This document shows positions 1 to 64,000 of a stretch of 64,000 nt of DNA, piece after piece. The notes below the pieces were generated by a model. It worked only from the letters and a program-made list of their open reading frames with translations, did not search any database and was not told the DNA's origin. The translations under genes and the position numbers were made by a program. Every line of letters begins with the position of its first letter. Positions within the stretch are counted from its first letter, which is position 1. The stretch covers positions 1 through 64,000 of the forward strand of contig JAPLGO010000023.1 in assembly GCA_026390115.1 (NCBI GenBank). The letters are read 5' to 3'. The stretch comes from Campylobacterales bacterium (lineage in GTDB: Bacteria > Campylobacterota > Campylobacteria > Campylobacterales > Sulfurimonadaceae).

Positions 1-92
1 ACGCCTGGCTCCATTCCGAACCCAGAAGCTAAGCCTCTCATCGCTGATAATACTGCATCTTTCAGGTGTGGAAATGTAGGTCGCTGCCTAGT
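1..92 (+). rRNA. rrf: 5S ribosomal RNA, 3' part
   Basis: The first ~92 bases match the conserved 3' two thirds of bacterial 5S rRNA: the loop segment CCATTCCGAACCCAGAAG, the central GATAATACTGCAT and the terminal GGAAATGTAGGTCGCTGCC. The 5' end lies outside the window, so an rRNA operon probably precedes it. The exact 3' end is estimated. No clear terminator hairpin follows; bases 93-215 are AT-rich spacer before ung. Confidence 0.93.
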
Positions 93-215
93 TCTCAAAT
101 TTAATCCCTTCTCCTTCTTTTATCTATCAACTCTTTTATTAAATTTTATTGTGAATATAAGTTATATTTTTACTGTATTTTCTATATACTTTCTAAAACT
201 TTTATTAGGATAATT

Positions 216-878
216 ATGATCTTAAACAATGAGTGGAAATCTTTTTTAAATGATGAACTGCACAAAGATTATTACATAAAACTTCAAATATTTATAGATA
301 ATGAATATAAAACAAAAATAATTTTTCCAAAATATAATGAAATTTTTAGAGCTTTTAATTTACTTTCTCCAAAAAAAGTAAAAGTTATAATTGTAGGTCA
401 AGACCCGTACCATGGTCAAAATCAAGCGAATGGTTTAGCTTTTTCTGTATGTGACAAATGTAAAATCCCCCCATCATTACTTAATATTTTTAAAGAGCTA
501 CATGAAGATATTGGCTGTGATATTTCGGCATGCGGGAATCTTACTAAATGGGCTGATGAAGGTGTATTACTTATGAATACAGTATTAACTGTTATCGCTT
601 CTGAGCCAAACTCTCATAAAAATATGGGTTGGGAAATTTTTACTGATGCAGTGATTAAAAAACTCTCTCTTGAGTATGAAAATATTGTATTTATTCTATG
701 GGGGGCTCCGTCTCAGAAAAAGGCTCTGCTTATAGATGAGAGCAGACATCTCATTTTAAAAGCTCCTCATCCATCACCGCTCTCTTCTTACAGAGGATTC
801 TTTGGTTCAAAACCTTTTTCAAAAGCAAATAATTACCTCTTAGCATGTGGAAATAAAGAGATAGATTGGTGCCTTTAA
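216..878 (+). CDS. ung: uracil-DNA glycosylase (family 1)
   Basis: Excises uracil from DNA as the first step of base excision repair. The 220-residue length is normal for family-1 Ung. The water-activating motif GQDPYHG is at residues 61-67 with Asp63 as catalytic residue, and the DNA-intercalation motif HPSPLSSYRGFFG is near residue 185. The gene stands alone on this strand after the rRNA; its last bases overlap the end of the convergent nuclease gene by 4 nt. Confidence 0.97.
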   Translation: MILNNEWKSFLNDELHKDYYIKLQIFIDNEYKTKIIFPKYNEIFRAFNLLSPKKVKVIIVGQDPYHGQNQANGLAFSVCDKCKIPPSLLNIFKELHEDIGCDISACGNLTKWADEGVLLMNTVLTVIASEPNSHKNMGWEIFTDAVIKKLSLEYENIVFILWGAPSQKKALLIDESRHLILKAPHPSPLSSYRGFFGSKPFSKANNYLLACGNKEIDWCL

Positions 879-1882
879 TTGGTTACTACAAATTTTGCAA
901 CAACCGGCAGGTGGTCTGAAAACCCTTTTCCTTGATGTTTTATAGGTCTTTTAGTTGTCATTTGCCATCTATATATCTGATTGCCGTTAAAAAGATAGTT
1001 TGGTTTAAAAGAACCAATAGTTCTATTTTGATAGTAGAACCCCTTTTTACCCAAAAGTGATTGAGAAATTAGAATGTTGTCCATCGCTTCTTTTTGATTT
1101 TTAAAAATGTATGAGTATCTATTCTCTTCATCAGTATCATACCAGAGGTTGTAAAAACTACCCTCTTCGTACTTCGTTCTATCTGCTTTTTGAATTTGAT
1201 TTATACTTTTTAAAACATGGTTAATTCCAGTTTTTCCGTTTGTGTCGTTTAGTTTTCTTTTTCTTTCAAATTTTATATACTCTTCATAGTCAGAATTAAA
1301 ATCACCTAAAAGTATTATATTTTTGTCATAGCCAATCTCTTCTATTCTATTCCGAAGTGCTTTTGCTGAGACAATTCTTTGGCTTTCTGGACTTGATTTC
1401 GCTTTCCAGTGATTTGCGAATAAATATAATTCTCTGTTATTTATTAAGAATTTCGCTTCTAAAATATTTCTTTGTGATAGTGATGAAGTTACACTTAACT
1501 CTTTGGCGTAGACAAAGGGTATTTTGCTAAGAAGAGCAATCTTTGTTGTTGTGTTTTTTTTATCTATGATTTGATAATATTGATAGTAAAGACCGTTTCG
1601 CTGAAGAGTAAATTTTAAATCTTTTAGAGCTTGAAGTGACTCAATCTCTTCTATGGCAATAATGTCAGGATTTATATCTTTAATCACTTTTGAAATATTT
1701 TGCAATTTTATTTTATAATTTTTTTCATTCCACTCTGAAAAGGAGTTTGGCACATACTCATCATACTCATATCCGTCATTTTCTAAATCAAATAAATTTT
1801 CTACGTTGTAGGTAGCTACCGTCAAAATATTATCTCCATAAACAAAGCCAAAAAATAGGAGCAATAGAACTAAAATTTTCAC
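875..1882 (-). CDS. secreted endonuclease/exonuclease/phosphatase (EEP) family protein
   Basis: Probably a metal-dependent phosphodiesterase or nuclease of the DNase I/EEP fold (335 aa). An N-terminal hydrophobic stretch (residues 1-17, ending VYG) looks like a signal peptide, so it is probably periplasmic or secreted. Catalytic motifs are visible in order: NVENLF, the Glu of EEIES, NHWKAKS, GDFNSDY and the C-terminal SDHLPV. It starts at GTG, overlapping the stop of the upstream peptidase gene in a 4-nt GTGA junction, which implies translational coupling. Last gene of a four-gene leftward operon. The substrate is not evident. Confidence 0.85.
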   Translation of the reverse strand: MKILVLLLLFFGFVYGDNILTVATYNVENLFDLENDGYEYDEYVPNSFSEWNEKNYKIKLQNISKVIKDINPDIIAIEEIESLQALKDLKFTLQRNGLYYQYYQIIDKKNTTTKIALLSKIPFVYAKELSVTSSLSQRNILEAKFLINNRELYLFANHWKAKSSPESQRIVSAKALRNRIEEIGYDKNIILLGDFNSDYEEYIKFERKRKLNDTNGKTGINHVLKSINQIQKADRTKYEEGSFYNLWYDTDEENRYSYIFKNQKEAMDNILISQSLLGKKGFYYQNRTIGSFKPNYLFNGNQIYRWQMTTKRPIKHQGKGFSDHLPVVAKFVVTN

Positions 1883-3825
1883 AGATTAACTCCATTTAAT
1901 CTTAGTAAATTGTCAGGGTTTGGTTCCCTTTCTAAAAGCTCTTTAAATAAAAGTTCCATACTTTTTGAACCGCCGCTGCTTAGTACAATGTCCAGATATT
2001 TTTTAGCTGTTTTCGAGTCAAATATGCCTTCATCTACAATACTGAAAAAGGCATCTGCACTTAAAACCTCTGCCCACTTATAGCTGTAATATCCAGCTGC
2101 ATAGCCTCCGGCAAAAATGTGTGAGAATCCATTTTGAAATTTATTGTACGATGGCGGTTTTATTAGCGAAGTCTCCTCTCTAATGTTGTCCAGAAGAGCT
2201 TGAATCTCCTCCTCGCAATGTACCCTTGTATGCAACTCAAAGTCAAAGAGAGAAAATTCCAACTGTCGTAACATGCCCATAGCCGATAAAAAGTTTTTGC
2301 TTCTGACAAGTTTATTTATCATCTCATCCGAGATTATCTCTTTGGTTTTGTAGTGGCTTGCAAAAAGTTTTAAAACAGCAGGCTCATACGCAAAGTTCTC
2401 CAGTAGTTGAGACGGAAACTCTACCGCGTCCCACTCCACGCCGTGTACTCCGCTCACTCCGCTCTCGTTTACTCTGCTCAAAAGATGGTGAATCGTATGC
2501 CCCATCTCATGAAAAAGGGTTACAACATCATCATGTCTGAGCAGCGATGGAGCAGTTTTTGAAGAACTTGGGAAGTTACAGACAATAAAGGCAGAAGCTA
2601 ATTGTTCATTTCCTTTTTCATCAACGCAGTGCGCCTGCCAGTTGTGCATCCATGCTCCACCCTGTTTATTCTTTCGAGTTTCTAAGTCCAAATAGAGTCT
2701 TGCTTTTAATTTGTCATTTATATACAAATCGTAGCTGCTTGCTTTTTCGTCCCAGAGAGTCGCATCAACTTTAGTAAATTTTATTCCAAAGAGTCTATTG
2801 AGAAACTCGAACATTCCGTTAACAACGCTCTTTTGCTCAAAATAGGGACGGTAAATTTCTTCATCGAAATCATACTGCTCTCTTTTTAAAAGCTCACTAT
2901 AATAAGCCACATCATAACTCTCTAGCGGCTCTTTTGACATCTTCTGAAGAGTCTTTAACTCTTCATGTGCCTGTTTTTTAGATTTCTCTACAAGTGTTTT
3001 TAAAAACTTTAATACACTCTGCTCATCCTGTGCCATCTTGCTCGCGAGTGAGTATGCAGAGTAATTCTCGAATCCTAAAAGACAGCTCATCTCATGTTTG
3101 AGTGATAAAAGCTCATCAATTATTTTCGCATTTTGCGGCGCTCTTGTTACATAGGCACGGTAGAGCTCCTCTCTTATCTTTCTGTTCTTTCCGTAAGTCA
3201 TGTAGGCGATGTAGGAGGGCATTTGAAGTGTAAATCTGTACTTTATAACTCCGTTCACCTCGAATTTTGCACTCTCTATCTCACTTTCCGGCAAGCCCTC
3301 TATATCTTTTTCATTGTCTATAATATACTCATAGGCATTAGTTGCATCGAGTAGATTCTGCGAAAAATTATTTGTCAGTTCGCTCTTTCTTATCTGTATT
3401 TCTTGAAGTCTCTCTTTTGTTTTGTCATCCAAATGAGCACCGCTTAACTCAAAATTGAGAATATTCAGCTCTAAAACTCTCTTCTGTTCATCATTTAAAG
3501 ATTCTTTTTCTTGTATCTCTCTATAAGCGCTGTAAATATCTATATTTTGAGATAGTTTTGTAGAATATTCTGTGATAATCGGTAGAGATTCAGTATAAAC
3601 TCTCTGTGTCTCCTCTGAGTTGTTTACAGAGTTTATATGCGTGAGCGGAGTGAAAAACTGGTTAAGATACTCATCCATCATCTCTAAAGGCTTTACAAAA
3701 TTTGCATAGCTCTTCTCTTGTATCTCTAAAAGTTCATTTGTTTTTTTTGTGTTGTTCTCTAACTTTTGAGACAACTCTCCAATAAAACTTGCTAGGTCTA
3801 TTTTAAATTCTAAAAATTTTGGCAT
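1879..3825 (-). CDS. M3-family zinc oligopeptidase (oligopeptidase A-like)
   Basis: Cytoplasmic zinc metallopeptidase that degrades short peptides. The 648-residue length and the HEMGH zinc site (around residue 437, followed by a downstream helix with the third ligand) place it in family M3, closest to oligopeptidase A/PrlC or dipeptidyl carboxypeptidase; the substrate range cannot be decided. There is no signal peptide. It lies 24 nt after the serine protease gene and is coupled to the downstream EEP gene, so two peptidases share one operon. Confidence 0.93.
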   Translation of the reverse strand: MPKFLEFKIDLASFIGELSQKLENNTKKTNELLEIQEKSYANFVKPLEMMDEYLNQFFTPLTHINSVNNSEETQRVYTESLPIITEYSTKLSQNIDIYSAYREIQEKESLNDEQKRVLELNILNFELSGAHLDDKTKERLQEIQIRKSELTNNFSQNLLDATNAYEYIIDNEKDIEGLPESEIESAKFEVNGVIKYRFTLQMPSYIAYMTYGKNRKIREELYRAYVTRAPQNAKIIDELLSLKHEMSCLLGFENYSAYSLASKMAQDEQSVLKFLKTLVEKSKKQAHEELKTLQKMSKEPLESYDVAYYSELLKREQYDFDEEIYRPYFEQKSVVNGMFEFLNRLFGIKFTKVDATLWDEKASSYDLYINDKLKARLYLDLETRKNKQGGAWMHNWQAHCVDEKGNEQLASAFIVCNFPSSSKTAPSLLRHDDVVTLFHEMGHTIHHLLSRVNESGVSGVHGVEWDAVEFPSQLLENFAYEPAVLKLFASHYKTKEIISDEMINKLVRSKNFLSAMGMLRQLEFSLFDFELHTRVHCEEEIQALLDNIREETSLIKPPSYNKFQNGFSHIFAGGYAAGYYSYKWAEVLSADAFFSIVDEGIFDSKTAKKYLDIVLSSGGSKSMELLFKELLEREPNPDNLLRLNGVNL

Positions 3826-3849
3826 ATGGAATGTTCCTTGTATTATTTT

Positions 3850-4938
3850 TTAATCTTCTTCGTCTCGTTTGAGCTTGATTGCTCCAAATTTTTCTATAAG
3901 AATATCATCATATTTATCTGAAAATTCAAAGAGCCTCTGAAATGCAATTTTACCCTCTTTAAGCGTGAGAGAAGAGTCGACAATCAGATGAGAGAGGTAA
4001 ATGGCATTCTCATTTATAGAAAATTGCAGATAGGAGAGTTTGCTGTTTTCATTAAGCATGTAGTCATAAAGTTTGTCTATCTCTTTTGTGGGAATTCCAC
4101 AAAGTTTTGAGTCGCCGATGATTACGCCGTTTTCATAGTAGTTTATCTCAATTCTGGCACTTCCATGTTCTACTCTCCATGCGGATTGGCTTCTTCTGGC
4201 GAGGGTTACATTGATGTTTAATGCGTCTAAAATCTCTTCTAAAAGTTTTGTTGCTCCGCTTGGTTTGTACCCTTTTCTTCGCAGCTTTGCAACTTCAAGT
4301 TTGATTCCGCATGCAGGACAATAGTCGTTAAAAATATCCTCTTCGTTGATTAAATTCTTACATGAAGTACACTTTATAATATTTTCTCTGTTTAGTTTTT
4401 TGAAGTTTTCCAGTGCTTCTTGAACATAAAAATAGGGAACGGCAAAGCCTAAATTATTTGCATTTTGAATTATAAATGTGTTCACCCCGACAACATTTCC
4501 TTCTATATTGAGAAGTGGACCGCCACTGTTTCCAGGGTTTATAGCGGCATCTAGTTGTATATACTCCAAATCGCCCTGTAGTCTTGAAGCCTTTGAGATG
4601 ATTCCCTCTGTCGCTGTGTAGTTCAGTCCGTATGGATGCCCGATTGCAATGGCTACATCCCCATCTTCTACGGTTTTTGTCGAGAGGGTGAGGCTATTTT
4701 TTGGCAGATGAAAATCAAGTTTTATAAATGCCAAATCATAATAGGCATCATCATATACAACTTTTGCAATTGCTCTTTTGATTTTTTTGGCGCTTATTAC
4801 GACCTCTCTCAGTCCTCCTACAACATGAGAGTTTGTAATGATTAAATCACCGATAATAAAGCCGGAGCCTGTTCCGTAGGGCGTCATTATCTGTATTATG
4901 TTCTCTATATAGGTTTCCAAAATGAGTTGCGTATTCAT
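3850..4938 (-). CDS. trypsin-like serine protease with zinc ribbon and a C-terminal alpha/beta domain
   Basis: A DegP/HtrA-type (S1C) protease domain fills about residues 10-180 with the triad His38 (NSHVVGG), Asp68 (YYDLAFIK) and Ser138 (GNSGGPLL). There is no signal peptide or membrane segment and no PDZ domain, so it should act in the cytoplasm, unlike classical HtrA. A CxxC...CxxC zinc ribbon follows at about residues 190-212, then an acidic alpha/beta region of about 130 residues that resembles YbjN or secretion-chaperone folds (weak inference). It abuts the upstream hypothetical gene, with a GAGGAG ribosome site before its ATG. Confidence 0.82.
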   Translation of the reverse strand: MNTQLILETYIENIIQIMTPYGTGSGFIIGDLIITNSHVVGGLREVVISAKKIKRAIAKVVYDDAYYDLAFIKLDFHLPKNSLTLSTKTVEDGDVAIAIGHPYGLNYTATEGIISKASRLQGDLEYIQLDAAINPGNSGGPLLNIEGNVVGVNTFIIQNANNLGFAVPYFYVQEALENFKKLNRENIIKCTSCKNLINEEDIFNDYCPACGIKLEVAKLRRKGYKPSGATKLLEEILDALNINVTLARRSQSAWRVEHGSARIEINYYENGVIIGDSKLCGIPTKEIDKLYDYMLNENSKLSYLQFSINENAIYLSHLIVDSSLTLKEGKIAFQRLFEFSDKYDDILIEKFGAIKLKRDEED

Positions 4939-6252
4939 CTATATCTCCTCAAAATTGAGATCTTGAAGTTGCAGATAAAAGCTGTTGCTGAATTCATTTA
5001 AAGTTGAGTAGTTTAGTTTATCTCCAAAAGGCTCAAGCAGTTTAAATCTATCCTCAAAAGGCTCAATAATCTCTTCAATTTTTGCTATGATTATTTTTTT
5101 TGAAAATGAGTTTGTCTTTTCTTGATAGAGAGCAGAGTAGCCAAGTGCTGTAAAAAAATCAGGATTTTGAATCTCTACAAGGGTATGTAGAAGTGCTTTT
5201 GTGACGGGATGCAGACCATAGTTGTATAAAATATGAAAGGCGATGTAACTGTAAAGCGTGGGAATTATCTGATGGTAACGGTTGTTTTTGTACCATCTTA
5301 TTTTTGAGAGCGAATCGCTAATAAAGACGCTAATCTCTTCGTTTGAGGTTCTATCGCTTGGATTAAATGTGTATTTTGCATCATAAAAGTTGGCTTTGAA
5401 TTCCTTAAAACCCATCTCTTTAAGTACATCAAGATACTCTTTTAACTCCTCGTTTTTGGCCTCTATCGTTGAATTCTCATCGCTAGAATATTCTTGAATT
5501 TTTCTGCTCATTTTGTGATAAATTTCATATTTTGGAGTCAGAAGATAATCTATTTTAAAATAAAGATACAAAAATGAGAAAGCCTGCATGCCCGCATTGT
5601 CATTTGGTGGAAATGTAGCGATTTTTTCTGTAACTTCATCTATCCATTTTTGCAAAAATGCATACTTTATCTTTAACTCCTCTTCGTCTAAGGGGCTGAG
5701 ATGTGTTATATCTTCGATGAGTGTACCTGTAAATTCACATTTTGCATACTCTTTGTCAAAGTCTGCGTTTAGAGCCAGTTCACGAAGAGGAAAAAAAACT
5801 TTTTGAGGACTCATAGTACTATTGTCATGGGAGAGTTTTAGCTTTAAAAACTCACTGTCGCTAAAATAGTTTACATAAGTGAACTGATAATTTCTTTCTA
5901 AAATATATCTCTTCAGCGCCACGCTGGCACCACTTTTTTTTGTAAGAATCGACTCGGCATAGAGATGTTCATTTGTTATGTAGCCTCTTATTTTTGCACA
6001 GCCTTGAAAAATTTCAAAGTGAAGTTTTTCATCCTCTTTTTTTGTTGTTACATTTTGGTTTGAGACGCCGTTCGTGAAGTTTTCAAGAGATTTAAAGAAG
6101 TACTCATATGCAGCTAATATCTCTTTTTTTTCAAAAGCCTCATAGGATTTGTTGAAAAAATCCTCTTCCTTTGGAGAGAGATTTGCATTTATTCCTCTTC
6201 CAAATTGGTGTTTTTTTTCTATTTTTGTTTCAAAAAAGTTAAACCAGCGCAT
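4939..6252 (-). CDS. hypothetical protein, first gene of the protease operon
   Basis: 437 residues that I do not recognise. It looks soluble: there is no signal peptide or clear membrane span, and the sequence is rich in Glu, Lys and aromatic residues, suggesting helical repeats. Its stop codon directly abuts the start of the serine protease gene with no intervening base, so the two are probably co-translated and may act together; this is inference from context only. The start ATG at 6252 follows a short AT-rich intergenic region shared with the divergent response regulator gene. Confidence 0.7.
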   Translation of the reverse strand: MRWFNFFETKIEKKHQFGRGINANLSPKEEDFFNKSYEAFEKKEILAAYEYFFKSLENFTNGVSNQNVTTKKEDEKLHFEIFQGCAKIRGYITNEHLYAESILTKKSGASVALKRYILERNYQFTYVNYFSDSEFLKLKLSHDNSTMSPQKVFFPLRELALNADFDKEYAKCEFTGTLIEDITHLSPLDEEELKIKYAFLQKWIDEVTEKIATFPPNDNAGMQAFSFLYLYFKIDYLLTPKYEIYHKMSRKIQEYSSDENSTIEAKNEELKEYLDVLKEMGFKEFKANFYDAKYTFNPSDRTSNEEISVFISDSLSKIRWYKNNRYHQIIPTLYSYIAFHILYNYGLHPVTKALLHTLVEIQNPDFFTALGYSALYQEKTNSFSKKIIIAKIEEIIEPFEDRFKLLEPFGDKLNYSTLNEFSNSFYLQLQDLNFEEI

Positions 6253-6396
6253 TTACTCACTTTGTAGATAAATTAATTTGTGATTATAATGAAACTGCCC
6301 TTAGAAAATCTAATCTCTTTTGGAGGTACAATATCTTACATTTTTTATTCAATAATTATTTTGCATTTTTTATAAGTAAACTAAATATTATAGATG

Positions 6397-6402
6397 TATA
6401 AT
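6397..6402 (+). promoter_or_regulatory. probable sigma70 -10 box for the two-component pair
   Basis: A perfect TATAAT lies 35 bases before the ATG of the response regulator. No clear -35 box is seen, which is usual in Campylobacterota. Confidence 0.45.
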
Positions 6403-6436
6403 AATACAAATTTAAGCAAAATAGTGATTATTAAAC

Positions 6437-8002
6437 ATGAAACAAATAATTGAAGATATAAAACAGTTTTCTGGCAATATGAGTTTATTATATGTGGAAG
6501 ATAATGCCGGATTGCGGGAAAATGTAGAAAAATTATTGAGTAGGGTTTTTAACAATGTAATTACTGCTGAAGATGGAGAAGACGGATATAACGCTTTTGT
6601 TAAGTTTAAACCAAATATTTTAATCACTGATCTTAATATGCCAAAAATGAATGGCTCCGATATGATAAAAAAAATAAAAGCCAAGGAGCCAGAGTGTAAA
6701 ATAATTATACTATCAGCTTATGATGAAAAAGAGCATCTTCATAATGCAATTAATTTAGGAGTATTTCGTTATTTATCGAAACCTGCAAAAGTTCCGGAAC
6801 TTGTTCAGGCTATTTATGATTCGGTTATAGATATACATAAAGAAGAAAATCGTCGTCTTTTTTTAAGTCAAATACAAACAATTTTTAATTATCAGAATAA
6901 CATAGTTGTAATGATGTATGAAGGAAAATTTATACTTTCAAATAAACGCTTGTTAGAATTTTTCAATGTGGATGATTTAGAAAGTTTTGTGAAAGAAAAT
7001 AGTGATATTGATGGATTGCTGCTTGAGCATAAAGATTTTTTATACACGACTACTGAATCGAAATGGTATGAAACAGCTGCTGCTAATTCAGGAAAGCTTT
7101 TTCATACAAAAATAAAAAATTATAAAGGTGAAATGCGTCATCTTATCTTAAAATCACGGGATGTTCCGGAAAAAAATGGGCATTGCATCTTGTCTTTTGA
7201 TGATGTTACAGAGTTGAATCTAATGACTCTTTTTGATAGTGACACAACCAATAGTGATGCTACAAGACAAGATAAAGAAGCTATTATAACTTTTATGAAA
7301 ATCATAAAAGACAATTCGGCTGAAGTAAAAATACATAATTTTTATAAAGGACTCACTATTGTAAATTCTGCCGTAATTTCTGAAATTACGAATGATGAGG
7401 TAACTTTAAAAACATCCTATCCACAATTAAAAATTATTAAGTTAAGTGAGGTTATGACTGTCAGTTCTGAAATATTTCCAAAGAGTGTTTTTTGTAAATC
7501 TATTAAATCTATAGATTTAGATAACCAGACTATCGTGATTAATCAGATGAGTTTTGCTCCAAGAAGCGCTGTAGACAGAAAGTTCATTCGTTTAGAACCT
7601 GAAGAAAAACATGGATGCACTCTTTTTTATAAGGAAATTAAATTTGCTGGTGATGTTAAAATTATTGATATATCTGAAGTTTCGGTAAAACTTGAAATTT
7701 ATGCTCTTCCTCCAGGCATGAGAGAAAATGATATAGTAAAAATTTCTATCAACTTAACACTCCATTCTAGATTAATATCAATCGTTACAGATGCAACTAT
7801 TTATAGAATTGATGAAAATTTGCATAGTTACTATGTGATAATGCTTTTTACATTAGATATAAATAATACGCATGTTATAAAAGAGTATTTAGCAAGTCGT
7901 CAGATGGCACTCATTCGAGAATTTAAAAAGATGGATAGTGTTATGGCTCCGGTCAGTGAAGTTAAAAAAGTGGGAACTACGTGCAACATGTATCATATAT
8001 AA
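6437..8002 (+). CDS. response regulator with PAS-like middle and PilZ-like C-terminus
   Basis: 521 residues. The receiver domain (about 15-135) is intact: acidic pair Glu21-Asp22, phosphoacceptor Asp65 (ITDLNMPKMNG) and Lys in LSKPAK. Residues about 140-260 look like a PAS-type sensor. The C-terminal part has a RxxxR (RKFIR) and a DxSxxS element, resembling the two c-di-GMP-binding motifs of PilZ with the final Gly changed; c-di-GMP binding is therefore uncertain. The 3' end overlaps the histidine kinase gene by 22 nt, so they probably form a cognate pair. The output is unknown. Confidence 0.8.
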   Translation: MKQIIEDIKQFSGNMSLLYVEDNAGLRENVEKLLSRVFNNVITAEDGEDGYNAFVKFKPNILITDLNMPKMNGSDMIKKIKAKEPECKIIILSAYDEKEHLHNAINLGVFRYLSKPAKVPELVQAIYDSVIDIHKEENRRLFLSQIQTIFNYQNNIVVMMYEGKFILSNKRLLEFFNVDDLESFVKENSDIDGLLLEHKDFLYTTTESKWYETAAANSGKLFHTKIKNYKGEMRHLILKSRDVPEKNGHCILSFDDVTELNLMTLFDSDTTNSDATRQDKEAIITFMKIIKDNSAEVKIHNFYKGLTIVNSAVISEITNDEVTLKTSYPQLKIIKLSEVMTVSSEIFPKSVFCKSIKSIDLDNQTIVINQMSFAPRSAVDRKFIRLEPEEKHGCTLFYKEIKFAGDVKIIDISEVSVKLEIYALPPGMRENDIVKISINLTLHSRLISIVTDATIYRIDENLHSYYVIMLFTLDINNTHVIKEYLASRQMALIREFKKMDSVMAPVSEVKKVGTTCNMYHI

Positions 8003-9999
8003 AACAAATAGAGACAAAAATTGATTCTATTTCAATAGGTATAAAACTCGCTGTCGGATTTGCCCTTGTTACTATTTTAACATTTGGTATAGCTCTTTAT
8101 AGTTTATTAGAGTTAAAAAAAGAAGTATCTTTAATTGAACAAATGTATTATCATCCGTATGCTGTGAGTAATGCTATTAAGAGTATTCATGAAGATAATC
8201 AATTTATTGATACACTTGCTCTATCTATGATTATTTATAAGGAAAGTATAGATAAAGAGAGAATCATAAAAAAGATAAAAAAATTTGATAGTAAAATTAA
8301 CGAAAATTTTGAAATTATTTTTAATCAATATTTAGGTCCCAAACAAAATATTGAAGAGTTATATCAAAGTTATAAGTCTTTATCTTTAAAAAGAACAGAA
8401 TTCATTACTATGATTAATGAAGACAGATATGAAGATGCTCAGGAATTGATGAAGCAATTAATGAATTTGTATACGGGGGATATAGATAAAAAGCTGCAAG
8501 TCATAGGTACTTTTGCAAATAATAAGGCTAACAAATTTTTTAAAACAGCACAAATAGCAGAAGAGAATACCATTTTTTATATCATATTTGCTATTTTAAT
8601 CTCCATCGGTCTTAGTTTAATTATTACGGTAACTACAATAAGAGGTATTATGGTGCCAATTCGTCAGCTTATTGGATTGACACAAGAGATAAATGATGGA
8701 AAAGTTATTTTACCTAACAATACTATCATGCAAAAAATAGCACGAAGAGAAGATGAAATTGGCTTGCTTTTTAATTCGTTTACCAGATTGATGGAGCACC
8801 TATTGCTTCCGTATGAAAATATTACTCAAAATGATCGTCCTTTAGTAGATAAAACGGATGAAATTAAACAGCTTCTAGACTCTTTTGACAAATATATAAT
8901 CGCTTCAAAAACAGATGTGAACGGTAATATCACCTATATCAGTCAAGCTTTTCAAGATGCTTCTGGGTACTCGAGAAAAGAATTAATTGGCAGCCCACAC
9001 AATATAGTTCGTCACCAAGATATGGCAAAAGAGATATTTAGCGACATGTGGAAAACAATTAAAAGTGGAAATACTTGGATAGGAGAGATAAAAAACAGAA
9101 CTAAAGATGGGAATTTTTACTGGATAAAAACTATTATTTCTCCAGATAGAGAAAGGAGTGGTAAGATAGTCGGGTATAAAGGAATATGTGAAAATATTAC
9201 ATCTGCCAAAGCGTATGAAAATCTTTCTAAAACACTTAAAAATCGTGTGTCGCAGGAGATAATTAAAAATAATGAGAAAACTGCATATATGCTTCAGCAA
9301 TCTCGCTTCGCACAGATGGGAGAGATGATTAGTATGATAGCACATCAATGGCGTCAACCTTTAGCTTCTATATCGGCTGTCTCAGGAACACTTTTCCTCG
9401 ATGCAATAACGGATAATTATAATAAAGATTTTTTTGAAGAGCGTTTAAATGCTATTTCTGAATTATCAGAACATCTCTCAGAAACGATTGATGATTTTCG
9501 TGATTTTTTTAAAAAAGATAAAAAAATAGAAAAAGCAAATGTGAGAGATATTGTAAATTCTTGTTTACAGATTATTGATTCGTCGCTGAAAAATAAGAAT
9601 ATCAATATTATTATAAATATTAATGAAAACTTTTTTATAGAGAGTTACCTGAATGAGTTAAAGCAAGTTATGTTAAACATATTTAAAAATGCTGAAGATG
9701 CATTGATGGAAAAGAGTAATGAAGAAGCTTGTATATGGCTTAGCGGATATCAAAAAGAATCAAATGTATATATAGTTATTGAAGATAATGCAGGGGGAGT
9801 ACCGGAAAATATAATATCTAAAATTTTTGATCCTTACTTTACTACAAAAACGAAAAAAGATGGAACGGGATTAGGCTTATATATGTCGAAAATTATTATT
9901 GAAGAGCATTGCGGAGGAATTTTAACTTTGAATAATACAAAGGAAGGTGCGTGTTTTACTATAACATTACCTATAAAACATGAAGAAATTGTATTATAA
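7981..9999 (+). CDS. membrane sensor histidine kinase (HAMP-PAS-HisKA-HATPase)
   Basis: 672 residues, starting at GTG inside the upstream gene. Transmembrane segments at about 20-40 and 195-215 flank a periplasmic helical region (4-helix-bundle type), followed by a HAMP segment. A PAS domain at about 300-410 carries the Aer/CetB-like signature PHNIVRHQDM and a WxGxxKNR stretch, so it may bind FAD and sense redox (inference). The kinase core has the phospho-His in MIAHQWRQPLAS, an N-box NIFKNAEDAL, a DNAGGV G1 box and GTGLGLYMSK. It probably phosphorylates the receiver protein encoded just upstream. Confidence 0.92.
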   Translation: MQHVSYIKQIETKIDSISIGIKLAVGFALVTILTFGIALYSLLELKKEVSLIEQMYYHPYAVSNAIKSIHEDNQFIDTLALSMIIYKESIDKERIIKKIKKFDSKINENFEIIFNQYLGPKQNIEELYQSYKSLSLKRTEFITMINEDRYEDAQELMKQLMNLYTGDIDKKLQVIGTFANNKANKFFKTAQIAEENTIFYIIFAILISIGLSLIITVTTIRGIMVPIRQLIGLTQEINDGKVILPNNTIMQKIARREDEIGLLFNSFTRLMEHLLLPYENITQNDRPLVDKTDEIKQLLDSFDKYIIASKTDVNGNITYISQAFQDASGYSRKELIGSPHNIVRHQDMAKEIFSDMWKTIKSGNTWIGEIKNRTKDGNFYWIKTIISPDRERSGKIVGYKGICENITSAKAYENLSKTLKNRVSQEIIKNNEKTAYMLQQSRFAQMGEMISMIAHQWRQPLASISAVSGTLFLDAITDNYNKDFFEERLNAISELSEHLSETIDDFRDFFKKDKKIEKANVRDIVNSCLQIIDSSLKNKNINIIININENFFIESYLNELKQVMLNIFKNAEDALMEKSNEEACIWLSGYQKESNVYIVIEDNAGGVPENIISKIFDPYFTTKTKKDGTGLGLYMSKIIIEEHCGGILTLNNTKEGACFTITLPIKHEEIVL

Positions 10000-10031
10000 G
10001 TAATCAAATAGAAAATCTAATCTGTTTTAGA

Positions 10032-10037
10032 TATACT
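10032..10037 (+). promoter_or_regulatory. probable -10 box for ycaO-like gene
   Basis: TATACT 27 bases before the ATG at 10065, in the short gap after the histidine kinase gene. Confidence 0.35.
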
Positions 10038-10064
10038 CAGCCACTTAAAATAAAGTGATACAAA

Positions 10065-11681
10065 ATGAACCTTTTATCCAAAAATGCCCCACTTGAAGAA
10101 TCTATCACGAGAATGAGAGCTGTTCTTGCATCTGCTGGGTGTGAGATGAGTTTCTCTGAGCAAAAGCATCCGCTGCATAATTGCTACTCAGTGAATTTAA
10201 CCTCGGTTGAAGCACCAAAACATATTTACTCAAACGGTAAAGGAATAGTTCAAGAAGCCTCTATAGCAAGTGCTTTGGGAGAATATATAGAGCGACTTCA
10301 GACAAATAACTTCTTTATAGATTTTTACATGCCAAGCCGAAAACAGTATCCCGATGAGGTGGTATTTGAATTCGGCGGAGCATATCTAAGTGATGCGCTA
10401 CGCAAAATATATAATCCGCATGCCGAGCTTGGCGATGAAGAGCTGGTTGATTTTAACAGTGATTATGAAGATAAAATTGTTGCGCTTCCATTCATAAAAC
10501 ATTCATCAAAAGAGAGAGTTTACATTCCGTTAAATATTTTGAGCAACCTCTATGTCAGTAACGGTTTAGCTACTGGAAATACTCCATTAGAGGCGCAGGT
10601 TCAGGCTTTAAGTGAAATTTTTGAGAGATATGCAAAGATAGAGATTATTAAAAACGGATATTCTCTTCCAAAGTTTCCGCATGCCAAGATTCAGGGATTT
10701 GAAAAAGTTTACAGAGATGTTTTGTCTCTTCGAGAATTGGGTTACATTGTTGAGGTTTTGGATGCTTCGCTTGGTGGAGTTTTTCCGGTGACAGCCATTT
10801 CTTTAATAAATCCAAAAAACTCAACACTTTTTGTCTCTTTCGGTGCGCATCCTATTTTGGAAGTCTCACTAGAACGTACCATGACAGAGCTTATGCAAGG
10901 GCGTTCACTAGAGAATTTAGACACTTTTGAAGTGCCTACTTTTGACATGAGTATTGTTTCAGACAGCTTTAATTTAGAGTCTCATTTTGTTGACTCAAAC
11001 GGAAAATTGGGCTTTGGATTTTTAAGCTCAAAAGAAAGTTTTGAGTTTGGTCCATGTCACTATAACGGCAATACAAGCGAGAATGAGCATTCTTTTTTGA
11101 TGCAAATTTTAGAGCAAATGGGCAAAGAGAGCTACCTTCGAGAGTATGATTATTTGGGCTTTTACTCATGCCAGATGATTGTCCCAGGTGTATCGGAGGT
11201 TTATCCTATTGAAGATTTGGTTTATAACAATAAAAATGTCGGTAAATTTATTCGCGATATGGTTCTGAATTTTAGAGAGTATGACCCGCAAGATATTCTC
11301 CTAAGCATAGAACAGCTGGAAGATTCGCTTAACATGGAGAAATATATCGGCGTGATCCTTGAAAATAATTTCACAATGTCTGAGTTTAAAGCACAGATTC
11401 ATCTTCTCGCAGGCAATTTAGAAGAGGCCTTAGAGCTGCTAGAATTTGGGACAAACAGGCTGGGACACATAGTCGTAGAATTGGCTAAAATGGAGGAGCT
11501 GGAGCTGGAGTATGAAGAATTTAAACTTGGAATGTGGAGCATCTTCTCTCAGGAGAGCGTTGAGAAGGCAATAAATATTTTAGAGGGCAAAGAGTTTTTG
11601 ATAGAGACAGTCCTTCATCGGGATTACCACAATATGCTGGCAATGTATGACAGACTGGAGAGTAAAAAAGTGGGTATTTGA
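10065..11681 (+). CDS. ycaO: YcaO-domain protein (ribosomal S12 methylthiotransferase accessory-factor type)
   Basis: 538 residues, near the length of E. coli YcaO. The YcaO ATP-binding fold is recognisable from the conserved start (LEESITRMRAVLASAGCEMS), the segment NGKGIVQEASIASALGEYIERL, and GNTPLEAQVQALSEIFERYAK in the Mg-ATP site. A helical C-terminal extension (about 420-538) has TPR-like character as in the E. coli protein. YcaO enzymes activate amide backbones with ATP; this subgroup has been linked to beta-methylthiolation of ribosomal protein S12. No precursor peptide or cyclodehydratase partner gene is visible, which argues against a RiPP cluster. Confidence 0.9.
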   Translation: MNLLSKNAPLEESITRMRAVLASAGCEMSFSEQKHPLHNCYSVNLTSVEAPKHIYSNGKGIVQEASIASALGEYIERLQTNNFFIDFYMPSRKQYPDEVVFEFGGAYLSDALRKIYNPHAELGDEELVDFNSDYEDKIVALPFIKHSSKERVYIPLNILSNLYVSNGLATGNTPLEAQVQALSEIFERYAKIEIIKNGYSLPKFPHAKIQGFEKVYRDVLSLRELGYIVEVLDASLGGVFPVTAISLINPKNSTLFVSFGAHPILEVSLERTMTELMQGRSLENLDTFEVPTFDMSIVSDSFNLESHFVDSNGKLGFGFLSSKESFEFGPCHYNGNTSENEHSFLMQILEQMGKESYLREYDYLGFYSCQMIVPGVSEVYPIEDLVYNNKNVGKFIRDMVLNFREYDPQDILLSIEQLEDSLNMEKYIGVILENNFTMSEFKAQIHLLAGNLEEALELLEFGTNRLGHIVVELAKMEELELEYEEFKLGMWSIFSQESVEKAINILEGKEFLIETVLHRDYHNMLAMYDRLESKKVGI

Positions 11682-11738
11682 TTAACACCCGAGAGTGTTT
11701 ACCCTTAAGGGGAACCTCATCTTCGCCTTGCTCACAGC

Positions 11739-11765
11739 ACATGCGGAACTTTCCACATGCTTGTG
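11739..11765. terminator. imperfect hairpin between ycaO and FKBP genes
   Basis: CATGCGGAA and TTCCACATG form a stem with one mismatch between the two convergent genes. No poly-U tract follows in either direction, so it may be a repeat element or a weak bidirectional terminator. The CATGTG arm recurs in other 3'-end hairpins of this window. Confidence 0.35.
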
Positions 11766-11770
11766 AAATG

Positions 11771-12460
11771 TTACTTTATTTCTAAAAGTTCTACATCAAA
11801 AATAAGTGTAGCATTCGGAGTGATTGTCGGAGGCGCACCTCTCTCTCCGTAGGCTAAATTAGATGGGATAACAAGTTGCCATTTATCTCCTACCTTCATT
11901 TTTTGCAGAGCTTCCGTCCACCCTTTGATAACGCCGCTTACAGGGAATGTAACAGGCTCATTTCTCTCATAAGAGCTGTCAAAAACAGTTCCATTTATCA
12001 ATGTTCCGTGGTAATGCGTCACAACCGTATCTGTAGCTTTTGGCGACACTTTTCCGGTTCCGGATTTCAATACTTTGTACTGAAGACCGCTATCAAGCGT
12101 TACTACACCTTCCTTCTTTTTGTTGGCAGCCAAGTAAGCATCACCCACTTTCTTATTCTCTACTGTAAATTTTTCCATTATAGCTTTCTCCTTCGTCTGT
12201 CTGCTCTCTTCATAGCTCATCATAACCTTACTCATCTCTTCATTTGTAAGTTTAGGTTTCGCACCGGAAAAGACATCTTTAAGACCAAGATTCATAGCTT
12301 CCAGGTCGAGGTCATCTTTTGAGATAATAAGCTGTTTGCCTATTTCAAGCCCGAGAATATAACCGGCTTTTTGCTGTTGGCTTTTGAGTGCACCCTCAGC
12401 CATGGCAGAAGTTGCAAGAAGCCCTAAGCAGCCGATAACAGTTGGTAGAAGTTTTGACAT
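11771..12460 (-). CDS. FKBP-type peptidyl-prolyl isomerase, Mip/FkpA-like
   Basis: 229 residues with a signal peptide (about 1-21, ending AMA). An N-terminal helical dimerisation domain (about 25-125) is followed by an FKBP domain (about 126-229) with the typical VTHYHGTLINGTVFDSSY and GWTEALQKMKVGDKW segments and an LAYGERG loop. It probably folds proteins in the periplasm. A TATAAT box lies upstream on the minus strand. Single-gene unit between ycaO and the helicase. Confidence 0.95.
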   Translation of the reverse strand: MSKLLPTVIGCLGLLATSAMAEGALKSQQQKAGYILGLEIGKQLIISKDDLDLEAMNLGLKDVFSGAKPKLTNEEMSKVMMSYEESRQTKEKAIMEKFTVENKKVGDAYLAANKKKEGVVTLDSGLQYKVLKSGTGKVSPKATDTVVTHYHGTLINGTVFDSSYERNEPVTFPVSGVIKGWTEALQKMKVGDKWQLVIPSNLAYGERGAPPTITPNATLIFDVELLEIK

Positions 12461-12498
12461 GTGTATCCTTTTTGATTGGTTTAAATTTAATTTTGAAA

Positions 12499-12504
12499 AT
12501 TATA
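12499..12504 (-). promoter_or_regulatory. probable -10 box for FKBP gene
   Basis: Reads TATAAT on the minus strand, 38 bases upstream of the FKBP start codon. Confidence 0.4.
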
Positions 12505-12544
12505 GCCGTAGTTATTTAATATCGGCTGTCGGTAAACTATTTTT

Positions 12545-13780
12545 TTACTTTGATTGCAGTGCCTTTTCTCTGGCCTTATCTTTTTTGCTTTTCCCTTTAC
12601 CTTTTACAGGTGCCGCTCCTCTCTCTCTTATAGGTGCATCGCCTTTTATTTCGTATCCTTCAATCTGTTCTAAACGAATGTTTACATGACACTTTTTTTG
12701 AATAACAGCAAAATGCTCTCTATCTTCATGGGCGATAAAGGAGATGGCGATACCTGTTCTTCCGGCTCTGGCCGTTCTTCCTATACGGTGGATATAGTCA
12801 GTCGGAGAGCGGGGCAAATCAAAATTTACAACGCATGAGATATTTTCTATATCCAGTCCCCTTGCTGCAATATCGGTTGCAAAAAGTATATTTATTTTTT
12901 TGGCTTTAAAAGCATCGAGAGTAAAATTTCGCTCCTCTTGTGTGAGGTCTCCATGAAAAGATTCGGCACTCAAACCATACTTTTTAAATTTTTCTGCAAT
13001 ATTGTCCGTGGCTCTTTTGTTTGCCATAAAGACCAGAACATGCTCTAACTTTTCACTCTCAAGAAGGTGTCTGAGGAGTGGTCCTCTGTTTTCGCGATTT
13101 ACCTCTATTGCTCTTTGGGTAACGCTTTCAACGGTCGGCTCTTCATTTTCTACTCTTACTTCCACAGGCTCATTCGTAATTTTTGAAGCGATTGCCAAAA
13201 TTTTTGGAGGGTATGTTGCTGAAAAAAGAAGATTTTGACGCTTTTTCGGGAGTTCTTCCAATATAAGCTCAAGCTCCTCTGCGAAGCCTAGGTTGAGCAT
13301 TTTGTCCGCTTCATCAAGAACGAAAAACTTTATATGGGAGAGATTCATCTGTTTTTTACTCACTACATCGAGTAATCTTCCGGATGTTGCAACCAAAATA
13401 TCACAACCTTGCTGGATGGCGTAAAGCTGCTCACCAATCCCCTCTCCTCCTATAACGCTCACTACTTTTAGTTTTTTATCTAACTCTGTACCAAAACTGT
13501 TAAATGCTTCTGCCACTTGAAGAGTCAGCTCTCGTGTAGGAGTTAAAACAAGTGCTTTTATTTTCGCTTTTCCCTCATAGCTATTTCGTGATAATAACTC
13601 TAAAATCGGCAGAATATAACTGGCACTTTTGCCGCTTCCAGTTTGTGCCATTGCCATAACATCACTCTTTGTTAAAATAAGCGGAATAACTTTTTCTTGT
13701 ATGGGAGTGGGCTTTTTGAAGCCAATTTTTTTAAGTCTGCTCTGAATTTTCGAGGAGAGGGCGAGTGAAGAAAAAGGCAT
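12545..13780 (-). CDS. DEAD-box ATP-dependent RNA helicase (RhlE-like)
   Basis: 411 residues containing the full helicase core: Q motif (FKKPTPIQ), Walker A AQTGSGKSA, PTREL, DEAD, SAT, and motif VI HRIGRTARAG. A short basic C-terminal tail rich in Lys follows, as in RhlE-type enzymes involved in RNA turnover or ribosome assembly. The exact subfamily is inferred. It is transcribed alone, leftward, divergent from pyrH. Confidence 0.94.
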   Translation of the reverse strand: MPFSSLALSSKIQSRLKKIGFKKPTPIQEKVIPLILTKSDVMAMAQTGSGKSASYILPILELLSRNSYEGKAKIKALVLTPTRELTLQVAEAFNSFGTELDKKLKVVSVIGGEGIGEQLYAIQQGCDILVATSGRLLDVVSKKQMNLSHIKFFVLDEADKMLNLGFAEELELILEELPKKRQNLLFSATYPPKILAIASKITNEPVEVRVENEEPTVESVTQRAIEVNRENRGPLLRHLLESEKLEHVLVFMANKRATDNIAEKFKKYGLSAESFHGDLTQEERNFTLDAFKAKKINILFATDIAARGLDIENISCVVNFDLPRSPTDYIHRIGRTARAGRTGIAISFIAHEDREHFAVIQKKCHVNIRLEQIEGYEIKGDAPIRERGAAPVKGKGKSKKDKAREKALQSK

Positions 13781-13784
13781 GTAA

Positions 13785-14615
<831 letters not shown>

Positions 14616-14635
14616 ATAATTTTAAGGAATTAACA

Positions 14636-14857
14636 ATGAGAGTAGAAGAATTAACGGCTAAAGTTTTAAAAAATAATCCAAAAATGGATCGTTATCAGCT
14701 GGCACTTGCTGTATCAAAAAGATCGGATGAACTTTTAAACGGTGCAAAAAGTAAGTTAAATATTGATCCAAAAAAGGTTAAAGCTGCAGATTTGGCTTTA
14801 ATGGAATTAGCTGAGGGCCTTATTGTTGTTAAAGGCTTCGTAGATATAGAAAAGTAA
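14636..14857 (+). CDS. rpoZ: RNA polymerase omega subunit
   Basis: 73 residues, the size of epsilonproteobacterial omega. The conserved early segment (RYQLALAVSKRSDEL) matches the Rpb6/omega fold. It promotes assembly of RNA polymerase and, in proteobacteria, contributes to a ppGpp site, which fits its position directly before the ppGpp synthetase gene (4-nt gap). Confidence 0.93.
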   Translation: MRVEELTAKVLKNNPKMDRYQLALAVSKRSDELLNGAKSKLNIDPKKVKAADLALMELAEGLIVVKGFVDIEK

Positions 14858-14861
14858 TATC

Positions 14862-17015
14862 TTGAGTCTGAGTCAAGTTTATATTGAGAAAGTTAAACAT
14901 CTTGCAGATGTTGACTCGGCAACTGCATATCTTTTTTTACAAATAACTCCAAGTGAATCTCTTCGGAGTGCACTTGATTACTCCATAAAAGCGCATAAAA
15001 ACCAATACAGAAAAAGTGGTTTGCCCTATGTTATTCACCCTATTTTAGTTGCAGCTATAGTTAGTTCTTTAACCGGTGATGAATCTATGGCTATAGCGGC
15101 ACTTCTTCACGATATAGTCGAAGATACACATGTTAACATAGAAGAGATTAGAGAACTTTTTGGACTGGATGTTGCACATTTGGTTGAAGGTCTTACAAAA
15201 ATTGATTCCATTAGAGATTCTGAGTTAATACCATCAAACTCCGATGAAAGATTGGTTGTATCAGCACTCTCTTTTAGAAAAATGCTTTTGGCCAGCATTA
15301 AAGATGTGAGAGTTTTAGTTGTAAAGCTTTGTGATAGACTCCATAATATGCTCACTCTTGATGCTCTTTCAGAGCAAAAACAGCAGCGAATAGCTGAAGA
15401 GACACTTGTAGTTTACTCCCCGATTGCACATCGTTTGGGTATCTCTTTTTTGAAAAATTTATTAGAAGATTTAAGCTTCTCATATCTTTTTAAAGAAGAG
15501 AAACAGCATATTGACAACTATTTAGAAACAAATTATCATGCTATTGAGATGAAGCTTGATGAGTTCAAAGAGTCAATAACTAAGATATTGGTCCAAAATG
15601 GTTTTTGCGATGATGATTTCGAGGTACTCTCAAGGGTAAAACACCGCTACTCAATCTACCTGAAAATGCAGAGAAAAGGGGTTGGAATAGAGGAAGTTCT
15701 TGACCTTTTGGCTCTAAGAATTCTTACGCAAGACCCTGTGAAGTGCTACAATATTTTAGGTCTTATTCATCTTCATTTTCAGCCGTTCTCTTCGAGATTC
15801 AAGGATTATATAGCAGTCCCAAAAGATAACGGATACAGAACTATCCATACAACAGTTTTTTACAATACTGCTATTTTTGAAGTTCAAATTAGAACCTATG
15901 ACATGCACAAAACAGCAGAACTGGGAGTTGCGGCACATTGGAAATACAAAAGTGGCGGAAACAACAGTATTAAGCTAGATTGGCTGCATAATCTAGGGTA
16001 CCAAAATGAGTCAATTGAAGATTTTTATGATTTGATAAAAAATGATCTTTACAGTGAGGATATCTCTGTTTTTTCACCTAAAGGAGAGGTCTTTACCCTT
16101 CCTCAAGGGGCAGTTGTTCTTGATTTTGCATATGCAGTGCATACGCATGTCGGCAATAAAGCAAAATCTGCTCTGGTAAATAAAACAAAATCATCGCTTT
16201 TGAGTGAACTTCATAATGGTGATATAGTAAAAATTGAGTTGAGTGAAAATAATATTACAAGATGCAGCTGGATTGATGCCGTAAAAACATCCAAAGCAAA
16301 AACAAATATGAGATATAACTGTAATGCCAGAGTGAGAGAGATAGATTTAAAATCCAGCGTAAACATTGTTGCTACCGCCATGAATTTAAACAGCTCAAGA
16401 GTAGAAGAGTGGTTTGACAAGCATAACTGCGATAAGAGGGCATCCATTCCTACAGATATAGAGCAGTTCCGTGAGGTAATATATAAATATACACAAGAGA
16501 TAAGTCAAAACAACAGATTCAAAAGCTTTCTCTCAAGAAATAGGTTTAAACTGAAGCAATATACAATCAGAGGTTTGGAGATATATAGTACTCTGCATGT
16601 AAGTGATGTTGTTTTTGACTACTGCTGTCATCCAAAAACCGGTGATGAGATAATGGCTTTTTTAGAAAAGGGCAAAGTGCATGTACATCACAAAATGTGC
16701 AAAAGTGCTTCCAAATATCTTAGAGAAAAAAGAGCTATGGTCTTTGTAAAGTGGGAAAAACAAAATATTTATAACTACAATATGATTGTTTCTCTTCATA
16801 GCGGAATGGGTACTTTGGCAGAATTTTTAAACTTTCTGGTAAAATTAAATATCGATATAAACCAAATAGAGTTAGGAAAAAACAAGAGTGAAACTACACG
16901 CTATTGCGAGATAGAATTTGAGTCAAAAGAAGCTGACATTAACTTACTGCGTGCTAAAATCGAACAAAAAATTAAAGTAATTCATCTTATTAGAACAGAT
17001 GATGCGTATAAATAA
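14862..17015 (+). CDS. spoT: bifunctional (p)ppGpp synthetase/hydrolase (RSH)
   Basis: 717 residues, TTG start 4 nt after rpoZ. An N-terminal HD hydrolase domain shows YVIHP and ALLHDIVEDT with KLCDRLHNML; the synthetase domain shows RFKDYIAVPKDNGYRTIHTT and the EVQIRT segment; then TGS (VFSPKGEVFTLPQG, about 405-465) and a C-terminal ACT-like region. Both catalytic halves appear intact, as expected for the single long RSH of this phylum that runs the stringent response. Confidence 0.97.
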   Translation: MSLSQVYIEKVKHLADVDSATAYLFLQITPSESLRSALDYSIKAHKNQYRKSGLPYVIHPILVAAIVSSLTGDESMAIAALLHDIVEDTHVNIEEIRELFGLDVAHLVEGLTKIDSIRDSELIPSNSDERLVVSALSFRKMLLASIKDVRVLVVKLCDRLHNMLTLDALSEQKQQRIAEETLVVYSPIAHRLGISFLKNLLEDLSFSYLFKEEKQHIDNYLETNYHAIEMKLDEFKESITKILVQNGFCDDDFEVLSRVKHRYSIYLKMQRKGVGIEEVLDLLALRILTQDPVKCYNILGLIHLHFQPFSSRFKDYIAVPKDNGYRTIHTTVFYNTAIFEVQIRTYDMHKTAELGVAAHWKYKSGGNNSIKLDWLHNLGYQNESIEDFYDLIKNDLYSEDISVFSPKGEVFTLPQGAVVLDFAYAVHTHVGNKAKSALVNKTKSSLLSELHNGDIVKIELSENNITRCSWIDAVKTSKAKTNMRYNCNARVREIDLKSSVNIVATAMNLNSSRVEEWFDKHNCDKRASIPTDIEQFREVIYKYTQEISQNNRFKSFLSRNRFKLKQYTIRGLEIYSTLHVSDVVFDYCCHPKTGDEIMAFLEKGKVHVHHKMCKSASKYLREKRAMVFVKWEKQNIYNYNMIVSLHSGMGTLAEFLNFLVKLNIDINQIELGKNKSETTRYCEIEFESKEADINLLRAKIEQKIKVIHLIRTDDAYK

Positions 17016-17036
17016 TAAAAAATTAAATTTGGGAAT

Positions 17037-18242
17037 ATGAAGATGTTGCAAGAAGCGTTAAGAGAGATACAAAGAGGCAGTGCTGAAATTATTGATATTG
17101 AGAGAGTTGAAAAACTGTTAAAAGCATATTTTGATGAGGGGAAAACTTATACAGTCAAAGCTGGGTTTGACCCGACTGCACCCGATTTGCACTTTGGACA
17201 CACCGTACTTTTACAAAAGCTTGCGACCTTCCAAAAATATGGTGCCACAATCCAGTTTTTAATAGGCGACTTTACAGCTCAAATCGGCGATCCAACCGGA
17301 AAAAGTGTTACAAGAAAAACGTTGAGTGCCTTACAGATTCAAGAGAATGCAAAAAGCTATAAAGAGCAGGTGTTTAAAATTTTAGACCCAAATATGACCG
17401 AGATTGTCTTTAACTCAGAGTGGATAAATGCTTTGGGAGCCTCGGGTATGCTCTCTCTTACTACAACCTATAATGTTGCAAGAATGCTTGAGAGAGATGA
17501 TTTTGACAAGAGATATAAGAGTGGAACATCCATCTCAATCAGTGAATTTATCTATCCGTTGCTTCAGGGTTACGACAGTGTTCATCTAAAAAGTGATATC
17601 GAAATAGGCGGAACTGACCAGAAGTTTAACCTTTTAATGGGCAGACACCTTCAACGTGCGTATGAGATAGGAAAAGAGCAGTCGGTTCTAATGATGCCTA
17701 TTTTAGAAGGGCTCGACGGTGTACAGAAGATGAGTAAATCTTTGAATAACTACATCGGTGTAGCTGATGCGCCAAATGATATGTTTGGAAAAGTTTTGAG
17801 TATCTCAGATGCGCTGATGTGGAGATATTATGAACTGCTTAGTGCAAAAAGTTTGAATGAAATAGAGGCTCTTAAAAGCGGTGTTGCAAATGGTTCTCTT
17901 CATCCAAAAAGTGTAAAAGAAGAGCTTTCAATGGAGATAGTTGAGAGGTTCCACTCTAAAGAGGCAGCACAAAATGCAAAAGATGAGTTTGAGCGTGTAC
18001 ACTCAAATAGCCAGATTCCAACAGATATAGAAGAATTTAGTTGCAATGAAGAGATTTGGATTGCTAAAGCCTTGGTAGATTGTAACATGGCACCCTCAAC
18101 TTCTCAGGCTAGAAGAGATATTAAGCAAGGTGCTGTTAAAATAAATCAAGAAAAGATATCTGATGAGCAGTTGCAGCTCTCAAGTGGTGAGTATATACTG
18201 CAAGTCGGAAAAAGAAAATTTGCAAAATTAAAGGTAAACTAA
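17037..18242 (+). CDS. tyrS: tyrosyl-tRNA synthetase
   Basis: Charges tRNA-Tyr. 401 residues of class I synthetase: HIGH-type motif HFGH in [21 protein letters not shown] in [10 protein letters not shown], and a C-terminal S4 RNA-binding domain (about 335-401). ATG 17037 is used; a second ATG two codons on is possible. The stop overlaps the next gene's ATG by one base (TAATG). Confidence 0.97.
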
Positions 18243-19333
18243 TGAGTTTTAAGTCTTTAAAAATCGGTAAATATATAATAGAAAAGCCTATAGTTCAAGG
18301 TGGAATGGGGGTTGGAGTCAGCTGGGACAAATTGGCCGGTACCGTTTCGCATGAGGGCGGTTTAGGTGTAATTAGTGCAGTTGGAACGGGATACTATGAA
18401 AACAAAATACATTCTAAAAAATTGGTTGCAGATAGACCTCTTGATGCTCTTAATTTCTATTCAGCCGAAGGTTTCAGTGCAATTATAAAAAATGCAAGAA
18501 AAATTTGTGGTGACAAGCCTCTGGCTGCTAATATTCTTTATGCGATAAACGATTACGGAAGAGTGGTAAAAGATGCTTGCGAAGCCGGAATAGATATTAT
18601 TATAACGGGGGCAGGGCTTCCTACAAATATGCCGGAGTTTACTGAAGGGTATCCTGATGTGGCTCTTGTTCCTATTGTCTCTTCCGCAAAGGCACTCAAA
18701 ATTATCTGTAAAAGATGGAAACAGAGATACAACAGAGTCCCTGATGCAGTTGTTCTTGAAGGTCCAAAAAGTGGCGGACATCAAGGTTTTACTTATGAGC
18801 AGTGCGCCATGGAAGAGAATCAATTAGAAAATCTTGTAAGACCTGTTGTTGAAGAGGCTGCTTTGTGGGGAAATATTCCTGTTATTGCCGCAGGCGGTGT
18901 TTGGGACAAAAATGATATTGAACAGATGCTCTCTTTGGGTGCTTCGGGTGTTCAAATGGGTACACGATTTATAGGAACACATGAGTGTGACGCACATATA
19001 AATTTTAAAAATGTACTTATTAATGCTAAAAAAGAGGATATACAACTTATGGCTTCCCCTGTTGGCTATCCTGCTCAGGGTGTGAGAACTCATTTGACCG
19101 AGTTGGTTGAAAAGAGAGAAGGTCCGGCTATTAAATGTATCTCCAACTGTGTCTCTCCATGCAACCGCGGTGAAGAGGCAAAAGCTGTTGGTTTTTGTAT
19201 CGCTGATAGGCTGAGTGATGCTTACGAGGGCAATCTTGAAACTGGACTCTTTTTTTCGGGCACAAACGGGTATAAACTTAAAGAGATTATCTCTGTAAAA
19301 GAGCTGCTTAATAAATTAATGCAGGGTGAATAG
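18242..19333 (+). CDS. FMN-dependent nitronate monooxygenase family enzyme
   Basis: 363-residue TIM-barrel flavoprotein of the 2-nitropropane dioxygenase/FabK-like family. Signature parts: N-terminal PIVQGGMGVGVSW, the substrate loop EGPKSGGHQGF, PVIAAGGVWD and LGASGVQMGTRF in the FMN phosphate site. A C-terminal segment has CxxxCxxxC cysteines (CISNCVSPCNRG) which may bind metal; their role is unknown. It could oxidise nitronates or reduce enoyl-thioesters; the reaction is not decided by sequence. Translationally coupled to tyrS. Confidence 0.85.
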   Translation: MSFKSLKIGKYIIEKPIVQGGMGVGVSWDKLAGTVSHEGGLGVISAVGTGYYENKIHSKKLVADRPLDALNFYSAEGFSAIIKNARKICGDKPLAANILYAINDYGRVVKDACEAGIDIIITGAGLPTNMPEFTEGYPDVALVPIVSSAKALKIICKRWKQRYNRVPDAVVLEGPKSGGHQGFTYEQCAMEENQLENLVRPVVEEAALWGNIPVIAAGGVWDKNDIEQMLSLGASGVQMGTRFIGTHECDAHINFKNVLINAKKEDIQLMASPVGYPAQGVRTHLTELVEKREGPAIKCISNCVSPCNRGEEAKAVGFCIADRLSDAYEGNLETGLFFSGTNGYKLKEIISVKELLNKLMQGE

Positions 19334-19340
19334 TTAGCTG

Positions 19341-20753
19341 ATGATTCGCCTTTTTCTTTTAGTTCTACTTTTTGGTCTCTCTCTCCATGCTCTGAGTGAT
19401 AATGAAACGATAAACCGTGCTAACTCCTTGATGAAAACGGGAAGCAAAACTAATATTTTTAGTGCTTACAATGATTATAAAAGTATCTATCTTCGTTCAG
19501 TTATGAGCGGTGACAATAAATTAAAAGCTACTTCGCTAGAAGGAATAATTAAGAGTGGCTCGGCTCTTAAGATAGATGTCTCGGGATACATACAAGATTT
19601 AGAAATGTTAAACCCGCAAGAGCAAACTAAAAAATCCTACAACAGCTCAACGAGTTCAACGGCACAAATTAAGCCTGAAGCAAAGCATAAAGAAAGCAAA
19701 AATATAGAGATTAAATCAATAAATAAATTACAAAATGCAAAATTTGAAGAGGGTGCATTAGTTTTAGAGTTTGATAAAGAGTTGGATTCTTCACTGATTC
19801 ACAACGCTGTCTCCTATGACGCTAAAACCAAGCAACACATATATACCTTGGATATTTATAGCTCAATGCTTATTAAATCTAAAGAACTAAGAAAAGCTGG
19901 CATCAATAAAATAAAGCTTACACAAAATAAAGGCGATGTACTACAGCTTGTAGTTGAAAATAGCAAAAAACTAGCAGTGAGTTCTACAGTAGAATCCAAT
20001 AAAGTTATTATTAATATCGGATCAGAAACTTCGAGCTTGACAGTTAAAAATACGATGAAACCTAGCCACTTGAATAAAAACAAAGTGATAGTACTTGATT
20101 CAGGACATGGCGGGCATGATCCAGGAGCAACTGGATATAAAGGGTATAAAGAAAAAGTGGTTGTTTTTCAAATTGCAAAAGAGTTGAGAAATATTTTAAA
20201 ATCCCGTGGCTATAAAGTTCATATGACAAGAGAGAGTGATGATTTTGTAAAATTAAGTGATAGAACTAAATTTGCCAATAAAAAAAATGCAGATATATTT
20301 GTCTCTATCCATGCCAATGCGGTAGAAAAAGGCAATGCAGATAAAGCAACTGGTCTAGAGTGCTATTTTTTATCTAAATCTCGTTCAGATAGAGCAAAGA
20401 GAGTTGCATCCAGCGAGAACTCTGTTGATATGAGTGATATGAACTTTTATGGTAAAGAGAGTTTTTTAAATACTATAAACAGTCACAATATTATTGCATC
20501 AAATAAGTTAGCCATAGATTTGCAGGGCGGCATGTTAGGTTCTCTGAAAAAAAGTTATGATGACGTGACAGATGCCGGAGTTCGTGAAGGTCCGTTCTGG
20601 GTTTTAGTGGGTGCTCAAATGCCATCAGTTTTAGTAGAGGTAGGTTTTATCTCCCATCCGAAGGAGGGTACTAGATTAGTCAGTTTGGCGTATCAAAAAT
20701 CTTTAGCTTTAGGAATGGCAGATGGGATTGAGAGATATTTTATAAATAACTAG
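19341..20753 (+). CDS. N-acetylmuramoyl-L-alanine amidase (AmiA/AmiC type)
   Basis: Cleaves the amide between MurNAc and peptide in peptidoglycan, for cell separation. 470 residues: signal peptide (1-19), an AMIN-like beta domain (about 125-235) for wall targeting, and an Amidase_3 domain (about 245-468) with zinc ligands in DSGHGGHDPG, the Glu of YKEKVV, SIHAN, and the catalytic Glu in LVEVGFISHP. It lies 7 nt after the monooxygenase gene and ends the pyrH operon. Confidence 0.93.
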   Translation: MIRLFLLVLLFGLSLHALSDNETINRANSLMKTGSKTNIFSAYNDYKSIYLRSVMSGDNKLKATSLEGIIKSGSALKIDVSGYIQDLEMLNPQEQTKKSYNSSTSSTAQIKPEAKHKESKNIEIKSINKLQNAKFEEGALVLEFDKELDSSLIHNAVSYDAKTKQHIYTLDIYSSMLIKSKELRKAGINKIKLTQNKGDVLQLVVENSKKLAVSSTVESNKVIINIGSETSSLTVKNTMKPSHLNKNKVIVLDSGHGGHDPGATGYKGYKEKVVVFQIAKELRNILKSRGYKVHMTRESDDFVKLSDRTKFANKKNADIFVSIHANAVEKGNADKATGLECYFLSKSRSDRAKRVASSENSVDMSDMNFYGKESFLNTINSHNIIASNKLAIDLQGGMLGSLKKSYDDVTDAGVREGPFWVLVGAQMPSVLVEVGFISHPKEGTRLVSLAYQKSLALGMADGIERYFINN

Positions 20754-20803
20754 ATTTCATACTTTTTAGGAATCAAAGGCAAGCTATCGGTTCCTAAAAC
20801 CGA

Positions 20804-20826
20804 AGAGAAAGTTTTTAACTTTCTCT
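20804..20826. terminator. hairpin at convergent amidase/DHH gene ends
   Basis: AGAGAAAGT and ACTTTCTCT form a perfect 9-bp stem around a TTTTA loop, overlapping the final codons of the DHH gene. A wider TAGGAA...TTCCTA repeat precedes it. There is no clean U tract, so terminator function is only probable. Confidence 0.4.
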
Positions 20827-21891
20827 CTTATACTCTAAATCTCCGGCAACTGACTCTTTATCATTGATGATTGCTTCGATTTGCTGTTTTACTTTGTCAT
20901 AACGAAACTGTTCTTTAAAACCCATGATGCGTCCGCCTGCAGCATTTGGATGCCCGCCACCGTTTGCCCACTCTTTTGATATTTGAGAGACGCTTACCTG
21001 ATTATTTGCTCTAAGGCTCATAGTTCCTCTATAGCTTACATCTACGATGAAATCATACTCTGGGAAGGCAAGCAGGAAGCCATTGCCGATGATGGATGTA
21101 TTGCCGACTCCATAGCTTAAAAATCCACGATATCCCTTATAGTAGATAGTATTTTCATCTCTTTTTTTGCCGAGCAAATCGACTATATATTTGGTTGAGA
21201 GATTGTCAAGTGTATCATTTTTGTCAACTCTGAAAAACTCTTTCTTAATTAGGTGAATTTTGTCATCAAGCAGTATATTGGCACTCTCTTCATCTAAGAA
21301 TTTTGCAGCTTCAAGAAGTAGAGCCAGTTTGTACTCTTCATCCTCTTTTGCAAACATGACTCGATTAAGCTCTTTGGTCTCAGAGATAAGCCGCATACAA
21401 ACTTTGCCAAACTCAAAATTGTCATGCTCCTCTTGTAGCCACATGTCAACCGCATTCACAACATTTACATATTTTTTCATCCAAGAAGGTTCATTAAACT
21501 CAAAATTTTCTTTCACATATTCATAAGTTATTTTTGTAGCACATCTTGATGTGTCAAGATAGTACCACTCATATTTTTTAGCACTCTCTTCGCCGCTTCC
21601 ATGGTGGTCAAGAAGTGTTATTTTTACCTCTTTTTGGTTGTCATTTAGTCTCATAACCTCGCTGTTAAGCCATCTTGATTCATCGGCCGTCAGGTTTAAG
21701 TCCGTAATCAAAATGAGCGCACTTTCTTTAGAACTGTTAATGTTTTCCAAAATCATCTCGAGTTTTTGTTTCACTTCTGCCCCATAATTTGCATTATAGT
21801 TTGTTATTTTATACGGGGTGTATCGCATGATGAGTTGGCAGCTGTACCCATCGAGGTCTATGTGTGATAGGTGGTGAATTGTCTCTTGCAT
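20815..21891 (-). CDS. DHH-family phosphoesterase (NrnB-like)
   Basis: 358 residues. DHH-domain motifs HIDLDGYS, ITDLNLT and LLDHHGSGE are followed by a C-terminal DHHA1 domain with GGGHPNAAGGRI. Relatives degrade short RNA oligonucleotides or cyclic dinucleotide products (pGpG, pAp); with several c-di-GMP enzymes nearby, a nanoRNase role is plausible but inferred. It sits 8 nt downstream of flhA on the same strand. Confidence 0.87.
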   Translation of the reverse strand: MQETIHHLSHIDLDGYSCQLIMRYTPYKITNYNANYGAEVKQKLEMILENINSSKESALILITDLNLTADESRWLNSEVMRLNDNQKEVKITLLDHHGSGEESAKKYEWYYLDTSRCATKITYEYVKENFEFNEPSWMKKYVNVVNAVDMWLQEEHDNFEFGKVCMRLISETKELNRVMFAKEDEEYKLALLLEAAKFLDEESANILLDDKIHLIKKEFFRVDKNDTLDNLSTKYIVDLLGKKRDENTIYYKGYRGFLSYGVGNTSIIGNGFLLAFPEYDFIVDVSYRGTMSLRANNQVSVSQISKEWANGGGHPNAAGGRIMGFKEQFRYDKVKQQIEAIINDKESVAGDLEYKRES

Positions 21892-21899
21892 TTTATACC

Positions 21900-24080
21900 T
21901 TAATTTAATTTATTTTCTATTGAGATTGAACCCATTACTTCAAAAGTAGCGCTTGAATCAATCTCGGCATGTGAGAGTGTTACTACATCTAAAGAGAATC
22001 GTTCAAATATCTCCGCAATTCCACGGCGAATTTGGGGGTCAACAATGATTACAACAGGTGAAACACCTTTTTGTAACAACTCAGCCGCTTTAGCACTAGT
22101 GGCTTGAATAAGAGCATTTATCTCACCTACATTCAAGAGCAGGTTTCTTCTTCCGTCCTGTTCTTTTGACTTCTCAAGCATCATCTGCTCACTTTTTGTA
22201 TCGAATGTTAGAAGTCGTATAACTCCATCATCGCTCGAGTACATTTGAGTGATGATGCGTGAGAGTTTTGCTCTTACCTGTTCGGTTATTACATCAACAT
22301 TTTTTGTATATTCAGCTATATCAGCAATTGTTTCTAAAATAGTCAGCATATCTTTTAGAGGGATTTTTTCATGTAAAAGTGCTTTTAAAATTCTTTGGAT
22401 GAGACCTATACTTGCAACTTTCAGTACATCATCTACAATAACAGGGAAGTCATTTTTGATTTTATTGACAAGTGTTTGAACCTCTTGACGAGTAAGGAGA
22501 TCCTCGGCATTTCGTTTTATGAGTTCACTCATATGTGTGGATATTACTGTGGCTGGGTCAACAACGGTGTAACCGTTAATAATTGCATCCTCTTTTTGCT
22601 CAGGGAATATCCACATGGCATCCAGTCCAAATGCCGGTTCTTTTGTTTTTTCACCCGTTATTTCACCCGTTGCCATTCCGCTATCCATGGCTAAAAATTT
22701 ATCCGGCTGTATCTGGCCTTCTCCAATGGATATTCCTTTTAAAAGAATCTGATACTGCTGTGGTTGAAGGTGCAGATTGTCCCGTATCCTTACCTGCGGC
22801 ATTAAAAAGCCAAAATCACTTGCTATTTTTCTTCTCATGGAACGGATTCTTTCAAGTAAATCACCGCCCTGTGCGCCGTCTGCTAGCTTTATTAGCTGGT
22901 ACCCAAGTGTAAGTTCCAGCATTTCAACTTTTAAAATATCTTCTAAGGCTTTATCCTCTTCTTTGGCTATCTCTTCGTTCGTCTTTTTAGGTTTTATTGC
23001 CGCCTGCTCTTTTTCTATTTGCTCTTTTGATTTTTTACCCAAAATAGTATCTACATCAAGGATGCTAAGCTCTCCTCTCTCATACTTGTAGGTTGCCCAG
23101 CCAAGTCCTGCAAAGATAGCTCCTACAACCCCCATTGAGAGTGTTGGAAGTCCTGGAACAAGAGCAAATAAAAACATGACAAAGCCAACCATCATCATAA
23201 TCTTTGCATTTCCCATCATCTGGTTGATGGTTCCCTCGGCAAAATTATCGCCATCACCGGATGAGCGGGTAATCATGATACCCGTTGCAGTAGAAATTAT
23301 AAGTGCCGGAACTTGGGCAACTAATCCATCACCGATTGTAAGGAGGGTGAAAGTTGAAGCACTGGCTGAGATAGTGAGGTCATGCTGAAATACCCCGATA
23401 AGAAATCCACCGATAATATTTATAAGAGTTATGATGATTCCGGCAACGGCATCCCCTTTTATAAACTTGCTAGACCCGTCCATCGCTCCATAAAAGTTTG
23501 CATCTTGAAGTATATCGGCTCTTCTTCTTTTAGCCTGTGCATCATCGATAAGTCCTGCATTCAAATCTGCATCCACCGCCATTTGTTTACCCGGCATTGA
23601 ATCGAGCACGAAACGAGCTGCAACCTCTGCAACCCTTGTTGAACCCTTTGTGATAACCATAAAGTTGATAAGAACAAGAATGGAGAAGATGATAATACCG
23701 ATAACAAAATTTCCGCCGACAACGAAGTTTCCAAAACTTGTGACAATATCACTTACAGCTTCTGGACCCTCATGCCCCTTACTTAAAATCATTCTTGTTG
23801 TTGCTACATTCAGGGACAACCTAAAAAGAGTGATGATTAATATAAGGGTCGGAAAAGTTGTTAAGTCGGTCGGTTTAGGAACATAGAGGGATATAAGCAG
23901 AACTAAAACAGCTATTGCCATTGAAATAGTCAGAAAAAAATCAAGAAGTGCCGATGGAAGAGGGACTATAATAATTGCTAAAATAGCCATTACAAAGGCT
24001 ACAACGCTTAAATCTTTTTGTCCTAAGAGAAAATTTAGAGTTGTTCCGACCTGTTGCTTGAGTGTAGATTTTTGTGCCAA
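21900..24080 (-). CDS. flhA: flagellar biosynthesis protein FlhA
   Basis: Export-gate component of the flagellar type III secretion apparatus. 726 residues: eight hydrophobic spans in the first ~330 residues, the FHIPEP-family signature region near residue 155 (STRVAEVAARFVLDSMPGKQ), and a large cytoplasmic domain binding chaperone-substrate complexes. It follows the Rrf2 regulator by 13 nt; the flhA, Rrf2, rpsO neighbourhood is as I recall from Campylobacter jejuni. Confidence 0.97.
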   Translation of the reverse strand: MAQKSTLKQQVGTTLNFLLGQKDLSVVAFVMAILAIIIVPLPSALLDFFLTISMAIAVLVLLISLYVPKPTDLTTFPTLILIITLFRLSLNVATTRMILSKGHEGPEAVSDIVTSFGNFVVGGNFVIGIIIFSILVLINFMVITKGSTRVAEVAARFVLDSMPGKQMAVDADLNAGLIDDAQAKRRRADILQDANFYGAMDGSSKFIKGDAVAGIIITLINIIGGFLIGVFQHDLTISASASTFTLLTIGDGLVAQVPALIISTATGIMITRSSGDGDNFAEGTINQMMGNAKIMMMVGFVMFLFALVPGLPTLSMGVVGAIFAGLGWATYKYERGELSILDVDTILGKKSKEQIEKEQAAIKPKKTNEEIAKEEDKALEDILKVEMLELTLGYQLIKLADGAQGGDLLERIRSMRRKIASDFGFLMPQVRIRDNLHLQPQQYQILLKGISIGEGQIQPDKFLAMDSGMATGEITGEKTKEPAFGLDAMWIFPEQKEDAIINGYTVVDPATVISTHMSELIKRNAEDLLTRQEVQTLVNKIKNDFPVIVDDVLKVASIGLIQRILKALLHEKIPLKDMLTILETIADIAEYTKNVDVITEQVRAKLSRIITQMYSSDDGVIRLLTFDTKSEQMMLEKSKEQDGRRNLLLNVGEINALIQATSAKAAELLQKGVSPVVIIVDPQIRRGIAEIFERFSLDVVTLSHAEIDSSATFEVMGSISIENKLN

Positions 24081-24093
24081 ATGAATTATCTCA

Positions 24094-24498
24094 CTAATCT
24101 TCTAATATATCAGCTAATGTCAAGTCAGATAAAAAGGAGTCTATTTTGCCTTGAAGTCTATTTAAAAAAGGCCATATTGAGCACATTTGGGCTTTATTTG
24201 AAGGGCAATCGTTTACGGACGGAGCACACTCAAATACAGCTGGCGCCTTCCCCTCTACTGACAACATGACTTCAAGCATGTTTATCTCTTTTGGAATTTT
24301 TGCCAAAGAAAAGCCTCCATTAACCCCTTTGTAAGATTTTAAAATTCCATCTTTTGCGAGTGCCTGCAGTATTTTTGCTAAAAAACTTTTGGATATTGAC
24401 AGCTCATGAGAGAGTGTTTCGCTACCCATAGGCACATCTGTTTTAGATAAAACGATGAGTGATAAAATTGCATATTCGCTTGCTTTTGTTATTAACAT
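24094..24498 (-). CDS. Rrf2-family transcriptional regulator
   Basis: 134 residues with an N-terminal winged HTH (about 1-60, ending in a typical YKGVNGGFSLAK wing). Three cysteines at about 93-110 (ECAPSVNDC, then MC after seven residues) sit where IscR and NsrR bind an iron-sulfur cluster, so sensing of Fe-S status, NO or redox is possible; the spacing differs slightly from IscR. It heads a leftward unit with flhA. Confidence 0.88.
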   Translation of the reverse strand: MLITKASEYAILSLIVLSKTDVPMGSETLSHELSISKSFLAKILQALAKDGILKSYKGVNGGFSLAKIPKEINMLEVMLSVEGKAPAVFECAPSVNDCPSNKAQMCSIWPFLNRLQGKIDSFLSDLTLADILED

Positions 24499-24682
24499 GA
24501 TTTGTACTTTCTATAAATATAGTTTTTTCTTTTTGTAAAAGGTGGATTATATCCAAAGAAGCTAAAAACAGCATTATGATTTATTTTTGCCGAGAGTCGA
24601 GACGAGAATGGTACGGAATAGAGTTGCTTTTATATCAAGATGCAATATATGTATTAAAAAGTAAATAAAAAGAAAAGTTTTG

Positions 24683-24720
24683 CTAAAATTCCGATTCAGC
24701 TTTTATGCATTTGTGCATAA
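24683..24720 (+). promoter_or_regulatory. promoter and leader hairpin of rpsO
   Basis: An extended -10 box (TGCTAAAAT, hexamer at 24683-24688) is followed about 15 bases later by a perfect hairpin TTATGCA-TTTG-TGCATAA (24703-24720), which would lie at the 5' end of the transcript. S15 represses its own translation through leader structure in several bacteria, so autoregulation is possible. A strong AGGAGG (24742-24747) precedes the ATG. Confidence 0.45.
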
Positions 24721-24753
24721 CTGTTAGATTACTATACCCATCAGGAGGCTATT

Positions 24754-25029
24754 ATGGCTTTAGATACGGCTAAAAAACAAGAGATTATTGCAAAATATGG
24801 TCGCAAAGAAAATGATACAGGTTCGAGTGAAGTTCAAATTGCACTTTTAACAGCTAGAATCATTGAATTAACAGAACACCTTAAATCGTTCAAAAAAGAT
24901 CATGCATCAAGACTTGGTCTATTAACATTGGTTGGTCAGCGTCGTCGTCTTATGAGATACTTCAAAAGAACAAACAAAGATGCTTATCTCAAATTAGTAC
25001 AAGATTTAGGTATTCGTGACAATATCTAG
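24754..25029 (+). CDS. rpsO: 30S ribosomal protein S15
   Basis: 91 residues matching S15 throughout: N-terminal [36 protein letters not shown] and the final [12 protein letters not shown]. It binds 16S rRNA early in small-subunit assembly. Monocistronic, with its own promoter and a strong terminator. Confidence 0.98.
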
Positions 25030-25042
25030 TCTTTAAATCTCT

Positions 25043-25076
25043 ACCCTATTAAAACCCTGTTTTTAATAGGGTTTTC
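25043..25076 (+). terminator. rho-independent terminator of rpsO
   Basis: A perfect 12-bp stem ACCCTATTAAAA / TTTTAATAGGGT with a six-base loop (CCCTGT), followed by TTTC. It separates rpsO from the chemosensory operon. Confidence 0.85.
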
Positions 25077-25237
25077 TACTCCAAGCCCATCTTCACATTA
25101 TGTTATAAGTACCTAAAATCAGTTTTATTGCTATATCTCAGCTTCTCTGTTAGGACAATACAATCTTTTCATTTTTTTAATATAAATTTAGTTTTTAAAG
25201 TGTATTCTACATAAGAGATTAAAGATGGAGGGTTGCA

Positions 25238-25666
25238 ATGTCAAAAAATTATAATGATTTAAGTACTGAAGGCTTAACCTTTTTAGAAGACGGCGAAGTT
25301 TTATATGATGATTTGTACCTATTATCAGAGACTGATGAAAAGGGGATTGTTGAGTATGCAAGTGACTCTTTTTTAAAGATTGCAGGAATGAAAGCCGATG
25401 AGATACTAGGTCAGCCGCATAATGTAGTTCGTCATCCGGAGATGCCGCGTGCAGCTTTTAGATCTTTATGGAAAGATGTTCAAAATAAAGGTTTTTGGAC
25501 AGGGTATGTAAAAAATGCTCGCAAAGGAGGAGGCTACTACTGGGTATATGCCACTGTGCTTCGTTCAGTTGATAAAAATGGAAAAACTAAGTATGTTTCT
25601 ATAAGAGTTAAACCTTCAAGAGAAGATGTTAAAAAAGCTCAAGAGCTTTATGCAACACTAGATTAA
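25238..25666 (+). CDS. stand-alone PAS sensor protein, CetB/Aer-like
   Basis: 142 residues, one PAS domain (about 25-130) with the Aer-type FAD-pocket signature: PHNVVRHPEMPRAAF, a Trp in SLWKDV, FWTGYVKN, and a YYWVYATV strand. It has no membrane anchor or signalling domain. Known CetB proteins pass redox signals to a separate receptor, CetA; here the next gene, 19 nt downstream, is a soluble MCP that is probably its partner. First gene of the chemosensory operon, with an AGGG ribosome site and a candidate -10 (TATTCT) at about 25203. Confidence 0.88.
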   Translation: MSKNYNDLSTEGLTFLEDGEVLYDDLYLLSETDEKGIVEYASDSFLKIAGMKADEILGQPHNVVRHPEMPRAAFRSLWKDVQNKGFWTGYVKNARKGGGYYWVYATVLRSVDKNGKTKYVSIRVKPSREDVKKAQELYATLD

Positions 25667-25685
25667 GAAATAAAAGGATTTTGTA

Positions 25686-27578
25686 ATGGCACTAATGAAA
25701 AGAACAACCTTAACTTCATCTCCTGAGTTAGCATCTTCAGCTGGCGGAGACAAAAGACGACAAAGAACACTGGCAAAGCAGCAACAAATAAGTGAGAGTA
25801 TCGCGGGTGTCGCCATGACTATACTAGAAAATGCACAAGAGAGTGTAAGCGCAATCGAAGAGCTAAAATCATCCATGGAGCAGATTGCAACCGCTGCTGA
25901 AGAGAATAGCGGTGCGAGTGAGCAGGCTCTAAACAATGTAAAAAGTATTAAATCAAATATTACCAGAATGAATTCAACTATCGATACAGTTATTGCATCT
26001 ACAATTGCAACCGGTGAAAATATTATGAACTCTGTTCAAAAAACCACTGAATCAGTTGCTAGAATGGATTCAGCAGTTTCAGTTGCACAAGAGTCCTCCA
26101 AAAAGAGTGAAGAGCTCAAAGAGTCATCACAAAATATTGGGAATGCTGTTGGTTTTATTGCAAAAATTGCAGACCAGACAAATTTATTGGCTCTCAATGC
26201 TGCGATAGAAGCAAGCCGTGCAAAAGAGCATGGCAAAGGTTTTGCAGTTGTAGCAGATGAGACCCGTGCCTTGGCCGGAGAAAGTGAAAAGAATGCTGAA
26301 TTTATCTCTGAACTTGTAAATAAAATACAGGGAAGCATAGACAATATTATTAAAAGTATTGGTTCTACAACAAGAATTATCTCAAGCAATGGCAAAAAAG
26401 GGAACACTCTTAGTCTGAAAATGGAAGAGCTCACAAAAATAGCTGTTTACTCTGTTGAGGCTGCAAGAAGCGTCAGCATATATACACAGAGACTTGGCGA
26501 TTTTATTGGAAAAATCAGCGACGGTTCGCAGGAGATAGCAAATGCATCTCAGGCAATTGCGCAATCCGTTGAAAAAACACTCCATGGCATTGATATTCAA
26601 TCCGATGCTCTTAGTCAAACAGAAGATGATATTAAAGAACTTTCAAACTTGGCTGAAGAGTTAAAATACTCGACAGACACCGTTAAATCAGCTGAAGATA
26701 TAGCACTCTCAGCAGATACCATCGGCGGTTCAATGGAAGATATTCAAAATGCATTAGAAAGTGTGACTGCTGCGTTAAATCAGATAGAATCATCCTCACA
26801 CTCAACAAACCAAAATGCACTTAACAACAAAGAACTTATTCAAGCCGGCATGGAAGCTGCAAAAGATATAGACAAACTTATAGAGATAGCGCGTCGTAAT
26901 TTTGATCTACTTAAAGTCTCATTCAATGTAGTAAAAAACAGTATTAGTGAGATTCGTGAAGCTTTTAATGAAGTAATTTTAGAAGGAAATAGTGCTGCTT
27001 CTGAGTTAAATGTAATAATAAAAGAGACAAAAAGTGTTGATAAAACAGTTGGAAATATCTCAAACTCTATTGTGCAGTTAAATATGCTTGCCATTAGTGG
27101 TTCGATTGAGGCAGCTCGTGCAGGTGACTTTGGAAAAGGTTTTGCAGTAGTAAGTTCCGACATAAGAAATTTAGCAAAGGATTCAGAGTCAAATACAGAA
27201 AAAATTAATGATATCGTAGAGTCAATGAACTCCGAAATTGATACGGTTAGAAGTGACTGGCACAATCTTTTAGGTTCACAATCAAACGAACAAGCCCTTA
27301 TAGATTCTTTAATCAATGATATTGGCAGAATTACAAATATGTTGGTTGATTTACTTGACAGATATACAGGATTAAAAACTGTAAATGACCAGAATATAGA
27401 GGGAATGAATCAAGTTATTATCGGTATTAATGAGATTCAAAAAGCGGTTGAACTGAGTGCTCGAAATGCTATGGAATCCCGTAAAGCAAGTGAATTGATT
27501 ATAGAAACTGTTACACATATCAGTGAGGGTGTAGAAGAGTTGGCTGTTATGGCAGATGAACTTCAACAAGGCAATTAA
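25686..27578 (+). CDS. soluble chemoreceptor with two MCP signalling tips
   Basis: 630 residues with no transmembrane segment, periplasmic domain or HAMP, almost entirely helical. The first signalling tip (about 155-205) is canonical (ADQTNLLALNAAIEASRA, GKGFAVVADETRALA). A second, diverged tip lies at about 455-500 (VQLNMLAISGSIEAARAG, GKGFAVVSSDIRNLA). No C-terminal CheR-docking pentapeptide is seen. With the PAS protein encoded upstream it probably forms a cytoplasmic two-part redox receptor. A duplicated signalling hairpin is unusual; the second tip could bind a different CheW. Confidence 0.88.
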   Translation: MALMKRTTLTSSPELASSAGGDKRRQRTLAKQQQISESIAGVAMTILENAQESVSAIEELKSSMEQIATAAEENSGASEQALNNVKSIKSNITRMNSTIDTVIASTIATGENIMNSVQKTTESVARMDSAVSVAQESSKKSEELKESSQNIGNAVGFIAKIADQTNLLALNAAIEASRAKEHGKGFAVVADETRALAGESEKNAEFISELVNKIQGSIDNIIKSIGSTTRIISSNGKKGNTLSLKMEELTKIAVYSVEAARSVSIYTQRLGDFIGKISDGSQEIANASQAIAQSVEKTLHGIDIQSDALSQTEDDIKELSNLAEELKYSTDTVKSAEDIALSADTIGGSMEDIQNALESVTAALNQIESSSHSTNQNALNNKELIQAGMEAAKDIDKLIEIARRNFDLLKVSFNVVKNSISEIREAFNEVILEGNSAASELNVIIKETKSVDKTVGNISNSIVQLNMLAISGSIEAARAGDFGKGFAVVSSDIRNLAKDSESNTEKINDIVESMNSEIDTVRSDWHNLLGSQSNEQALIDSLINDIGRITNMLVDLLDRYTGLKTVNDQNIEGMNQVIIGINEIQKAVELSARNAMESRKASELIIETVTHISEGVEELAVMADELQQGN

Positions 27579-27597
27579 TTGCTAAGGGTTGAGTGAA

Positions 27598-28953
27598 ATG
27601 AAAATAGAAGAGATCTTAATCATCAAAAACGGTAACGAGAGTTATGGTATATCGACGCATGATATTAACCAAATTTCTAGGGTGCCCATGCTGATGCCTC
27701 TTCCTCTAAGACCTTCCGGTGTTCGAGGTTTATGTGTTGTTAGCGGAAATATTGTATGTATGGTTGATATGAATCTTTTATTGGACATGAGCGAAGTCGA
27801 TTATGAGGCTGATAAAAGCAGACTTTTAAGTTTAAACGGCGTTTATTCATCAAATGCGATACTTGTGAGCGAAGTTTATAATACGGTAGAGATTGAACAA
27901 AATAATATTGAATATATAAACAAAGAGAATGATCCGATTATAGCTATTTATAAGTATAAGAAGTTGTTAGTTCAAATTATATCATTGAATATTCTGATTT
28001 CTAATATCTCAAGAGTCGTGATAGAATCAAAAGATATAAAAAATGGAAAAGTCAAGGTTAAACAAGCAAAAGAAGAAGATTCAAATAAATTTTTAATTTT
28101 TTCTTTGGAAAATGAAAAATTTGCATTAAATATAGAATATCTGAGAGAAATTGTTTTATCGGATATTCAAGTTACCGAGATTGCAGGAAGTGCCTCTGAT
28201 GTGCTTGGTCTTATAACTTTAAGAGAAGAACTTCTTCTTGTTGTTGATTTAAGAATATATTATGATTTTAAGACAAAAAATAGTTATAAAAACCGTATAC
28301 TAGTTGCATCTTGCGATGGTAAGAAGATAGGTCTTTTAGTTGATGAAATTATTGATATAAAAAGTTATTTATCCAAAGATATAGAGTATATGAGTGAAAA
28401 TTTTCAAAGCAATAAAATCTCCGGTGTAATCCATGACACAGACTCTCTGATATCATTTTTTGACAGAGATGTTTTAGAAAAACTTTTTGCCCAAAATGAA
28501 GCATATATTGATTCAAGCAGTTCAAATTTCAGTACCGTTAAAAGTCAAGATGAGATAAAAGAGGTAATTGTTTTTAAATTAGCCGGTAAAGAATATGCCT
28601 TTGATGTTGAGAGTGTTGCAGAAATTATAGATATAGTTGAATCTACTAAAGTTGCTTTTACAAGTGAACTCATAGACGGGATTATTAATATAAGAGGTCA
28701 GGTAATTACAATTGTTTCACTGTTTAAAAAATTAAATATTGAGCCAAAAATAAACCACGATTCTAAAATAATAATCTGCAATATAAAAAACACAAGAATC
28801 GGTTTTATAGTAGATAGTGTAAGTGATATTTTGAATATCAAAACGGACGAAATAAGAGAGCAGGACGATAAACTTTTTCCAGATATATTTCATCTAAATA
28901 ACGGCAAAAGATTAGTTTTATCTATCGATTTAAATGAAATATTTTCAAAATAA
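27598..28953 (+). CDS. triple CheW-domain scaffold protein
   Basis: About 451 residues made of three CheW-like domains: about 1-145 (the most diverged), 160-305, and 320-450, the last with the clearest features (ELIDGIINIRGQVITIVSL, IGFIVDSVSDIL). There is no receiver domain, so it is not CheV. CheW units link receptors to CheA; three in one chain could cross-link array rings. A TTG at 27589 is in frame but sits directly on the AAGGG ribosome site, so ATG 27598, nine bases after it, is preferred. Confidence 0.85.
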   Translation: MKIEEILIIKNGNESYGISTHDINQISRVPMLMPLPLRPSGVRGLCVVSGNIVCMVDMNLLLDMSEVDYEADKSRLLSLNGVYSSNAILVSEVYNTVEIEQNNIEYINKENDPIIAIYKYKKLLVQIISLNILISNISRVVIESKDIKNGKVKVKQAKEEDSNKFLIFSLENEKFALNIEYLREIVLSDIQVTEIAGSASDVLGLITLREELLLVVDLRIYYDFKTKNSYKNRILVASCDGKKIGLLVDEIIDIKSYLSKDIEYMSENFQSNKISGVIHDTDSLISFFDRDVLEKLFAQNEAYIDSSSSNFSTVKSQDEIKEVIVFKLAGKEYAFDVESVAEIIDIVESTKVAFTSELIDGIINIRGQVITIVSLFKKLNIEPKINHDSKIIICNIKNTRIGFIVDSVSDILNIKTDEIREQDDKLFPDIFHLNNGKRLVLSIDLNEIFSK

Positions 28954-28962
28954 GGATTCATC

Positions 28963-30027
28963 TTGGCTAAAAGAATACTGATAGTTGATGATTCTGCCCT
29001 AGTGCGAAAGCAACTGAGTGAGGTTATCGGGACATTGGGTTTTGATATTGAGACGGCTAGAAACGGGCAGGAAGGGGTAGAAAAAGCTACTTCAACTCAA
29101 TACGATGTAATTACAATGGATATTAACATGCCTGTTTTGAACGGCATAGAAGCTGTAAAGCAGATAATGAGCAGACAACCGACTCCTATTTTGATGATTA
29201 GTTCCCTCACTACTGAAGATGCAGCCATTACTATGGACGCTCTTGATGCAGGCGCAATTGACTATATAGCAAAACCAGGAACTATGAATATCGGTAAAGA
29301 GCAGAATACGGAAGATATTTTAGAAAAAGTGCTATCTCTTAGCCGTGTTTCACCTAGAAGATTAAGAAATAGAGCTTCAAGAGCACCAGTTGGAAGAGCA
29401 AGAGTTTCAGAGAATAAAGAGAAGCCGAAGCAGCCATTTAGTGAAATTACAGAAATTACAAAGATAGTTTTAATCGGCTCTTCAACCGGTGGACCGGGGT
29501 TAATTGAACAAATATGCGCATCATTGCCGACAAACTATAAATATCCGGTTTGTATAGTGCAACATATGCCTGAACAATTTACAAAAGCTTTTGCAGAGAG
29601 ATTAAACCGCTCAAGTGCTTTGAATGTCTTTGAAAGTGCCCATAATATGGAAATTCTACCGGGAAACATATATATTGCCCGTGGCGGAGTCCATATGAAT
29701 TTTGCTAAAAAAGTTTCGGGTAAAATAGTTATTAGAGAAGATACAAACAAAGGTAAGAACTTTTTTCAACCTAGCGTTAATGATATGATGTTTGGTGCTT
29801 TAGAGGTATTCGACGCATCAAATATTATAGGTGTTATCTTAACAGGTATCGGTGATGATGGTGCAGATGCTATGGTTAAACTGAAAAATTCCGGAGCTTA
29901 CACTTTGGGCGAGAGCGAAGAGAGTGCCACTGTTTATGGTATGCCGCGAGAGGCCTATGAGAGAGGCGGTGTCTCTCAGCAGTTAGACTTTAAACAAATT
30001 TTAAAAACTATTTCAACATTAAAGTAG
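28963..30027 (+). CDS. cheB: chemotaxis methylesterase with receiver domain
   Basis: 354 residues. Receiver at about 1-125 (Asp9-Asp10, phosphoacceptor Asp53) and the catalytic domain at about 160-350 with the Ser in IGSSTGGP, His in VQHMPEQFT and Asp in LTGIGDDGADA. It removes methyl groups, or deamidates, receptor glutamates. It uses a TTG start six bases after TAAGGA. Campylobacter and Helicobacter CheB, where present, lack the receiver, so this is the classical two-domain form. Confidence 0.96.
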   Translation: MAKRILIVDDSALVRKQLSEVIGTLGFDIETARNGQEGVEKATSTQYDVITMDINMPVLNGIEAVKQIMSRQPTPILMISSLTTEDAAITMDALDAGAIDYIAKPGTMNIGKEQNTEDILEKVLSLSRVSPRRLRNRASRAPVGRARVSENKEKPKQPFSEITEITKIVLIGSSTGGPGLIEQICASLPTNYKYPVCIVQHMPEQFTKAFAERLNRSSALNVFESAHNMEILPGNIYIARGGVHMNFAKKVSGKIVIREDTNKGKNFFQPSVNDMMFGALEVFDASNIIGVILTGIGDDGADAMVKLKNSGAYTLGESEESATVYGMPREAYERGGVSQQLDFKQILKTISTLK

Positions 30028-30038
30028 AGGAGAAGTAA

Positions 30039-30662
30039 ATGGCTTTAGTCAAAAAACATGTTGAGCAAGTAGTTGAAGAGTTGCCAAAGTTCTCAACACT
30101 TAAAGATGCTGTAAATTTTTTTGAATCAACAGATTCATTGGATGAAAAAGATTATGCCATTGAAGAGATTTCTAAATTTAAGGGTGGTGGAGAGTATTTG
30201 GTTGCATGCATAAGTAATGAGCAAATAGATAAATATATTTCAACCAAAGTAGCTAGTGTACTCTCAACAATGGAACCGAGTAAAGCTCCTATAGATGAGA
30301 TTATGAATCTGCTTAAACTGGATAATGCCTATGTAAGAAACCTAGGTATATCCATTCTTAGAAATTTTGGTAATGCTATAAAGTATTATATAGTTAAATT
30401 TTTGATAGGAGATGACAAGGATTTAAGAATTTTTGCTATCAATGTTTTAGGTGATGTGAATTTTTCCGAATCAAGAGACATGCTGGTTGAACTTTTAGAG
30501 ACAGAACAAGATATAAATGTAGCGATGACAGCGGTTGACTATTTGGCGGAGATAGGCGAAGTGAGAGATATCCCTCTTTTAGAATCTGTGAAAAAAAGAT
30601 TTGCCGGTGAATTTTACGCAGAATTTGCAGTCGACAGTGCCATTAAGTCGATAAGAGGGTAA
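30039..30662 (+). CDS. HEAT-like repeat protein of the chemosensory operon
   Basis: 207 residues, soluble, predicted to be helical repeats: segments such as NAYVRNLGISILRNFG, DKDLRIFAINVLGDV and INVAMTAVDYLAEIG have the spacing of HEAT repeats. There are no catalytic motifs. It starts after a GAGGAG site 11 nt after cheB and ends 2 nt before cheR, so it is likely a scaffold or adaptor in the same pathway. The specific partner is unknown. Confidence 0.75.
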   Translation: MALVKKHVEQVVEELPKFSTLKDAVNFFESTDSLDEKDYAIEEISKFKGGGEYLVACISNEQIDKYISTKVASVLSTMEPSKAPIDEIMNLLKLDNAYVRNLGISILRNFGNAIKYYIVKFLIGDDKDLRIFAINVLGDVNFSESRDMLVELLETEQDINVAMTAVDYLAEIGEVRDIPLLESVKKRFAGEFYAEFAVDSAIKSIRG

Positions 30663-30664
30663 AC

Positions 30665-31495
30665 ATGGCTTATCTGTTATCCAAAGAAAACTTTGCAAAA
30701 ATGAGTGAATTTATTTATAGAAAAAGTGGCATTTTTTTAGAAGAAGATAAGCACTTTGAAAAGTTAGCTAAGTATATTGATTCCCGCTGCGGGGCATTAA
30801 GCTTTGACAATTTTAGAAAATATTTCTTTAAACTTCGTTTTGAAGATAAAGATGGGGAAGAGTTTCAAGCCTTGATGAATGGGATTACCGTAAATGAAAC
30901 CTATTTTTTTAGAGAAAAAGATCAATTTGAGGTTTTGGTAAATACTATTTTGCCAGAGCTTCACAGGGCTATGCCAGCTTCGAAACCAATAAGAATATTG
31001 TCGTCTCCATGCTCAACTGGCGAAGAACCTTATTCTATTGTTCTTCATATAGTCGAAGAAGGTAAAGTAGTAGAGCAGAGAGATATAGAAGTTGTTGGCA
31101 TAGATATAGATTCAACTGTTATAAAAAAAGCACAAATTGCAAAATATAGCGACAGATCTATTCATGCGATACCTAAAAATATTTTATCCAAGTGGTTTAC
31201 GAAAAATACAATGGGATATGAGCTTTCAAAAGATTTGCAAGGCTCTGTTGACCTTCAAGTAGCGAATGTATTTGATAAGGCACAAATGAGAAAGCTTGGA
31301 AAATTTGATGTAATTTTTTCAAGAAATATGTTGATTTATTTTGATGATGCATCCCGTAAAGAGGTAGCTATGACCTTTTATGACATGTTAAATCCAGGTG
31401 GGTTTGTTCTTTTGGGACATGCCGAATATATGAGCCGTATTGTTTCTGTCTTTAAGGCACGAAAAATAGACAATACTTTAATTTATCAAAAATAG
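30665..31495 (+). CDS. cheR: chemotaxis protein methyltransferase
   Basis: 276 residues. N-terminal helical CheR domain (about 1-85, including NGITVNETYFFRE) and a SAM-binding domain with PCSTGEEPYSI (motif I), VVGIDID and the late FSRNMLIYFD. It methylates receptor glutamates with S-adenosylmethionine. Adjacent cheB provides the opposing reaction, so the soluble receptor is probably subject to adaptation even though no docking pentapeptide is visible at its end. Confidence 0.96.
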   Translation: MAYLLSKENFAKMSEFIYRKSGIFLEEDKHFEKLAKYIDSRCGALSFDNFRKYFFKLRFEDKDGEEFQALMNGITVNETYFFREKDQFEVLVNTILPELHRAMPASKPIRILSSPCSTGEEPYSIVLHIVEEGKVVEQRDIEVVGIDIDSTVIKKAQIAKYSDRSIHAIPKNILSKWFTKNTMGYELSKDLQGSVDLQVANVFDKAQMRKLGKFDVIFSRNMLIYFDDASRKEVAMTFYDMLNPGGFVLLGHAEYMSRIVSVFKARKIDNTLIYQK

Positions 31496-31505
31496 GAGAA
31501 ATAAA

Positions 31506-31880
31506 ATGCCATTAGTAATATTTGTAGATGATAGTGAAACAGCCTTAGCCTCAACGAGAATGGTTACAAATTCGATGCCCATAGAGGTAAAACAATATAC
31601 GGAAGCACAAAAAGCTTTAGCAGAAATCAAAGCAGGTATGACACCTGATTTGATAATTACGGATCTGAATATGCCGGTCATGAATGGTCTTGAATTTTTG
31701 CAGGCTTTACGAGCTCATCCATCCACGAGCAGAACACCATGTCTGATGCTTACAACAGAAACAAAAGCGGAGTTAAAAGAGCAGGGCAAAGCTTTGGGTC
31801 TTACAGGGTGGATTGTAAAACCATTTAATCCAGCCCAATTAAAGCAGGCAATAACAAGAGTTTTAAGACTGCCAGCTTAG
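31506..31880 (+). CDS. CheY-like single-domain response regulator (first copy)
   Basis: 124 residues, a receiver only. Asp8-Asp9, phosphoacceptor Asp53 (ITDLNMPVMNG), conserved Thr in LMLTTET and Lys in VKPFNP. Its stop codon overlaps the GTG start of the CheZ-like gene by one base, suggesting that this CheY is the one dephosphorylated by that product. Confidence 0.92.
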   Translation: MPLVIFVDDSETALASTRMVTNSMPIEVKQYTEAQKALAEIKAGMTPDLIITDLNMPVMNGLEFLQALRAHPSTSRTPCLMLTTETKAELKEQGKALGLTGWIVKPFNPAQLKQAITRVLRLPA

Positions 31881-32287
31881 TGGTTGATGAGATGCTTATT
31901 TTAAACTCAGTTGATGAACTTTTATCGCATATTAAAGATGTTCAAAAAGATGTAATTAGCCTATCAAATCAATCATTAATGATGATTAGCAGTTTTATAG
32001 AAAAAAACGCCCTTGAAATTGATAATGATGTAGCAACAGCTTTGCAATATCAGGATATTATATCTCAGCAGTTAAATGCTACAATAGAGGCAATTGATAG
32101 TGTGCAAAGTAGTATTTATCGATTTTCTCACGCACATCAAGCGGATGAAAATTTAGTTGTTGAGAGCATGAAAAAGTTGCAAGATAAGCTTGATGCAGCA
32201 CTAGCTCAAGCCAAAGATAAAAAGAGTAGATTTTCCGGTAAATCTGCGGATAATAATACAGATAGTGACGAAATAGAATTTTTTTAG
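31880..32287 (+). CDS. short CheZ-like phosphatase candidate
   Basis: 135 residues, helical. The segment ALQYQDIISQQL (Gln58-Asp59...Gln63) reproduces the CheZ catalytic pattern QDxxxQ, in which Asp and Gln three residues apart activate water for CheY-P hydrolysis. The acidic-aromatic tail (DSDEIEFF) resembles the C-terminal CheY-docking peptide of CheZ after a flexible linker. It is shorter than E. coli CheZ (214 aa) and I rely on the motif and position between two cheY genes. GTG 31880 is assumed; ATG 31892 is an alternative. Confidence 0.68.
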   Translation: MVDEMLILNSVDELLSHIKDVQKDVISLSNQSLMMISSFIEKNALEIDNDVATALQYQDIISQQLNATIEAIDSVQSSIYRFSHAHQADENLVVESMKKLQDKLDAALAQAKDKKSRFSGKSADNNTDSDEIEFF

Positions 32288-32296
32288 GAGAGTACG

Positions 32297-32662
32297 ATGG
32301 CAACAGTGATGGTTGTAGATGATTCAAAAACCGTAAGAAATTACCATGGCTCTATGCTAAAGTCTATGGGAATAGATGTATTGGAAGCTGAAAACGGCAT
32401 GGAAGCATTAGAAAAAAGTTTATCTTCAAATATTAATCTCTACTTGGTGGATGTCAACATGCCTGTCATGGATGGATACTCTTTTATTGAAGATTTAAGA
32501 AAACAAGAGAAGTATAAAACTGTACCGATTATTATGATAACAACACAGGCAAAAGAGGAAGATAAAATAAACGCTTATAAAGTGGGTGCAAATCTATTTG
32601 AAACAAAACCAATAAAGCCGGATAGGCTTCAGGCATATATAGAAATATTAGTAAAAAGCTAG
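32297..32662 (+). CDS. CheY-like single-domain response regulator (second copy)
   Basis: 121-residue receiver with Asp8-Asp9, phosphoacceptor Asp52 (YLVDVNMPVMDG), Thr in IMITTQ and Lys in ETKPIKP. It differs clearly from the first copy 0.8 kb upstream, so it is not a recent duplicate. It lies 8 nt before cheA. One copy may be the output and the other a phosphate sink; which is which cannot be told. Confidence 0.92.
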   Translation: MATVMVVDDSKTVRNYHGSMLKSMGIDVLEAENGMEALEKSLSSNINLYLVDVNMPVMDGYSFIEDLRKQEKYKTVPIIMITTQAKEEDKINAYKVGANLFETKPIKPDRLQAYIEILVKS

Positions 32663-32670
32663 GAGATATT

Positions 32671-35403
32671 ATGGATCCACTATTAGAACAGTTTTTACAA
32701 GAAGCTAGGGAAAATCTTGCGTTTATTGATCAGAATATAGAAGAGATTGGGGGAGATGACCCAGAACTTTTAAACTCTGTATTTCGTGCTGCTCACACTC
32801 TCAAAGGAGGAAGCGGGATTGTCGGTTTTGACTCTATCCGAGATATAACTCACCATGCAGAAGATTTGCTAGACATGTTAAGGTCTAAAAAAATTGAGTT
32901 TAAAGAGAGCATGACAGAGGCACTTTTTAACGCTTTTGATGAGGTTATGAATCTTGTCGAAGCGGCTGAAGAGAGCGGTGGAATTGTAGAAGCTGATTCA
33001 AGCGTAGTGGATGAGATTATCGAAGTGCTCAATGAGCAGATGAATAAAACAGCAGCAACACCCGCAGCGTGGAACGTTCCGTTTTTAGCAGTCGATGATG
33101 CACAAAAAATTATAAATCTTCCGTTACCGGCACTTGCATATGTGAACTCTCAAAAAGTTGCTTTTAAAAATAGTGAAATAAACCAAGATTTCTGCTTCTC
33201 TGAGAATTTATATGCAATTCTATTTGATGTAGATGAAGCATGTATGGTGTATGGAAATGACCCGATTTATGCACTCTCTCTTCTAGGAGATAAAGTAATT
33301 AGTGTTTACTCATGCATAAGCGACGAGAGTACCAAATCAATTTTAAGCGGCACAGAAGATGAAAACGGCTTACTCCTAAAATCATATATTCTAGCTTATG
33401 TATATGCTACTTATGAAGAGATTGAAAACTCTCTTTTTAATTTTATTGATGAACTTCAATTTTTACCGTTAGACATTGCAACACTTTTATCTCTAGATGT
33501 TAGGGAGAACGGCCATAAGTTAGACTCTTTAAAAGAGTTGTCTAAGATAACTAAAGAAGAGGATATGGATTTTATAACTCAAGAAGTTGAAAAATCCATG
33601 GAGTTAATCGGTACCAATACCCTCCAATATGCACAACTTCAAAGATTTTTAGAAATTGCCCCTTTAATCAAGGAGAGCGATATTCGTAAGCTAGAGGGTT
33701 TTTTTAGTAATCTTTACAGGGGCGAAGTGTATAAGTTTGATGAGGTCTTTGATACTTTAGAAATTGTACAAAAGTTTCAAGAAACTGAATCTGAAGCTTT
33801 GCAAGAAGAGAGCGTGGAAGTGAGTGAAAGCATAAAAGAGACGCTTACTGTCATGATGAAGCAGCAACATAAAGCGCTAGAGTGTGTGCAAAATGATAGC
33901 GATTTACAAAGAGTTCTATTTATCATGCAAAAAATAAAAAAATTTATGCCGCATATGCCGGAAAATTTAACCACTAAAGGCGAAATAGCAAGCTTTTTAG
34001 ACTCTAATCTTCATATAACTTCTCAAGTCATTAAAGAAATAAAACCATCAATATCAGAGAAAATTGTATCGCAAAAAGAGACTTCTCAGGTTGAAAAGAT
34101 TTTGCCAAAACAAGAGATTATTTTGGATGAAGTTCAAGAGGAAGCTCAAGAAGAGACAAGAGCACTCAGAACAAAAACACAGGATGAGAACAAAAAATCT
34201 ATTGTCGGTAAAACTGTTAAGATAGACCAAGAGTCAATCGATAGTTTGATGAATGTTGTGGGAGAGCTTTTGGTTGCAAAAAACTCTCTGCCGTACTTAG
34301 CTGATAATGTTGTTGGAATGACACATGATGTAATAAAACGAGAGATAATGGAGAAGTATATCTTTATAAACCGTTTGTCGGAGCAGTTGCAAGATTTGAT
34401 TATGGGCATGCGAATGCTTCCGATATCCTATGTGTTCGATAGATACCCTAAGCTGGTTCGTGATATAGCTAAAAAACTCGGTAAAAAAGTGAACTTGGAG
34501 ATGGAAGGCGGAGAAACTAAGCTCGATAAAAATATGATAGAGATGCTGGCTGATCCTATGATTCATATTATGAGAAATTCGCTCGACCATGGACTTGAAG
34601 CACCGGAAATCAGAGAGCAAAAAGGCAAAGATTCCAATGGATTGGTTACACTCAAAGCCTATGCCGAGTCGGATAGAATTATTATAGAGATTGTAGATGA
34701 TGGTGCGGGAATAAATATAGACAAAGTTGCAAATAAAGTTTTAGAAAAAGGTTTGATGACCTATGAACAGATAGATGCCCTTACAGCGGAAGAAAAAGCA
34801 GAATTGGTTCTTCTTCCAGGTCTTTCAACCGCAGAGACGATAACAGAGTTTAGCGGTCGCGGTGTCGGAATGGATGTAGTGAAAAAGTCTATAGAGGCTT
34901 TCGGCGGAACGATTAAAATTAAAACTAAAGCAAACCATGGAACAACTATTACTCTTGCAATTCCGGTCTCTTTAGCCGTCACCTCTCTTTTGCATATTCA
35001 GATGAATGATATACACTACGGCATTCCTATGGATAGCGTCTCTGAAACTGTAAAACTTGAAAAAGAGGAGATAGAGTATTTGCATAATGAGCCGTTTGTT
35101 TACATACGAGGAGAGGTAATCCCGTTACTTTTCATAAAATCTATGCTCAATGAAAAAGACATGGAGAAGGAACCTCTTTCTATAGTTGTTTTGAATATAA
35201 AAGAGAATCTTTTAGCAGTTGTTGTGAATAGATTCTTAGGTCAGTTGGATGTAGTTCAGAAGCCACTTGTAGGTATTATGGAGTCGCATCCGCTCTTCAG
35301 TGGAACGGCACTTCTTGGAAATGGTCAGATAATAATGGCAATTGACCCGATAGGTCTTCTGGGTATTTCTCAGAAATTAAAAGCGGATATAAAAGCAGCT
35401 TAG
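32671..35403 (+). CDS. cheA: chemotaxis histidine kinase CheA, enlarged, without receiver
   Basis: 910 residues against about 650 in E. coli. Hpt domain (1-105) with phospho-His42 in AAHTLKGG. Residues about 130-510 are an extended middle region including a GNDPIYALSLL segment, which resembles an accessory domain seen in other long CheA proteins (weak inference). Then come a dimerisation helix pair (about 510-575), HATPase (HIMRNSLDHGLE, DDGAGI, GRGVGMDVVKK) and a CheW-like P5 domain to the end. There is no C-terminal receiver, unlike the CheAY of Campylobacter and Helicobacter. Confidence 0.96.
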   Translation: MDPLLEQFLQEARENLAFIDQNIEEIGGDDPELLNSVFRAAHTLKGGSGIVGFDSIRDITHHAEDLLDMLRSKKIEFKESMTEALFNAFDEVMNLVEAAEESGGIVEADSSVVDEIIEVLNEQMNKTAATPAAWNVPFLAVDDAQKIINLPLPALAYVNSQKVAFKNSEINQDFCFSENLYAILFDVDEACMVYGNDPIYALSLLGDKVISVYSCISDESTKSILSGTEDENGLLLKSYILAYVYATYEEIENSLFNFIDELQFLPLDIATLLSLDVRENGHKLDSLKELSKITKEEDMDFITQEVEKSMELIGTNTLQYAQLQRFLEIAPLIKESDIRKLEGFFSNLYRGEVYKFDEVFDTLEIVQKFQETESEALQEESVEVSESIKETLTVMMKQQHKALECVQNDSDLQRVLFIMQKIKKFMPHMPENLTTKGEIASFLDSNLHITSQVIKEIKPSISEKIVSQKETSQVEKILPKQEIILDEVQEEAQEETRALRTKTQDENKKSIVGKTVKIDQESIDSLMNVVGELLVAKNSLPYLADNVVGMTHDVIKREIMEKYIFINRLSEQLQDLIMGMRMLPISYVFDRYPKLVRDIAKKLGKKVNLEMEGGETKLDKNMIEMLADPMIHIMRNSLDHGLEAPEIREQKGKDSNGLVTLKAYAESDRIIIEIVDDGAGINIDKVANKVLEKGLMTYEQIDALTAEEKAELVLLPGLSTAETITEFSGRGVGMDVVKKSIEAFGGTIKIKTKANHGTTITLAIPVSLAVTSLLHIQMNDIHYGIPMDSVSETVKLEKEEIEYLHNEPFVYIRGEVIPLLFIKSMLNEKDMEKEPLSIVVLNIKENLLAVVVNRFLGQLDVVQKPLVGIMESHPLFSGTALLGNGQIIMAIDPIGLLGISQKLKADIKAA

Positions 35404-35415
35404 CAAGGAAATTAC

Positions 35416-35685
35416 ATGGCAATAATATATGAAGAAAATTGTGCAACATTTACATCCATTATTTATGAAGATGAAGTGGTGTCTTTTAGAGATTTTTTGC
35501 AAAATATAGCTCCAAATGAGGTTCTTTGCAACTTCTCCGAGTGCGATGATATACACTTTGCAGTTTTACAACTTTTGATGGCCTACCAGAAGAGTTATGG
35601 CTGCAGATATGAATTTTCAGAGGATATAAAGCTTTTTGAGAAGGTCTTAAAAGGGTTTGATGCAAAAGAAGAGAATTGTGGCTAA
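35416..35685 (+). CDS. small STAS-like protein
   Basis: 89 residues. The C-terminal half (DDIHFAVLQLLMAYQKSYGC) resembles the core helix region of STAS domains (typically D.AGLQLLLAL.K), and the acidic single-domain size fits. The phosphorylatable Ser/Thr normally preceding this helix is not evident. STAS proteins in chemosensory operons are thought to act as adaptors. Recognition is by pattern only. Confidence 0.55.
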   Translation: MAIIYEENCATFTSIIYEDEVVSFRDFLQNIAPNEVLCNFSECDDIHFAVLQLLMAYQKSYGCRYEFSEDIKLFEKVLKGFDAKEENCG

Positions 35686-35707
35686 TAAAAAAGCAAAGGA
35701 TTTTTTT

Positions 35708-36472
35708 ATGATGGATTTCATAGTATTTAGTGTTGGAAATAATCATTATGCCTTGAATATTGAAAATATTCAAAGAATAATTCAAGCTAAGGAGTTAACA
35801 ACTATTCCCAACTCCAGTGAGCTGATTGATGGGATGATGAGCTATGAAGAAAAAGTTATAAAAATTCTTAATTTTCGCAAACTGATTGGGTTGATTTCTT
35901 ATGAGAAGGAGTTGCAAAAATCGTTTGCTATTTTTAAATTTTCTTGTCAAGAGTGGCTGAATGAACTTAGAGATTCTCTAGAAAATGGCTCAGTTTTTAC
36001 AAAAACTACAAATCCGCATAAGAGTGCACTTGGCATGTGGTTGGATAGTTTTAACTCCTATGATGACAGAGTTACAGCAATCTTAAAAGAGCTGATGCTA
36101 AGTCATAAACATATTCATGCTCTGGGCGGCGATGCTTTAGAATTGTATAAAACAGACAGAGACAGAGCTAAAAGCATGTTAAACAGAGAGATTAATGAAG
36201 CCTTTAAAAAAGTAACTACCTATTTAGATATTTTTATATCCGAGTTAGAGAGTGTTTCTAATTCCCTGCAAAAACTTATTATTTATGAAAAAAACGGTAT
36301 AACTTTTGCAATTAAAGTAGATACTATTGAAGATATAGCGCATATAGAAGAGTCAAAAATTATGAATAGCAATGAAGATTATAGAACAGGTGAATATTTA
36401 GAACTCTCAGGAATACTTGATATAGAAGGTGTTTTGATTAATGTCATTAAAAATATCGATATTCCAAAATAA
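35708..36472 (+). CDS. CheW protein with an inserted CZB zinc-binding domain
   Basis: About 254 residues. Residues about 1-75 form the first half of a CheW fold (FIVFSVGNNHYALNIENIQ; SELIDGMMSYEEKVIKILNF) and about 195-254 the second half (GITFAIKVDTIEDIA). Between them lies a CZB-like domain: CQEWLNELR, PHKSALGMWLDSF and LSHKHIHALG align with the HxxW, CxLGKW and HxxxH elements, but the first His is Cys and the usual Cys is Ser. The ATG at 35708 follows AAAGGA by seven bases and is preferred to an upstream start inside the STAS-like gene. Confidence 0.75.
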   Translation: MMDFIVFSVGNNHYALNIENIQRIIQAKELTTIPNSSELIDGMMSYEEKVIKILNFRKLIGLISYEKELQKSFAIFKFSCQEWLNELRDSLENGSVFTKTTNPHKSALGMWLDSFNSYDDRVTAILKELMLSHKHIHALGGDALELYKTDRDRAKSMLNREINEAFKKVTTYLDIFISELESVSNSLQKLIIYEKNGITFAIKVDTIEDIAHIEESKIMNSNEDYRTGEYLELSGILDIEGVLINVIKNIDIPK

Positions 36473-36487
36473 AAGGCTTTAAAAAAA

Positions 36488-37243
36488 GTGAAAACTATTG
36501 TAATCAGCAATCGTAAAGGCGGTTCTGCCAAAACTACTACGGCAGTGAATATTGCCAGTGGTTTAGCTGAGTTGGGCTCGGTTTTACTATTGGACTTTGA
36601 TACGCAAGGGCACGCTTCTATGGGTGTTGGCTGCGAACCAAACGAAGAACTTGGTGTTCACTCTATTTTTAGCGGAAAAACACTGAGTGAAACTTTTATT
36701 CCGACTATACACAAAAATCTAACTCTTTCACCTGCTCTTGCTTTTTTTGATGTTTATGAGTACTCTGATTTGCAAGGCGTGCTAAAAAGCCGTTTTAAAA
36801 GAGAAAATATTGCAGACTTTTTTGACTACTGTGTCATAGATACCCCACCAACATTTGATGCTTTGTTAAAAAACTCTTTAGAAGTGGCGGATAGCGTAGT
36901 TATTCCATTTGTTCCGCATCATCTTGGGGTTGTGGCAGTCGGGCAGATGCTTAGAGCGCTTTATCAGAGTGCTTCGCAGTTTAACCGAGATATAGCGGAT
37001 GTATCGATATTGCCTGTCATGTATAATCCGCATATTAATGAGCACAATGAGTGTCTGCAAAAAGTTAAAACCTCCTTCGGTGAGGATAAACTCCTCTCTC
37101 CGATAGGCCTTGATATTAAATTAGCAAAACAGTTTGAATCGGGCTCTCCTATTATTTTAGACACGAAACGCTCCAAAGGTTTAAAAGATTATAAACGATG
37201 TGTATCTGAACTAATAAACAGACTGCAGAAAAAAAGGGAATAG
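36488..37243 (+). CDS. ParA/MinD-family ATPase of the chemosensory operon
   Basis: 251 residues, GTG start. Deviant Walker A KGGSAKTTTA at about residues 10-19, Walker A' LLLDFDTQGHAS, and Walker B region VIDTPPT. There is no ParB partner and no plasmid context. In Vibrio (ParC) and Rhodobacter (PpfA), ParA-like ATPases encoded with che genes position chemosensory clusters; PpfA does so for cytoplasmic clusters, which matches the soluble receptor here. A role in array segregation is therefore a good inference. Confidence 0.85.
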   Translation: MKTIVISNRKGGSAKTTTAVNIASGLAELGSVLLLDFDTQGHASMGVGCEPNEELGVHSIFSGKTLSETFIPTIHKNLTLSPALAFFDVYEYSDLQGVLKSRFKRENIADFFDYCVIDTPPTFDALLKNSLEVADSVVIPFVPHHLGVVAVGQMLRALYQSASQFNRDIADVSILPVMYNPHINEHNECLQKVKTSFGEDKLLSPIGLDIKLAKQFESGSPIILDTKRSKGLKDYKRCVSELINRLQKKRE

Positions 37244-37246
37244 AAG

Positions 37247-38587
37247 ATGAATATACTTATAGTAGATGATAATAACAGCAATAGAATGATAATGAAATAT
37301 CTGTTGGAAGATTATGCAAAAAACAACTCAGGCATAATTTTTGGTATGCAGGAGGCACGTGATGGATTCGAAGCTCTGCAGATGTGTAAAGAGAACTCTT
37401 ACGATATAGTTTTTATGGATATTATGATGCCAAATATGGATGGTGTCGAAGCTACAAAACGTATAAGAGAGATAGATAAAAAAACTATGATTATTGCTGT
37501 ATCGGCTATGGATGATACAGAGAGCAAAAAGCTAATCTTAAATAACGGAGCAGAGGATTACATCTCTAAACCTATTATCGCCGATATGTTTATCAGTAGA
37601 ATGGATAACTATATCACCCTTGTTGAAAGTAGAAAAAGTAAAAAAAGTAATATTGAAAAAGTTAATCTTTTCTCCGATAAAATTTACAAAAGACATACAA
37701 AATTTATTATAAACTCTGAGGATTCTCTCTCAGAATTTTGGGAGTTTTTTCTTCTTAATGTTAGAAACAAAAGTGAGAATCTAAGTGATATAGTAAGAGC
37801 AATTGTTTCAATAGCAGATGTTCAACTCAGACTCTCTATTCACAGCGGGATATATATTGAAGAGTCGGATGAAGCACAATATTTTACATTAACAGACATT
37901 GATGCAATACCTTTAACACAGATAGAACTTATTATAAAGAAAAATAATCTTATAAGTCGATATCTCATAGAAGATGGAAAAATTTCATTCGAGTTGAAGA
38001 AAAATGCTGTTGAAAATGATGCTGGTTTGCCTTCTGCGGAAATACAAAATGCGCATGCAATTATTCAAAAAGAAGAAAAAACAATACCGGCAGAGAAGAT
38101 AGCTTCGCCTCTTGTTCTGAAAAAATCTGAAAATTTACAAATATTTAACTATATGGAAGAAGAAGATTTATATGATTTAGAGGAGTATGCAGGTAAGTTG
38201 AATTCTCTGTTGTTAGTTGTGGGCAATGGAGATGTAAGTGAAGAGGAGATAGCAGATATATACACATATCTGGATAAAATAGCCGGAATATTAGCAGTTT
38301 ATAGTGAAGTTTATGTTATCTCTAAGGCTCTCACAGAATTATCCTATGCTATGTCAACCCATATATCTGAGTTTATTAAAAATTCAGAAGCCCTTGGACC
38401 GATGTGCAAGGCATTTAGCAACGATATCTCCAACTGGATAGAGATGTCATTTCACACAGGCGCACCAAGTGTGCAGTTTATGAATGATACAATTGTTGTA
38501 AATTGCCAAACAATCAGCGGTATGTTAAAAATGGATGAAGTGCCTGCTGATGGCGGCGAAGACTTTGATGATATTTTTGATTTTTAG
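37247..38587 (+). CDS. response regulator with unrecognised helical output domain
   Basis: 446 residues, 3 nt after the ParA gene. An intact receiver at about 1-125 has Asp7-Asp8, phosphoacceptor Asp58 (FMDIMMPNMDG) and Lys in ISKPII. A variable linker follows, then an all-helical region (about 295-430) that I do not recognise. That region shares a pattern with the end of the protein encoded at 58234-59277: small residues, NW/SW, Phe, then a D-rich segment. The final DDIFDF resembles the CheZ-like tail in this operon. Probably an output or modulator of the pathway. Confidence 0.78.
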   Translation: MNILIVDDNNSNRMIMKYLLEDYAKNNSGIIFGMQEARDGFEALQMCKENSYDIVFMDIMMPNMDGVEATKRIREIDKKTMIIAVSAMDDTESKKLILNNGAEDYISKPIIADMFISRMDNYITLVESRKSKKSNIEKVNLFSDKIYKRHTKFIINSEDSLSEFWEFFLLNVRNKSENLSDIVRAIVSIADVQLRLSIHSGIYIEESDEAQYFTLTDIDAIPLTQIELIIKKNNLISRYLIEDGKISFELKKNAVENDAGLPSAEIQNAHAIIQKEEKTIPAEKIASPLVLKKSENLQIFNYMEEEDLYDLEEYAGKLNSLLLVVGNGDVSEEEIADIYTYLDKIAGILAVYSEVYVISKALTELSYAMSTHISEFIKNSEALGPMCKAFSNDISNWIEMSFHTGAPSVQFMNDTIVVNCQTISGMLKMDEVPADGGEDFDDIFDF

Positions 38588-38595
38588 GAGATAGT

Positions 38596-38802
38596 GTGTA
38601 TAAGATAAAAGTACAGAATCCATGCAACTGTTTTTTTAAAAGTGGACTTTCTGAGGCTTTAGAATTTGATACGAAAGAGGAAGCAAAAAAAGAGGCTGAG
38701 TCCATGATAAAAATAATGAAATCAAACTTTTGTCAAAAACATGTGTTTGATTTAAATGAGCAGTTCGGTGATTTTACAATTTTTATAAAGCCAAGAAGCT
38801 AA
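38596..38802 (+). CDS. small Cys-containing conserved-type protein
   Basis: 68 residues, GTG start five bases after GGAG and 8 nt after the response regulator gene, so it is co-transcribed. CNC near residue 10 and CQKH near residue 46 could bind a metal. I recall similar small proteins from Campylobacterota but do not know a function. Last gene of the chemosensory operon. Confidence 0.6.
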   Translation: MYKIKVQNPCNCFFKSGLSEALEFDTKEEAKKEAESMIKIMKSNFCQKHVFDLNEQFGDFTIFIKPRS

Positions 38803-38826
38803 ACCTCTTTATTTTCGCAAAACTGC

Positions 38827-38832
38827 TACAAT
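38827..38832 (+). promoter_or_regulatory. probable extended -10 box
   Basis: TGCTACAAT (hexamer TACAAT) 28 bases before the ATG of the NifX-like gene, indicating a promoter separate from the chemosensory operon. A GAAGGA ribosome site follows. Confidence 0.5.
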
Positions 38833-38860
38833 CCCGTCAAAACTACTGAAGGAATAAAGA

Positions 38861-39253
38861 ATGAAAATAGCTATACCGGTAAAAGATGAGAATTTAACAT
38901 TTTTTTCCAACGCAGGGCATACTCCAAAATTTGCTATATTTACTATGACCGGAACAGGAATGTTTAAGTCGTTTAAGTTAGAGAGTATAAAAAACAATCC
39001 AAGAACAAACTTAGACCATGACCATGCAGAAGAAGAGCATCAATGTGACCATCATGCGGATGATGCAGAGCATATAGACCAACACAACAAAATGGGAGAA
39101 GCACTTGAGGGTTGTAACTATATTGTTGTTAAAAAAGCGTGTAAAAACACTGCAAATGCTTTCACCTCTTGCGGAGTGAAAATTTTAAAGTACAGAGGCG
39201 AATCTTTAAAAGCAGAAAGTATTTTAAGAGAGGTGTCTTCACTTTTTTTATAG
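38861..39253 (+). CDS. NifX/NafY-type (dinitrogenase iron-molybdenum cofactor) domain protein with His-rich insert
   Basis: 130 residues. The N-terminal MKIAIPVKDENLTFFSNAGH and the later cysteine-containing YIVVKKACKNTANAF fit the RNase H-like fold of this family. A His/Asp/Glu-rich insert at about residues 50-75 (DHDHAEEEH, CDHHADD, EHIDQH) looks like a metal-binding loop. Family members handle Fe-S or Mo cofactors, but no nif gene is nearby, so a metal-homeostasis role is as likely. Single-gene unit. Confidence 0.75.
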   Translation: MKIAIPVKDENLTFFSNAGHTPKFAIFTMTGTGMFKSFKLESIKNNPRTNLDHDHAEEEHQCDHHADDAEHIDQHNKMGEALEGCNYIVVKKACKNTANAFTSCGVKILKYRGESLKAESILREVSSLFL

Positions 39254-39274
39254 ATAAATTATAACTTTCACATG

Positions 39275-41011
39275 CTAAAAACTAATTTTATTTCGTCCGT
39301 TATTTTTTGAAATATAGAGTAAGTTATCTACTCTTTTAAATATTTCATTTATATTTTCAGTAGGTTCAATCTCAACAATGCCCATGCTTATTGTGACTTT
39401 ACCTACTGTTTCAAAAGAGTATTCTTCAACTTTTTTTCTTAATCTTTCGGCATACTCTTTCGCATTTGTAAGCATTGTATTTGGTAATAGAATCAAAAAC
39501 TCCTCTCCACCATATCGTCCGATAATATCTACCTGTCGTAAATTGTTCTTAACTACATTTGAGAGTGTAGCTAAGACATTGTCGCCTACATCATGTCCAT
39601 AAGTATCATTAACATTCTTGAAAAAATCAATGTCATACATTATTATTGACAAGGAAGTTTTGTATCTATTGGAACGGCTTATCTCGGATAAAAGAATCTT
39701 CATAATAGAATAACGATTGTTTATATGTGTGAGAGCATCCGTTGTAGCCAATTTTTCAAAATCATCTTTTATTTTATTAAGCTCAGCTGTTCGCTCCACT
39801 ACTTTTTGTTCTAATGATTGATTGAGCTCTCCTAGTTGGGTGGTTTTATCATTTATCTTATCGTTATATTTAGAAAAACTATTTTTGACCATTTTAGATA
39901 CAAAAAACGAGAAAAGCAGTGACAACACAATAAGAAATATAGCGATATAAAATATATATTGGGATTTTAAATTATATGTTTCATACATAGTAATTTTTTG
40001 TTTCATTACCTTGTTTTCAATATCTGAGAGATAAAATCCACTCCCTATAATCCAATCACTGTGAGGAATTTTTTGGATATAGGAGTATTTTTTATTCATT
40101 ACATTTGTTTCGTTATTGAACCAATCATATATAGTAGTGGTTTTACCTTTGTCTTTGAGCGCGTCAATTATATTGTGCACAGTGTCGGTTACTAGCTTAT
40201 TTGAGATGTTCCTATCTTCACCGACAAATTGAGGCAAATGTTTATGAACAAGAAGATTGCCTTTAGTATTGAGTAAAAACATATAATTTTGAGCAGTGCT
40301 ATCTACTGTATCAATTAGAGAGTAGAGCTCTTTGTCCATTTTTTTAATTGCTGTATCCAAATACTCTCCGGAACCCAAATACCAGTTATAGCGCCCAAAG
40401 GCTTTTACAAAGGCAATTTGTTCATATTGTTTCTTCTTGTCTTCATTTGGTTTCGTAAAAGTATCCTATAAAAAGCCTTCCCCTTTTTCTTTACAAATAG
40501 CAATCTCTTCTTGAATAATATATTTGCCGTTAGCATCTTGAAAGTTTATTATTGAAGTTCCCTCTAAGTTCTTTAAGTAATTTGGAGCTAAGACAAAGAC
40601 ACCGTTATAATCAATTATCCATATAAAACTTTCACCATCATTCCAAACAAAAGCTTTGAGTGTGGTATTTATGATTTTTTTAATCTCTGTTTCTGATTTT
40701 GTATCTTTATATTCATTATAAATATTTTCGGCGATGGTGTAGGCTGTTTCAACTCTGTTTTTAACACGAGAAGTGAGTTCATCTTTAATTTCTGATTTTT
40801 TATGAATAATAATGTCGGTTAGATTGAGAACTTTATCTTCAACAGCTTTTTTTTCACTGTTTAATAAATCTTTTTCCAAATTCTTAATGCTGGATTCAAA
40901 ACTTTGCAGATAAATTTGGTAAGACAAAACACTTACCAAAAAAAAGAAAATCGGAATAATAACTAATGGGGCATAAGTAATGATATTTAGGAAAGTTTTT
41001 TCTTTAAGCAT
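39275..41011 (-). pseudogene. diguanylate cyclase (TM-Cache-TM-GGDEF) interrupted by an in-frame amber codon
   Basis: Two open segments, 40466-41011 and 39275-40378, are in the same frame, and the 29 codons between them also read through as sensible protein, so one TAG (40466-40468, codon 182) is the only interruption in a 578-codon gene. It encodes an N-terminal membrane span (about 13-35), tandem Cache-like segments (WNDGESFIWIIDYNG; then SDWIIGSGFYLSDI), a second span near residue 355, and an intact GGDEF domain with GRYGGEEF. A TATAAT box (minus strand, 41047-41052) and AAGG site are intact. Either a recent nonsense mutation, a sequencing error, or read-through. Confidence 0.85.
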
Positions 41012-41077
41012 ACATCAACCTTGTATAATATTTTAAAACTCACAATATTATACTGCGTTGAAGTCTTATTTTTGTCT

Positions 41078-41092
41078 CATGTGAACCACATG
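41078..41092. terminator. short hairpin downstream of kdsB
   Basis: CATGTG-AAC-CACATG, a perfect 6-bp stem, lies between the kdsB stop and the promoter of the cyclase pseudogene. On the minus strand it is followed by an A-rich rather than U-rich run, so termination is uncertain. Confidence 0.35.
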
Positions 41093-41100
41093 GTAAGATA

Positions 41101-41817
41101 TTACAAAAATATCTCTACTGCTCTTTTTAAATCTTCCGGCGTATCAATTCCAAAACCCGTACTTGCAACTTTTACCATGGTTATCTTTTTTTGATGATAA
41201 ATTGCACGGAGCTGCTCTAGCCCCTCAATGTCTTCCATCGGTGCATCTTCAAGATTACAAAACTCTTTTAAACTTTTTTTGCTAAACCCATAGATACCGA
41301 TGTGACCAAAATAGTTTGCTCTGCCGCTTCTGTTGTATGGAATTGGTGAGCGAGAGAAATAGATGGCGTTGTTTTCATCATCTAGAACTACTTTAACAAG
41401 GTTTGGATCTTTTGCCGACTCTGCATTGATGGCATTGAAGCAACTACCCATGATAAAAGGTGCATTCTGCTCTTTGAGAGATTTGAGCTTTGAGATGAGA
41501 GACTCTACAACTTCAGGCTCAATAAACGGCTCATCAGCCTGAACATTTACTATAATCTCATCATCACCTATTCCAAGTAAATTCGCACACTCATTAATCC
41601 TATCTGTTCCGCTTTTGTGTGTTGTTGAAGTTAACATGGCCTCTATTCCATGCTCTTGACATGTAGAAATTATCAGCTCATCATCTGCTGCTACAACAAC
41701 TCTGTCTAAGTGTGCTACTCTTTTTGCGGTTCGCACCACCATAGGGAGTCCGCCAATATCTGCTAAAACTTTTTGTGGAAATCTTGTCGATGCTAATCTT
41801 GCAGGAATAATAATCAT
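41101..41817 (-). CDS. kdsB: 3-deoxy-manno-octulosonate cytidylyltransferase
   Basis: Makes CMP-Kdo for lipopolysaccharide core synthesis. 238 residues from ATG 41817, chosen because the protein family starts at the nucleotide-binding motif (MIIIPARLASTRFPQKVL) and an AAAGGT site lies six bases upstream; a longer reading frame to 41928 would run into the divergent gene. NVQADEPFI (CTP/Mg site) and HIGIYGF are present. The upstream region is shared with the divergent methyltransferase gene. Confidence 0.95.
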   Translation of the reverse strand: MIIIPARLASTRFPQKVLADIGGLPMVVRTAKRVAHLDRVVVAADDELIISTCQEHGIEAMLTSTTHKSGTDRINECANLLGIGDDEIIVNVQADEPFIEPEVVESLISKLKSLKEQNAPFIMGSCFNAINAESAKDPNLVKVVLDDENNAIYFSRSPIPYNRSGRANYFGHIGIYGFSKKSLKEFCNLEDAPMEDIEGLEQLRAIYHQKKITMVKVASTGFGIDTPEDLKRAVEIFL

Positions 41818-41845
41818 TTCGTACCTTTTTTTTAATAGCTTTGAG

Positions 41846-41851
41846 TATAAT
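41846..41851 (+). promoter_or_regulatory. probable -10 box for trmN6-like gene
   Basis: Perfect TATAAT preceded by GAG, 28 bases before ATG 41880, with AAAAAGG as ribosome site. Confidence 0.5.
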
Positions 41852-41879
41852 TCCGCCATTATACTAAAAAAGGTTTTTG

Positions 41880-42575
41880 ATGCTTCTTTATCAGCCTCAT
41901 GTCGGCTACTGTTACAATAGTGATTCAATTTTTTTATATGATTTTATAAGCTCGTTTAATCCTAAAGGCAGAGTACTGGATGTCGGAGCAGGATGTGGTG
42001 TTGTGGGTCTTTTGATTGCCAGAGACAATCCAAAAATAGAGCTTGAAGCAGTTGAAAAGCAGGAAAGTTTTGTACACTATGCAACTACAAATGCAAGAGT
42101 AAATAAGATTGCCTACAAAATGCACGAAAATGATTTCTTGCATTTTGAAGAGAGTCTGAAATATGATTATATTATCTCAAATCCGCCTTTTTATCATGAC
42201 GGTGCTACAAGAAGCGATAATGAGATTCTGTTTCATGCAAGATATAATATTAATTTACCCTTGGGAGCATTTTTTAAGAAGGTTTCAAAACTCTTAAAAC
42301 CGAAGGCACATTTTATATTTTGCTATGATGCTTCACAATTTGGACTGATTTGTGCTGAGCTGGAGAAGGTAAAACTCAGAGTAGTAGATGTGCAGTTTGT
42401 ACATCCAAAAATAGATAAAAAGGCCTCTTTGGTTATGTTGCATGTTAGAAACAGTTCCCAGTCGCTTATGAATGTTTGGCCGCCCTTTATAAGCTTTGAT
42501 GGTGGCGAATTTTCACAAAAAGCTCAGGATATTTATAAAAAAGCCTCTACTCAGAGTATAAAATGCGAAATTTAA
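41880..42575 (+). CDS. tRNA1(Val) adenine-N6 methyltransferase-like protein
   Basis: 231 residues. Rossmann methyltransferase with SAM motif VLDVGAGCGVVGLL and the N6-adenine catalytic motif NPPFYHDG, as in TrmN6/YfiC. ATG 41880, seven bases after AAAAAGG, is preferred to a TTG one codon earlier. The first residues (YQPHVGYCYNSDSIFL) match the start of TrmN6 relatives. First gene of a four-gene run to trpC. Confidence 0.85.
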   Translation: MLLYQPHVGYCYNSDSIFLYDFISSFNPKGRVLDVGAGCGVVGLLIARDNPKIELEAVEKQESFVHYATTNARVNKIAYKMHENDFLHFEESLKYDYIISNPPFYHDGATRSDNEILFHARYNINLPLGAFFKKVSKLLKPKAHFIFCYDASQFGLICAELEKVKLRVVDVQFVHPKIDKKASLVMLHVRNSSQSLMNVWPPFISFDGGEFSQKAQDIYKKASTQSIKCEI

Positions 42576-42943
42576 TGCTCAAAGATGGCTATCCATACGC
42601 TTTTGATTCATCGGCATGTGCAACTTGCCAAGGAAGATGCTGTACGGGGGAGAGCGGATATATTTATGTAAACAGTCATGAGATAGAAAATATAGCCAAT
42701 TTTTTAGAGTTAGAAATAAATGATTTTGGAGTTAATTATCTTTTTAAGAACGGATATAAATATTCTATAAGAGAAGTTGAGCATAAAGGCTCTTATGAGT
42801 GTGTTTTTTATAATAGAGCGACAAATGGTTGTCAGATATATGAGGCTCGTCCAACCCAGTGTAAAACATTCCCTTTTTGGGACTATTTTAAAACCAGAGT
42901 GGATGAGTTAAAATTGGAGTGTCCAGGAATTGTTGATGTTTAG
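42563..42943 (+). CDS. YkgJ-family cysteine cluster protein
   Basis: 126 residues with the CxxCxGxCC cluster near residue 18 (CATCQGRCC) and a second group around residues 80-105 (CVFYN, GCQIYEARPTQCKTFPFW), which together define the putative zinc/iron-chelating YkgJ/Fli-B-like family. Function is not established. It overlaps the methyltransferase gene by 13 nt and the TPR lipoprotein gene by 8 nt, so it belongs to the same operon. Confidence 0.85.
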   Translation: MRNLMLKDGYPYAFDSSACATCQGRCCTGESGYIYVNSHEIENIANFLELEINDFGVNYLFKNGYKYSIREVEHKGSYECVFYNRATNGCQIYEARPTQCKTFPFWDYFKTRVDELKLECPGIVDV

Positions 42944-44231
42944 AGTATCTATTTTTTTAATTTCAGTGTTTATATTTAGTGGGTGTGTGAGTCAAATTCC
43001 TGTGGAACCAGAACAAAAGTCAGATGCAAATCAGAAGAGTTTTGAGCAGGAGGATACTATGATTCTTTTTGCACTCAGAGCCGAGCAACTCAAAGATTAT
43101 GAGAGCGCTTCAGAGCTTTTTTATAATTTATATGAAAAATCTGATAAAAAAGAGTATCTATACCGCTCTTTACAAAGTGATTTAGTATTGTCAAATAATG
43201 AGAGAGTAATACAAAGAATCGATGTTGTTTTAAAAGACTCACTCGATGATTTTATTTTGGTCAGAATGAAAGCAGTAGCTCTTATTCAAATGCAAAAATA
43301 TGAAGATACAAAAAATATTTTAAGCAAATTGGTTGAAAAATCAAATCTTGTGGATGACTATATCATGTTAAGCGATGTTTATGTAAAGCTAGATAAGTTT
43401 GATATGGCTATAAAATATTTAGAGAGTGCCTATGTTCAGGATTACAATGAGAAGGTGCTTGATAAAATGTCGATAATTTTATATGTAAACCTTCAGAGAA
43501 AAAAAGATGCCATAGCCCAGCTGGAGACGCATGCCAGAGTACACGGATGCTCAGAGTTGATATGCACAAGACTATTGGCTTTTTATAGTAATGACAATAA
43601 TGTTGACGGCATACTCTCAGCCTATTTAAGACTTTACAAAATTAACTCTAACGAAGATGTAGCTAAAAAAATAGTACAAATATACTCCTATAAAAGAGAA
43701 TATTTGCAAATGATGAACTTTTTGGAAGAGAGCGGAAGTGATGACGCTACTCTTCTGCAGTTATACTCAAATACGAAAAATTACAAAAAAGCTTTTTCTT
43801 TGTCAGACAAACTCTATGCAACAACAGGCGAAATAGAATATTTAGGGCAGAGCGCAATTTTTGAATATGAGAGTTCTAAGAACAAGAGCGATAAAGAGCT
43901 TTTAAAAAGAGTTACGAAAAAATTTGAGAATGTTGTAAAAGATAGCAAAAATCCGCTCTATCTCAATTATTTCGGTTTTATTTTGATTGACCATGATATA
44001 GATGCAAGTAAGGGAATACAGTTTGTGCAAGAGGCTCTAAAAATTGAGTCGGACTCTATCTATTATCTTGACTCATTAGCATGGGGATACTATAAACTCG
44101 GCAGATGCGAAGAGGCAAGCAGTATCATGAATAGAGTAATCAAGAAAGAGGGCGAGAATGATCCAGAGGTTCTGCTTCATGGGCAAGAGATAGAAAAATG
44201 TCTAAATATAAATAGAGAGGCAAAGAAATAA
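42936..44231 (+). CDS. TPR-repeat lipoprotein
   Basis: About 431 residues. Signal peptide with lipobox FSGC (lipidated Cys near residue 16). The rest is helical with TPR-type repeats (for example [22 protein letters not shown] and the C-terminal [20 protein letters not shown]). Likely an outer-membrane-anchored scaffold in the periplasm. ATG 42936 is chosen over two TTG codons just upstream. Confidence 0.83.
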
Positions 44232-44232
44232 G

Positions 44233-45018
44233 ATGATTTTAGATGAGATTATAAAAAAAACTAAAGAAGATTTGGTAAAGAGAGAGAAGGAATTTTCACT
44301 TGATTGGCTTGGTCGCTCTTTAGCTTTTAATGCAAGAGCTCCGCGTGATGTAATTCCCTATTTAAAAGCAACAGAGGAAGATCCGTATAGAATTATCGCA
44401 GAGGTTAAAAAAGCTTCTCCATCCAAGGGAGTGATTCGTGAAAACTTTGACCCGCTCTCTATAGCTCAGAGCTACGAAAGAGGCGGTGCAAGTGCCATCT
44501 CTGTTTTAACAGAACCTCACTTTTTTCAAGGCTCACTCGATTATTTAGGTGGAATTCGAAGATATGTCGGAATTCCGCTTCTTAGAAAAGATTTTATAGT
44601 TTCAAAATACCAGATTCTTGAAGCTATGGTTCATGGAGCCGACTTTATTCTTTTGATAGCCGCGGCACTCAGTAAGGGTGAGCTAAAAGATTTGCTGAAC
44701 TACACAAGACACTTAGGAATGGAAGCTTTAGTTGAGGTGCATGACAAACCGGACTTGATAAAAGCCATCTATGCAGGAAGCGACATAATAGGCATAAATC
44801 ACAGAAATCTTCAAACTTTTGAGATGAATATGAACCTCTCTTATGAGCTTATTCCACTTATCCCAAACGGCAAAATTATAGTAGCAGAGAGCGGAATTTA
44901 TGAACATGGACAGCTTGAAGATTTAAGTAAAGCAGGAGTGGATGCCTTTTTGGTAGGAGAATCGTTGATGCGTCAGGATGATGAGGAAATGGCACTCAGA
45001 AAGTTGAAGTTTGGGTGA
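44233..45018 (+). CDS. trpC: indole-3-glycerol phosphate synthase
   Basis: Fourth step of the tryptophan branch. 261 residues, a TIM barrel with catalytic Lys in [35 protein letters not shown] and the phosphate-binding VAESGI. It is separate from other trp genes, and is translationally close (1 nt) to the TPR lipoprotein gene, an arrangement without obvious functional logic. Confidence 0.97.
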
Positions 45019-45052
45019 TTTACATGTTTAGTTATAAAACAGAGCGGCTTCT

Positions 45053-47362
45053 ATGAGAGATACAAATTTAGAGTATGTGGAGTTGACCTCGATTGCGTAT
45101 GAGCGCTTAAAACTATCTTCTTTCGCTGTTATGGTAAATGCTACCATCCTCAGTTTGTTTCTTTATGGATATGTAGATAGCGGGCTTTTACTATTCTGGT
45201 ATTTTTCTATTCTAACTGTTTCACTCTTTCGTTTTGCATCTTCATTCTATTATCAACGTAACAGAGAGATATTCAGTAATAAAAAATGGAAACAGATTTT
45301 TTATACTATGTTGCTTCTCTCTTCCCTTCTTATTGGTATCACACCATTTTTCTTTTTTGTGCAAAACAGTTATCAGCATCAATCGATTTTAATGATAATA
45401 ATTGCAGGCTTAACTGCCGGTGCCATTAGCAGCCTCTCATCGCTTCTTAAATCCGTGCAACTTTTTTTGGTTCTTGCACTCACTCCTCTCATCTTGCAAC
45501 TGTTTCTTCAAAATACAATGATGCATAATTCATTAGCCTTTTTAGTTTTATTTTATCTGTTGTTACTGCTTTCCATTGCAAAGCAATTTAATGAAAATTT
45601 AATGGCTATATTAAAATCAAAACAGATGTATGAAGAAAAAAGCGAGGAACTGGCAAGGTCTCAAGAGCGTTTTGAAGCAGTTTTTAAACAAGCTCCTCTT
45701 GGTCTCATTATTTATGATGCTGATTTAAAAATTAGTGAAGTGAATGAAGAGTTCTTAAAATTTATTGCAGCACCACGGGAGTATATAATCGGTCTTGATA
45801 TGAATCAGTTGCCAGATCAAAGAATAATACCATCTCTAAAAGCACCACTAGATAATATAGAGGGTTTTTACGAGGGTGAATATAATACAAAATATAGTGC
45901 AAAAGATATTTGGATTAGCATGAGTACTTCTCCTCTGCGAGATTCAACTCTGAATGTAATCGGCGGCATTGGCATAGTTGCGGATATTACACAAAGGATG
46001 TTAAACCAATTAAGATTTGAATATCAGGCAAGCTACGATATGTTGACTGATATTCCAAATCGTACAACTTTAATGGAAAGAATAAATCAGGAAATTATTC
46101 GTTATCAAAGACATGGAGTTATTTTTGGGATAATGTTTCTGGATATAGACCATTTTAAAAATATTAACGATTCATTAGGACATGGGGTTGGGGATAAACT
46201 TCTTATTGAAGCAGCTTGGAGAATAAAAAAAGCAATAAGGGCTGAAGATACTGTTTCTAGAATCGGCGGTGATGAATTTGTTGTTTTAGCTCCAAATTTA
46301 GGGGAGAATGAAAAATTATCTGCAACAGATGCAGAACATATAGCAGAAAAGATACATGCAGTATTAGCAGAACCGTTTGAGATAGATGGACATAAATTAA
46401 ATATTACAGTCAGTATAGGAATATCATTTATTATAGGTGTTGATGAGAGTGCGGATGATATTTTAAAATATGCAGATATAGCAATGTATCAGGCTAAAAA
46501 AGCGGGAAGAGATACCACAAGATTTTATAAGCAAAAAATGGACGAGTGGATTAAGCGACGATTGGGTCTTGAAAACGGGTTGCGAGACGCCATAGAAAAT
46601 GGAGAATTGGAAATACACTATCAGCCGATAGTTGAATTTTCTACTAGCAAGCTGATAGGTGCCGAAGCACTGCTCAGATGGAATTCTGAAACTTTCGGAA
46701 ATGTTTATCCTGATGAGTTTATACCGATTGCCGAGGAGAGCGGACTTATAATAACTATCGGTGAATGGGTACTCCAAAATGCAATAAATCAGTTTGTCTT
46801 ATGGCAAGATATGTTCAAAGATGTGGAGCTAAAGAAAATCGCAATCAATATTAGTGTTCATCAGTTTGATAACCCGGAATTTTTAAACCAAGTGGATAGA
46901 ATTTTGAAGAGTAGCGGAATTAAACCGCAAAATCTTGAGTTGGAATTAGTGGAGTCAATAATAGTCAAAGATGTAGAAACAGTACGAGAGAAAATGCAAG
47001 AATTAAGAGATTTAGGAGTCGGAATCTCGATTGATGATTTTGGAACAGGGTATTCGTCACTCTCTTACCTTAAAAAACTTCCGTTTACAACACTCAAAAT
47101 TGATAAATCGTTTGTGCAGGATATCCAATTTGATGCAGACGATAAAGAGCTCATCAGTACAATTCTGACAATAGCCAAAAACTTTAATCTTGATGTGGTT
47201 GCAGAGGGTGTTGAAACCGCGGAACAGTACCAATTTTTAAGTGAAAGAATGTGCGGTTATATGCAAGGATACTACTGTTCAAAACCTATGAGCGTTCTTT
47301 CTTTTGAAAAATTACTTATATCTTCCGCCGGTGTATGTGAAATGGCTTCAAATCAGGATTGA
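45053..47362 (+). CDS. membrane PAS-GGDEF-EAL c-di-GMP enzyme
   Basis: 769 residues. About five hydrophobic spans at 20-185, a coiled linker, PAS (about 200-325), GGDEF (about 335-495) with an intact RIGGDEF site, and EAL (about 510-755) with GAEALLRWN, SIDDFGTGYSSL and LKIDKSFV. Both active sites look complete, so it could make or degrade c-di-GMP. It converges on, and overlaps by 10 nt, the 3' end of the restriction gene. Confidence 0.94.
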   Translation: MRDTNLEYVELTSIAYERLKLSSFAVMVNATILSLFLYGYVDSGLLLFWYFSILTVSLFRFASSFYYQRNREIFSNKKWKQIFYTMLLLSSLLIGITPFFFFVQNSYQHQSILMIIIAGLTAGAISSLSSLLKSVQLFLVLALTPLILQLFLQNTMMHNSLAFLVLFYLLLLLSIAKQFNENLMAILKSKQMYEEKSEELARSQERFEAVFKQAPLGLIIYDADLKISEVNEEFLKFIAAPREYIIGLDMNQLPDQRIIPSLKAPLDNIEGFYEGEYNTKYSAKDIWISMSTSPLRDSTLNVIGGIGIVADITQRMLNQLRFEYQASYDMLTDIPNRTTLMERINQEIIRYQRHGVIFGIMFLDIDHFKNINDSLGHGVGDKLLIEAAWRIKKAIRAEDTVSRIGGDEFVVLAPNLGENEKLSATDAEHIAEKIHAVLAEPFEIDGHKLNITVSIGISFIIGVDESADDILKYADIAMYQAKKAGRDTTRFYKQKMDEWIKRRLGLENGLRDAIENGELEIHYQPIVEFSTSKLIGAEALLRWNSETFGNVYPDEFIPIAEESGLIITIGEWVLQNAINQFVLWQDMFKDVELKKIAINISVHQFDNPEFLNQVDRILKSSGIKPQNLELELVESIIVKDVETVREKMQELRDLGVGISIDDFGTGYSSLSYLKKLPFTTLKIDKSFVQDIQFDADDKELISTILTIAKNFNLDVVAEGVETAEQYQFLSERMCGYMQGYYCSKPMSVLSFEKLLISSAGVCEMASNQD

Positions 47363-49944
47363 TTTGAAACTAACTCCGTAAATTTTTCTTTAAAATCACT
47401 CTCTTGTGCATAGTTATAAAAAGGCAATCCCCAAATTTTGTAACAACTGTTTTCATAAAGTTTTAGTACATTTTCATTTATATCTTTTAAGATTAAACTG
47501 TTTTCATTTGTACATTTTGTTATATCCGCCAAAAATTCATTTTTCCACTTCTCGGGAGAGTTTTCAAATCCCTCTTTCTCATCTTTTGCCCAATCGCCTT
47601 TTGGCTCACAAAAAATTTGATGTGTACAATCATTTTTATCTTTTAAAAGCAAGATAAAATCCGGCTCAAATCTTGCCCCGTCTCTTGTTTTATCAAAACT
47701 GTAAATTTCAAATGCTTTTTCATTTCGTATGAGTTTTACAACTTTGTATTTAGCTTTTAAATCATCTGAAACTTTGAGCATAAAGTCTGTAAAATGCCTC
47801 TCTTCGCTCGTTCCTCCATGCGATTCGTAAACATACCAATCATCTACAATATCAATTCTACTATCACACTCTTTCATTTTTATAGTCTTCTTCGGTGGAA
47901 TTTTTGAGCTAATTCGTACAGGGTAAAACTCACTACTTCCTATAAAGTTTTTGGTGTTTTTAACTATTTTATCTGCGGTCTTATCCAGAAATTCAAGCAA
48001 AAATTTTATTTTTATCTCATTTGTAAGCTCAGACTCTTTTGTCGTAAAAAATGCAAATTCAACACTTCCAAGATAATCGTCGCTTTGTATAAATTCACTG
48101 ATACTTTTGAGATTTACAAAATATTTTTTGAGATTAGCAAAATAGAAAAATGGTTTTTTATTGATTGCCACTCTGATTAAATGTGCGTTTTCTTCTTTTA
48201 TTGTAAATTTTTTTGTTTTCTCAAAACGAACCTCTTTTACATTATCTTCAAAAACTTTCAACTCATGCGTTGTGTTGTCAATGCTTATTTTTTGCATTTT
48301 ATACGCACCAATATAATCGCCTATTCCAATTATTTTACTTTTATCTTGTGGTACTTTTTTGTTTGTAAACACCACCCCTTCCTTATAAAGCTCATCATTC
48401 AAAAAACTCTGTTTTAACTCTAAATAAACTGGTTTATGCTCATTTTCAACCTCGTCAATCAAGCCAATTTTTCTAAGTTCTTTTGTCAGAGAATCAATAT
48501 ACTCACTCTGATTGACACTATAAAAGTGCATCTCTTCCAAGATTTTGAGAGGATGTTCAAAATCTGTATCAAATTTTCTTTTGTACTTATCTTCTTCTTG
48601 ATATACAAATGGAAAATATCTCGCCCCACGCCCTATAAGTTGTGCTTCACTTATCGTGCTTTTTGTAGTTTTTTGTGTTTCATCGAGTTTGACAATATCA
48701 AAAAGGTTTAAAACATCCCAGCCTTCATTTAAAATATCTACCGCGAAAATGGCTCTTATTTTATTACTTGCATCTTCAAGAGAGTTGAGATTTCTGAGTT
48801 TTTCATCTTTATCTTTTACCTTTGAGTGTATCACTAAGCAATTCGATTTATCAAAACTGTATTTTATATTTTGAATGAAACTTTTTTTGTCAGATATGAG
48901 TTTTTCTAACTTTTTTATGGCTTCAACTGTTGAGCGTCTGAAAATTTCATCTATATTTTCTACACTTAGGTCTTCTATGAGCTTTACAAATTTTTCATAA
49001 ACTGCATCTATGTTTTCAGTATTTTTTACAGTCTTAAACATAATGACAGGTTTTATATTTAAGTTGAGCTCTTTTTGAGCTATGAGCCTTCTATATTCAC
49101 TAATCATGACTGCTTGAAGCATTCGTTTGCTATCATCAAAATCATCACCTATGAGTTTTATATCTTTACTATACCTATCTTCACGAAACTTAACAAGCGG
49201 ATAATCTGCAATGATTTTATCTCTGTACTTCGCACCTATCTTTTTATCTTCCAAATCTTGTGTAGCGGTAAACTCGAGCAAAATATTTTCTTTGTTGGTG
49301 TTTAAAAGATTTTTTGTGGTCTGTTCCCAATTTTGTTCTGTCTCTTTTTCGGTTTTAGTATTTGCGTTTAGATGATGCGCTTCATCGGCTATTAGGACGA
49401 TTTTTTTATCTTTAAAATCATCATAAGTGATAGAGTTTTCTTTTACAGTGGTTTCTAAATTTCCATGAAGTTTATTGATAGTTGTAAAGAGTATATTTAT
49501 GTCCTCTAATTTTGAGCTATCAAAAGTATCTTCTATCAAGTTTATATGTATTTCCTTGTTATTAATGAGGATTTTTTCTTTGAAGAGATATTTTGATGCG
49601 TATTTGTTGATAAGGTTCTCTTTGGTTTTTGTGATGATGTTGTTGGTGTTTACAAAAAATATAAAATCTCTGTAGCCTAGTTCATAGAGGTACAAAATCG
49701 ATGAGGCGATGATGTTCGTTTTACCGCTTCCCGTTGCCATGTGGAAAAGGAGGTGTTTGTTTGGTATATCTTTATGTTTTTTACTTGAAATATAAAAGAT
49801 GAAATTTTCCAAAGCCCTCACTTGATACGCACGAAGTGGCTGTTTTATATTGTCAATAATACTCTTGGGAATATCCGGTTTATCGACATATTCCAAAGCA
49901 CTTTCAATACTTTCATAGAGAAGATTACTCATTTTCAAGTCCAC
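47353..49944 (-). CDS. res: Type III restriction enzyme, Res subunit
   Basis: 863 residues. SF2 helicase motifs: Walker A MATGSGKTN (about 67-76), DEAHH (about 187), and later motif VI-like QLIGRGARYFPF. The C-terminal nuclease has a PD-(D/E)xK-type arrangement (FEPDFILLLKD ... FCEPKGDW, about 750-785). In Type III systems it cleaves DNA about 25 bp from the site after head-to-head translocation, in complex with Mod. Its start overlaps the mod gene by 20 nt. No frameshift or truncation is seen. Confidence 0.94.
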   Translation of the reverse strand: MDLKMSNLLYESIESALEYVDKPDIPKSIIDNIKQPLRAYQVRALENFIFYISSKKHKDIPNKHLLFHMATGSGKTNIIASSILYLYELGYRDFIFFVNTNNIITKTKENLINKYASKYLFKEKILINNKEIHINLIEDTFDSSKLEDINILFTTINKLHGNLETTVKENSITYDDFKDKKIVLIADEAHHLNANTKTEKETEQNWEQTTKNLLNTNKENILLEFTATQDLEDKKIGAKYRDKIIADYPLVKFREDRYSKDIKLIGDDFDDSKRMLQAVMISEYRRLIAQKELNLNIKPVIMFKTVKNTENIDAVYEKFVKLIEDLSVENIDEIFRRSTVEAIKKLEKLISDKKSFIQNIKYSFDKSNCLVIHSKVKDKDEKLRNLNSLEDASNKIRAIFAVDILNEGWDVLNLFDIVKLDETQKTTKSTISEAQLIGRGARYFPFVYQEEDKYKRKFDTDFEHPLKILEEMHFYSVNQSEYIDSLTKELRKIGLIDEVENEHKPVYLELKQSFLNDELYKEGVVFTNKKVPQDKSKIIGIGDYIGAYKMQKISIDNTTHELKVFEDNVKEVRFEKTKKFTIKEENAHLIRVAINKKPFFYFANLKKYFVNLKSISEFIQSDDYLGSVEFAFFTTKESELTNEIKIKFLLEFLDKTADKIVKNTKNFIGSSEFYPVRISSKIPPKKTIKMKECDSRIDIVDDWYVYESHGGTSEERHFTDFMLKVSDDLKAKYKVVKLIRNEKAFEIYSFDKTRDGARFEPDFILLLKDKNDCTHQIFCEPKGDWAKDEKEGFENSPEKWKNEFLADITKCTNENSLILKDINENVLKLYENSCYKIWGLPFYNYAQESDFKEKFTELVSNQS

Positions 49945-51727
49945 TTGTGCCAGTTTCGGTATAAAACTTTTTGTTGAGTGCTATCTCTTCTTTTGACATG
50001 CCATACTCCGCATCTTCTATTTCAGCAACTGGAAGATAGTACATGTTAGCGTTGAGTTTGCCGATTTCTGTGTCTTGAAAAGTATCGATTTGTTTGAGTT
50101 CGGCGTAGATGAAACTGCCACCGCCTTGCCAATTTACAGCATTACTTATTCCGCCTTGTTCTCCTTCAATAACTTTTTTCATTCTTTCAACTGCTATATC
50201 TTCTATGTAGTCCATCTGCTCAATACCGATATATCTTCGCCCCATTTTATGAGCAACTGCACATGTTGTTCCGCTTCCCAGATGAAAATCCATGACAAGG
50301 TCGTTTTCACTAGTTGAAAGTTCTATAATTCTTGCAATTAAATATTCTGACTTTGGATAAGCAAATACTTTATTGCCAAATAACATTTTTATATGTTCTG
50401 TTCCCCTTTCATTGACAAACGATTTTTCATCCCAAACACTTCTTTGTCGGCTAGTAGTTTTTCTATATTTTTGAACAATCATAAAACCACCGTCTGCTTT
50501 TTCTTTACCTTTTATTTCAATATTCAAATTCTCAAAAGATTTTTCTTTTCCCCATCTCCAAACAGTTTGTATCCCTTGAGACTTTAATGGCAATAGTTCA
50601 ACAAACCCTTCATTAGGTTCTAATGAAATTTCAAGTAAAGAATTTTTATCTTTATTTTTCGGATTAATATAAAATGGATAACATAAATTTGGTCTATTCA
50701 TATCATTAAATAAAATATTTCTATTTCTTAATTCCATCAAATTAAATCCTCCTATATCGTCTTCATAATCAAATTTTTTTTCTTTATTATCAATAAAATT
50801 CAATTCATTAGATTGTTTTTTTGAATAAATTAATAAGTACTCATGAGTCTTTGCAATACCTCCATAATCTCTGCCTCCCCTATTTATAATTACTATTGAG
50901 TTTGAAATAAAACAAAGACTTCCAAACACTTCATCCATCAAAACTTTTAAGTATGCTTGTTCATTATCATCACACTGAATTGTTATTATTCCATCCTTAC
51001 TCAAAAGTTCCCTCGCAACTTCCAGCCTATTTTTCATAAAAGTAAGCCATGTGGAGTGGTTAAATCTGTCGTTATATTTAAAGCTGTCATTTCCTGTGTT
51101 GTACGGTGGGTCGATGTAGATGAGTTTTACTTTACCAGCAAATTTTTTCTTCAAACTATGAAGTGCTATGAGATTATTTCCTTTAATGATTAGGTTGTCA
51201 TCTTCGATTATTTCTGTTGGAATAGATTGCTTCACGGCGTTCGCAATGACGGAGAATCGTTTAATATTTGTAAGTGCTTTAGGCTCAAAAAGTCTGTCAA
51301 TCTCATCACGGCTGAGTATTTCGTTGTAAAAAACTTCGTTGTTTCTTTCATCATCTCTGCTTTGCCCACCTTCCAAAATACAATCTTTATATGGCCATGC
51401 CAAAACAACATCATCAAACTTTTTGATAAAACTATCTTTTTTGATTAGCCCTATTTTGTTTGTGTAGCTTGTGTAGGAGTTTTTACTAAACTCATTCATA
51501 GTAAAAAATTCTATAAGCTTATTTTGATTTAACACATAAACATCTTCCACTTTTGTAAAAAACTGCTCTTTTGCCTTTGCATCACTTATGAGTAGTTTGA
51601 TGAATTCAGTGTCAATTTTCTCAATCGCCTCTAGAACAACATGTAAATATATATTTTCATTTTTGTCGGTAAATGTATCACTTTTTTTGAGTAGGTTTTG
51701 CATGTGGCTAACAATTTTAAGAGGCAT
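49925..51727 (-). CDS. mod: Type III DNA methyltransferase, Mod subunit
   Basis: 600 residues, beta-class N6-adenine methyltransferase: motif IV DPPYNTGNDSF (about 203) precedes motif I DFHLGSGTT (about 478), with the variable target-recognition region between. It gives site specificity for both methylation and cleavage. Residues about 157-169 (FSVIANAVKQSIP) are encoded by a dispersed palindromic repeat inserted in frame just before the conserved NLIIKGNNLIALHSL. No homopolymer or tandem repeat suggesting phase variation is visible. Confidence 0.94.
   Translation of the reverse strand: MPLKIVSHMQNLLKKSDTFTDKNENIYLHVVLEAIEKIDTEFIKLLISDAKAKEQFFTKVEDVYVLNQNKLIEFFTMNEFSKNSYTSYTNKIGLIKKDSFIKKFDDVVLAWPYKDCILEGGQSRDDERNNEVFYNEILSRDEIDRLFEPKALTNIKRFSVIANAVKQSIPTEIIEDDNLIIKGNNLIALHSLKKKFAGKVKLIYIDPPYNTGNDSFKYNDRFNHSTWLTFMKNRLEVARELLSKDGIITIQCDDNEQAYLKVLMDEVFGSLCFISNSIVIINRGGRDYGGIAKTHEYLLIYSKKQSNELNFIDNKEKKFDYEDDIGGFNLMELRNRNILFNDMNRPNLCYPFYINPKNKDKNSLLEISLEPNEGFVELLPLKSQGIQTVWRWGKEKSFENLNIEIKGKEKADGGFMIVQKYRKTTSRQRSVWDEKSFVNERGTEHIKMLFGNKVFAYPKSEYLIARIIELSTSENDLVMDFHLGSGTTCAVAHKMGRRYIGIEQMDYIEDIAVERMKKVIEGEQGGISNAVNWQGGGSFIYAELKQIDTFQDTEIGKLNANMYYLPVAEIEDAEYGMSKEEIALNKKFYTETGTSGLENE
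51222..51258 (-). repeat. dispersed palindromic repeat inside mod
   Basis: The plus strand reads AGATTGCTTCACGGCGTTCG followed by CAATGACGG. This resembles a widely dispersed bacterial palindromic repeat (form: ATTGCTTC...CGCAATGACG) that is usually intergenic. Here it is translated within the Mod protein. The match is from memory of the repeat consensus; boundaries are approximate. Confidence 0.7.
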
Positions 51728-51761
51728 ATTTTCCCTTTTTATATTTTTAAAAAGTAAATAA

Positions 51762-51827
51762 TACCCTTATAAATTTAAAAAGGTATATTTTCTCTTTATT
51801 TTGTAAAAAGAAGGTAATTTATACCTT
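51762..51827. promoter_or_regulatory. inverted-repeat control region of the Type III R-M locus
   Basis: Between mod and the divergent HTH gene are ATACC...GGTAT (about 51761-51785) and the near-palindrome AAGGTAATTTATACCTT (51811-51827); both contain the same GGTA-T / A-TACC half-sites. They are plausible operators for the small HTH protein. Very AT-rich; promoter boxes cannot be assigned with certainty. Confidence 0.45.
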
Positions 51828-51877
51828 GTTGCAAAATCAACTAAACTCTTGTAATTTTTCCTTAAAAAAGGTTTAAA

Positions 51878-52060
51878 ATGACACAGAGAGATATGGCTGG
51901 ATTTTTAGATATTGATGTCAAAACTATAAGAAATTGGCGTAAATTGAAGCCTAATCTTTATAAAACACTTATGAAAGGCTTAGCCTTTGATGAAATAGTT
52001 GAAGCTCAAAAAGAGAGTTATGCGAAGGCAAAAGAGTTGCAGGAAAAATATAAATCTTGA
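51878..52060 (+). CDS. small HTH protein, possible R-M controller
   Basis: 60 residues. The N-terminal half (TQRDMAGFLDIDVKTIRNWRK) has the helix-turn-helix pattern of DNA-binding repressors; the rest is a charged helix. It is divergent from mod, with paired repeats between them, as for R-M controller proteins, but it is not of the classical C-protein sequence type. Function is inferred from fold pattern and position. Confidence 0.6.
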   Translation: MTQRDMAGFLDIDVKTIRNWRKLKPNLYKTLMKGLAFDEIVEAQKESYAKAKELQEKYKS

Positions 52061-52115
52061 TTTATTTAGGAGTAGGATGAGTCGTCGGTTCTGTGAGAAT
52101 TGTTATAAATATTTT

Positions 52116-52142
52116 GGCATGTGGAAGTAAGTTTCACATGCC
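52116..52142. terminator. bidirectional hairpin between HTH gene and yqeY
   Basis: GGCATGTGGAA / TTTCACATGCC form an 11-bp stem (one G-T pair) with loop GTAAG between two converging genes. There is no long U tract, but position and stability fit a terminator. Confidence 0.5.
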
Positions 52143-52149
52143 ATAAAAC

Positions 52150-52590
52150 TTACGCTAACAAACTCTTCACGCACTCATTAATTCTCTTGCCATCGGCTTT
52201 GCCTGCCAACTCTTTTGCCGCTCCCATCACTTTTCCCATATCTTTTGCAGTTGTTGCACCGACATTTTTGATAATCTCTTTAAGAGCGTTGCTTAATTCT
52301 TCGTCACTCAATTGTGCAGGAAGATAGGGAGTATAAATTTCTATCTCATCAAGCTCAATCTGTAATAAATCATCACGACCTGCATATCTGTACTGCGTTG
52401 CTGCATCGTTTCTTCTTTTAATTTGTGTCTGTATGATTTTTATGACATCCTCATCACTGAGTTCTTTTCGCTCATCTACCTCTATTTGTTTAAATGCACT
52501 TGTCAAAAGGCGCAGTGCATCTCTTTTTTTTGCATCTTTTGCTTTCATAGCCTCTTTTACATCGTTGTTAATTGTCTCTCTTAAGCTCAT
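52150..52590 (-). CDS. yqeY: GatB/YqeY domain protein
   Basis: 146 residues matching YqeY: N-terminal region SLRETINNDVKEAMKAKDA, RDALRLLTSAFKQIEVDER, and C-terminal DMGKVMGAAKELAGKADGKRINECVK. The fold is shared with the tRNA-binding end of GatB amidotransferase; a role in tRNA-related metabolism is suspected but unproven. Divergent from flgH with a shared promoter region. Confidence 0.93.
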   Translation of the reverse strand: MSLRETINNDVKEAMKAKDAKKRDALRLLTSAFKQIEVDERKELSDEDVIKIIQTQIKRRNDAATQYRYAGRDDLLQIELDEIEIYTPYLPAQLSDEELSNALKEIIKNVGATTAKDMGKVMGAAKELAGKADGKRINECVKSLLA

Positions 52591-52619
52591 AAATTCATCC
52601 TTGGAACTATTTTTGCTAG

Positions 52620-52626
52620 TATTATA
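52620..52626. promoter_or_regulatory. overlapping divergent -10 boxes of yqeY and flgH
   Basis: TATTATA reads TATAAT on the minus strand (52621-52626, 31 bases before the yqeY start) and TATTAT on the plus strand (52620-52625, 31 bases before the flgH start). Transcription in the two directions should compete. Confidence 0.4.
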
Positions 52627-52656
52627 ACAAAAGATACTGCTATCAAAGAGATTACA

Positions 52657-53376
52657 ATGAAAAAAACAGTTTTAGCTATTTTCGTACCATTTTCTGCCGT
52701 ACTGTTTTTTAGTGGATGTACAGCCGGTTTATCAGATCCGGAGATTAATTTTGAGCCTCCAGTTTATGTTGAACAAATGCCTGCACATGAGGAGTCTCAA
52801 GATTTTGTATCCACCGGAAGCATTTTTGGTCAAGGAGATAATCCTCTTTTTTCAGACCATAAAGCTATGCACACAAACGATATTGTAAAAGTTGTAATTT
52901 CTGAGAAATCGGCCAGTTCAAGTTCAGCTGATAAACAACTAAGTACCAATGATAGTACAAATATGGGAGGTGGTGTTGTTTCTCCTACGGGTGGCGGTAC
53001 TGCCAGTGCTATTGCAAACGAAGTAAACAGATTTTCAAACGTTGGATTCACGGCAGGAAAAACAGATGCTTTCAAAGGCAAAGGTAGTGCTACAAAAGGA
53101 GCCTCATTTACGACCACGGTAACAGCCAGAATTGTAAAAGTTCTTCAAAACGGAAACTATTTTATTGCAGGTAAGAGAGAGATACTAATAGATGAACAGA
53201 AACAGATTATTCAAATTAGCGGTGTAATCAGACCGTATGATATTGACCAATATAACTCAATAAATTCGAATCAGATGAGTGAAGCTAAAATATTATATAA
53301 AACAGAGGGAGATGTTGACCGTGCTACAAAACAAGGTTGGGGAACGAAAATATTGCAATCTATTTGGCCGCTATAG
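52657..53376 (+). CDS. flgH: flagellar L-ring protein FlgH
   Basis: Outer-membrane ring of the flagellar basal body. 239 residues; lipoprotein signal with lipobox FSGC (Cys21), then FlgH hallmarks: SIFGQGDNPLFSDHKAMHTNDIVKVVI (split here for length: GSIFGQGDNP and HTNDIVKVVISE) and YFIAGKREILIDEQKQ with ISGVIRPYDI. No other ring or rod genes are adjacent. The next gene overlaps its 3' end. Confidence 0.96.
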   Translation: MKKTVLAIFVPFSAVLFFSGCTAGLSDPEINFEPPVYVEQMPAHEESQDFVSTGSIFGQGDNPLFSDHKAMHTNDIVKVVISEKSASSSSADKQLSTNDSTNMGGGVVSPTGGGTASAIANEVNRFSNVGFTAGKTDAFKGKGSATKGASFTTTVTARIVKVLQNGNYFIAGKREILIDEQKQIIQISGVIRPYDIDQYNSINSNQMSEAKILYKTEGDVDRATKQGWGTKILQSIWPL

Positions 53377-54781
53377 TTTAGTCTTACTTCTAGGCTTAGC
53401 GTTTACGCCACTAAGTGCACAAACATTTTCAGATTATAAACTCTCTCAATCCGAATCTTTTAAAAAATATAAAGATGAAAAAGATGAAGCGTTTAACAGA
53501 TATTTAAAAACAGAGTGGGAAGCTTATAATGCGCAAATTCCAGACTCTTTTTATGAAAAACCAAAGCCTAAGGTGCTGCCTTTTGCTGAAGAAAAAAAGG
53601 TTCTGCTCGAAGGTCCAAAGGTAAAAATAGAAGTTTTGCCTCAAAAAAAATCTATCGCAATAAAAGAGATTCATAAAGATGCCAAGGGTACATCTTTTGA
53701 TTTTTTTGGAACAACAATAGGTTTCGAAATTCCACAAGGCATGGATAAAGCAAGTTTCTCTCCACAAAGCAAAGAGGGAATAAGCAATTTCTTTGATGAA
53801 GTTGTAGCAACGGATTATTCAACTCTTATGAATGATATAAACAGTGTTTCGAAGAGAATGAACCTTAATGATTGGGGAGTATATCAACTTGTTATAAAAC
53901 TGGGTGACAGTATATATTCAAACGAGAACGAGGCTCGTCTTCTGAGCTGGTTTCTTTTTAACAAGCTGGGTTATGTAGTAAAAGTCGGACTCTCCTATGA
54001 GAATGTAGTTTTAATGCACTACTCTCAAAAATTGATATACTCTACTCCAAGCTATACGATTGACGGCAAAAAATATTATGTCATCTCAAACTATTCCAAG
54101 AATCAGGTCGGGAGTATCTATACATACAAACAGAACTATCCTGAGGCGGATAAGCCACTGAATTTGACTCTTGAATCTCTTCCAAATCTGAGTGAGAATA
54201 TGAAGAGCAAAATACTTTCTTTTAAGCAGTATGGAGATGAGTATGCCATACCTTATGAATATAACCAAAATATTATAGATTTTATGGCATCTTACCCGCA
54301 GGCGGATTATGAAACTTTTTTTAATGCTCCGGTAGAGAGAAGAAGTTATGAAGCAATTGCAACTGCTCTAAAAAAATATATTGATAGCAAGCAGGCAAGT
54401 GAGGCTATGAATTTTGTGCTTCATTTTGTGCAAAACGCCTTTGTTTACAAGAGTGACGCAGAGCAATTTGGACGAGAGAAAGTTATGTTTGCAGAGGAGA
54501 CTCTCTATTATGACCAGTCCGACTGCGAGGATAGGGCAATTTTGTTTTCATACCTTGTTAAAGAGCTGTTCAATGTCGGTGTAATCGGGGTAAAGTACAA
54601 AGACCACATGGCAACGGCTCTCTATCTCCCAATAAGCGGAGAGAGTATAAATGCAGGTCTGAAAAAATATGTAATAGCCGACCCGACCTATGTAAATGCC
54701 TCTATAGGTGAGAGTATGCCTAAATATAAATCCATAAAACCCGAGCGATTTATCGTAGTAAAAAACAGCTCTGGGACATAG
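53321..54781 (+). CDS. periplasmic transglutaminase-like cysteine protease-fold protein
   Basis: About 486 residues. Signal peptide (about 1-34, ending SAQ). A C-terminal transglutaminase-like domain has Cys in DQSDCEDRAILF, His in KDHMATALYL and Asp in IADPTYVN, a plausible catalytic triad. The N-terminal half is acidic and unrecognised. GTG 53321 lies nine bases after GAGGGAG and overlaps flgH by 56 nt; ATG 53312 is an alternative. Overlap with flgH suggests coupled expression, not necessarily a flagellar role. Confidence 0.72.
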   Translation: MLQNKVGERKYCNLFGRYSLVLLLGLAFTPLSAQTFSDYKLSQSESFKKYKDEKDEAFNRYLKTEWEAYNAQIPDSFYEKPKPKVLPFAEEKKVLLEGPKVKIEVLPQKKSIAIKEIHKDAKGTSFDFFGTTIGFEIPQGMDKASFSPQSKEGISNFFDEVVATDYSTLMNDINSVSKRMNLNDWGVYQLVIKLGDSIYSNENEARLLSWFLFNKLGYVVKVGLSYENVVLMHYSQKLIYSTPSYTIDGKKYYVISNYSKNQVGSIYTYKQNYPEADKPLNLTLESLPNLSENMKSKILSFKQYGDEYAIPYEYNQNIIDFMASYPQADYETFFNAPVERRSYEAIATALKKYIDSKQASEAMNFVLHFVQNAFVYKSDAEQFGREKVMFAEETLYYDQSDCEDRAILFSYLVKELFNVGVIGVKYKDHMATALYLPISGESINAGLKKYVIADPTYVNASIGESMPKYKSIKPERFIVVKNSSGT

Positions 54782-54868
54782 CCCTTCCATCTCTTAAAAT
54801 TTTAAATAATATCAGCAGTAGAATAATGTTATTATTCTCTCTATCTGGTTTATTAAGAGGTGTGTTGC

Positions 54869-55435
54869 ATGAAAAATTTATTTTATTTGGTTGTTACCGT
54901 TTTGTTGATGGGAGGGTGTTCCTATAAAAACAGTCCAATCTCGCTTGACTCTTATAGCGGTAATTATGGCGGAGAACTCTCTAAAGAGAAAAAAAGCGTC
55001 TTTGTCGGATTCGTAAAAGATATAAGAGCAACGAAGCCGGAAGTAGGCTATCTGCTTGAGGATAATGAAAAAAAGGAAGTTCTCTACAGTGATGTAGATT
55101 TTGCGCAGAAGTACCATTCAGGAGTAATAAATGCTCTCAATCGTGCCGGATTTCAGACAGATGTAAGCGCCGACGAAGCATCCATTATTGTTGAACTTTA
55201 TATTGAAAACATTGAAATTATCTATAACGACAAGCATCTGGATGTAAATCTTGAATGCAAGATAGAAGTTGAAGTAGTTGTAAGGCGGGGAGGTGAAGTG
55301 ATAAACCAGCATTTTAAGCATCAGGGCTGGAGATGGATTGCAACGCCGTCGAATTCAAAAGATTTTGAACCGTTTTTATATACACACTTTGAAAAGAGCA
55401 TAAACGATATTGTCTCGAAATTAACTCATTACTAG
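54869..55435 (+). CDS. YajG-like lipoprotein
   Basis: 188 residues from ATG 54869, eight bases after AGAGG. Lipobox MGGC (Cys17 or so). The mature part has an alternating alpha/beta pattern (SVFVGFVKDIR; GVINALNRAGFQTD; ASIIVELYIENIEI) resembling YajG-family lipoproteins; assignment is tentative. It follows the transglutaminase-like gene by 87 nt and ends just before a G9 tract. Confidence 0.65.
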   Translation: MKNLFYLVVTVLLMGGCSYKNSPISLDSYSGNYGGELSKEKKSVFVGFVKDIRATKPEVGYLLEDNEKKEVLYSDVDFAQKYHSGVINALNRAGFQTDVSADEASIIVELYIENIEIIYNDKHLDVNLECKIEVEVVVRRGGEVINQHFKHQGWRWIATPSNSKDFEPFLYTHFEKSINDIVSKLTHY

Positions 55436-55442
55436 AAGAGGA

Positions 55443-55451
55443 GGGGGGGGG
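55443..55451 (+). repeat. poly-G tract (G9) after lipoprotein gene
   Basis: Nine consecutive G residues eight bases after the stop codon, then CTTTTTAACCCC. Poly-G runs of this length are phase-variable in Campylobacter genes, but this one is outside any reading frame, between convergent genes. It could pair with the following CCCC as a weak hairpin. Confidence 0.6.
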
Positions 55452-55488
55452 CTTTTTAACCCCTTGTTCTCAGCAGCAATAGATGACC

Positions 55489-58116
55489 CTATTTTTTAAG
55501 CGAGGTTAACTGCTCTAAAACTTTTTCTCTTTTAGACTCTGCATCTGCCAAAGCCTCGCGATTTTTAGCCAAAACATCTTCCGGAGCGTTTGCTACAAAT
55601 CGTTCATTGTTGAGCATTCCTGCCAATTTATCTATCTCTTTTTGCAGCTTCTCATCCTGCTTCTCGAGCTTTGAGATGATTGAACTCAGATCAATACTCT
55701 CTGTCGGGATAAATGTCTCACATGTGTCGGCTATGTCGCTTACGGCATTTTCTATTTTTGTGTCGGTAAATTCGATGTGTTCGACTTTTGCAAGTCTGGC
55801 GATGAATGGAAGCATCATTGCTTTGTCCTCTTCGCTAATTCCGTCAATTTTTACAAAGGCTTTTTCTATCTTCTGGTTTGCCAAATCAACGAGGACTTTT
55901 GCTCTTCTTATGGAGACGATTGCGTCCATAATAATTTCAAATTTTTCCTCCTCTTTTCGCTGTTTGATTTTGCTTGGATAGCTCATAACCATGATAGATT
56001 CGCCATCTTCAAGCGTTGTACCTGAAAGTTCATGGTAGAGATACTCTGTAATGAAAGGCATAAAAGGGTGGAGAAGTTTCATCGCCTCCTTAAAAATCGC
56101 TCCAAGCTCTACAATCGAGCCTTTGTCAGCCTTGCTGAGTTCGATTCCCCAGTCACAAAATTCGTTCCATAAAAAGCGGTACATTACTAAAGCGGCATCA
56201 TTAAATTTGTACTCATCGAGATTTGAGCGCACCTCTTTTGTAGCAAGATTTAATCTTGACATCATGTAGCGACCAAGGTCAGTTTTAACACAAAAGCCAC
56301 GCATATCAGGAAAAACATCTACATTCATCTGCAGGTATTTTGTAGCGTTATAAAGTTTGTTTGTAAAGTTGCGGTTGAGTTCCAGTTTTTCACTGCTCAT
56401 TCGAATATCACGCCCTTGCGCGGCACTAATTGCAAGGGTAAAACGAAGAACATCTGCACTGTATTTGTTTATCATGTCCAGAGGGTCGATTACATTTCCT
56501 TTGGATTTACTCATTTTGTCCCCGTTTTCATCGCGGACAAGTGCATGAAGATAGATATGGTTAAATGGAAGTTGTCCAACAAAACTCTCTCCCATCATCA
56601 TCATTCTCGCAACCCAAAAGAAAAGGATGTCAAAACCTGTGATGAGAAGCGAGTTTGGATAAAAATCTTTCATGTCCTCCGAGCGGAAAAGTTTGTCCAT
56701 TTCAGCGTCGCCATTTCCCCAGCCTAAAGTAGAAAAAGGCCAGAGTGCAGAGCTAAACCAAGTGTCTAAAACATCAGGGTCTTGAGCAATGTTTTTAGAT
56801 TTACATTTTGGACATTCATTTTCCGTGTCTTTGAGTGAAGCCCACTCATGGTCACATTCATCGCAGTAAAATACAGGAATCTGATGTCCCCACCAGAGCT
56901 GTCTTGAGATGCACCAGTCGCGTAAATCGCCCATCCAAGAGTTGTAGGAGTTTATCCAATGCGGCGGAAAAAATTTCGCTTCACCGTTGTTAGTTTTTTC
57001 GATAGATTTTTTTGCAACTTCTCTTCGAACAAACCACTGTTTTGAGATGTAAGGCTCAACGATATTTTTACATCTGTAACAATGCCCCACTTGATGTTTA
57101 TGCTCTTCTATTTTGACCATAAAACCCTCTTCTTCGAGACGTTTCACGATGATTGCACGGGCTTCTAGTCTCTCAAGACCCTTAAATTCTCCGGCATAAT
57201 CGTTTAAAATACCCTTTTCATCAAAGATTGTTATAAACTCTAAATCGTGTCTCTTCCCGACTTCGTAATCATTCTGATCGTGTGCCGGTGTGACTTTAAC
57301 GACACCCGTTCCAAAATCCATATCGACATGCATATCGGCGATGATTGCAACTTCTCGCTTCAAAAGCGGGAGGCGAATTTTTTTGCCTATGAGATGTTTG
57401 TACCGTTCATCCTCGGGGTGTACCATAACAGCGGTATCGCCAAAGTAGGTTTCTGGTCTTGTTGTTGCAACTTCCACATGTCCGCTGCCGTCCGCAAAAG
57501 GGTATTTGATGTGGTAAAACTTGCCGTCATGGTCTTCATGTTCGACTTCAATATCGCTGAGTGCCCCATCATGTGTACACCAGTTAACCATGTAGTTTCC
57601 GCGAACAATCAAGCCTTGGTTGTAGAGATGAACAAACGCCTCTTTTACAGACTTTTGAAGTCCGGCGTCCATAGTAAATCGCTCTCTCTCCCATGCAGGA
57701 GAAACGCCCATTTTGCGAAGCTGCTCTGTCATAATTCCGGCAGATTCTGCTTTCCATGCCCAAACTCTTTCCAAAAATTTCTCTCTTCCGAGTTCCTCTT
57801 TGGTAATTCCCTCTGCAAGAAGCTGTTTTTCTACAACATTTTGAGTTGCAATTCCCGCATGGTCGGTTCCCGGCTGCCAAAGAGTTTTGTAGCCGTCCAT
57901 TCGTTTGTATCGGGTGATAATATCTTGAAGAGTGAAGGTAAGTGCATGTCCGATATGCAGGCGCCCTGTAACATTCGGCGGAGGCATCATAATAGAGAAA
58001 TTTTTTCCCTCTTCTTGAATAGCTTTATTTCCATCTATCTCAAAGTATCTTCTACTTTCCCAAATTTTATAAAATTCTTCTTCTACTTTTTGTGGTTCAT
58101 AACCGTTTGTTGACAT
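55489..58116 (-). CDS. valS: valyl-tRNA synthetase
   Basis: Charges tRNA-Val and edits misactivated Thr. 875 residues: HIGH motif in TGRLHIGHALTFT (about 50-60), the CP1 editing domain with TTRPETYFGDTAV, the KMSKS site in DENGDKMSKSKGN (about 535), and a C-terminal coiled-coil arm (about 810-875). Single gene, leftward; a large antisense reading frame at its 5' part is a shadow. Confidence 0.98.
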   Translation of the reverse strand: MSTNGYEPQKVEEEFYKIWESRRYFEIDGNKAIQEEGKNFSIMMPPPNVTGRLHIGHALTFTLQDIITRYKRMDGYKTLWQPGTDHAGIATQNVVEKQLLAEGITKEELGREKFLERVWAWKAESAGIMTEQLRKMGVSPAWERERFTMDAGLQKSVKEAFVHLYNQGLIVRGNYMVNWCTHDGALSDIEVEHEDHDGKFYHIKYPFADGSGHVEVATTRPETYFGDTAVMVHPEDERYKHLIGKKIRLPLLKREVAIIADMHVDMDFGTGVVKVTPAHDQNDYEVGKRHDLEFITIFDEKGILNDYAGEFKGLERLEARAIIVKRLEEEGFMVKIEEHKHQVGHCYRCKNIVEPYISKQWFVRREVAKKSIEKTNNGEAKFFPPHWINSYNSWMGDLRDWCISRQLWWGHQIPVFYCDECDHEWASLKDTENECPKCKSKNIAQDPDVLDTWFSSALWPFSTLGWGNGDAEMDKLFRSEDMKDFYPNSLLITGFDILFFWVARMMMMGESFVGQLPFNHIYLHALVRDENGDKMSKSKGNVIDPLDMINKYSADVLRFTLAISAAQGRDIRMSSEKLELNRNFTNKLYNATKYLQMNVDVFPDMRGFCVKTDLGRYMMSRLNLATKEVRSNLDEYKFNDAALVMYRFLWNEFCDWGIELSKADKGSIVELGAIFKEAMKLLHPFMPFITEYLYHELSGTTLEDGESIMVMSYPSKIKQRKEEEKFEIIMDAIVSIRRAKVLVDLANQKIEKAFVKIDGISEEDKAMMLPFIARLAKVEHIEFTDTKIENAVSDIADTCETFIPTESIDLSSIISKLEKQDEKLQKEIDKLAGMLNNERFVANAPEDVLAKNREALADAESKREKVLEQLTSLKK

Positions 58117-58233
58117 CGCTTAAGCCTTGTAAATATGGTATTGAAAATTTCGCGATTATATCTAAAGTGATGTGATGGTTTGCTTAGAAGAACTTATATG
58201 GGATGTGGATGGTAGATTTTAACCTGTTGTGAT

Positions 58234-59277
58234 TTAAAAAAATTCAACTTTACCGTAATTTATTTTTGCATCTCTTCTGAATAAACTTTCAAGCATCAAG
58301 GCATCTGCTAATAAAGATTTATCTGAGTAGTGAATATCAGTGGCTGTATGGTTTATAAAAATATTATTGCACCAGCTCATCAGCTCATCAGAAAGTGCCA
58401 AAATAATTTCATAATACACTTTATAATTTTTTGTATAATCAAGTGTTTCAAATATCATTGAGAGTTTTTTGATAGAAAAAGCAATATTAGAGAGTTCTAC
58501 TATTTCATCTAAAACAGTTGAAAATCTTTTAAATTCGTTTGCAACTGCCTGTGCATTTTTTTGTGTCGGATTATGAACAAATTTATTGATGTACATGTCA
58601 ATATCTTCACAGATAGAGATTAATATTGCTGCCGTTGAAGTAAGCTCGGCAGGGTAGTTTTCAACAAATTCTTTAGCGGATACTCTTTCATAGTGCGTAA
58701 GCAGTAAATTGATATTGTCTTCATTTAAAAAATTAGTTTCATCAAAATCTATTTCTTTATCACTTGTTGGTTCATCAAGAGGCATATGTAAACCATATTC
58801 GCCTGCGAGTTCCTGTTCAATGGTGTCTTGAAAGTTGTATATCATCTGTAAATCATTGATTTCAAGTGCCACTCTTGATAAAACGGGTATGATTTTTCTT
58901 TCATCTAGCGGAGTTGTGATAAAGCCGGAAATCCCAATATTTACCAACTCTATAATCTCGTTGGCATTTTTGTTTTTTGATACGATGATGATTGGTTTTT
59001 TTGGAGCAATATTTTTGATTTTTTTGCACAACTGCATCGTTCTCATATCGGGAAGTGCCGCGCTGGCTATTATCAGATCAAAATGACCGTTTTCAAACAT
59101 TTTGATGGCGTTGTCTGCATAAGTTGTAACAAAAACAACTTCAAAATATTCCCTTAAAAATCTAGCTAATTTGAGTCTTGTTCCGGCGTGATTTTCAACG
59201 CATAATACTTTTAATCTTTTTGCATTCTCTTTTAATGCTTCTATCTCAAATCTTTCTTTGTTCACCGGAGACTCCAA
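58234..59277 (-). CDS. pseudo-receiver protein with the helical output domain of the chemosensory operon
   Basis: 347 residues. Residues about 20-140 follow a receiver fold (VLCVENHAGTR; PIIIVSKNKNANEI), but the phosphoacceptor position is Ser (IIASAALP instead of a D-containing motif) and the conserved Lys is Thr (FITTPLD), so it should not be phosphorylated. The C-terminal region (about 190-345) is all-helical and resembles the end of the response regulator at 37247-38587 (LSDELMSW...F; YSDKSLLADAL). It ends KVEFF. Standing alone, its function is unknown. Confidence 0.72.
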   Translation of the reverse strand: MESPVNKERFEIEALKENAKRLKVLCVENHAGTRLKLARFLREYFEVVFVTTYADNAIKMFENGHFDLIIASAALPDMRTMQLCKKIKNIAPKKPIIIVSKNKNANEIIELVNIGISGFITTPLDERKIIPVLSRVALEINDLQMIYNFQDTIEQELAGEYGLHMPLDEPTSDKEIDFDETNFLNEDNINLLLTHYERVSAKEFVENYPAELTSTAAILISICEDIDMYINKFVHNPTQKNAQAVANEFKRFSTVLDEIVELSNIAFSIKKLSMIFETLDYTKNYKVYYEIILALSDELMSWCNNIFINHTATDIHYSDKSLLADALMLESLFRRDAKINYGKVEFF

Positions 59278-59469
59278 AGTTGGGAATAAATATATAAAAT
59301 TGTTATTATTCTACACTATTAATCTTGAAGCCAAGTAAATCTATAACAAAAAGTCTACGCGTTCATTCAAATTCCTAAAAAACTCATAAAATATCTTATT
59401 TTAGGTGCTTTAAAATATAAAGCAAGCGGAGTAAATAAAATAAAATAAATTCAAAAAATACTTACAGAA

Positions 59470-59492
59470 CATGTGAAAAATATTTTCTCATG
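59470..59492 (-). terminator. hairpin downstream of ThiF-like gene
   Basis: CATG-T-GAAAA / TTTTC-T-CATG, a 9-bp stem with one mismatch and a three-base loop, immediately after the stop on the minus strand. The right-hand arm gives a partial U run. Confidence 0.4.
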
Positions 59493-59499
59493 CCGAGCT

Positions 59500-60171
59500 T
59501 TATTCTTTTGGAAGTCCAAACTTCTGCGTTATCAACTCACCTTCTTCATTAAAAAAGAGGTAGTAGAGCGTATCTTTTTTTACGCTCAGTCCTGCCAAAT
59601 ATCTGAGCGCCAGATTGGCTTGGAGTGAGGCGATGTGCATAACTATCGGTGCTGCAATTCCTGCCGGTGTTTTCTCTACGATTTTAAAAGCATCGGTAAA
59701 AGAGGCATTCTCTATAAAGCTTATCTGCCCGTGGAAAGCTTCCACGCTTCCATAAATCCATGGGAGATTTCTATTTTTTGCATAAGCGTTAATTTCTGCG
59801 CGAGTAGGGAGGTTGTCGGTTGCATCTAGGATTAAATCTACACTTATGTTTTTTTCGCTGAACTCTTTAAAGTTGCATTGATGTGCAATAGCTTTAACAT
59901 AGGGACATCGCGCACTAATCAATTCCGCATTTAAAAGGGCTTTATTTTTGCCCTCATCACCCATTTTAAAAGCGATTTGTCTGTGGATATTGTGGAGGCT
60001 TACTTCGTCAAAATCTATCATGTGAATTTCGCCGATACCGCTTGCACCCAGTGCAAAAGCAAGAGAACTTCCAAGCCCTCCCGAGCCGATGATTGCTATC
60101 TTTTTGCTTTGGAGTTTTGTTTGTGTCTCTTCTCCCCAGAGTTGAATTTGGCGGTGAAAATAGTTTGTCAT
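59500..60171 (-). CDS. ThiF/MoeB-family adenylyltransferase-like protein
   Basis: 223 residues. ATP-binding GSGGLGSSLAFALGASGIGEIHMIDFD and the NIHRQIAF and DATDNLPTRAEIN segments mark the E1-like fold that adenylates the C-terminus of small sulfur carriers (ThiS, MoaD). The zinc-binding CxxC pairs of MoeB/ThiF are absent and it is slightly short, so the partner and activity are uncertain. No ThiS or MoaD gene is adjacent. Confidence 0.83.
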   Translation of the reverse strand: MTNYFHRQIQLWGEETQTKLQSKKIAIIGSGGLGSSLAFALGASGIGEIHMIDFDEVSLHNIHRQIAFKMGDEGKNKALLNAELISARCPYVKAIAHQCNFKEFSEKNISVDLILDATDNLPTRAEINAYAKNRNLPWIYGSVEAFHGQISFIENASFTDAFKIVEKTPAGIAAPIVMHIASLQANLALRYLAGLSVKKDTLYYLFFNEEGELITQKFGLPKE

Positions 60172-60217
60172 TCGTAAACCTTTGTGAATTTTTTAGAGTA
60201 CCTTACTGATGTTACGT

Positions 60218-60341
60218 ACCTAAATGAGCAAAGCCCATTTAGGTGGCAAGGACACCTGTGTCCTTTGCAATCCCCTAAAGCTTCTCGCATTTCATGCGAG
60301 AGATTTACAAAGATTTTACACACTTTTATGAAAAAGTGTGT
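60218..60341. repeat. array of four consecutive hairpins
   Basis: Between ThiF-like and GGDEF-EAL genes: ACCTAAATG/CATTTAGGT (60218-60244), GCAAGGACAC/GTGTCCTTTGC with one bulged base (60246-60268), TCTCGCAT/ATGCGAGA (60283-60301) and ACACACTTTT/AAAAGTGTGT (60318-60341). All are near-perfect stems with 2-9 base loops. The last overlaps the stop region of the GGDEF-EAL gene and may terminate it; the rest are unexplained and could be a structured RNA or mobile repeat. Confidence 0.65.
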
Positions 60342-62419
60342 CATGTCAGTAATTTAGGCTCGCTGTAGTAATACCCTTGTCCATAATCGATGCCAAGCTC
60401 TGTTATAACTTTTTCAATTTCTGCAGAGCTTACAAACTCTGCAACGGTTTTAATATCTGCAAGTTTTGCAAATTCAACAATTGATTTTACGACAAGCTGA
60501 TTATTTTCGCTTTTGTCGATATTTTTTATGAGAGAGCCATCTATTTTTAAGATGTCAACGTCAAGTTCAAGTAGATAGTTATAGTTTGAATAACCGCTTC
60601 CAAAGTCGTCTATAGCTATTAAAACACCAAAACTTTTTACCTTTTGTATAAACTCTTTGAGTGCAGGAAAATCTTTAATTTCCTCACTCTCTAGAAGTTC
60701 AAAAGTAAGTTTTTTGGCAATGTCAGGGTTGTTTTGCAAAGTTGTAAGGATAAAGTTATGGGTACCCTTGTGCATAATATCGTCTATGGAGAGGTTCAGT
60801 GATATAGGAACATTGTTCTCTATTACCGCTTGAATGCTTTTTACGATAACCTCATGCGTTATTTGAGAGTAGAGTTTTGCTTTTTTTGACAACTCCAAAA
60901 AGAAAAAAGGCGAGATATATTTATCTTCATCCTCATCTTTGATACGAACAAGTGCCTCATGTTTTGCGACTTCTTTGGTTTTTAGATTTACCAAAGGCTG
61001 AAAAAGCATCGTAATATTGTCATTGTTAATCGCATATTTTATTTTTTTAATCATGTCAATATTCTTTTGAATCTCTTGCTTATTATTGAGAGAATCGTCA
61101 AATATTGCAACTTTTTCACTATAGTCTTTTGAGATTGATTTGAGCGCTAACATGGCATTTATTAAGAAAGGTTTTGCTGCACTTATCCCGGCTTGGAGCT
61201 GTATAGAAATCTCCTGCTCTAATCCGTCATATTTATAATTCGAACGTTCTGCAACTTCGACAATATTTGCAGCTATTATATATGCCTCTTCAAGAGTGTA
61301 TCCAACCATTATAATGGCAAACTGGTCTGCTCCGACTTTGAAAATATCGGTATCTTTTATACACTCAATATTAGATTTGAGTTTTTCACCTAAATTCTTG
61401 AGTACAAAATCTCCTATCTCTATTCCATAGAGATTGTTGATTGAACTAAAATCCGTGATATCAAAAAGAATAATTACAGAGCTTTTATTTTTTTCAATCG
61501 CTTCGAGGTAAGCGTTTCTATTTTTTAGTCCTGTTAAAAAGTCGGTAGTAACAGATTCTTTATAGCTCTCTTGAAGTTTAATGATTCGCTGTCTTTCGCT
61601 CTCTGATAAAAAGATGTAGTAAACAATAATTAAAAGGGTTAGTAATGAAAATACCAGAATAGCATAGTATTCAAAATCAAGCTTCGATAAAACAGTTAGA
61701 TTTTCAGATTTTATTGCATTTATTAAAATAGTAAAATCATTTTCTACTGCATCATCCTTAATGATTTTATTTATTAAATGCATATAACTAGGCAGAGATT
61801 TTTTGAGTAAGTTAATATGTGTTTTATAAAGATTGACATACATTTTATCATTTTCACCGACTGTTTCTATTTCGTTTAAAAAGTCAATATTAATTTCGAC
61901 ATCATCATTTGCATCGATTTCCATGCTGCTCTTAATAGTTGTGAGATGACTGATAATATTGAGTAGTTTTTGACTGTCTTTCTTTTTTAAGTTACTTAAA
62001 TGCTCAAGCGAAGATGTAATAAATGAAAATGAATTTTTAATCTTACCGTTTTCTCTTTTAAAAAGCTCTATATTATCGTTGTACTCTTTTTGATCAAAGA
62101 TGAGAGTGTTTAAAAATTCTTTTGTTTTTGGATACTCTGCCGTTGTATATATTTCGCTCTTTTGCAGCAGTTCTGTTTGGTCATCAATATTTTTGATATC
62201 TTGAGTGATTATGTCATTATTGTAGATTCTATAGAGTGCACTTTTAAGTATGGCATCGTTCAATTCATGGTGTTTTACTTTAAGCTCTTCTATCATGGCG
62301 TAGAGTTCATAACCTGTATCTTGAACTCTTTGACTCTTTTGTTTGTAGTTCAATACCCAAAAAGTTACCGATATAAGTGCCAATACTACGAGTAATACTT
62401 TAAACCATTTACTTAACAT
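60341..62419 (-). CDS. membrane GGDEF(degenerate)-EAL phosphodiesterase
   Basis: About 692 residues from ATG 62419, which follows GGAG by five bases; an in-frame ATG at 62449 is less likely. Two membrane spans (about 8-25 and 235-255) flank a helical sensor region of DAHL-like type (inference). GGDEF is degenerate (VGADQF), while EAL keeps HEALVRI, AIDDFGSGYSNYN and ILKIDGSLI, so it probably degrades c-di-GMP with GGDEF as regulatory part. Its start overlaps the cytochrome gene by 11 nt, suggesting a link to that redox enzyme's expression. Confidence 0.9.
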   Translation of the reverse strand: MLSKWFKVLLVVLALISVTFWVLNYKQKSQRVQDTGYELYAMIEELKVKHHELNDAILKSALYRIYNNDIITQDIKNIDDQTELLQKSEIYTTAEYPKTKEFLNTLIFDQKEYNDNIELFKRENGKIKNSFSFITSSLEHLSNLKKKDSQKLLNIISHLTTIKSSMEIDANDDVEINIDFLNEIETVGENDKMYVNLYKTHINLLKKSLPSYMHLINKIIKDDAVENDFTILINAIKSENLTVLSKLDFEYYAILVFSLLTLLIIVYYIFLSESERQRIIKLQESYKESVTTDFLTGLKNRNAYLEAIEKNKSSVIILFDITDFSSINNLYGIEIGDFVLKNLGEKLKSNIECIKDTDIFKVGADQFAIIMVGYTLEEAYIIAANIVEVAERSNYKYDGLEQEISIQLQAGISAAKPFLINAMLALKSISKDYSEKVAIFDDSLNNKQEIQKNIDMIKKIKYAINNDNITMLFQPLVNLKTKEVAKHEALVRIKDEDEDKYISPFFFLELSKKAKLYSQITHEVIVKSIQAVIENNVPISLNLSIDDIMHKGTHNFILTTLQNNPDIAKKLTFELLESEEIKDFPALKEFIQKVKSFGVLIAIDDFGSGYSNYNYLLELDVDILKIDGSLIKNIDKSENNQLVVKSIVEFAKLADIKTVAEFVSSAEIEKVITELGIDYGQGYYYSEPKLLT

Positions 62420-63329
62420 CTTCACTCCAAGTTTTTGGAATGTCGCCATCGAGTGTTTTTAAAAATGCAATAATTGCTTCAGTTTCTTTATCTTCAAGTA
62501 TGGTGCCAAGATTGTAGTAAGACATTTTGATAACTACTTCTTCCAGAGTACTTGCAGAGGCATCATGAAAATAAGGAGCTGTTTTATTGATATTTCTTAA
62601 GGATGGAACTCTGAAAACATTTTTATCCATCTCTTTTTTTGTTAGGGCATAAAGGTCTTGTTGACCTTCTATGTAAGGATATTCGATTACACTTCCAATC
62701 ATCTGCATTGAGTTCCCGCCTACATTTACGCCGTTGTGACATGCTGCACACCCATGTTCTTTAAAAGAGTTAAAACCATCTTTTTCAAGTTGTGTAAGCG
62801 AATCTTCACCCTTTAAAAATCTGTCAAAACGGGAGTTTGGAGTTAAAAGTGTTTCTTCAAAGGCAACAATTGCATCTTTAAAGAGTTTATAACTAGGCAC
62901 TTGATTATAGACTTTTTTGAAGGTTGCTTTATACTCCTTTGATGTGTTTAAGTTGTTTTCAACATCTTGGTCGCTTATTCCCATTTCGTAATCCGTGTGA
63001 ATCGGTCCATCAATCTGCTCATTGAGATTGGCTGCCCTTCCATTGTAAAATTGTTTGTAGTTATTTACGGCATTAAAAACGGTAGAACTATGAATAATAC
63101 CTTTTTTGTTCTCAACACCGATAGACAGGGCTCGTCTATCCGTTCCAAAGTCACTGTGGCATGAGGCACAAGAGACTGTTCTGTCTTTAGAAAAATTTGT
63201 ATCAAAAAAGAGCTTTTTTCCAAGTGCTACTTTAGCTTTGTCAAATGGTTTAACATCCGGAATCGGTGTGATTATTTCGGCTGATAAGAGCGTAGTAAAT
63301 AATAAAAACAGTGCAATAGTTTTATTCAT
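62409..63329 (-). CDS. di-heme cytochrome c peroxidase family protein
   Basis: 306 residues. Signal peptide (1-17). Two c-type heme sites: CASCH at 54-58 and CAACH near 198-202; NSRFDRFLKG and VPSLRNINKTAPYFHD match the CcpA/MauG family. It reduces peroxide in the periplasm with electrons from cytochrome c. It overlaps the upstream nitrilase-like gene by 4 nt (ATGA) and the downstream EAL gene by 11 nt, forming one leftward operon. Confidence 0.95.
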   Translation of the reverse strand: MNKTIALFLLFTTLLSAEIITPIPDVKPFDKAKVALGKKLFFDTNFSKDRTVSCASCHSDFGTDRRALSIGVENKKGIIHSSTVFNAVNNYKQFYNGRAANLNEQIDGPIHTDYEMGISDQDVENNLNTSKEYKATFKKVYNQVPSYKLFKDAIVAFEETLLTPNSRFDRFLKGEDSLTQLEKDGFNSFKEHGCAACHNGVNVGGNSMQMIGSVIEYPYIEGQQDLYALTKKEMDKNVFRVPSLRNINKTAPYFHDASASTLEEVVIKMSYYNLGTILEDKETEAIIAFLKTLDGDIPKTWSEDVK

Positions 63330-64000
63330 AAATTTTTTACAGTTGGCAATCTTTTGGTTATCATGTCTCTAAAACCCCAAAAACGGCGGGAATAAACTAC
63401 TTCACTATGGCTCATGTCCACTATCATTAACTCCTCTTTGTTTCCGAGGTGATTGAGAATATCACCATCCGGAGAGACCAAAAGTGAGTCCCCGTAAAAC
63501 TGCCATGTTAAATCTTCGTCCTGATATTCGCCGATACGATTTGCCCGTAAAACAAAACAGTTGTGCGTAAATGCACGTGATTGAATCAGCATTTTCCATC
63601 TTTCAAAAGAGTCAAATGTTGATACGCTCGGAACAAGTACACAATCTATACTTTTATCAGCCACATGCGACCAAAGCTCATCAAAATGAAGTTCAAATCC
63701 ACTCATAACAGCAAATTTGAAATTTCCGATTTTAAATGTTAATGGTGCTTGCAGAGGTTTTATCTCATTTGCAAAGAACTTCTCTTCGTTCCAGTGTGGA
63801 TAATTGATAAGAAGTTGCTGTTGATAATATGCAGTGGAAGTTGGAGAAAATTTGGCTATGACTTTGTAAACTTTTTCTTTTTTTACTACTATGAGAGGGG
63901 CTATAATAGTCATCTTATAAGTAGTTGCCAGCTCTTTTAAAACCTTACTCTGGTGCTCTGCCTGCTCTTTTATCATGGCAACAGAGAGCGACTGCAACTC
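63326..64000 (-). CDS. nitrilase-superfamily protein, N-terminus outside window, catalytic residues altered
   Basis: At least 224 residues visible; the reading frame is open to the window edge and about 40 N-terminal residues, including the catalytic Glu, are missing. The carbon-nitrogen hydrolase fold is seen (RAFTHNCFVLRANRIG, GDSLLVSPDGDIL). The usual Lys (Y.KxxL) is replaced in YYQQQLLIN and the Cys (CyE/D) by Gly in SGFELHF, so hydrolysis is doubtful. First gene of the operon with the cytochrome peroxidase. Confidence 0.8.
   Translation of the reverse strand, partial: ELQSLSVAMIKEQAEHQSKVLKELATTYKMTIIAPLIVVKKEKVYKVIAKFSPTSTAYYQQQLLINYPHWNEEKFFANEIKPLQAPLTFKIGNFKFAVMSGFELHFDELWSHVADKSIDCVLVPSVSTFDSFERWKMLIQSRAFTHNCFVLRANRIGEYQDEDLTWQFYGDSLLVSPDGDILNHLGNKEELMIVDMSHSEVVYSRRFWGFRDMITKRLPTVKNL

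Follow-up and report, generated by a model that had tools for sequence, protein, structure and literature searches.

Chemosensory class F9 is defined by the receptor DosM together with a triple CheW (PMC9321776, PMC7534058), and it is the class of the cytoplasmic array described for cluster I of Vibrio cholerae (PMC7534058). It is known from free-living Campylobacterota, and in two species F3, F7 and F9 occur together (PMC9239204). In V. cholerae, a strain without the F9 cheA is reported to show no phenotype that could be detected in standard conditions (PMC7534058). Judged by its gene content, the Sulfurimonadaceae operon described here very probably encodes a membrane-free (cytoplasmic) sensing array of this class, and its gene set could open up F9, so far a structure with no assigned function, to study as a pathway.

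The operon lies in the window, that is, the whole stretch of 64,000 nucleotides that was analysed, and comprises 15 genes at 25238-38802, all on the plus strand and separated by gaps of -1 to 22 bp (Table 1). Its products are as the earlier note on this DNA had described them, and the tight spacing is confirmed; the count of sixteen genes given there has to be lowered by one. The CheW-CZB gene starts at about 35708 (254 aa) rather than at 35657. The statement that no membrane receptor is encoded also stands: the receptor in the operon is soluble, DosM having no stretch that resembles a membrane span (best 19-residue Kyte-Doolittle mean 0.95). The usual hydropathy limit for a membrane span, 1.6, is reached by single 19-residue segments of CheW3 (1.77), CheA (1.66) and CheB (1.60), all of them proteins of soluble domains. 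The 68-aa protein has no Pfam family above cut-off.

Table 1. Genes of the operon, with positions in the window and the evidence for each product.
Feature	Position	Strand	Evidence
Aer/CetB-type PAS protein, free-standing, 142 aa	25238..25666	+	Pfam PAS_3 2e-13
DosM, soluble double-tip receptor, no TM	25686..27578	+	MCPsignal 9e-50, 3 stretches
CheW3, three tandem CheW domains	27589..28953	+	PF01584, 3 stretches, E 6e-61
CheB, receiver + methylesterase	28963..30027	+	Pfam domains
HEAT-repeat protein, F9 core component	30039..30662	+	HEAT_2 6.6e-12
CheR	30665..31495	+	Pfam
CheY1 (L58, W106, A119), proposed sink	31506..31880	+	PF00072 5e-23
CheZ-type phosphatase (proposed), QYQDIxxQ motif, C-terminal EIEFF	31880..32287	+	31-row family alignment
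CheY2 (V58, F106, Y119), proposed output regulator	32297..32662	+	PF00072 1e-27
CheA, without receiver	32671..35403	+	Pfam domains, CheA tree
STAS-like small protein, F9 core component	35416..35685	+	STAS_2 E 0.035
CheW domain with inserted CZB domain	35708..36472	+	CheW 1e-16, CZB 6e-6 (below its cut-off)
ParA/MipZ-like ATPase	36488..37243	+	AAA_31 2e-29, MipZ 7e-9
RRx: receiver + undescribed C-terminal region + DDIFDF tail	37247..38587	+	PF00072 3e-25
68-aa protein, CxCF and FCxKH-type motifs	38596..38802	+	18-row family

DosM carries its two tips at residues 183 and 483 (GKGF), and the same spacing of 300 residues was found in all six double-tip ORFs examined, which come from six loci of other phyla. 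Only MCPsignal matches it above cut-off in Pfam, with neither a sensory domain nor a HAMP match. CheA (910 aa) consists of Hpt, dimerisation, ATPase and CheW domains without a receiver, with a stretch of about 420 residues between the Hpt and dimerisation domains; its structure model is of low confidence (pLDDT 65). In a CheA tree that took in six of 28 Campylobacterota CheAs, and whose F9 labels denote DosM/CheW3 in the same locus rather than class HMMs, it falls within an F9 clade of 15 CheAs (support 99/98) that includes Gammaproteobacteria and Desulfobacterota. Its nearest neighbour there is a Piscirickettsiaceae CheA (100/100), and the genome's own F3 CheA stands apart. Three of the 18 F9-labelled rows (L092-L094), whose loci carry DosM and a CZB-bearing CheW3, lie outside the clade; the long branches of L016 and L018 join each other and their placement is unsure, and L012 was left out as a copy of L020.

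Since DosM and the triple CheW are the published F9 signatures, a new kind of system is ruled out, and the earlier view of a system unlike anything known gives way to a class already reported in free-living Campylobacterota. What that view said of the Campylobacter/Helicobacter (F3) pathway holds better. The Pfam domains bear out a CheA without and a CheB with a receiver, and the grouping of CheA with F9 CheAs of other phyla agrees with a second system of non-F3 origin, probably a cytoplasmic array.

Two further proteins belong to the F9 core. In other phyla the F9 order is DosM-CheW3-CheB-HEAT-CheR-CheY2-CheA-STAS-CheY1: the HEAT gene lies between CheB and CheR in all eight other-phylum F9-clade loci showing both, and STAS homologues (19-28 bits) adjoin CheA in the F9 loci of Gammaproteobacteria and Desulfobacterota. 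Because they occupy the same places here, we rejected the idea that they are oddities of this operon; they are two uncharacterised core proteins kept across phyla. In the open-licence literature we found no paper tying HEAT or STAS proteins to F9. The name STAS-like, as first given, is weak by Pfam, with five of the 14 family members matching STAS_2 (best E 0.0052) and the window protein only at the value in Table 1. The family profile gave no PDB match up to E 1, and C43, H47 and Q52 are invariant in its 14 rows.

A search of relatives found the same gene set in 36 other distinct Campylobacterota loci. Counted over distinct loci not chosen by the presence of PAS, DosM or ParA, 31 of the 32 that extend far enough have the PAS gene no more than 120 bp upstream of DosM (in L048 it is present, but not within 120 bp of DosM as called), and STAS, CheW(-CZB) and ParA occur in all 27 with 2.1 kb after CheA; genes split in single contigs were counted as present (L033: CheB and RRx; L035: DosM and RRx; L045: CheA; L055: PAS). 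Across 387 intergenic gaps the median is 9 bp. Gene order varies: in the window, as in L041 and L043, the STAS gene comes before CheW-CZB; in the other loci it mostly comes after it. L038 and L042 are rearranged, with PAS still next to DosM in both. A single-sequence search with CheW3 hit four of 298 genomes, in one case over a single domain, and a plasmid search with it returned 112 records, of which four cover 80% or more of the query, all below 60% identity. The accessory set of Sulfurimonas/Sulfuricurvum, namely the Aer-type PAS protein, the CheW with inserted CZB, the CheZ-type protein and RRx, looks new.

How might signals reach such an array? As DosM has no sensory domain, we propose that they enter via separate soluble proteins. 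The best solved match of the PAS protein is the Aer PAS (aerotaxis receptor 8dik, E 4.5e-29), and its motifs VRH..MPR.AF..LW and KGFW.G.VKN are invariant in 32 aligned orthologues. It stands where other F9 loci carry a second receptor, an MCP gene being found beside CheY1 in seven of eight other-phylum F9 loci (the contig of the eighth ends). We propose the PAS protein as an FAD redox input; precedents for a split between PAS protein and receptor are described for CetA/CetB (PMC2628428) and CetA2/CetB2 (PMC12442639). The CZB domain has the ligands H,C,H,H in 14 of 18 rows, the Cys being kept in 17. The window copy reads C,S,H,H: two of the four ligands of the 3His/1Cys zinc site are missing, and a zinc/HOCl input is therefore doubtful in this strain.

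On the output side, W106 and A119 are found in all 31 CheY1 orthologues, with L or M at position 58, and V58, F106 and Y119 characterise CheY2 (31 orthologues, one gap at 119). Of the FliM-binding set, both regulators thus lack W58, Y106 and K119, which suggests an output that is probably not the flagellar switch and agrees with the possibly non-flagellar role first put forward; the K91 kept in the window points the other way. The CheZ-type protein carries the Asp/Gln motif QDxxxQ, with Q52, Q54, D55 and Q59 (counting from the ATG at 31892) in 18 of 18 members, residues that we take to be the catalytic ones of CheZ. The motif is common with the genome's F3-CheZ (hhalign E 4e-4, a short match of 25 columns, probability 35%), whose gene lies beside a U32 peptidase. 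The description as CheZ-like holds for this motif but not for Pfam: CheZ is absent from the eight families matched by the window protein up to E 1, and from the 25 listed of the 73 matched by the 18 members. Even the F3-CheZ, at 19.5 bits, stays below the Pfam cut-off of 30.7.

The CheZ-type protein and RRx both end in acidic-aromatic tails (EIEFF, DDIFDF), that of RRx being invariant in a 15-row alignment. The structure model of RRx has a pLDDT of 74. Its C-terminal part has only chance-level Pfam matches and a single phmmer match in the PDB (E 0.041); the Foldseek and VIA lists for RRx are full of receiver domains, and we therefore draw nothing from them about this part. Among 26 distinct loci, both proteins are present in 23, neither in three and one alone in none, and their genes sit side by side in three further che clusters, of which two are nearly identical. 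Locus L029 has lost both along with CheY1, whose loss is marked by a scar of about 170 bp, a joint loss seen in one metagenome-assembled genome only; L038 and L042, the latter on a contig cut at both ends, keep CheY1 without the pair. The tie is looser in the genus, where in three of 44 CheW3-bearing genomes, incomplete ones included, the CheZ-type protein is found but RRx has no strong match, and in four it is the other way round. Across 120 genus genomes, CheW3 goes with the CheZ-type protein in 38 and with RRx in 39 (RRx cut at E 1e-60, ten weaker matches dropped); Fisher p values of 2e-21 to 1e-23 are descriptive only, since they take the genomes as independent although these are related and in part incomplete.

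Together, we consider it fairly probable that these genes encode a two-layer soluble F9 array. DosM would span two CheA/CheW3 baseplates without a membrane anchor, the Aer-type PAS protein would feed in the FAD redox or respiratory state, and the CZB domain of the extra CheW could be a second input in relatives with intact ligands. CheA would pass phosphate both to CheY2, the output regulator that is retained, and to CheY1, which would act at the side as a sink and be dephosphorylated by the CheZ-type protein working with RRx; the C-terminal tails of these two may dock on CheY-type surfaces. CheB and CheR would adapt the array, and ParA would position it and share it at division, for which PpfA is a described precedent (PMC3964821). 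The accessory genes hence suggest how a signal might reach such an array and be switched off again, and they name testable parts: a flavin PAS input, and a CheZ-type phosphatase with a likely substrate and partner. More tentatively, sensing may have moved off the receptor altogether, with a sensor-less double-tip scaffold gated by the free flavin PAS protein and an adaptor-grafted sensor, and with a detachable CheY1/CheZ-type/RRx decay module whose private tail code (EIEFF, DDIFDF) would insulate it from F3. If true, the C-terminal region of RRx would represent a new family of signalling domains common to several che systems.

Signals might instead come from cytoplasmic MCPs encoded elsewhere, leaving the PAS protein and CheW-CZB as minor modulators of an ordinary F9 system. 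The DosM of V. cholerae is described as pairing with another receptor (PMC7534058), and the genome has another 23 matches to MCP domains; together with the lack of a sensory domain in DosM, these make the label self-contained doubtful. We nevertheless find this reading somewhat unlikely, because PAS adjoins DosM in 31 of the 32 loci reaching that far, as well as in L038 and L042 despite their rearrangement, and because the Campylobacterota clusters listed showed no second receptor gene.

A part in swimming appears distinctly improbable to us. Here, the tails of the CheZ-type protein and RRx would bind the motor-driving F3 CheY, or the HEAT protein would link the system to the motor, and the array would bias switching under starvation or low oxygen. 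FliM is present in the genome, and the F3-CheZ ends MTQEELDALMNG and STDDIEALLAQFGQ resemble DEIEFF/DDIFDF; peptides of a similar kind belong to FliM and CheZ of E. coli. However, the tails are of another form than those of F3, a difference that fits insulation equally well, and tail binding is itself putative. A HEAT_PBS protein of the Halobacterium che region, likened to ours by description, is reported as needed for flagellar switching (PMC2666748). That the operon is a divergent F3 branch or a chance neighbourhood is scarcely credible and already contradicted. The same genome does hold an F3-type cluster, on contig C22 (CheA with a receiver match, a CheV-like gene, CheW), but the architectures of CheA, CheB, DosM and CheW3 disagree with this reading, as does the CheA tree; the window operon shows no CheA receiver and no cheV-A-W order, its CheB has a receiver, and the PAS-to-ParA neighbourhood is kept in 26 distinct loci.

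Read as a two-layer F9 array, the operon can be set beside several known systems. With the F3 pathway of Campylobacter and Helicobacter it shares the phylum and the CheZ motif, and it differs in the receivers of CheA and CheB, in gene order and in CheA clade. As in CetA/CetB, a separate Aer-type PAS protein is encoded beside the receptor gene, whereas the receptor of CetB has HAMP and membrane spans and the one here is soluble, double-tipped and without HAMP match. CheOp3 of Rhodobacter sphaeroides (TlpT, PpfA) forms a cytoplasmic array and has a ParA encoded in its own cluster (PMC3964821), an arrangement predicted here from the genes. The window encodes one complete CheA, not CheA3/CheA4, and DosM instead of TlpT. 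ChePep has a receiver and, like RRx, is a receiver protein paired with a CheZ, a likeness of kind and not by alignment. In H. pylori, it is described as a Campylobacterota-only partner of CheZ (PMC11237671). The partial F9 clusters of Nitratiruptor and Nautilia likewise place DosM and CheW3 in Campylobacterota; as described, they lack CheA and CheY, both of which the window cluster has (PMC9321776). V. cholerae cluster I (DosM VC1403, CheW3 VC1402, CheA VC1397), itself of class F9, shares the double-tip DosM and triple CheW (PMC7534058) and likewise unites two CheYs, CheA, CheR and CheB in one cluster (PMC11940527). Compared with its published description, the operon does without a second receptor gene and adds the Aer-type PAS protein, the CheZ-type protein, CheW-CZB, ParA, RRx and the 68-aa protein, while its HEAT and STAS genes keep the places they have in the F9 order of other phyla.

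To which chemosensory class does the operon belong? ORF calling yields 15 genes, one fewer than the earlier note had counted, all on one strand, with intergenic gaps of -1 to 22 bp and rpsO ending 208 bp before them, in a source genome of 2.64 Mb on 39 contigs. By Pfam, the products are PAS, MCPsignal, triple CheW, receiver-bearing CheB, HEAT, CheR, two receivers and CheA; then come CheW with CZB, a ParA-type ATPase and RRx, a receiver protein whose C-terminal part is unassigned. The Pfam STAS call is weak, and the search returned no family above cut-off for the CheZ-like and 68-aa proteins. CheA consists of Hpt, dimerisation, ATPase and CheW domains, confirming the earlier claim that CheB and not CheA carries a receiver. 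The claimed lack of a membrane receptor also held, as the soluble receptor DosM has no membrane span; no sensory domain was found in it either. Its two signalling tips (residues 183 and 483) show a 300-residue spacing that recurs in 6 double-tip ORFs from the six other-phylum loci checked. DosM and the triple CheW (CheW3) are the hallmarks of class F9 in section 8 of PMC9321776, and in V. cholerae F9 arrays are described with receptors sandwiched between two CheA/CheW baseplates (PMC7534058, PMC3964821). Judged by its genes, the operon represents a well-kept F9 system whose class is secure. Its lineage-specific accessory set appears to be new; the mechanism is a proposal, of which one sub-module is backed by natural deletions. 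The DosM C-terminus, MADELQQG(N), is identical in 33/33 distinct orthologue sequences counted and is perhaps a docking site.

In a tree of 24 CheAs (592 columns), the CheA of the window falls within a clade of 15 (support 99/98), the nearest CheA from outside the phylum being one from Piscirickettsiaceae (100/100). It stands apart from the genome's own F3-type CheA on contig C22 and from two further CheAs on C8 and C14, which form long branches of unsure placement. This position outside F3-type CheA agrees with the origin proposed in the earlier note, distinct from the Campylobacter/Helicobacter-type system. The CheAs of L092-L094, loci with a CZB-bearing triple CheW, also lie outside the clade. 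The genome holds three further CheA-bearing clusters, of F3 type on C22 (L015) and of other types on C8 (L016) and C14 (L018). A 285-aa protein on C14, with EEFLLF at its C-terminus, contains a stretch, LQCEDRITQ, that by eye resembles the motif of CheZ. On C18, a weak CheW domain (42.9 bits) sits in an ORF of 871-888 aa, the sole other label in the 12 kb read being a weak receiver match.

How widespread is the system? The earlier note had suggested looking into other Sulfurimonas genomes, and a profile search detected CheW3 in 44/120 genomes of the genus (25/72 near-complete ones) and in 9/397 Campylobacterota genomes from 2/68 genera. The same profile, scanned against the GTDB contig collection, hit 39 loci, most of which carry Sulfurimonas or Sulfuricurvum in their titles. 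CheW3 was further found in 5/369 Gammaproteobacteria, including the query's own Piscirickettsiaceae genome, and 36/198 Desulfobacterota genomes matched at a looser limit, many through single CheWs. F9 has been published for Campylobacterota before: PMC9239204 gives the combinations F3/F7/F8/F9/F14 and F3/F7/F9 for two species, one of them probably S. gotlandica, and PMC9321776 describes F9 sets from Nitratiruptor and Nautilia that are only partial.

With HMMs of the Campylobacterota proteins, we searched 14 stretches surrounding other-phylum triple CheWs, plus L056 and L058; eight other-phylum loci (L082-L085, L087-L090), with their CheA in the clade and CheB and CheR visible, were counted. 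The HEAT protein lies between CheB and CheR in all eight, and a short STAS-like ORF adjoins CheA in six (19-28 bits); at L088 the STAS-like match is inside a longer open frame, and at L087 the HMM search gave none beside CheA. A further MCP neighbours CheY1 in 7/8, the contig of L083 ending earlier. Among 36 distinct Campylobacterota loci, PAS is found ≤120 bp upstream of DosM in 31/32 reaching that far, and STAS, CheW(-CZB) and ParA in all 27 with 2.1 kb after CheA. The CheR-CheA interval contains CheY2 in 29/29, CheY1 in 28/29 and the CheZ-type protein in 27/29; where 1.7 kb follow ParA, RRx is present in 13/16 and the 68-aa protein in 10/16. ParA also occurs outside this lineage, as ParA-like genes lie near the other-phylum loci L089, L092 and L093. 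Directly 3' of the operon, a small protein with a His-rich stretch weakly matches Nitro_FeMo-Co (E 0.003, below cut-off), and next to it a dCache-GGDEF diguanylate cyclase gene reads as two ORFs that split Pfam dCache_2 and is probably interrupted.

On the input side, the nearest solved structure to the PAS protein is Aer PAS (E 4.5e-29). PAS proteins acting beside a receptor are described for CetB (PMC2628428) and CetB2 (PMC12442639), and the one here would gate DosM. The extra CheW, of which several Sulfuricurvum loci have two copies, bears a CZB inside its fold in some orthologues (~254 aa) and lacks it in others (~143 aa); this CheW-CZB architecture has been described as a minor type of CZB protein (1.4%; PMC8262984). 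Because the zinc ligands in the window read C,S,H,H, and 17/18 CZB-bearing rows keep Cys, zinc or HOCl sensing is doubtful in this strain. L058 and L092-L094 encode triple CheWs of about 610-650 aa, with a CZB-like stretch, read from the sequence, within the second CheW domain of L058; grafting of CZB into CheW may recur.

What, then, is the output? Both CheYs retain D57, T87 and K109 (E. coli numbering, positions set by motif from alignments). Across 31 rows, CheY1 has L/M58, W106 and A119, and CheY2 V58, F106 and Y119 (one gap at 119); at position 91, CheY1 carries K or R, and 19/31 CheY2 rows carry K. FliM is present in the genome, and set against its binding residues W58, K91, K119 and Y106 (PMC9321776, section 9), these CheYs make a flagellar output unlikely. 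A candidate lead is the HEAT protein, by analogy with the HEAT_PBS protein of the Halobacterium salinarum che region, reported to interact with Che proteins and to be required for flagellar switching (PMC2666748).

Q52, Q54, D55, Q59 and a terminal EFF are invariant in 18/18 aligned CheZ-type proteins, which share a QYQDIxxQ core with the genome's F3-CheZ (hhalign E 4e-4, probability 35%), whose gene adjoins a U32 peptidase as described in the literature. RRx ends in DDIFDF in 15/15. Among 65 ORFs of ≥100 aa in the window, only these two carry an acidic-aromatic tail; across all loci, which were chosen for che genes, 68/1770 distinct ORFs do, nearly all in che clusters and a few being spurious antisense frames. 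The RRx C-terminal part gave chance-level Pfam matches only and is possibly an undescribed signalling domain. RRx-like proteins with such tails (DDIFDF, NLEFF, DLMFF, FELF, DDFMF), several in or near other che clusters, have C-terminal parts likewise without a Pfam family. A receiver-less RRx-like gene on C22, read as two ORFs, is flanked by an EAL-type protein and a dnaX-like gene (both by eye); genome G1020 (L134) has an uninterrupted 302-aa version in a similar neighbourhood.

Locations of the operon, related proteins and neighbouring features
Feature	Location	Strand
F9 operon	25238-38802	+
DosM	25686-27578	+
Small His-rich protein	38861-39250	
Diguanylate cyclase gene	39275-41011	-
RRx-like	L132:3348-4649	-
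RRx-like	L133:816-1922	-
RRx-like	L135:7921-9231	
RRx-like	L136:2157-3206	
RRx-like	L137:3272-4549	
RRx-like, C-terminal part only (by eye)	L056:3308-3754	-
Receiver-less RRx-like gene	G000:C22 (L131:6068-6972)	
285-aa protein, C14	L018:3103-3957	
Weak CheW domain	G000:C18:256421-256831	-
Rearranged F9 cluster	L038:821-12387	

Over 26 distinct loci spanning DosM to ParA, the CheZ-type protein and RRx occur together in 23, are jointly absent from three (L029, L038, L042) and are never found singly. At L029, ~170 bp between CheR and CheY2 still contain fragments of CheY1 and the CheZ-type C-terminus; the remaining cluster is intact except for RRx. In the genome of L029 (G1021, assigned through its CheW3 coordinates, 88% complete), searches for RRx at E 1e-10 and for the CheZ-type protein at 1e-6 both came back empty. 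Neither was seen in the genome of L038 (G926), which kept CheY1; the contig of L042 is cut. Both genes adjoin in other che clusters, in the near-identical G200 and G1055 and in G948. Given this joint presence and absence, the L029 remnants and the adjacency, we read CheY1, the CheZ-type protein and RRx as one unit, in which CheY1 would serve as a sink, the CheZ-type protein as its putative phosphatase and RRx as a partner. L038 has a rearranged order, HEAT to ParA followed by PAS-DosM-CheW3-CheB, as does L042 up to the limits of its contig. Upstream of HEAT, L038 encodes a protein with a terminal EIEFF whose length is 263 aa or more. As a proposed CheZ partner, RRx might be comparable in role to ChePep of H. 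pylori, described as important for CheZ localisation and function (PMC11237671).
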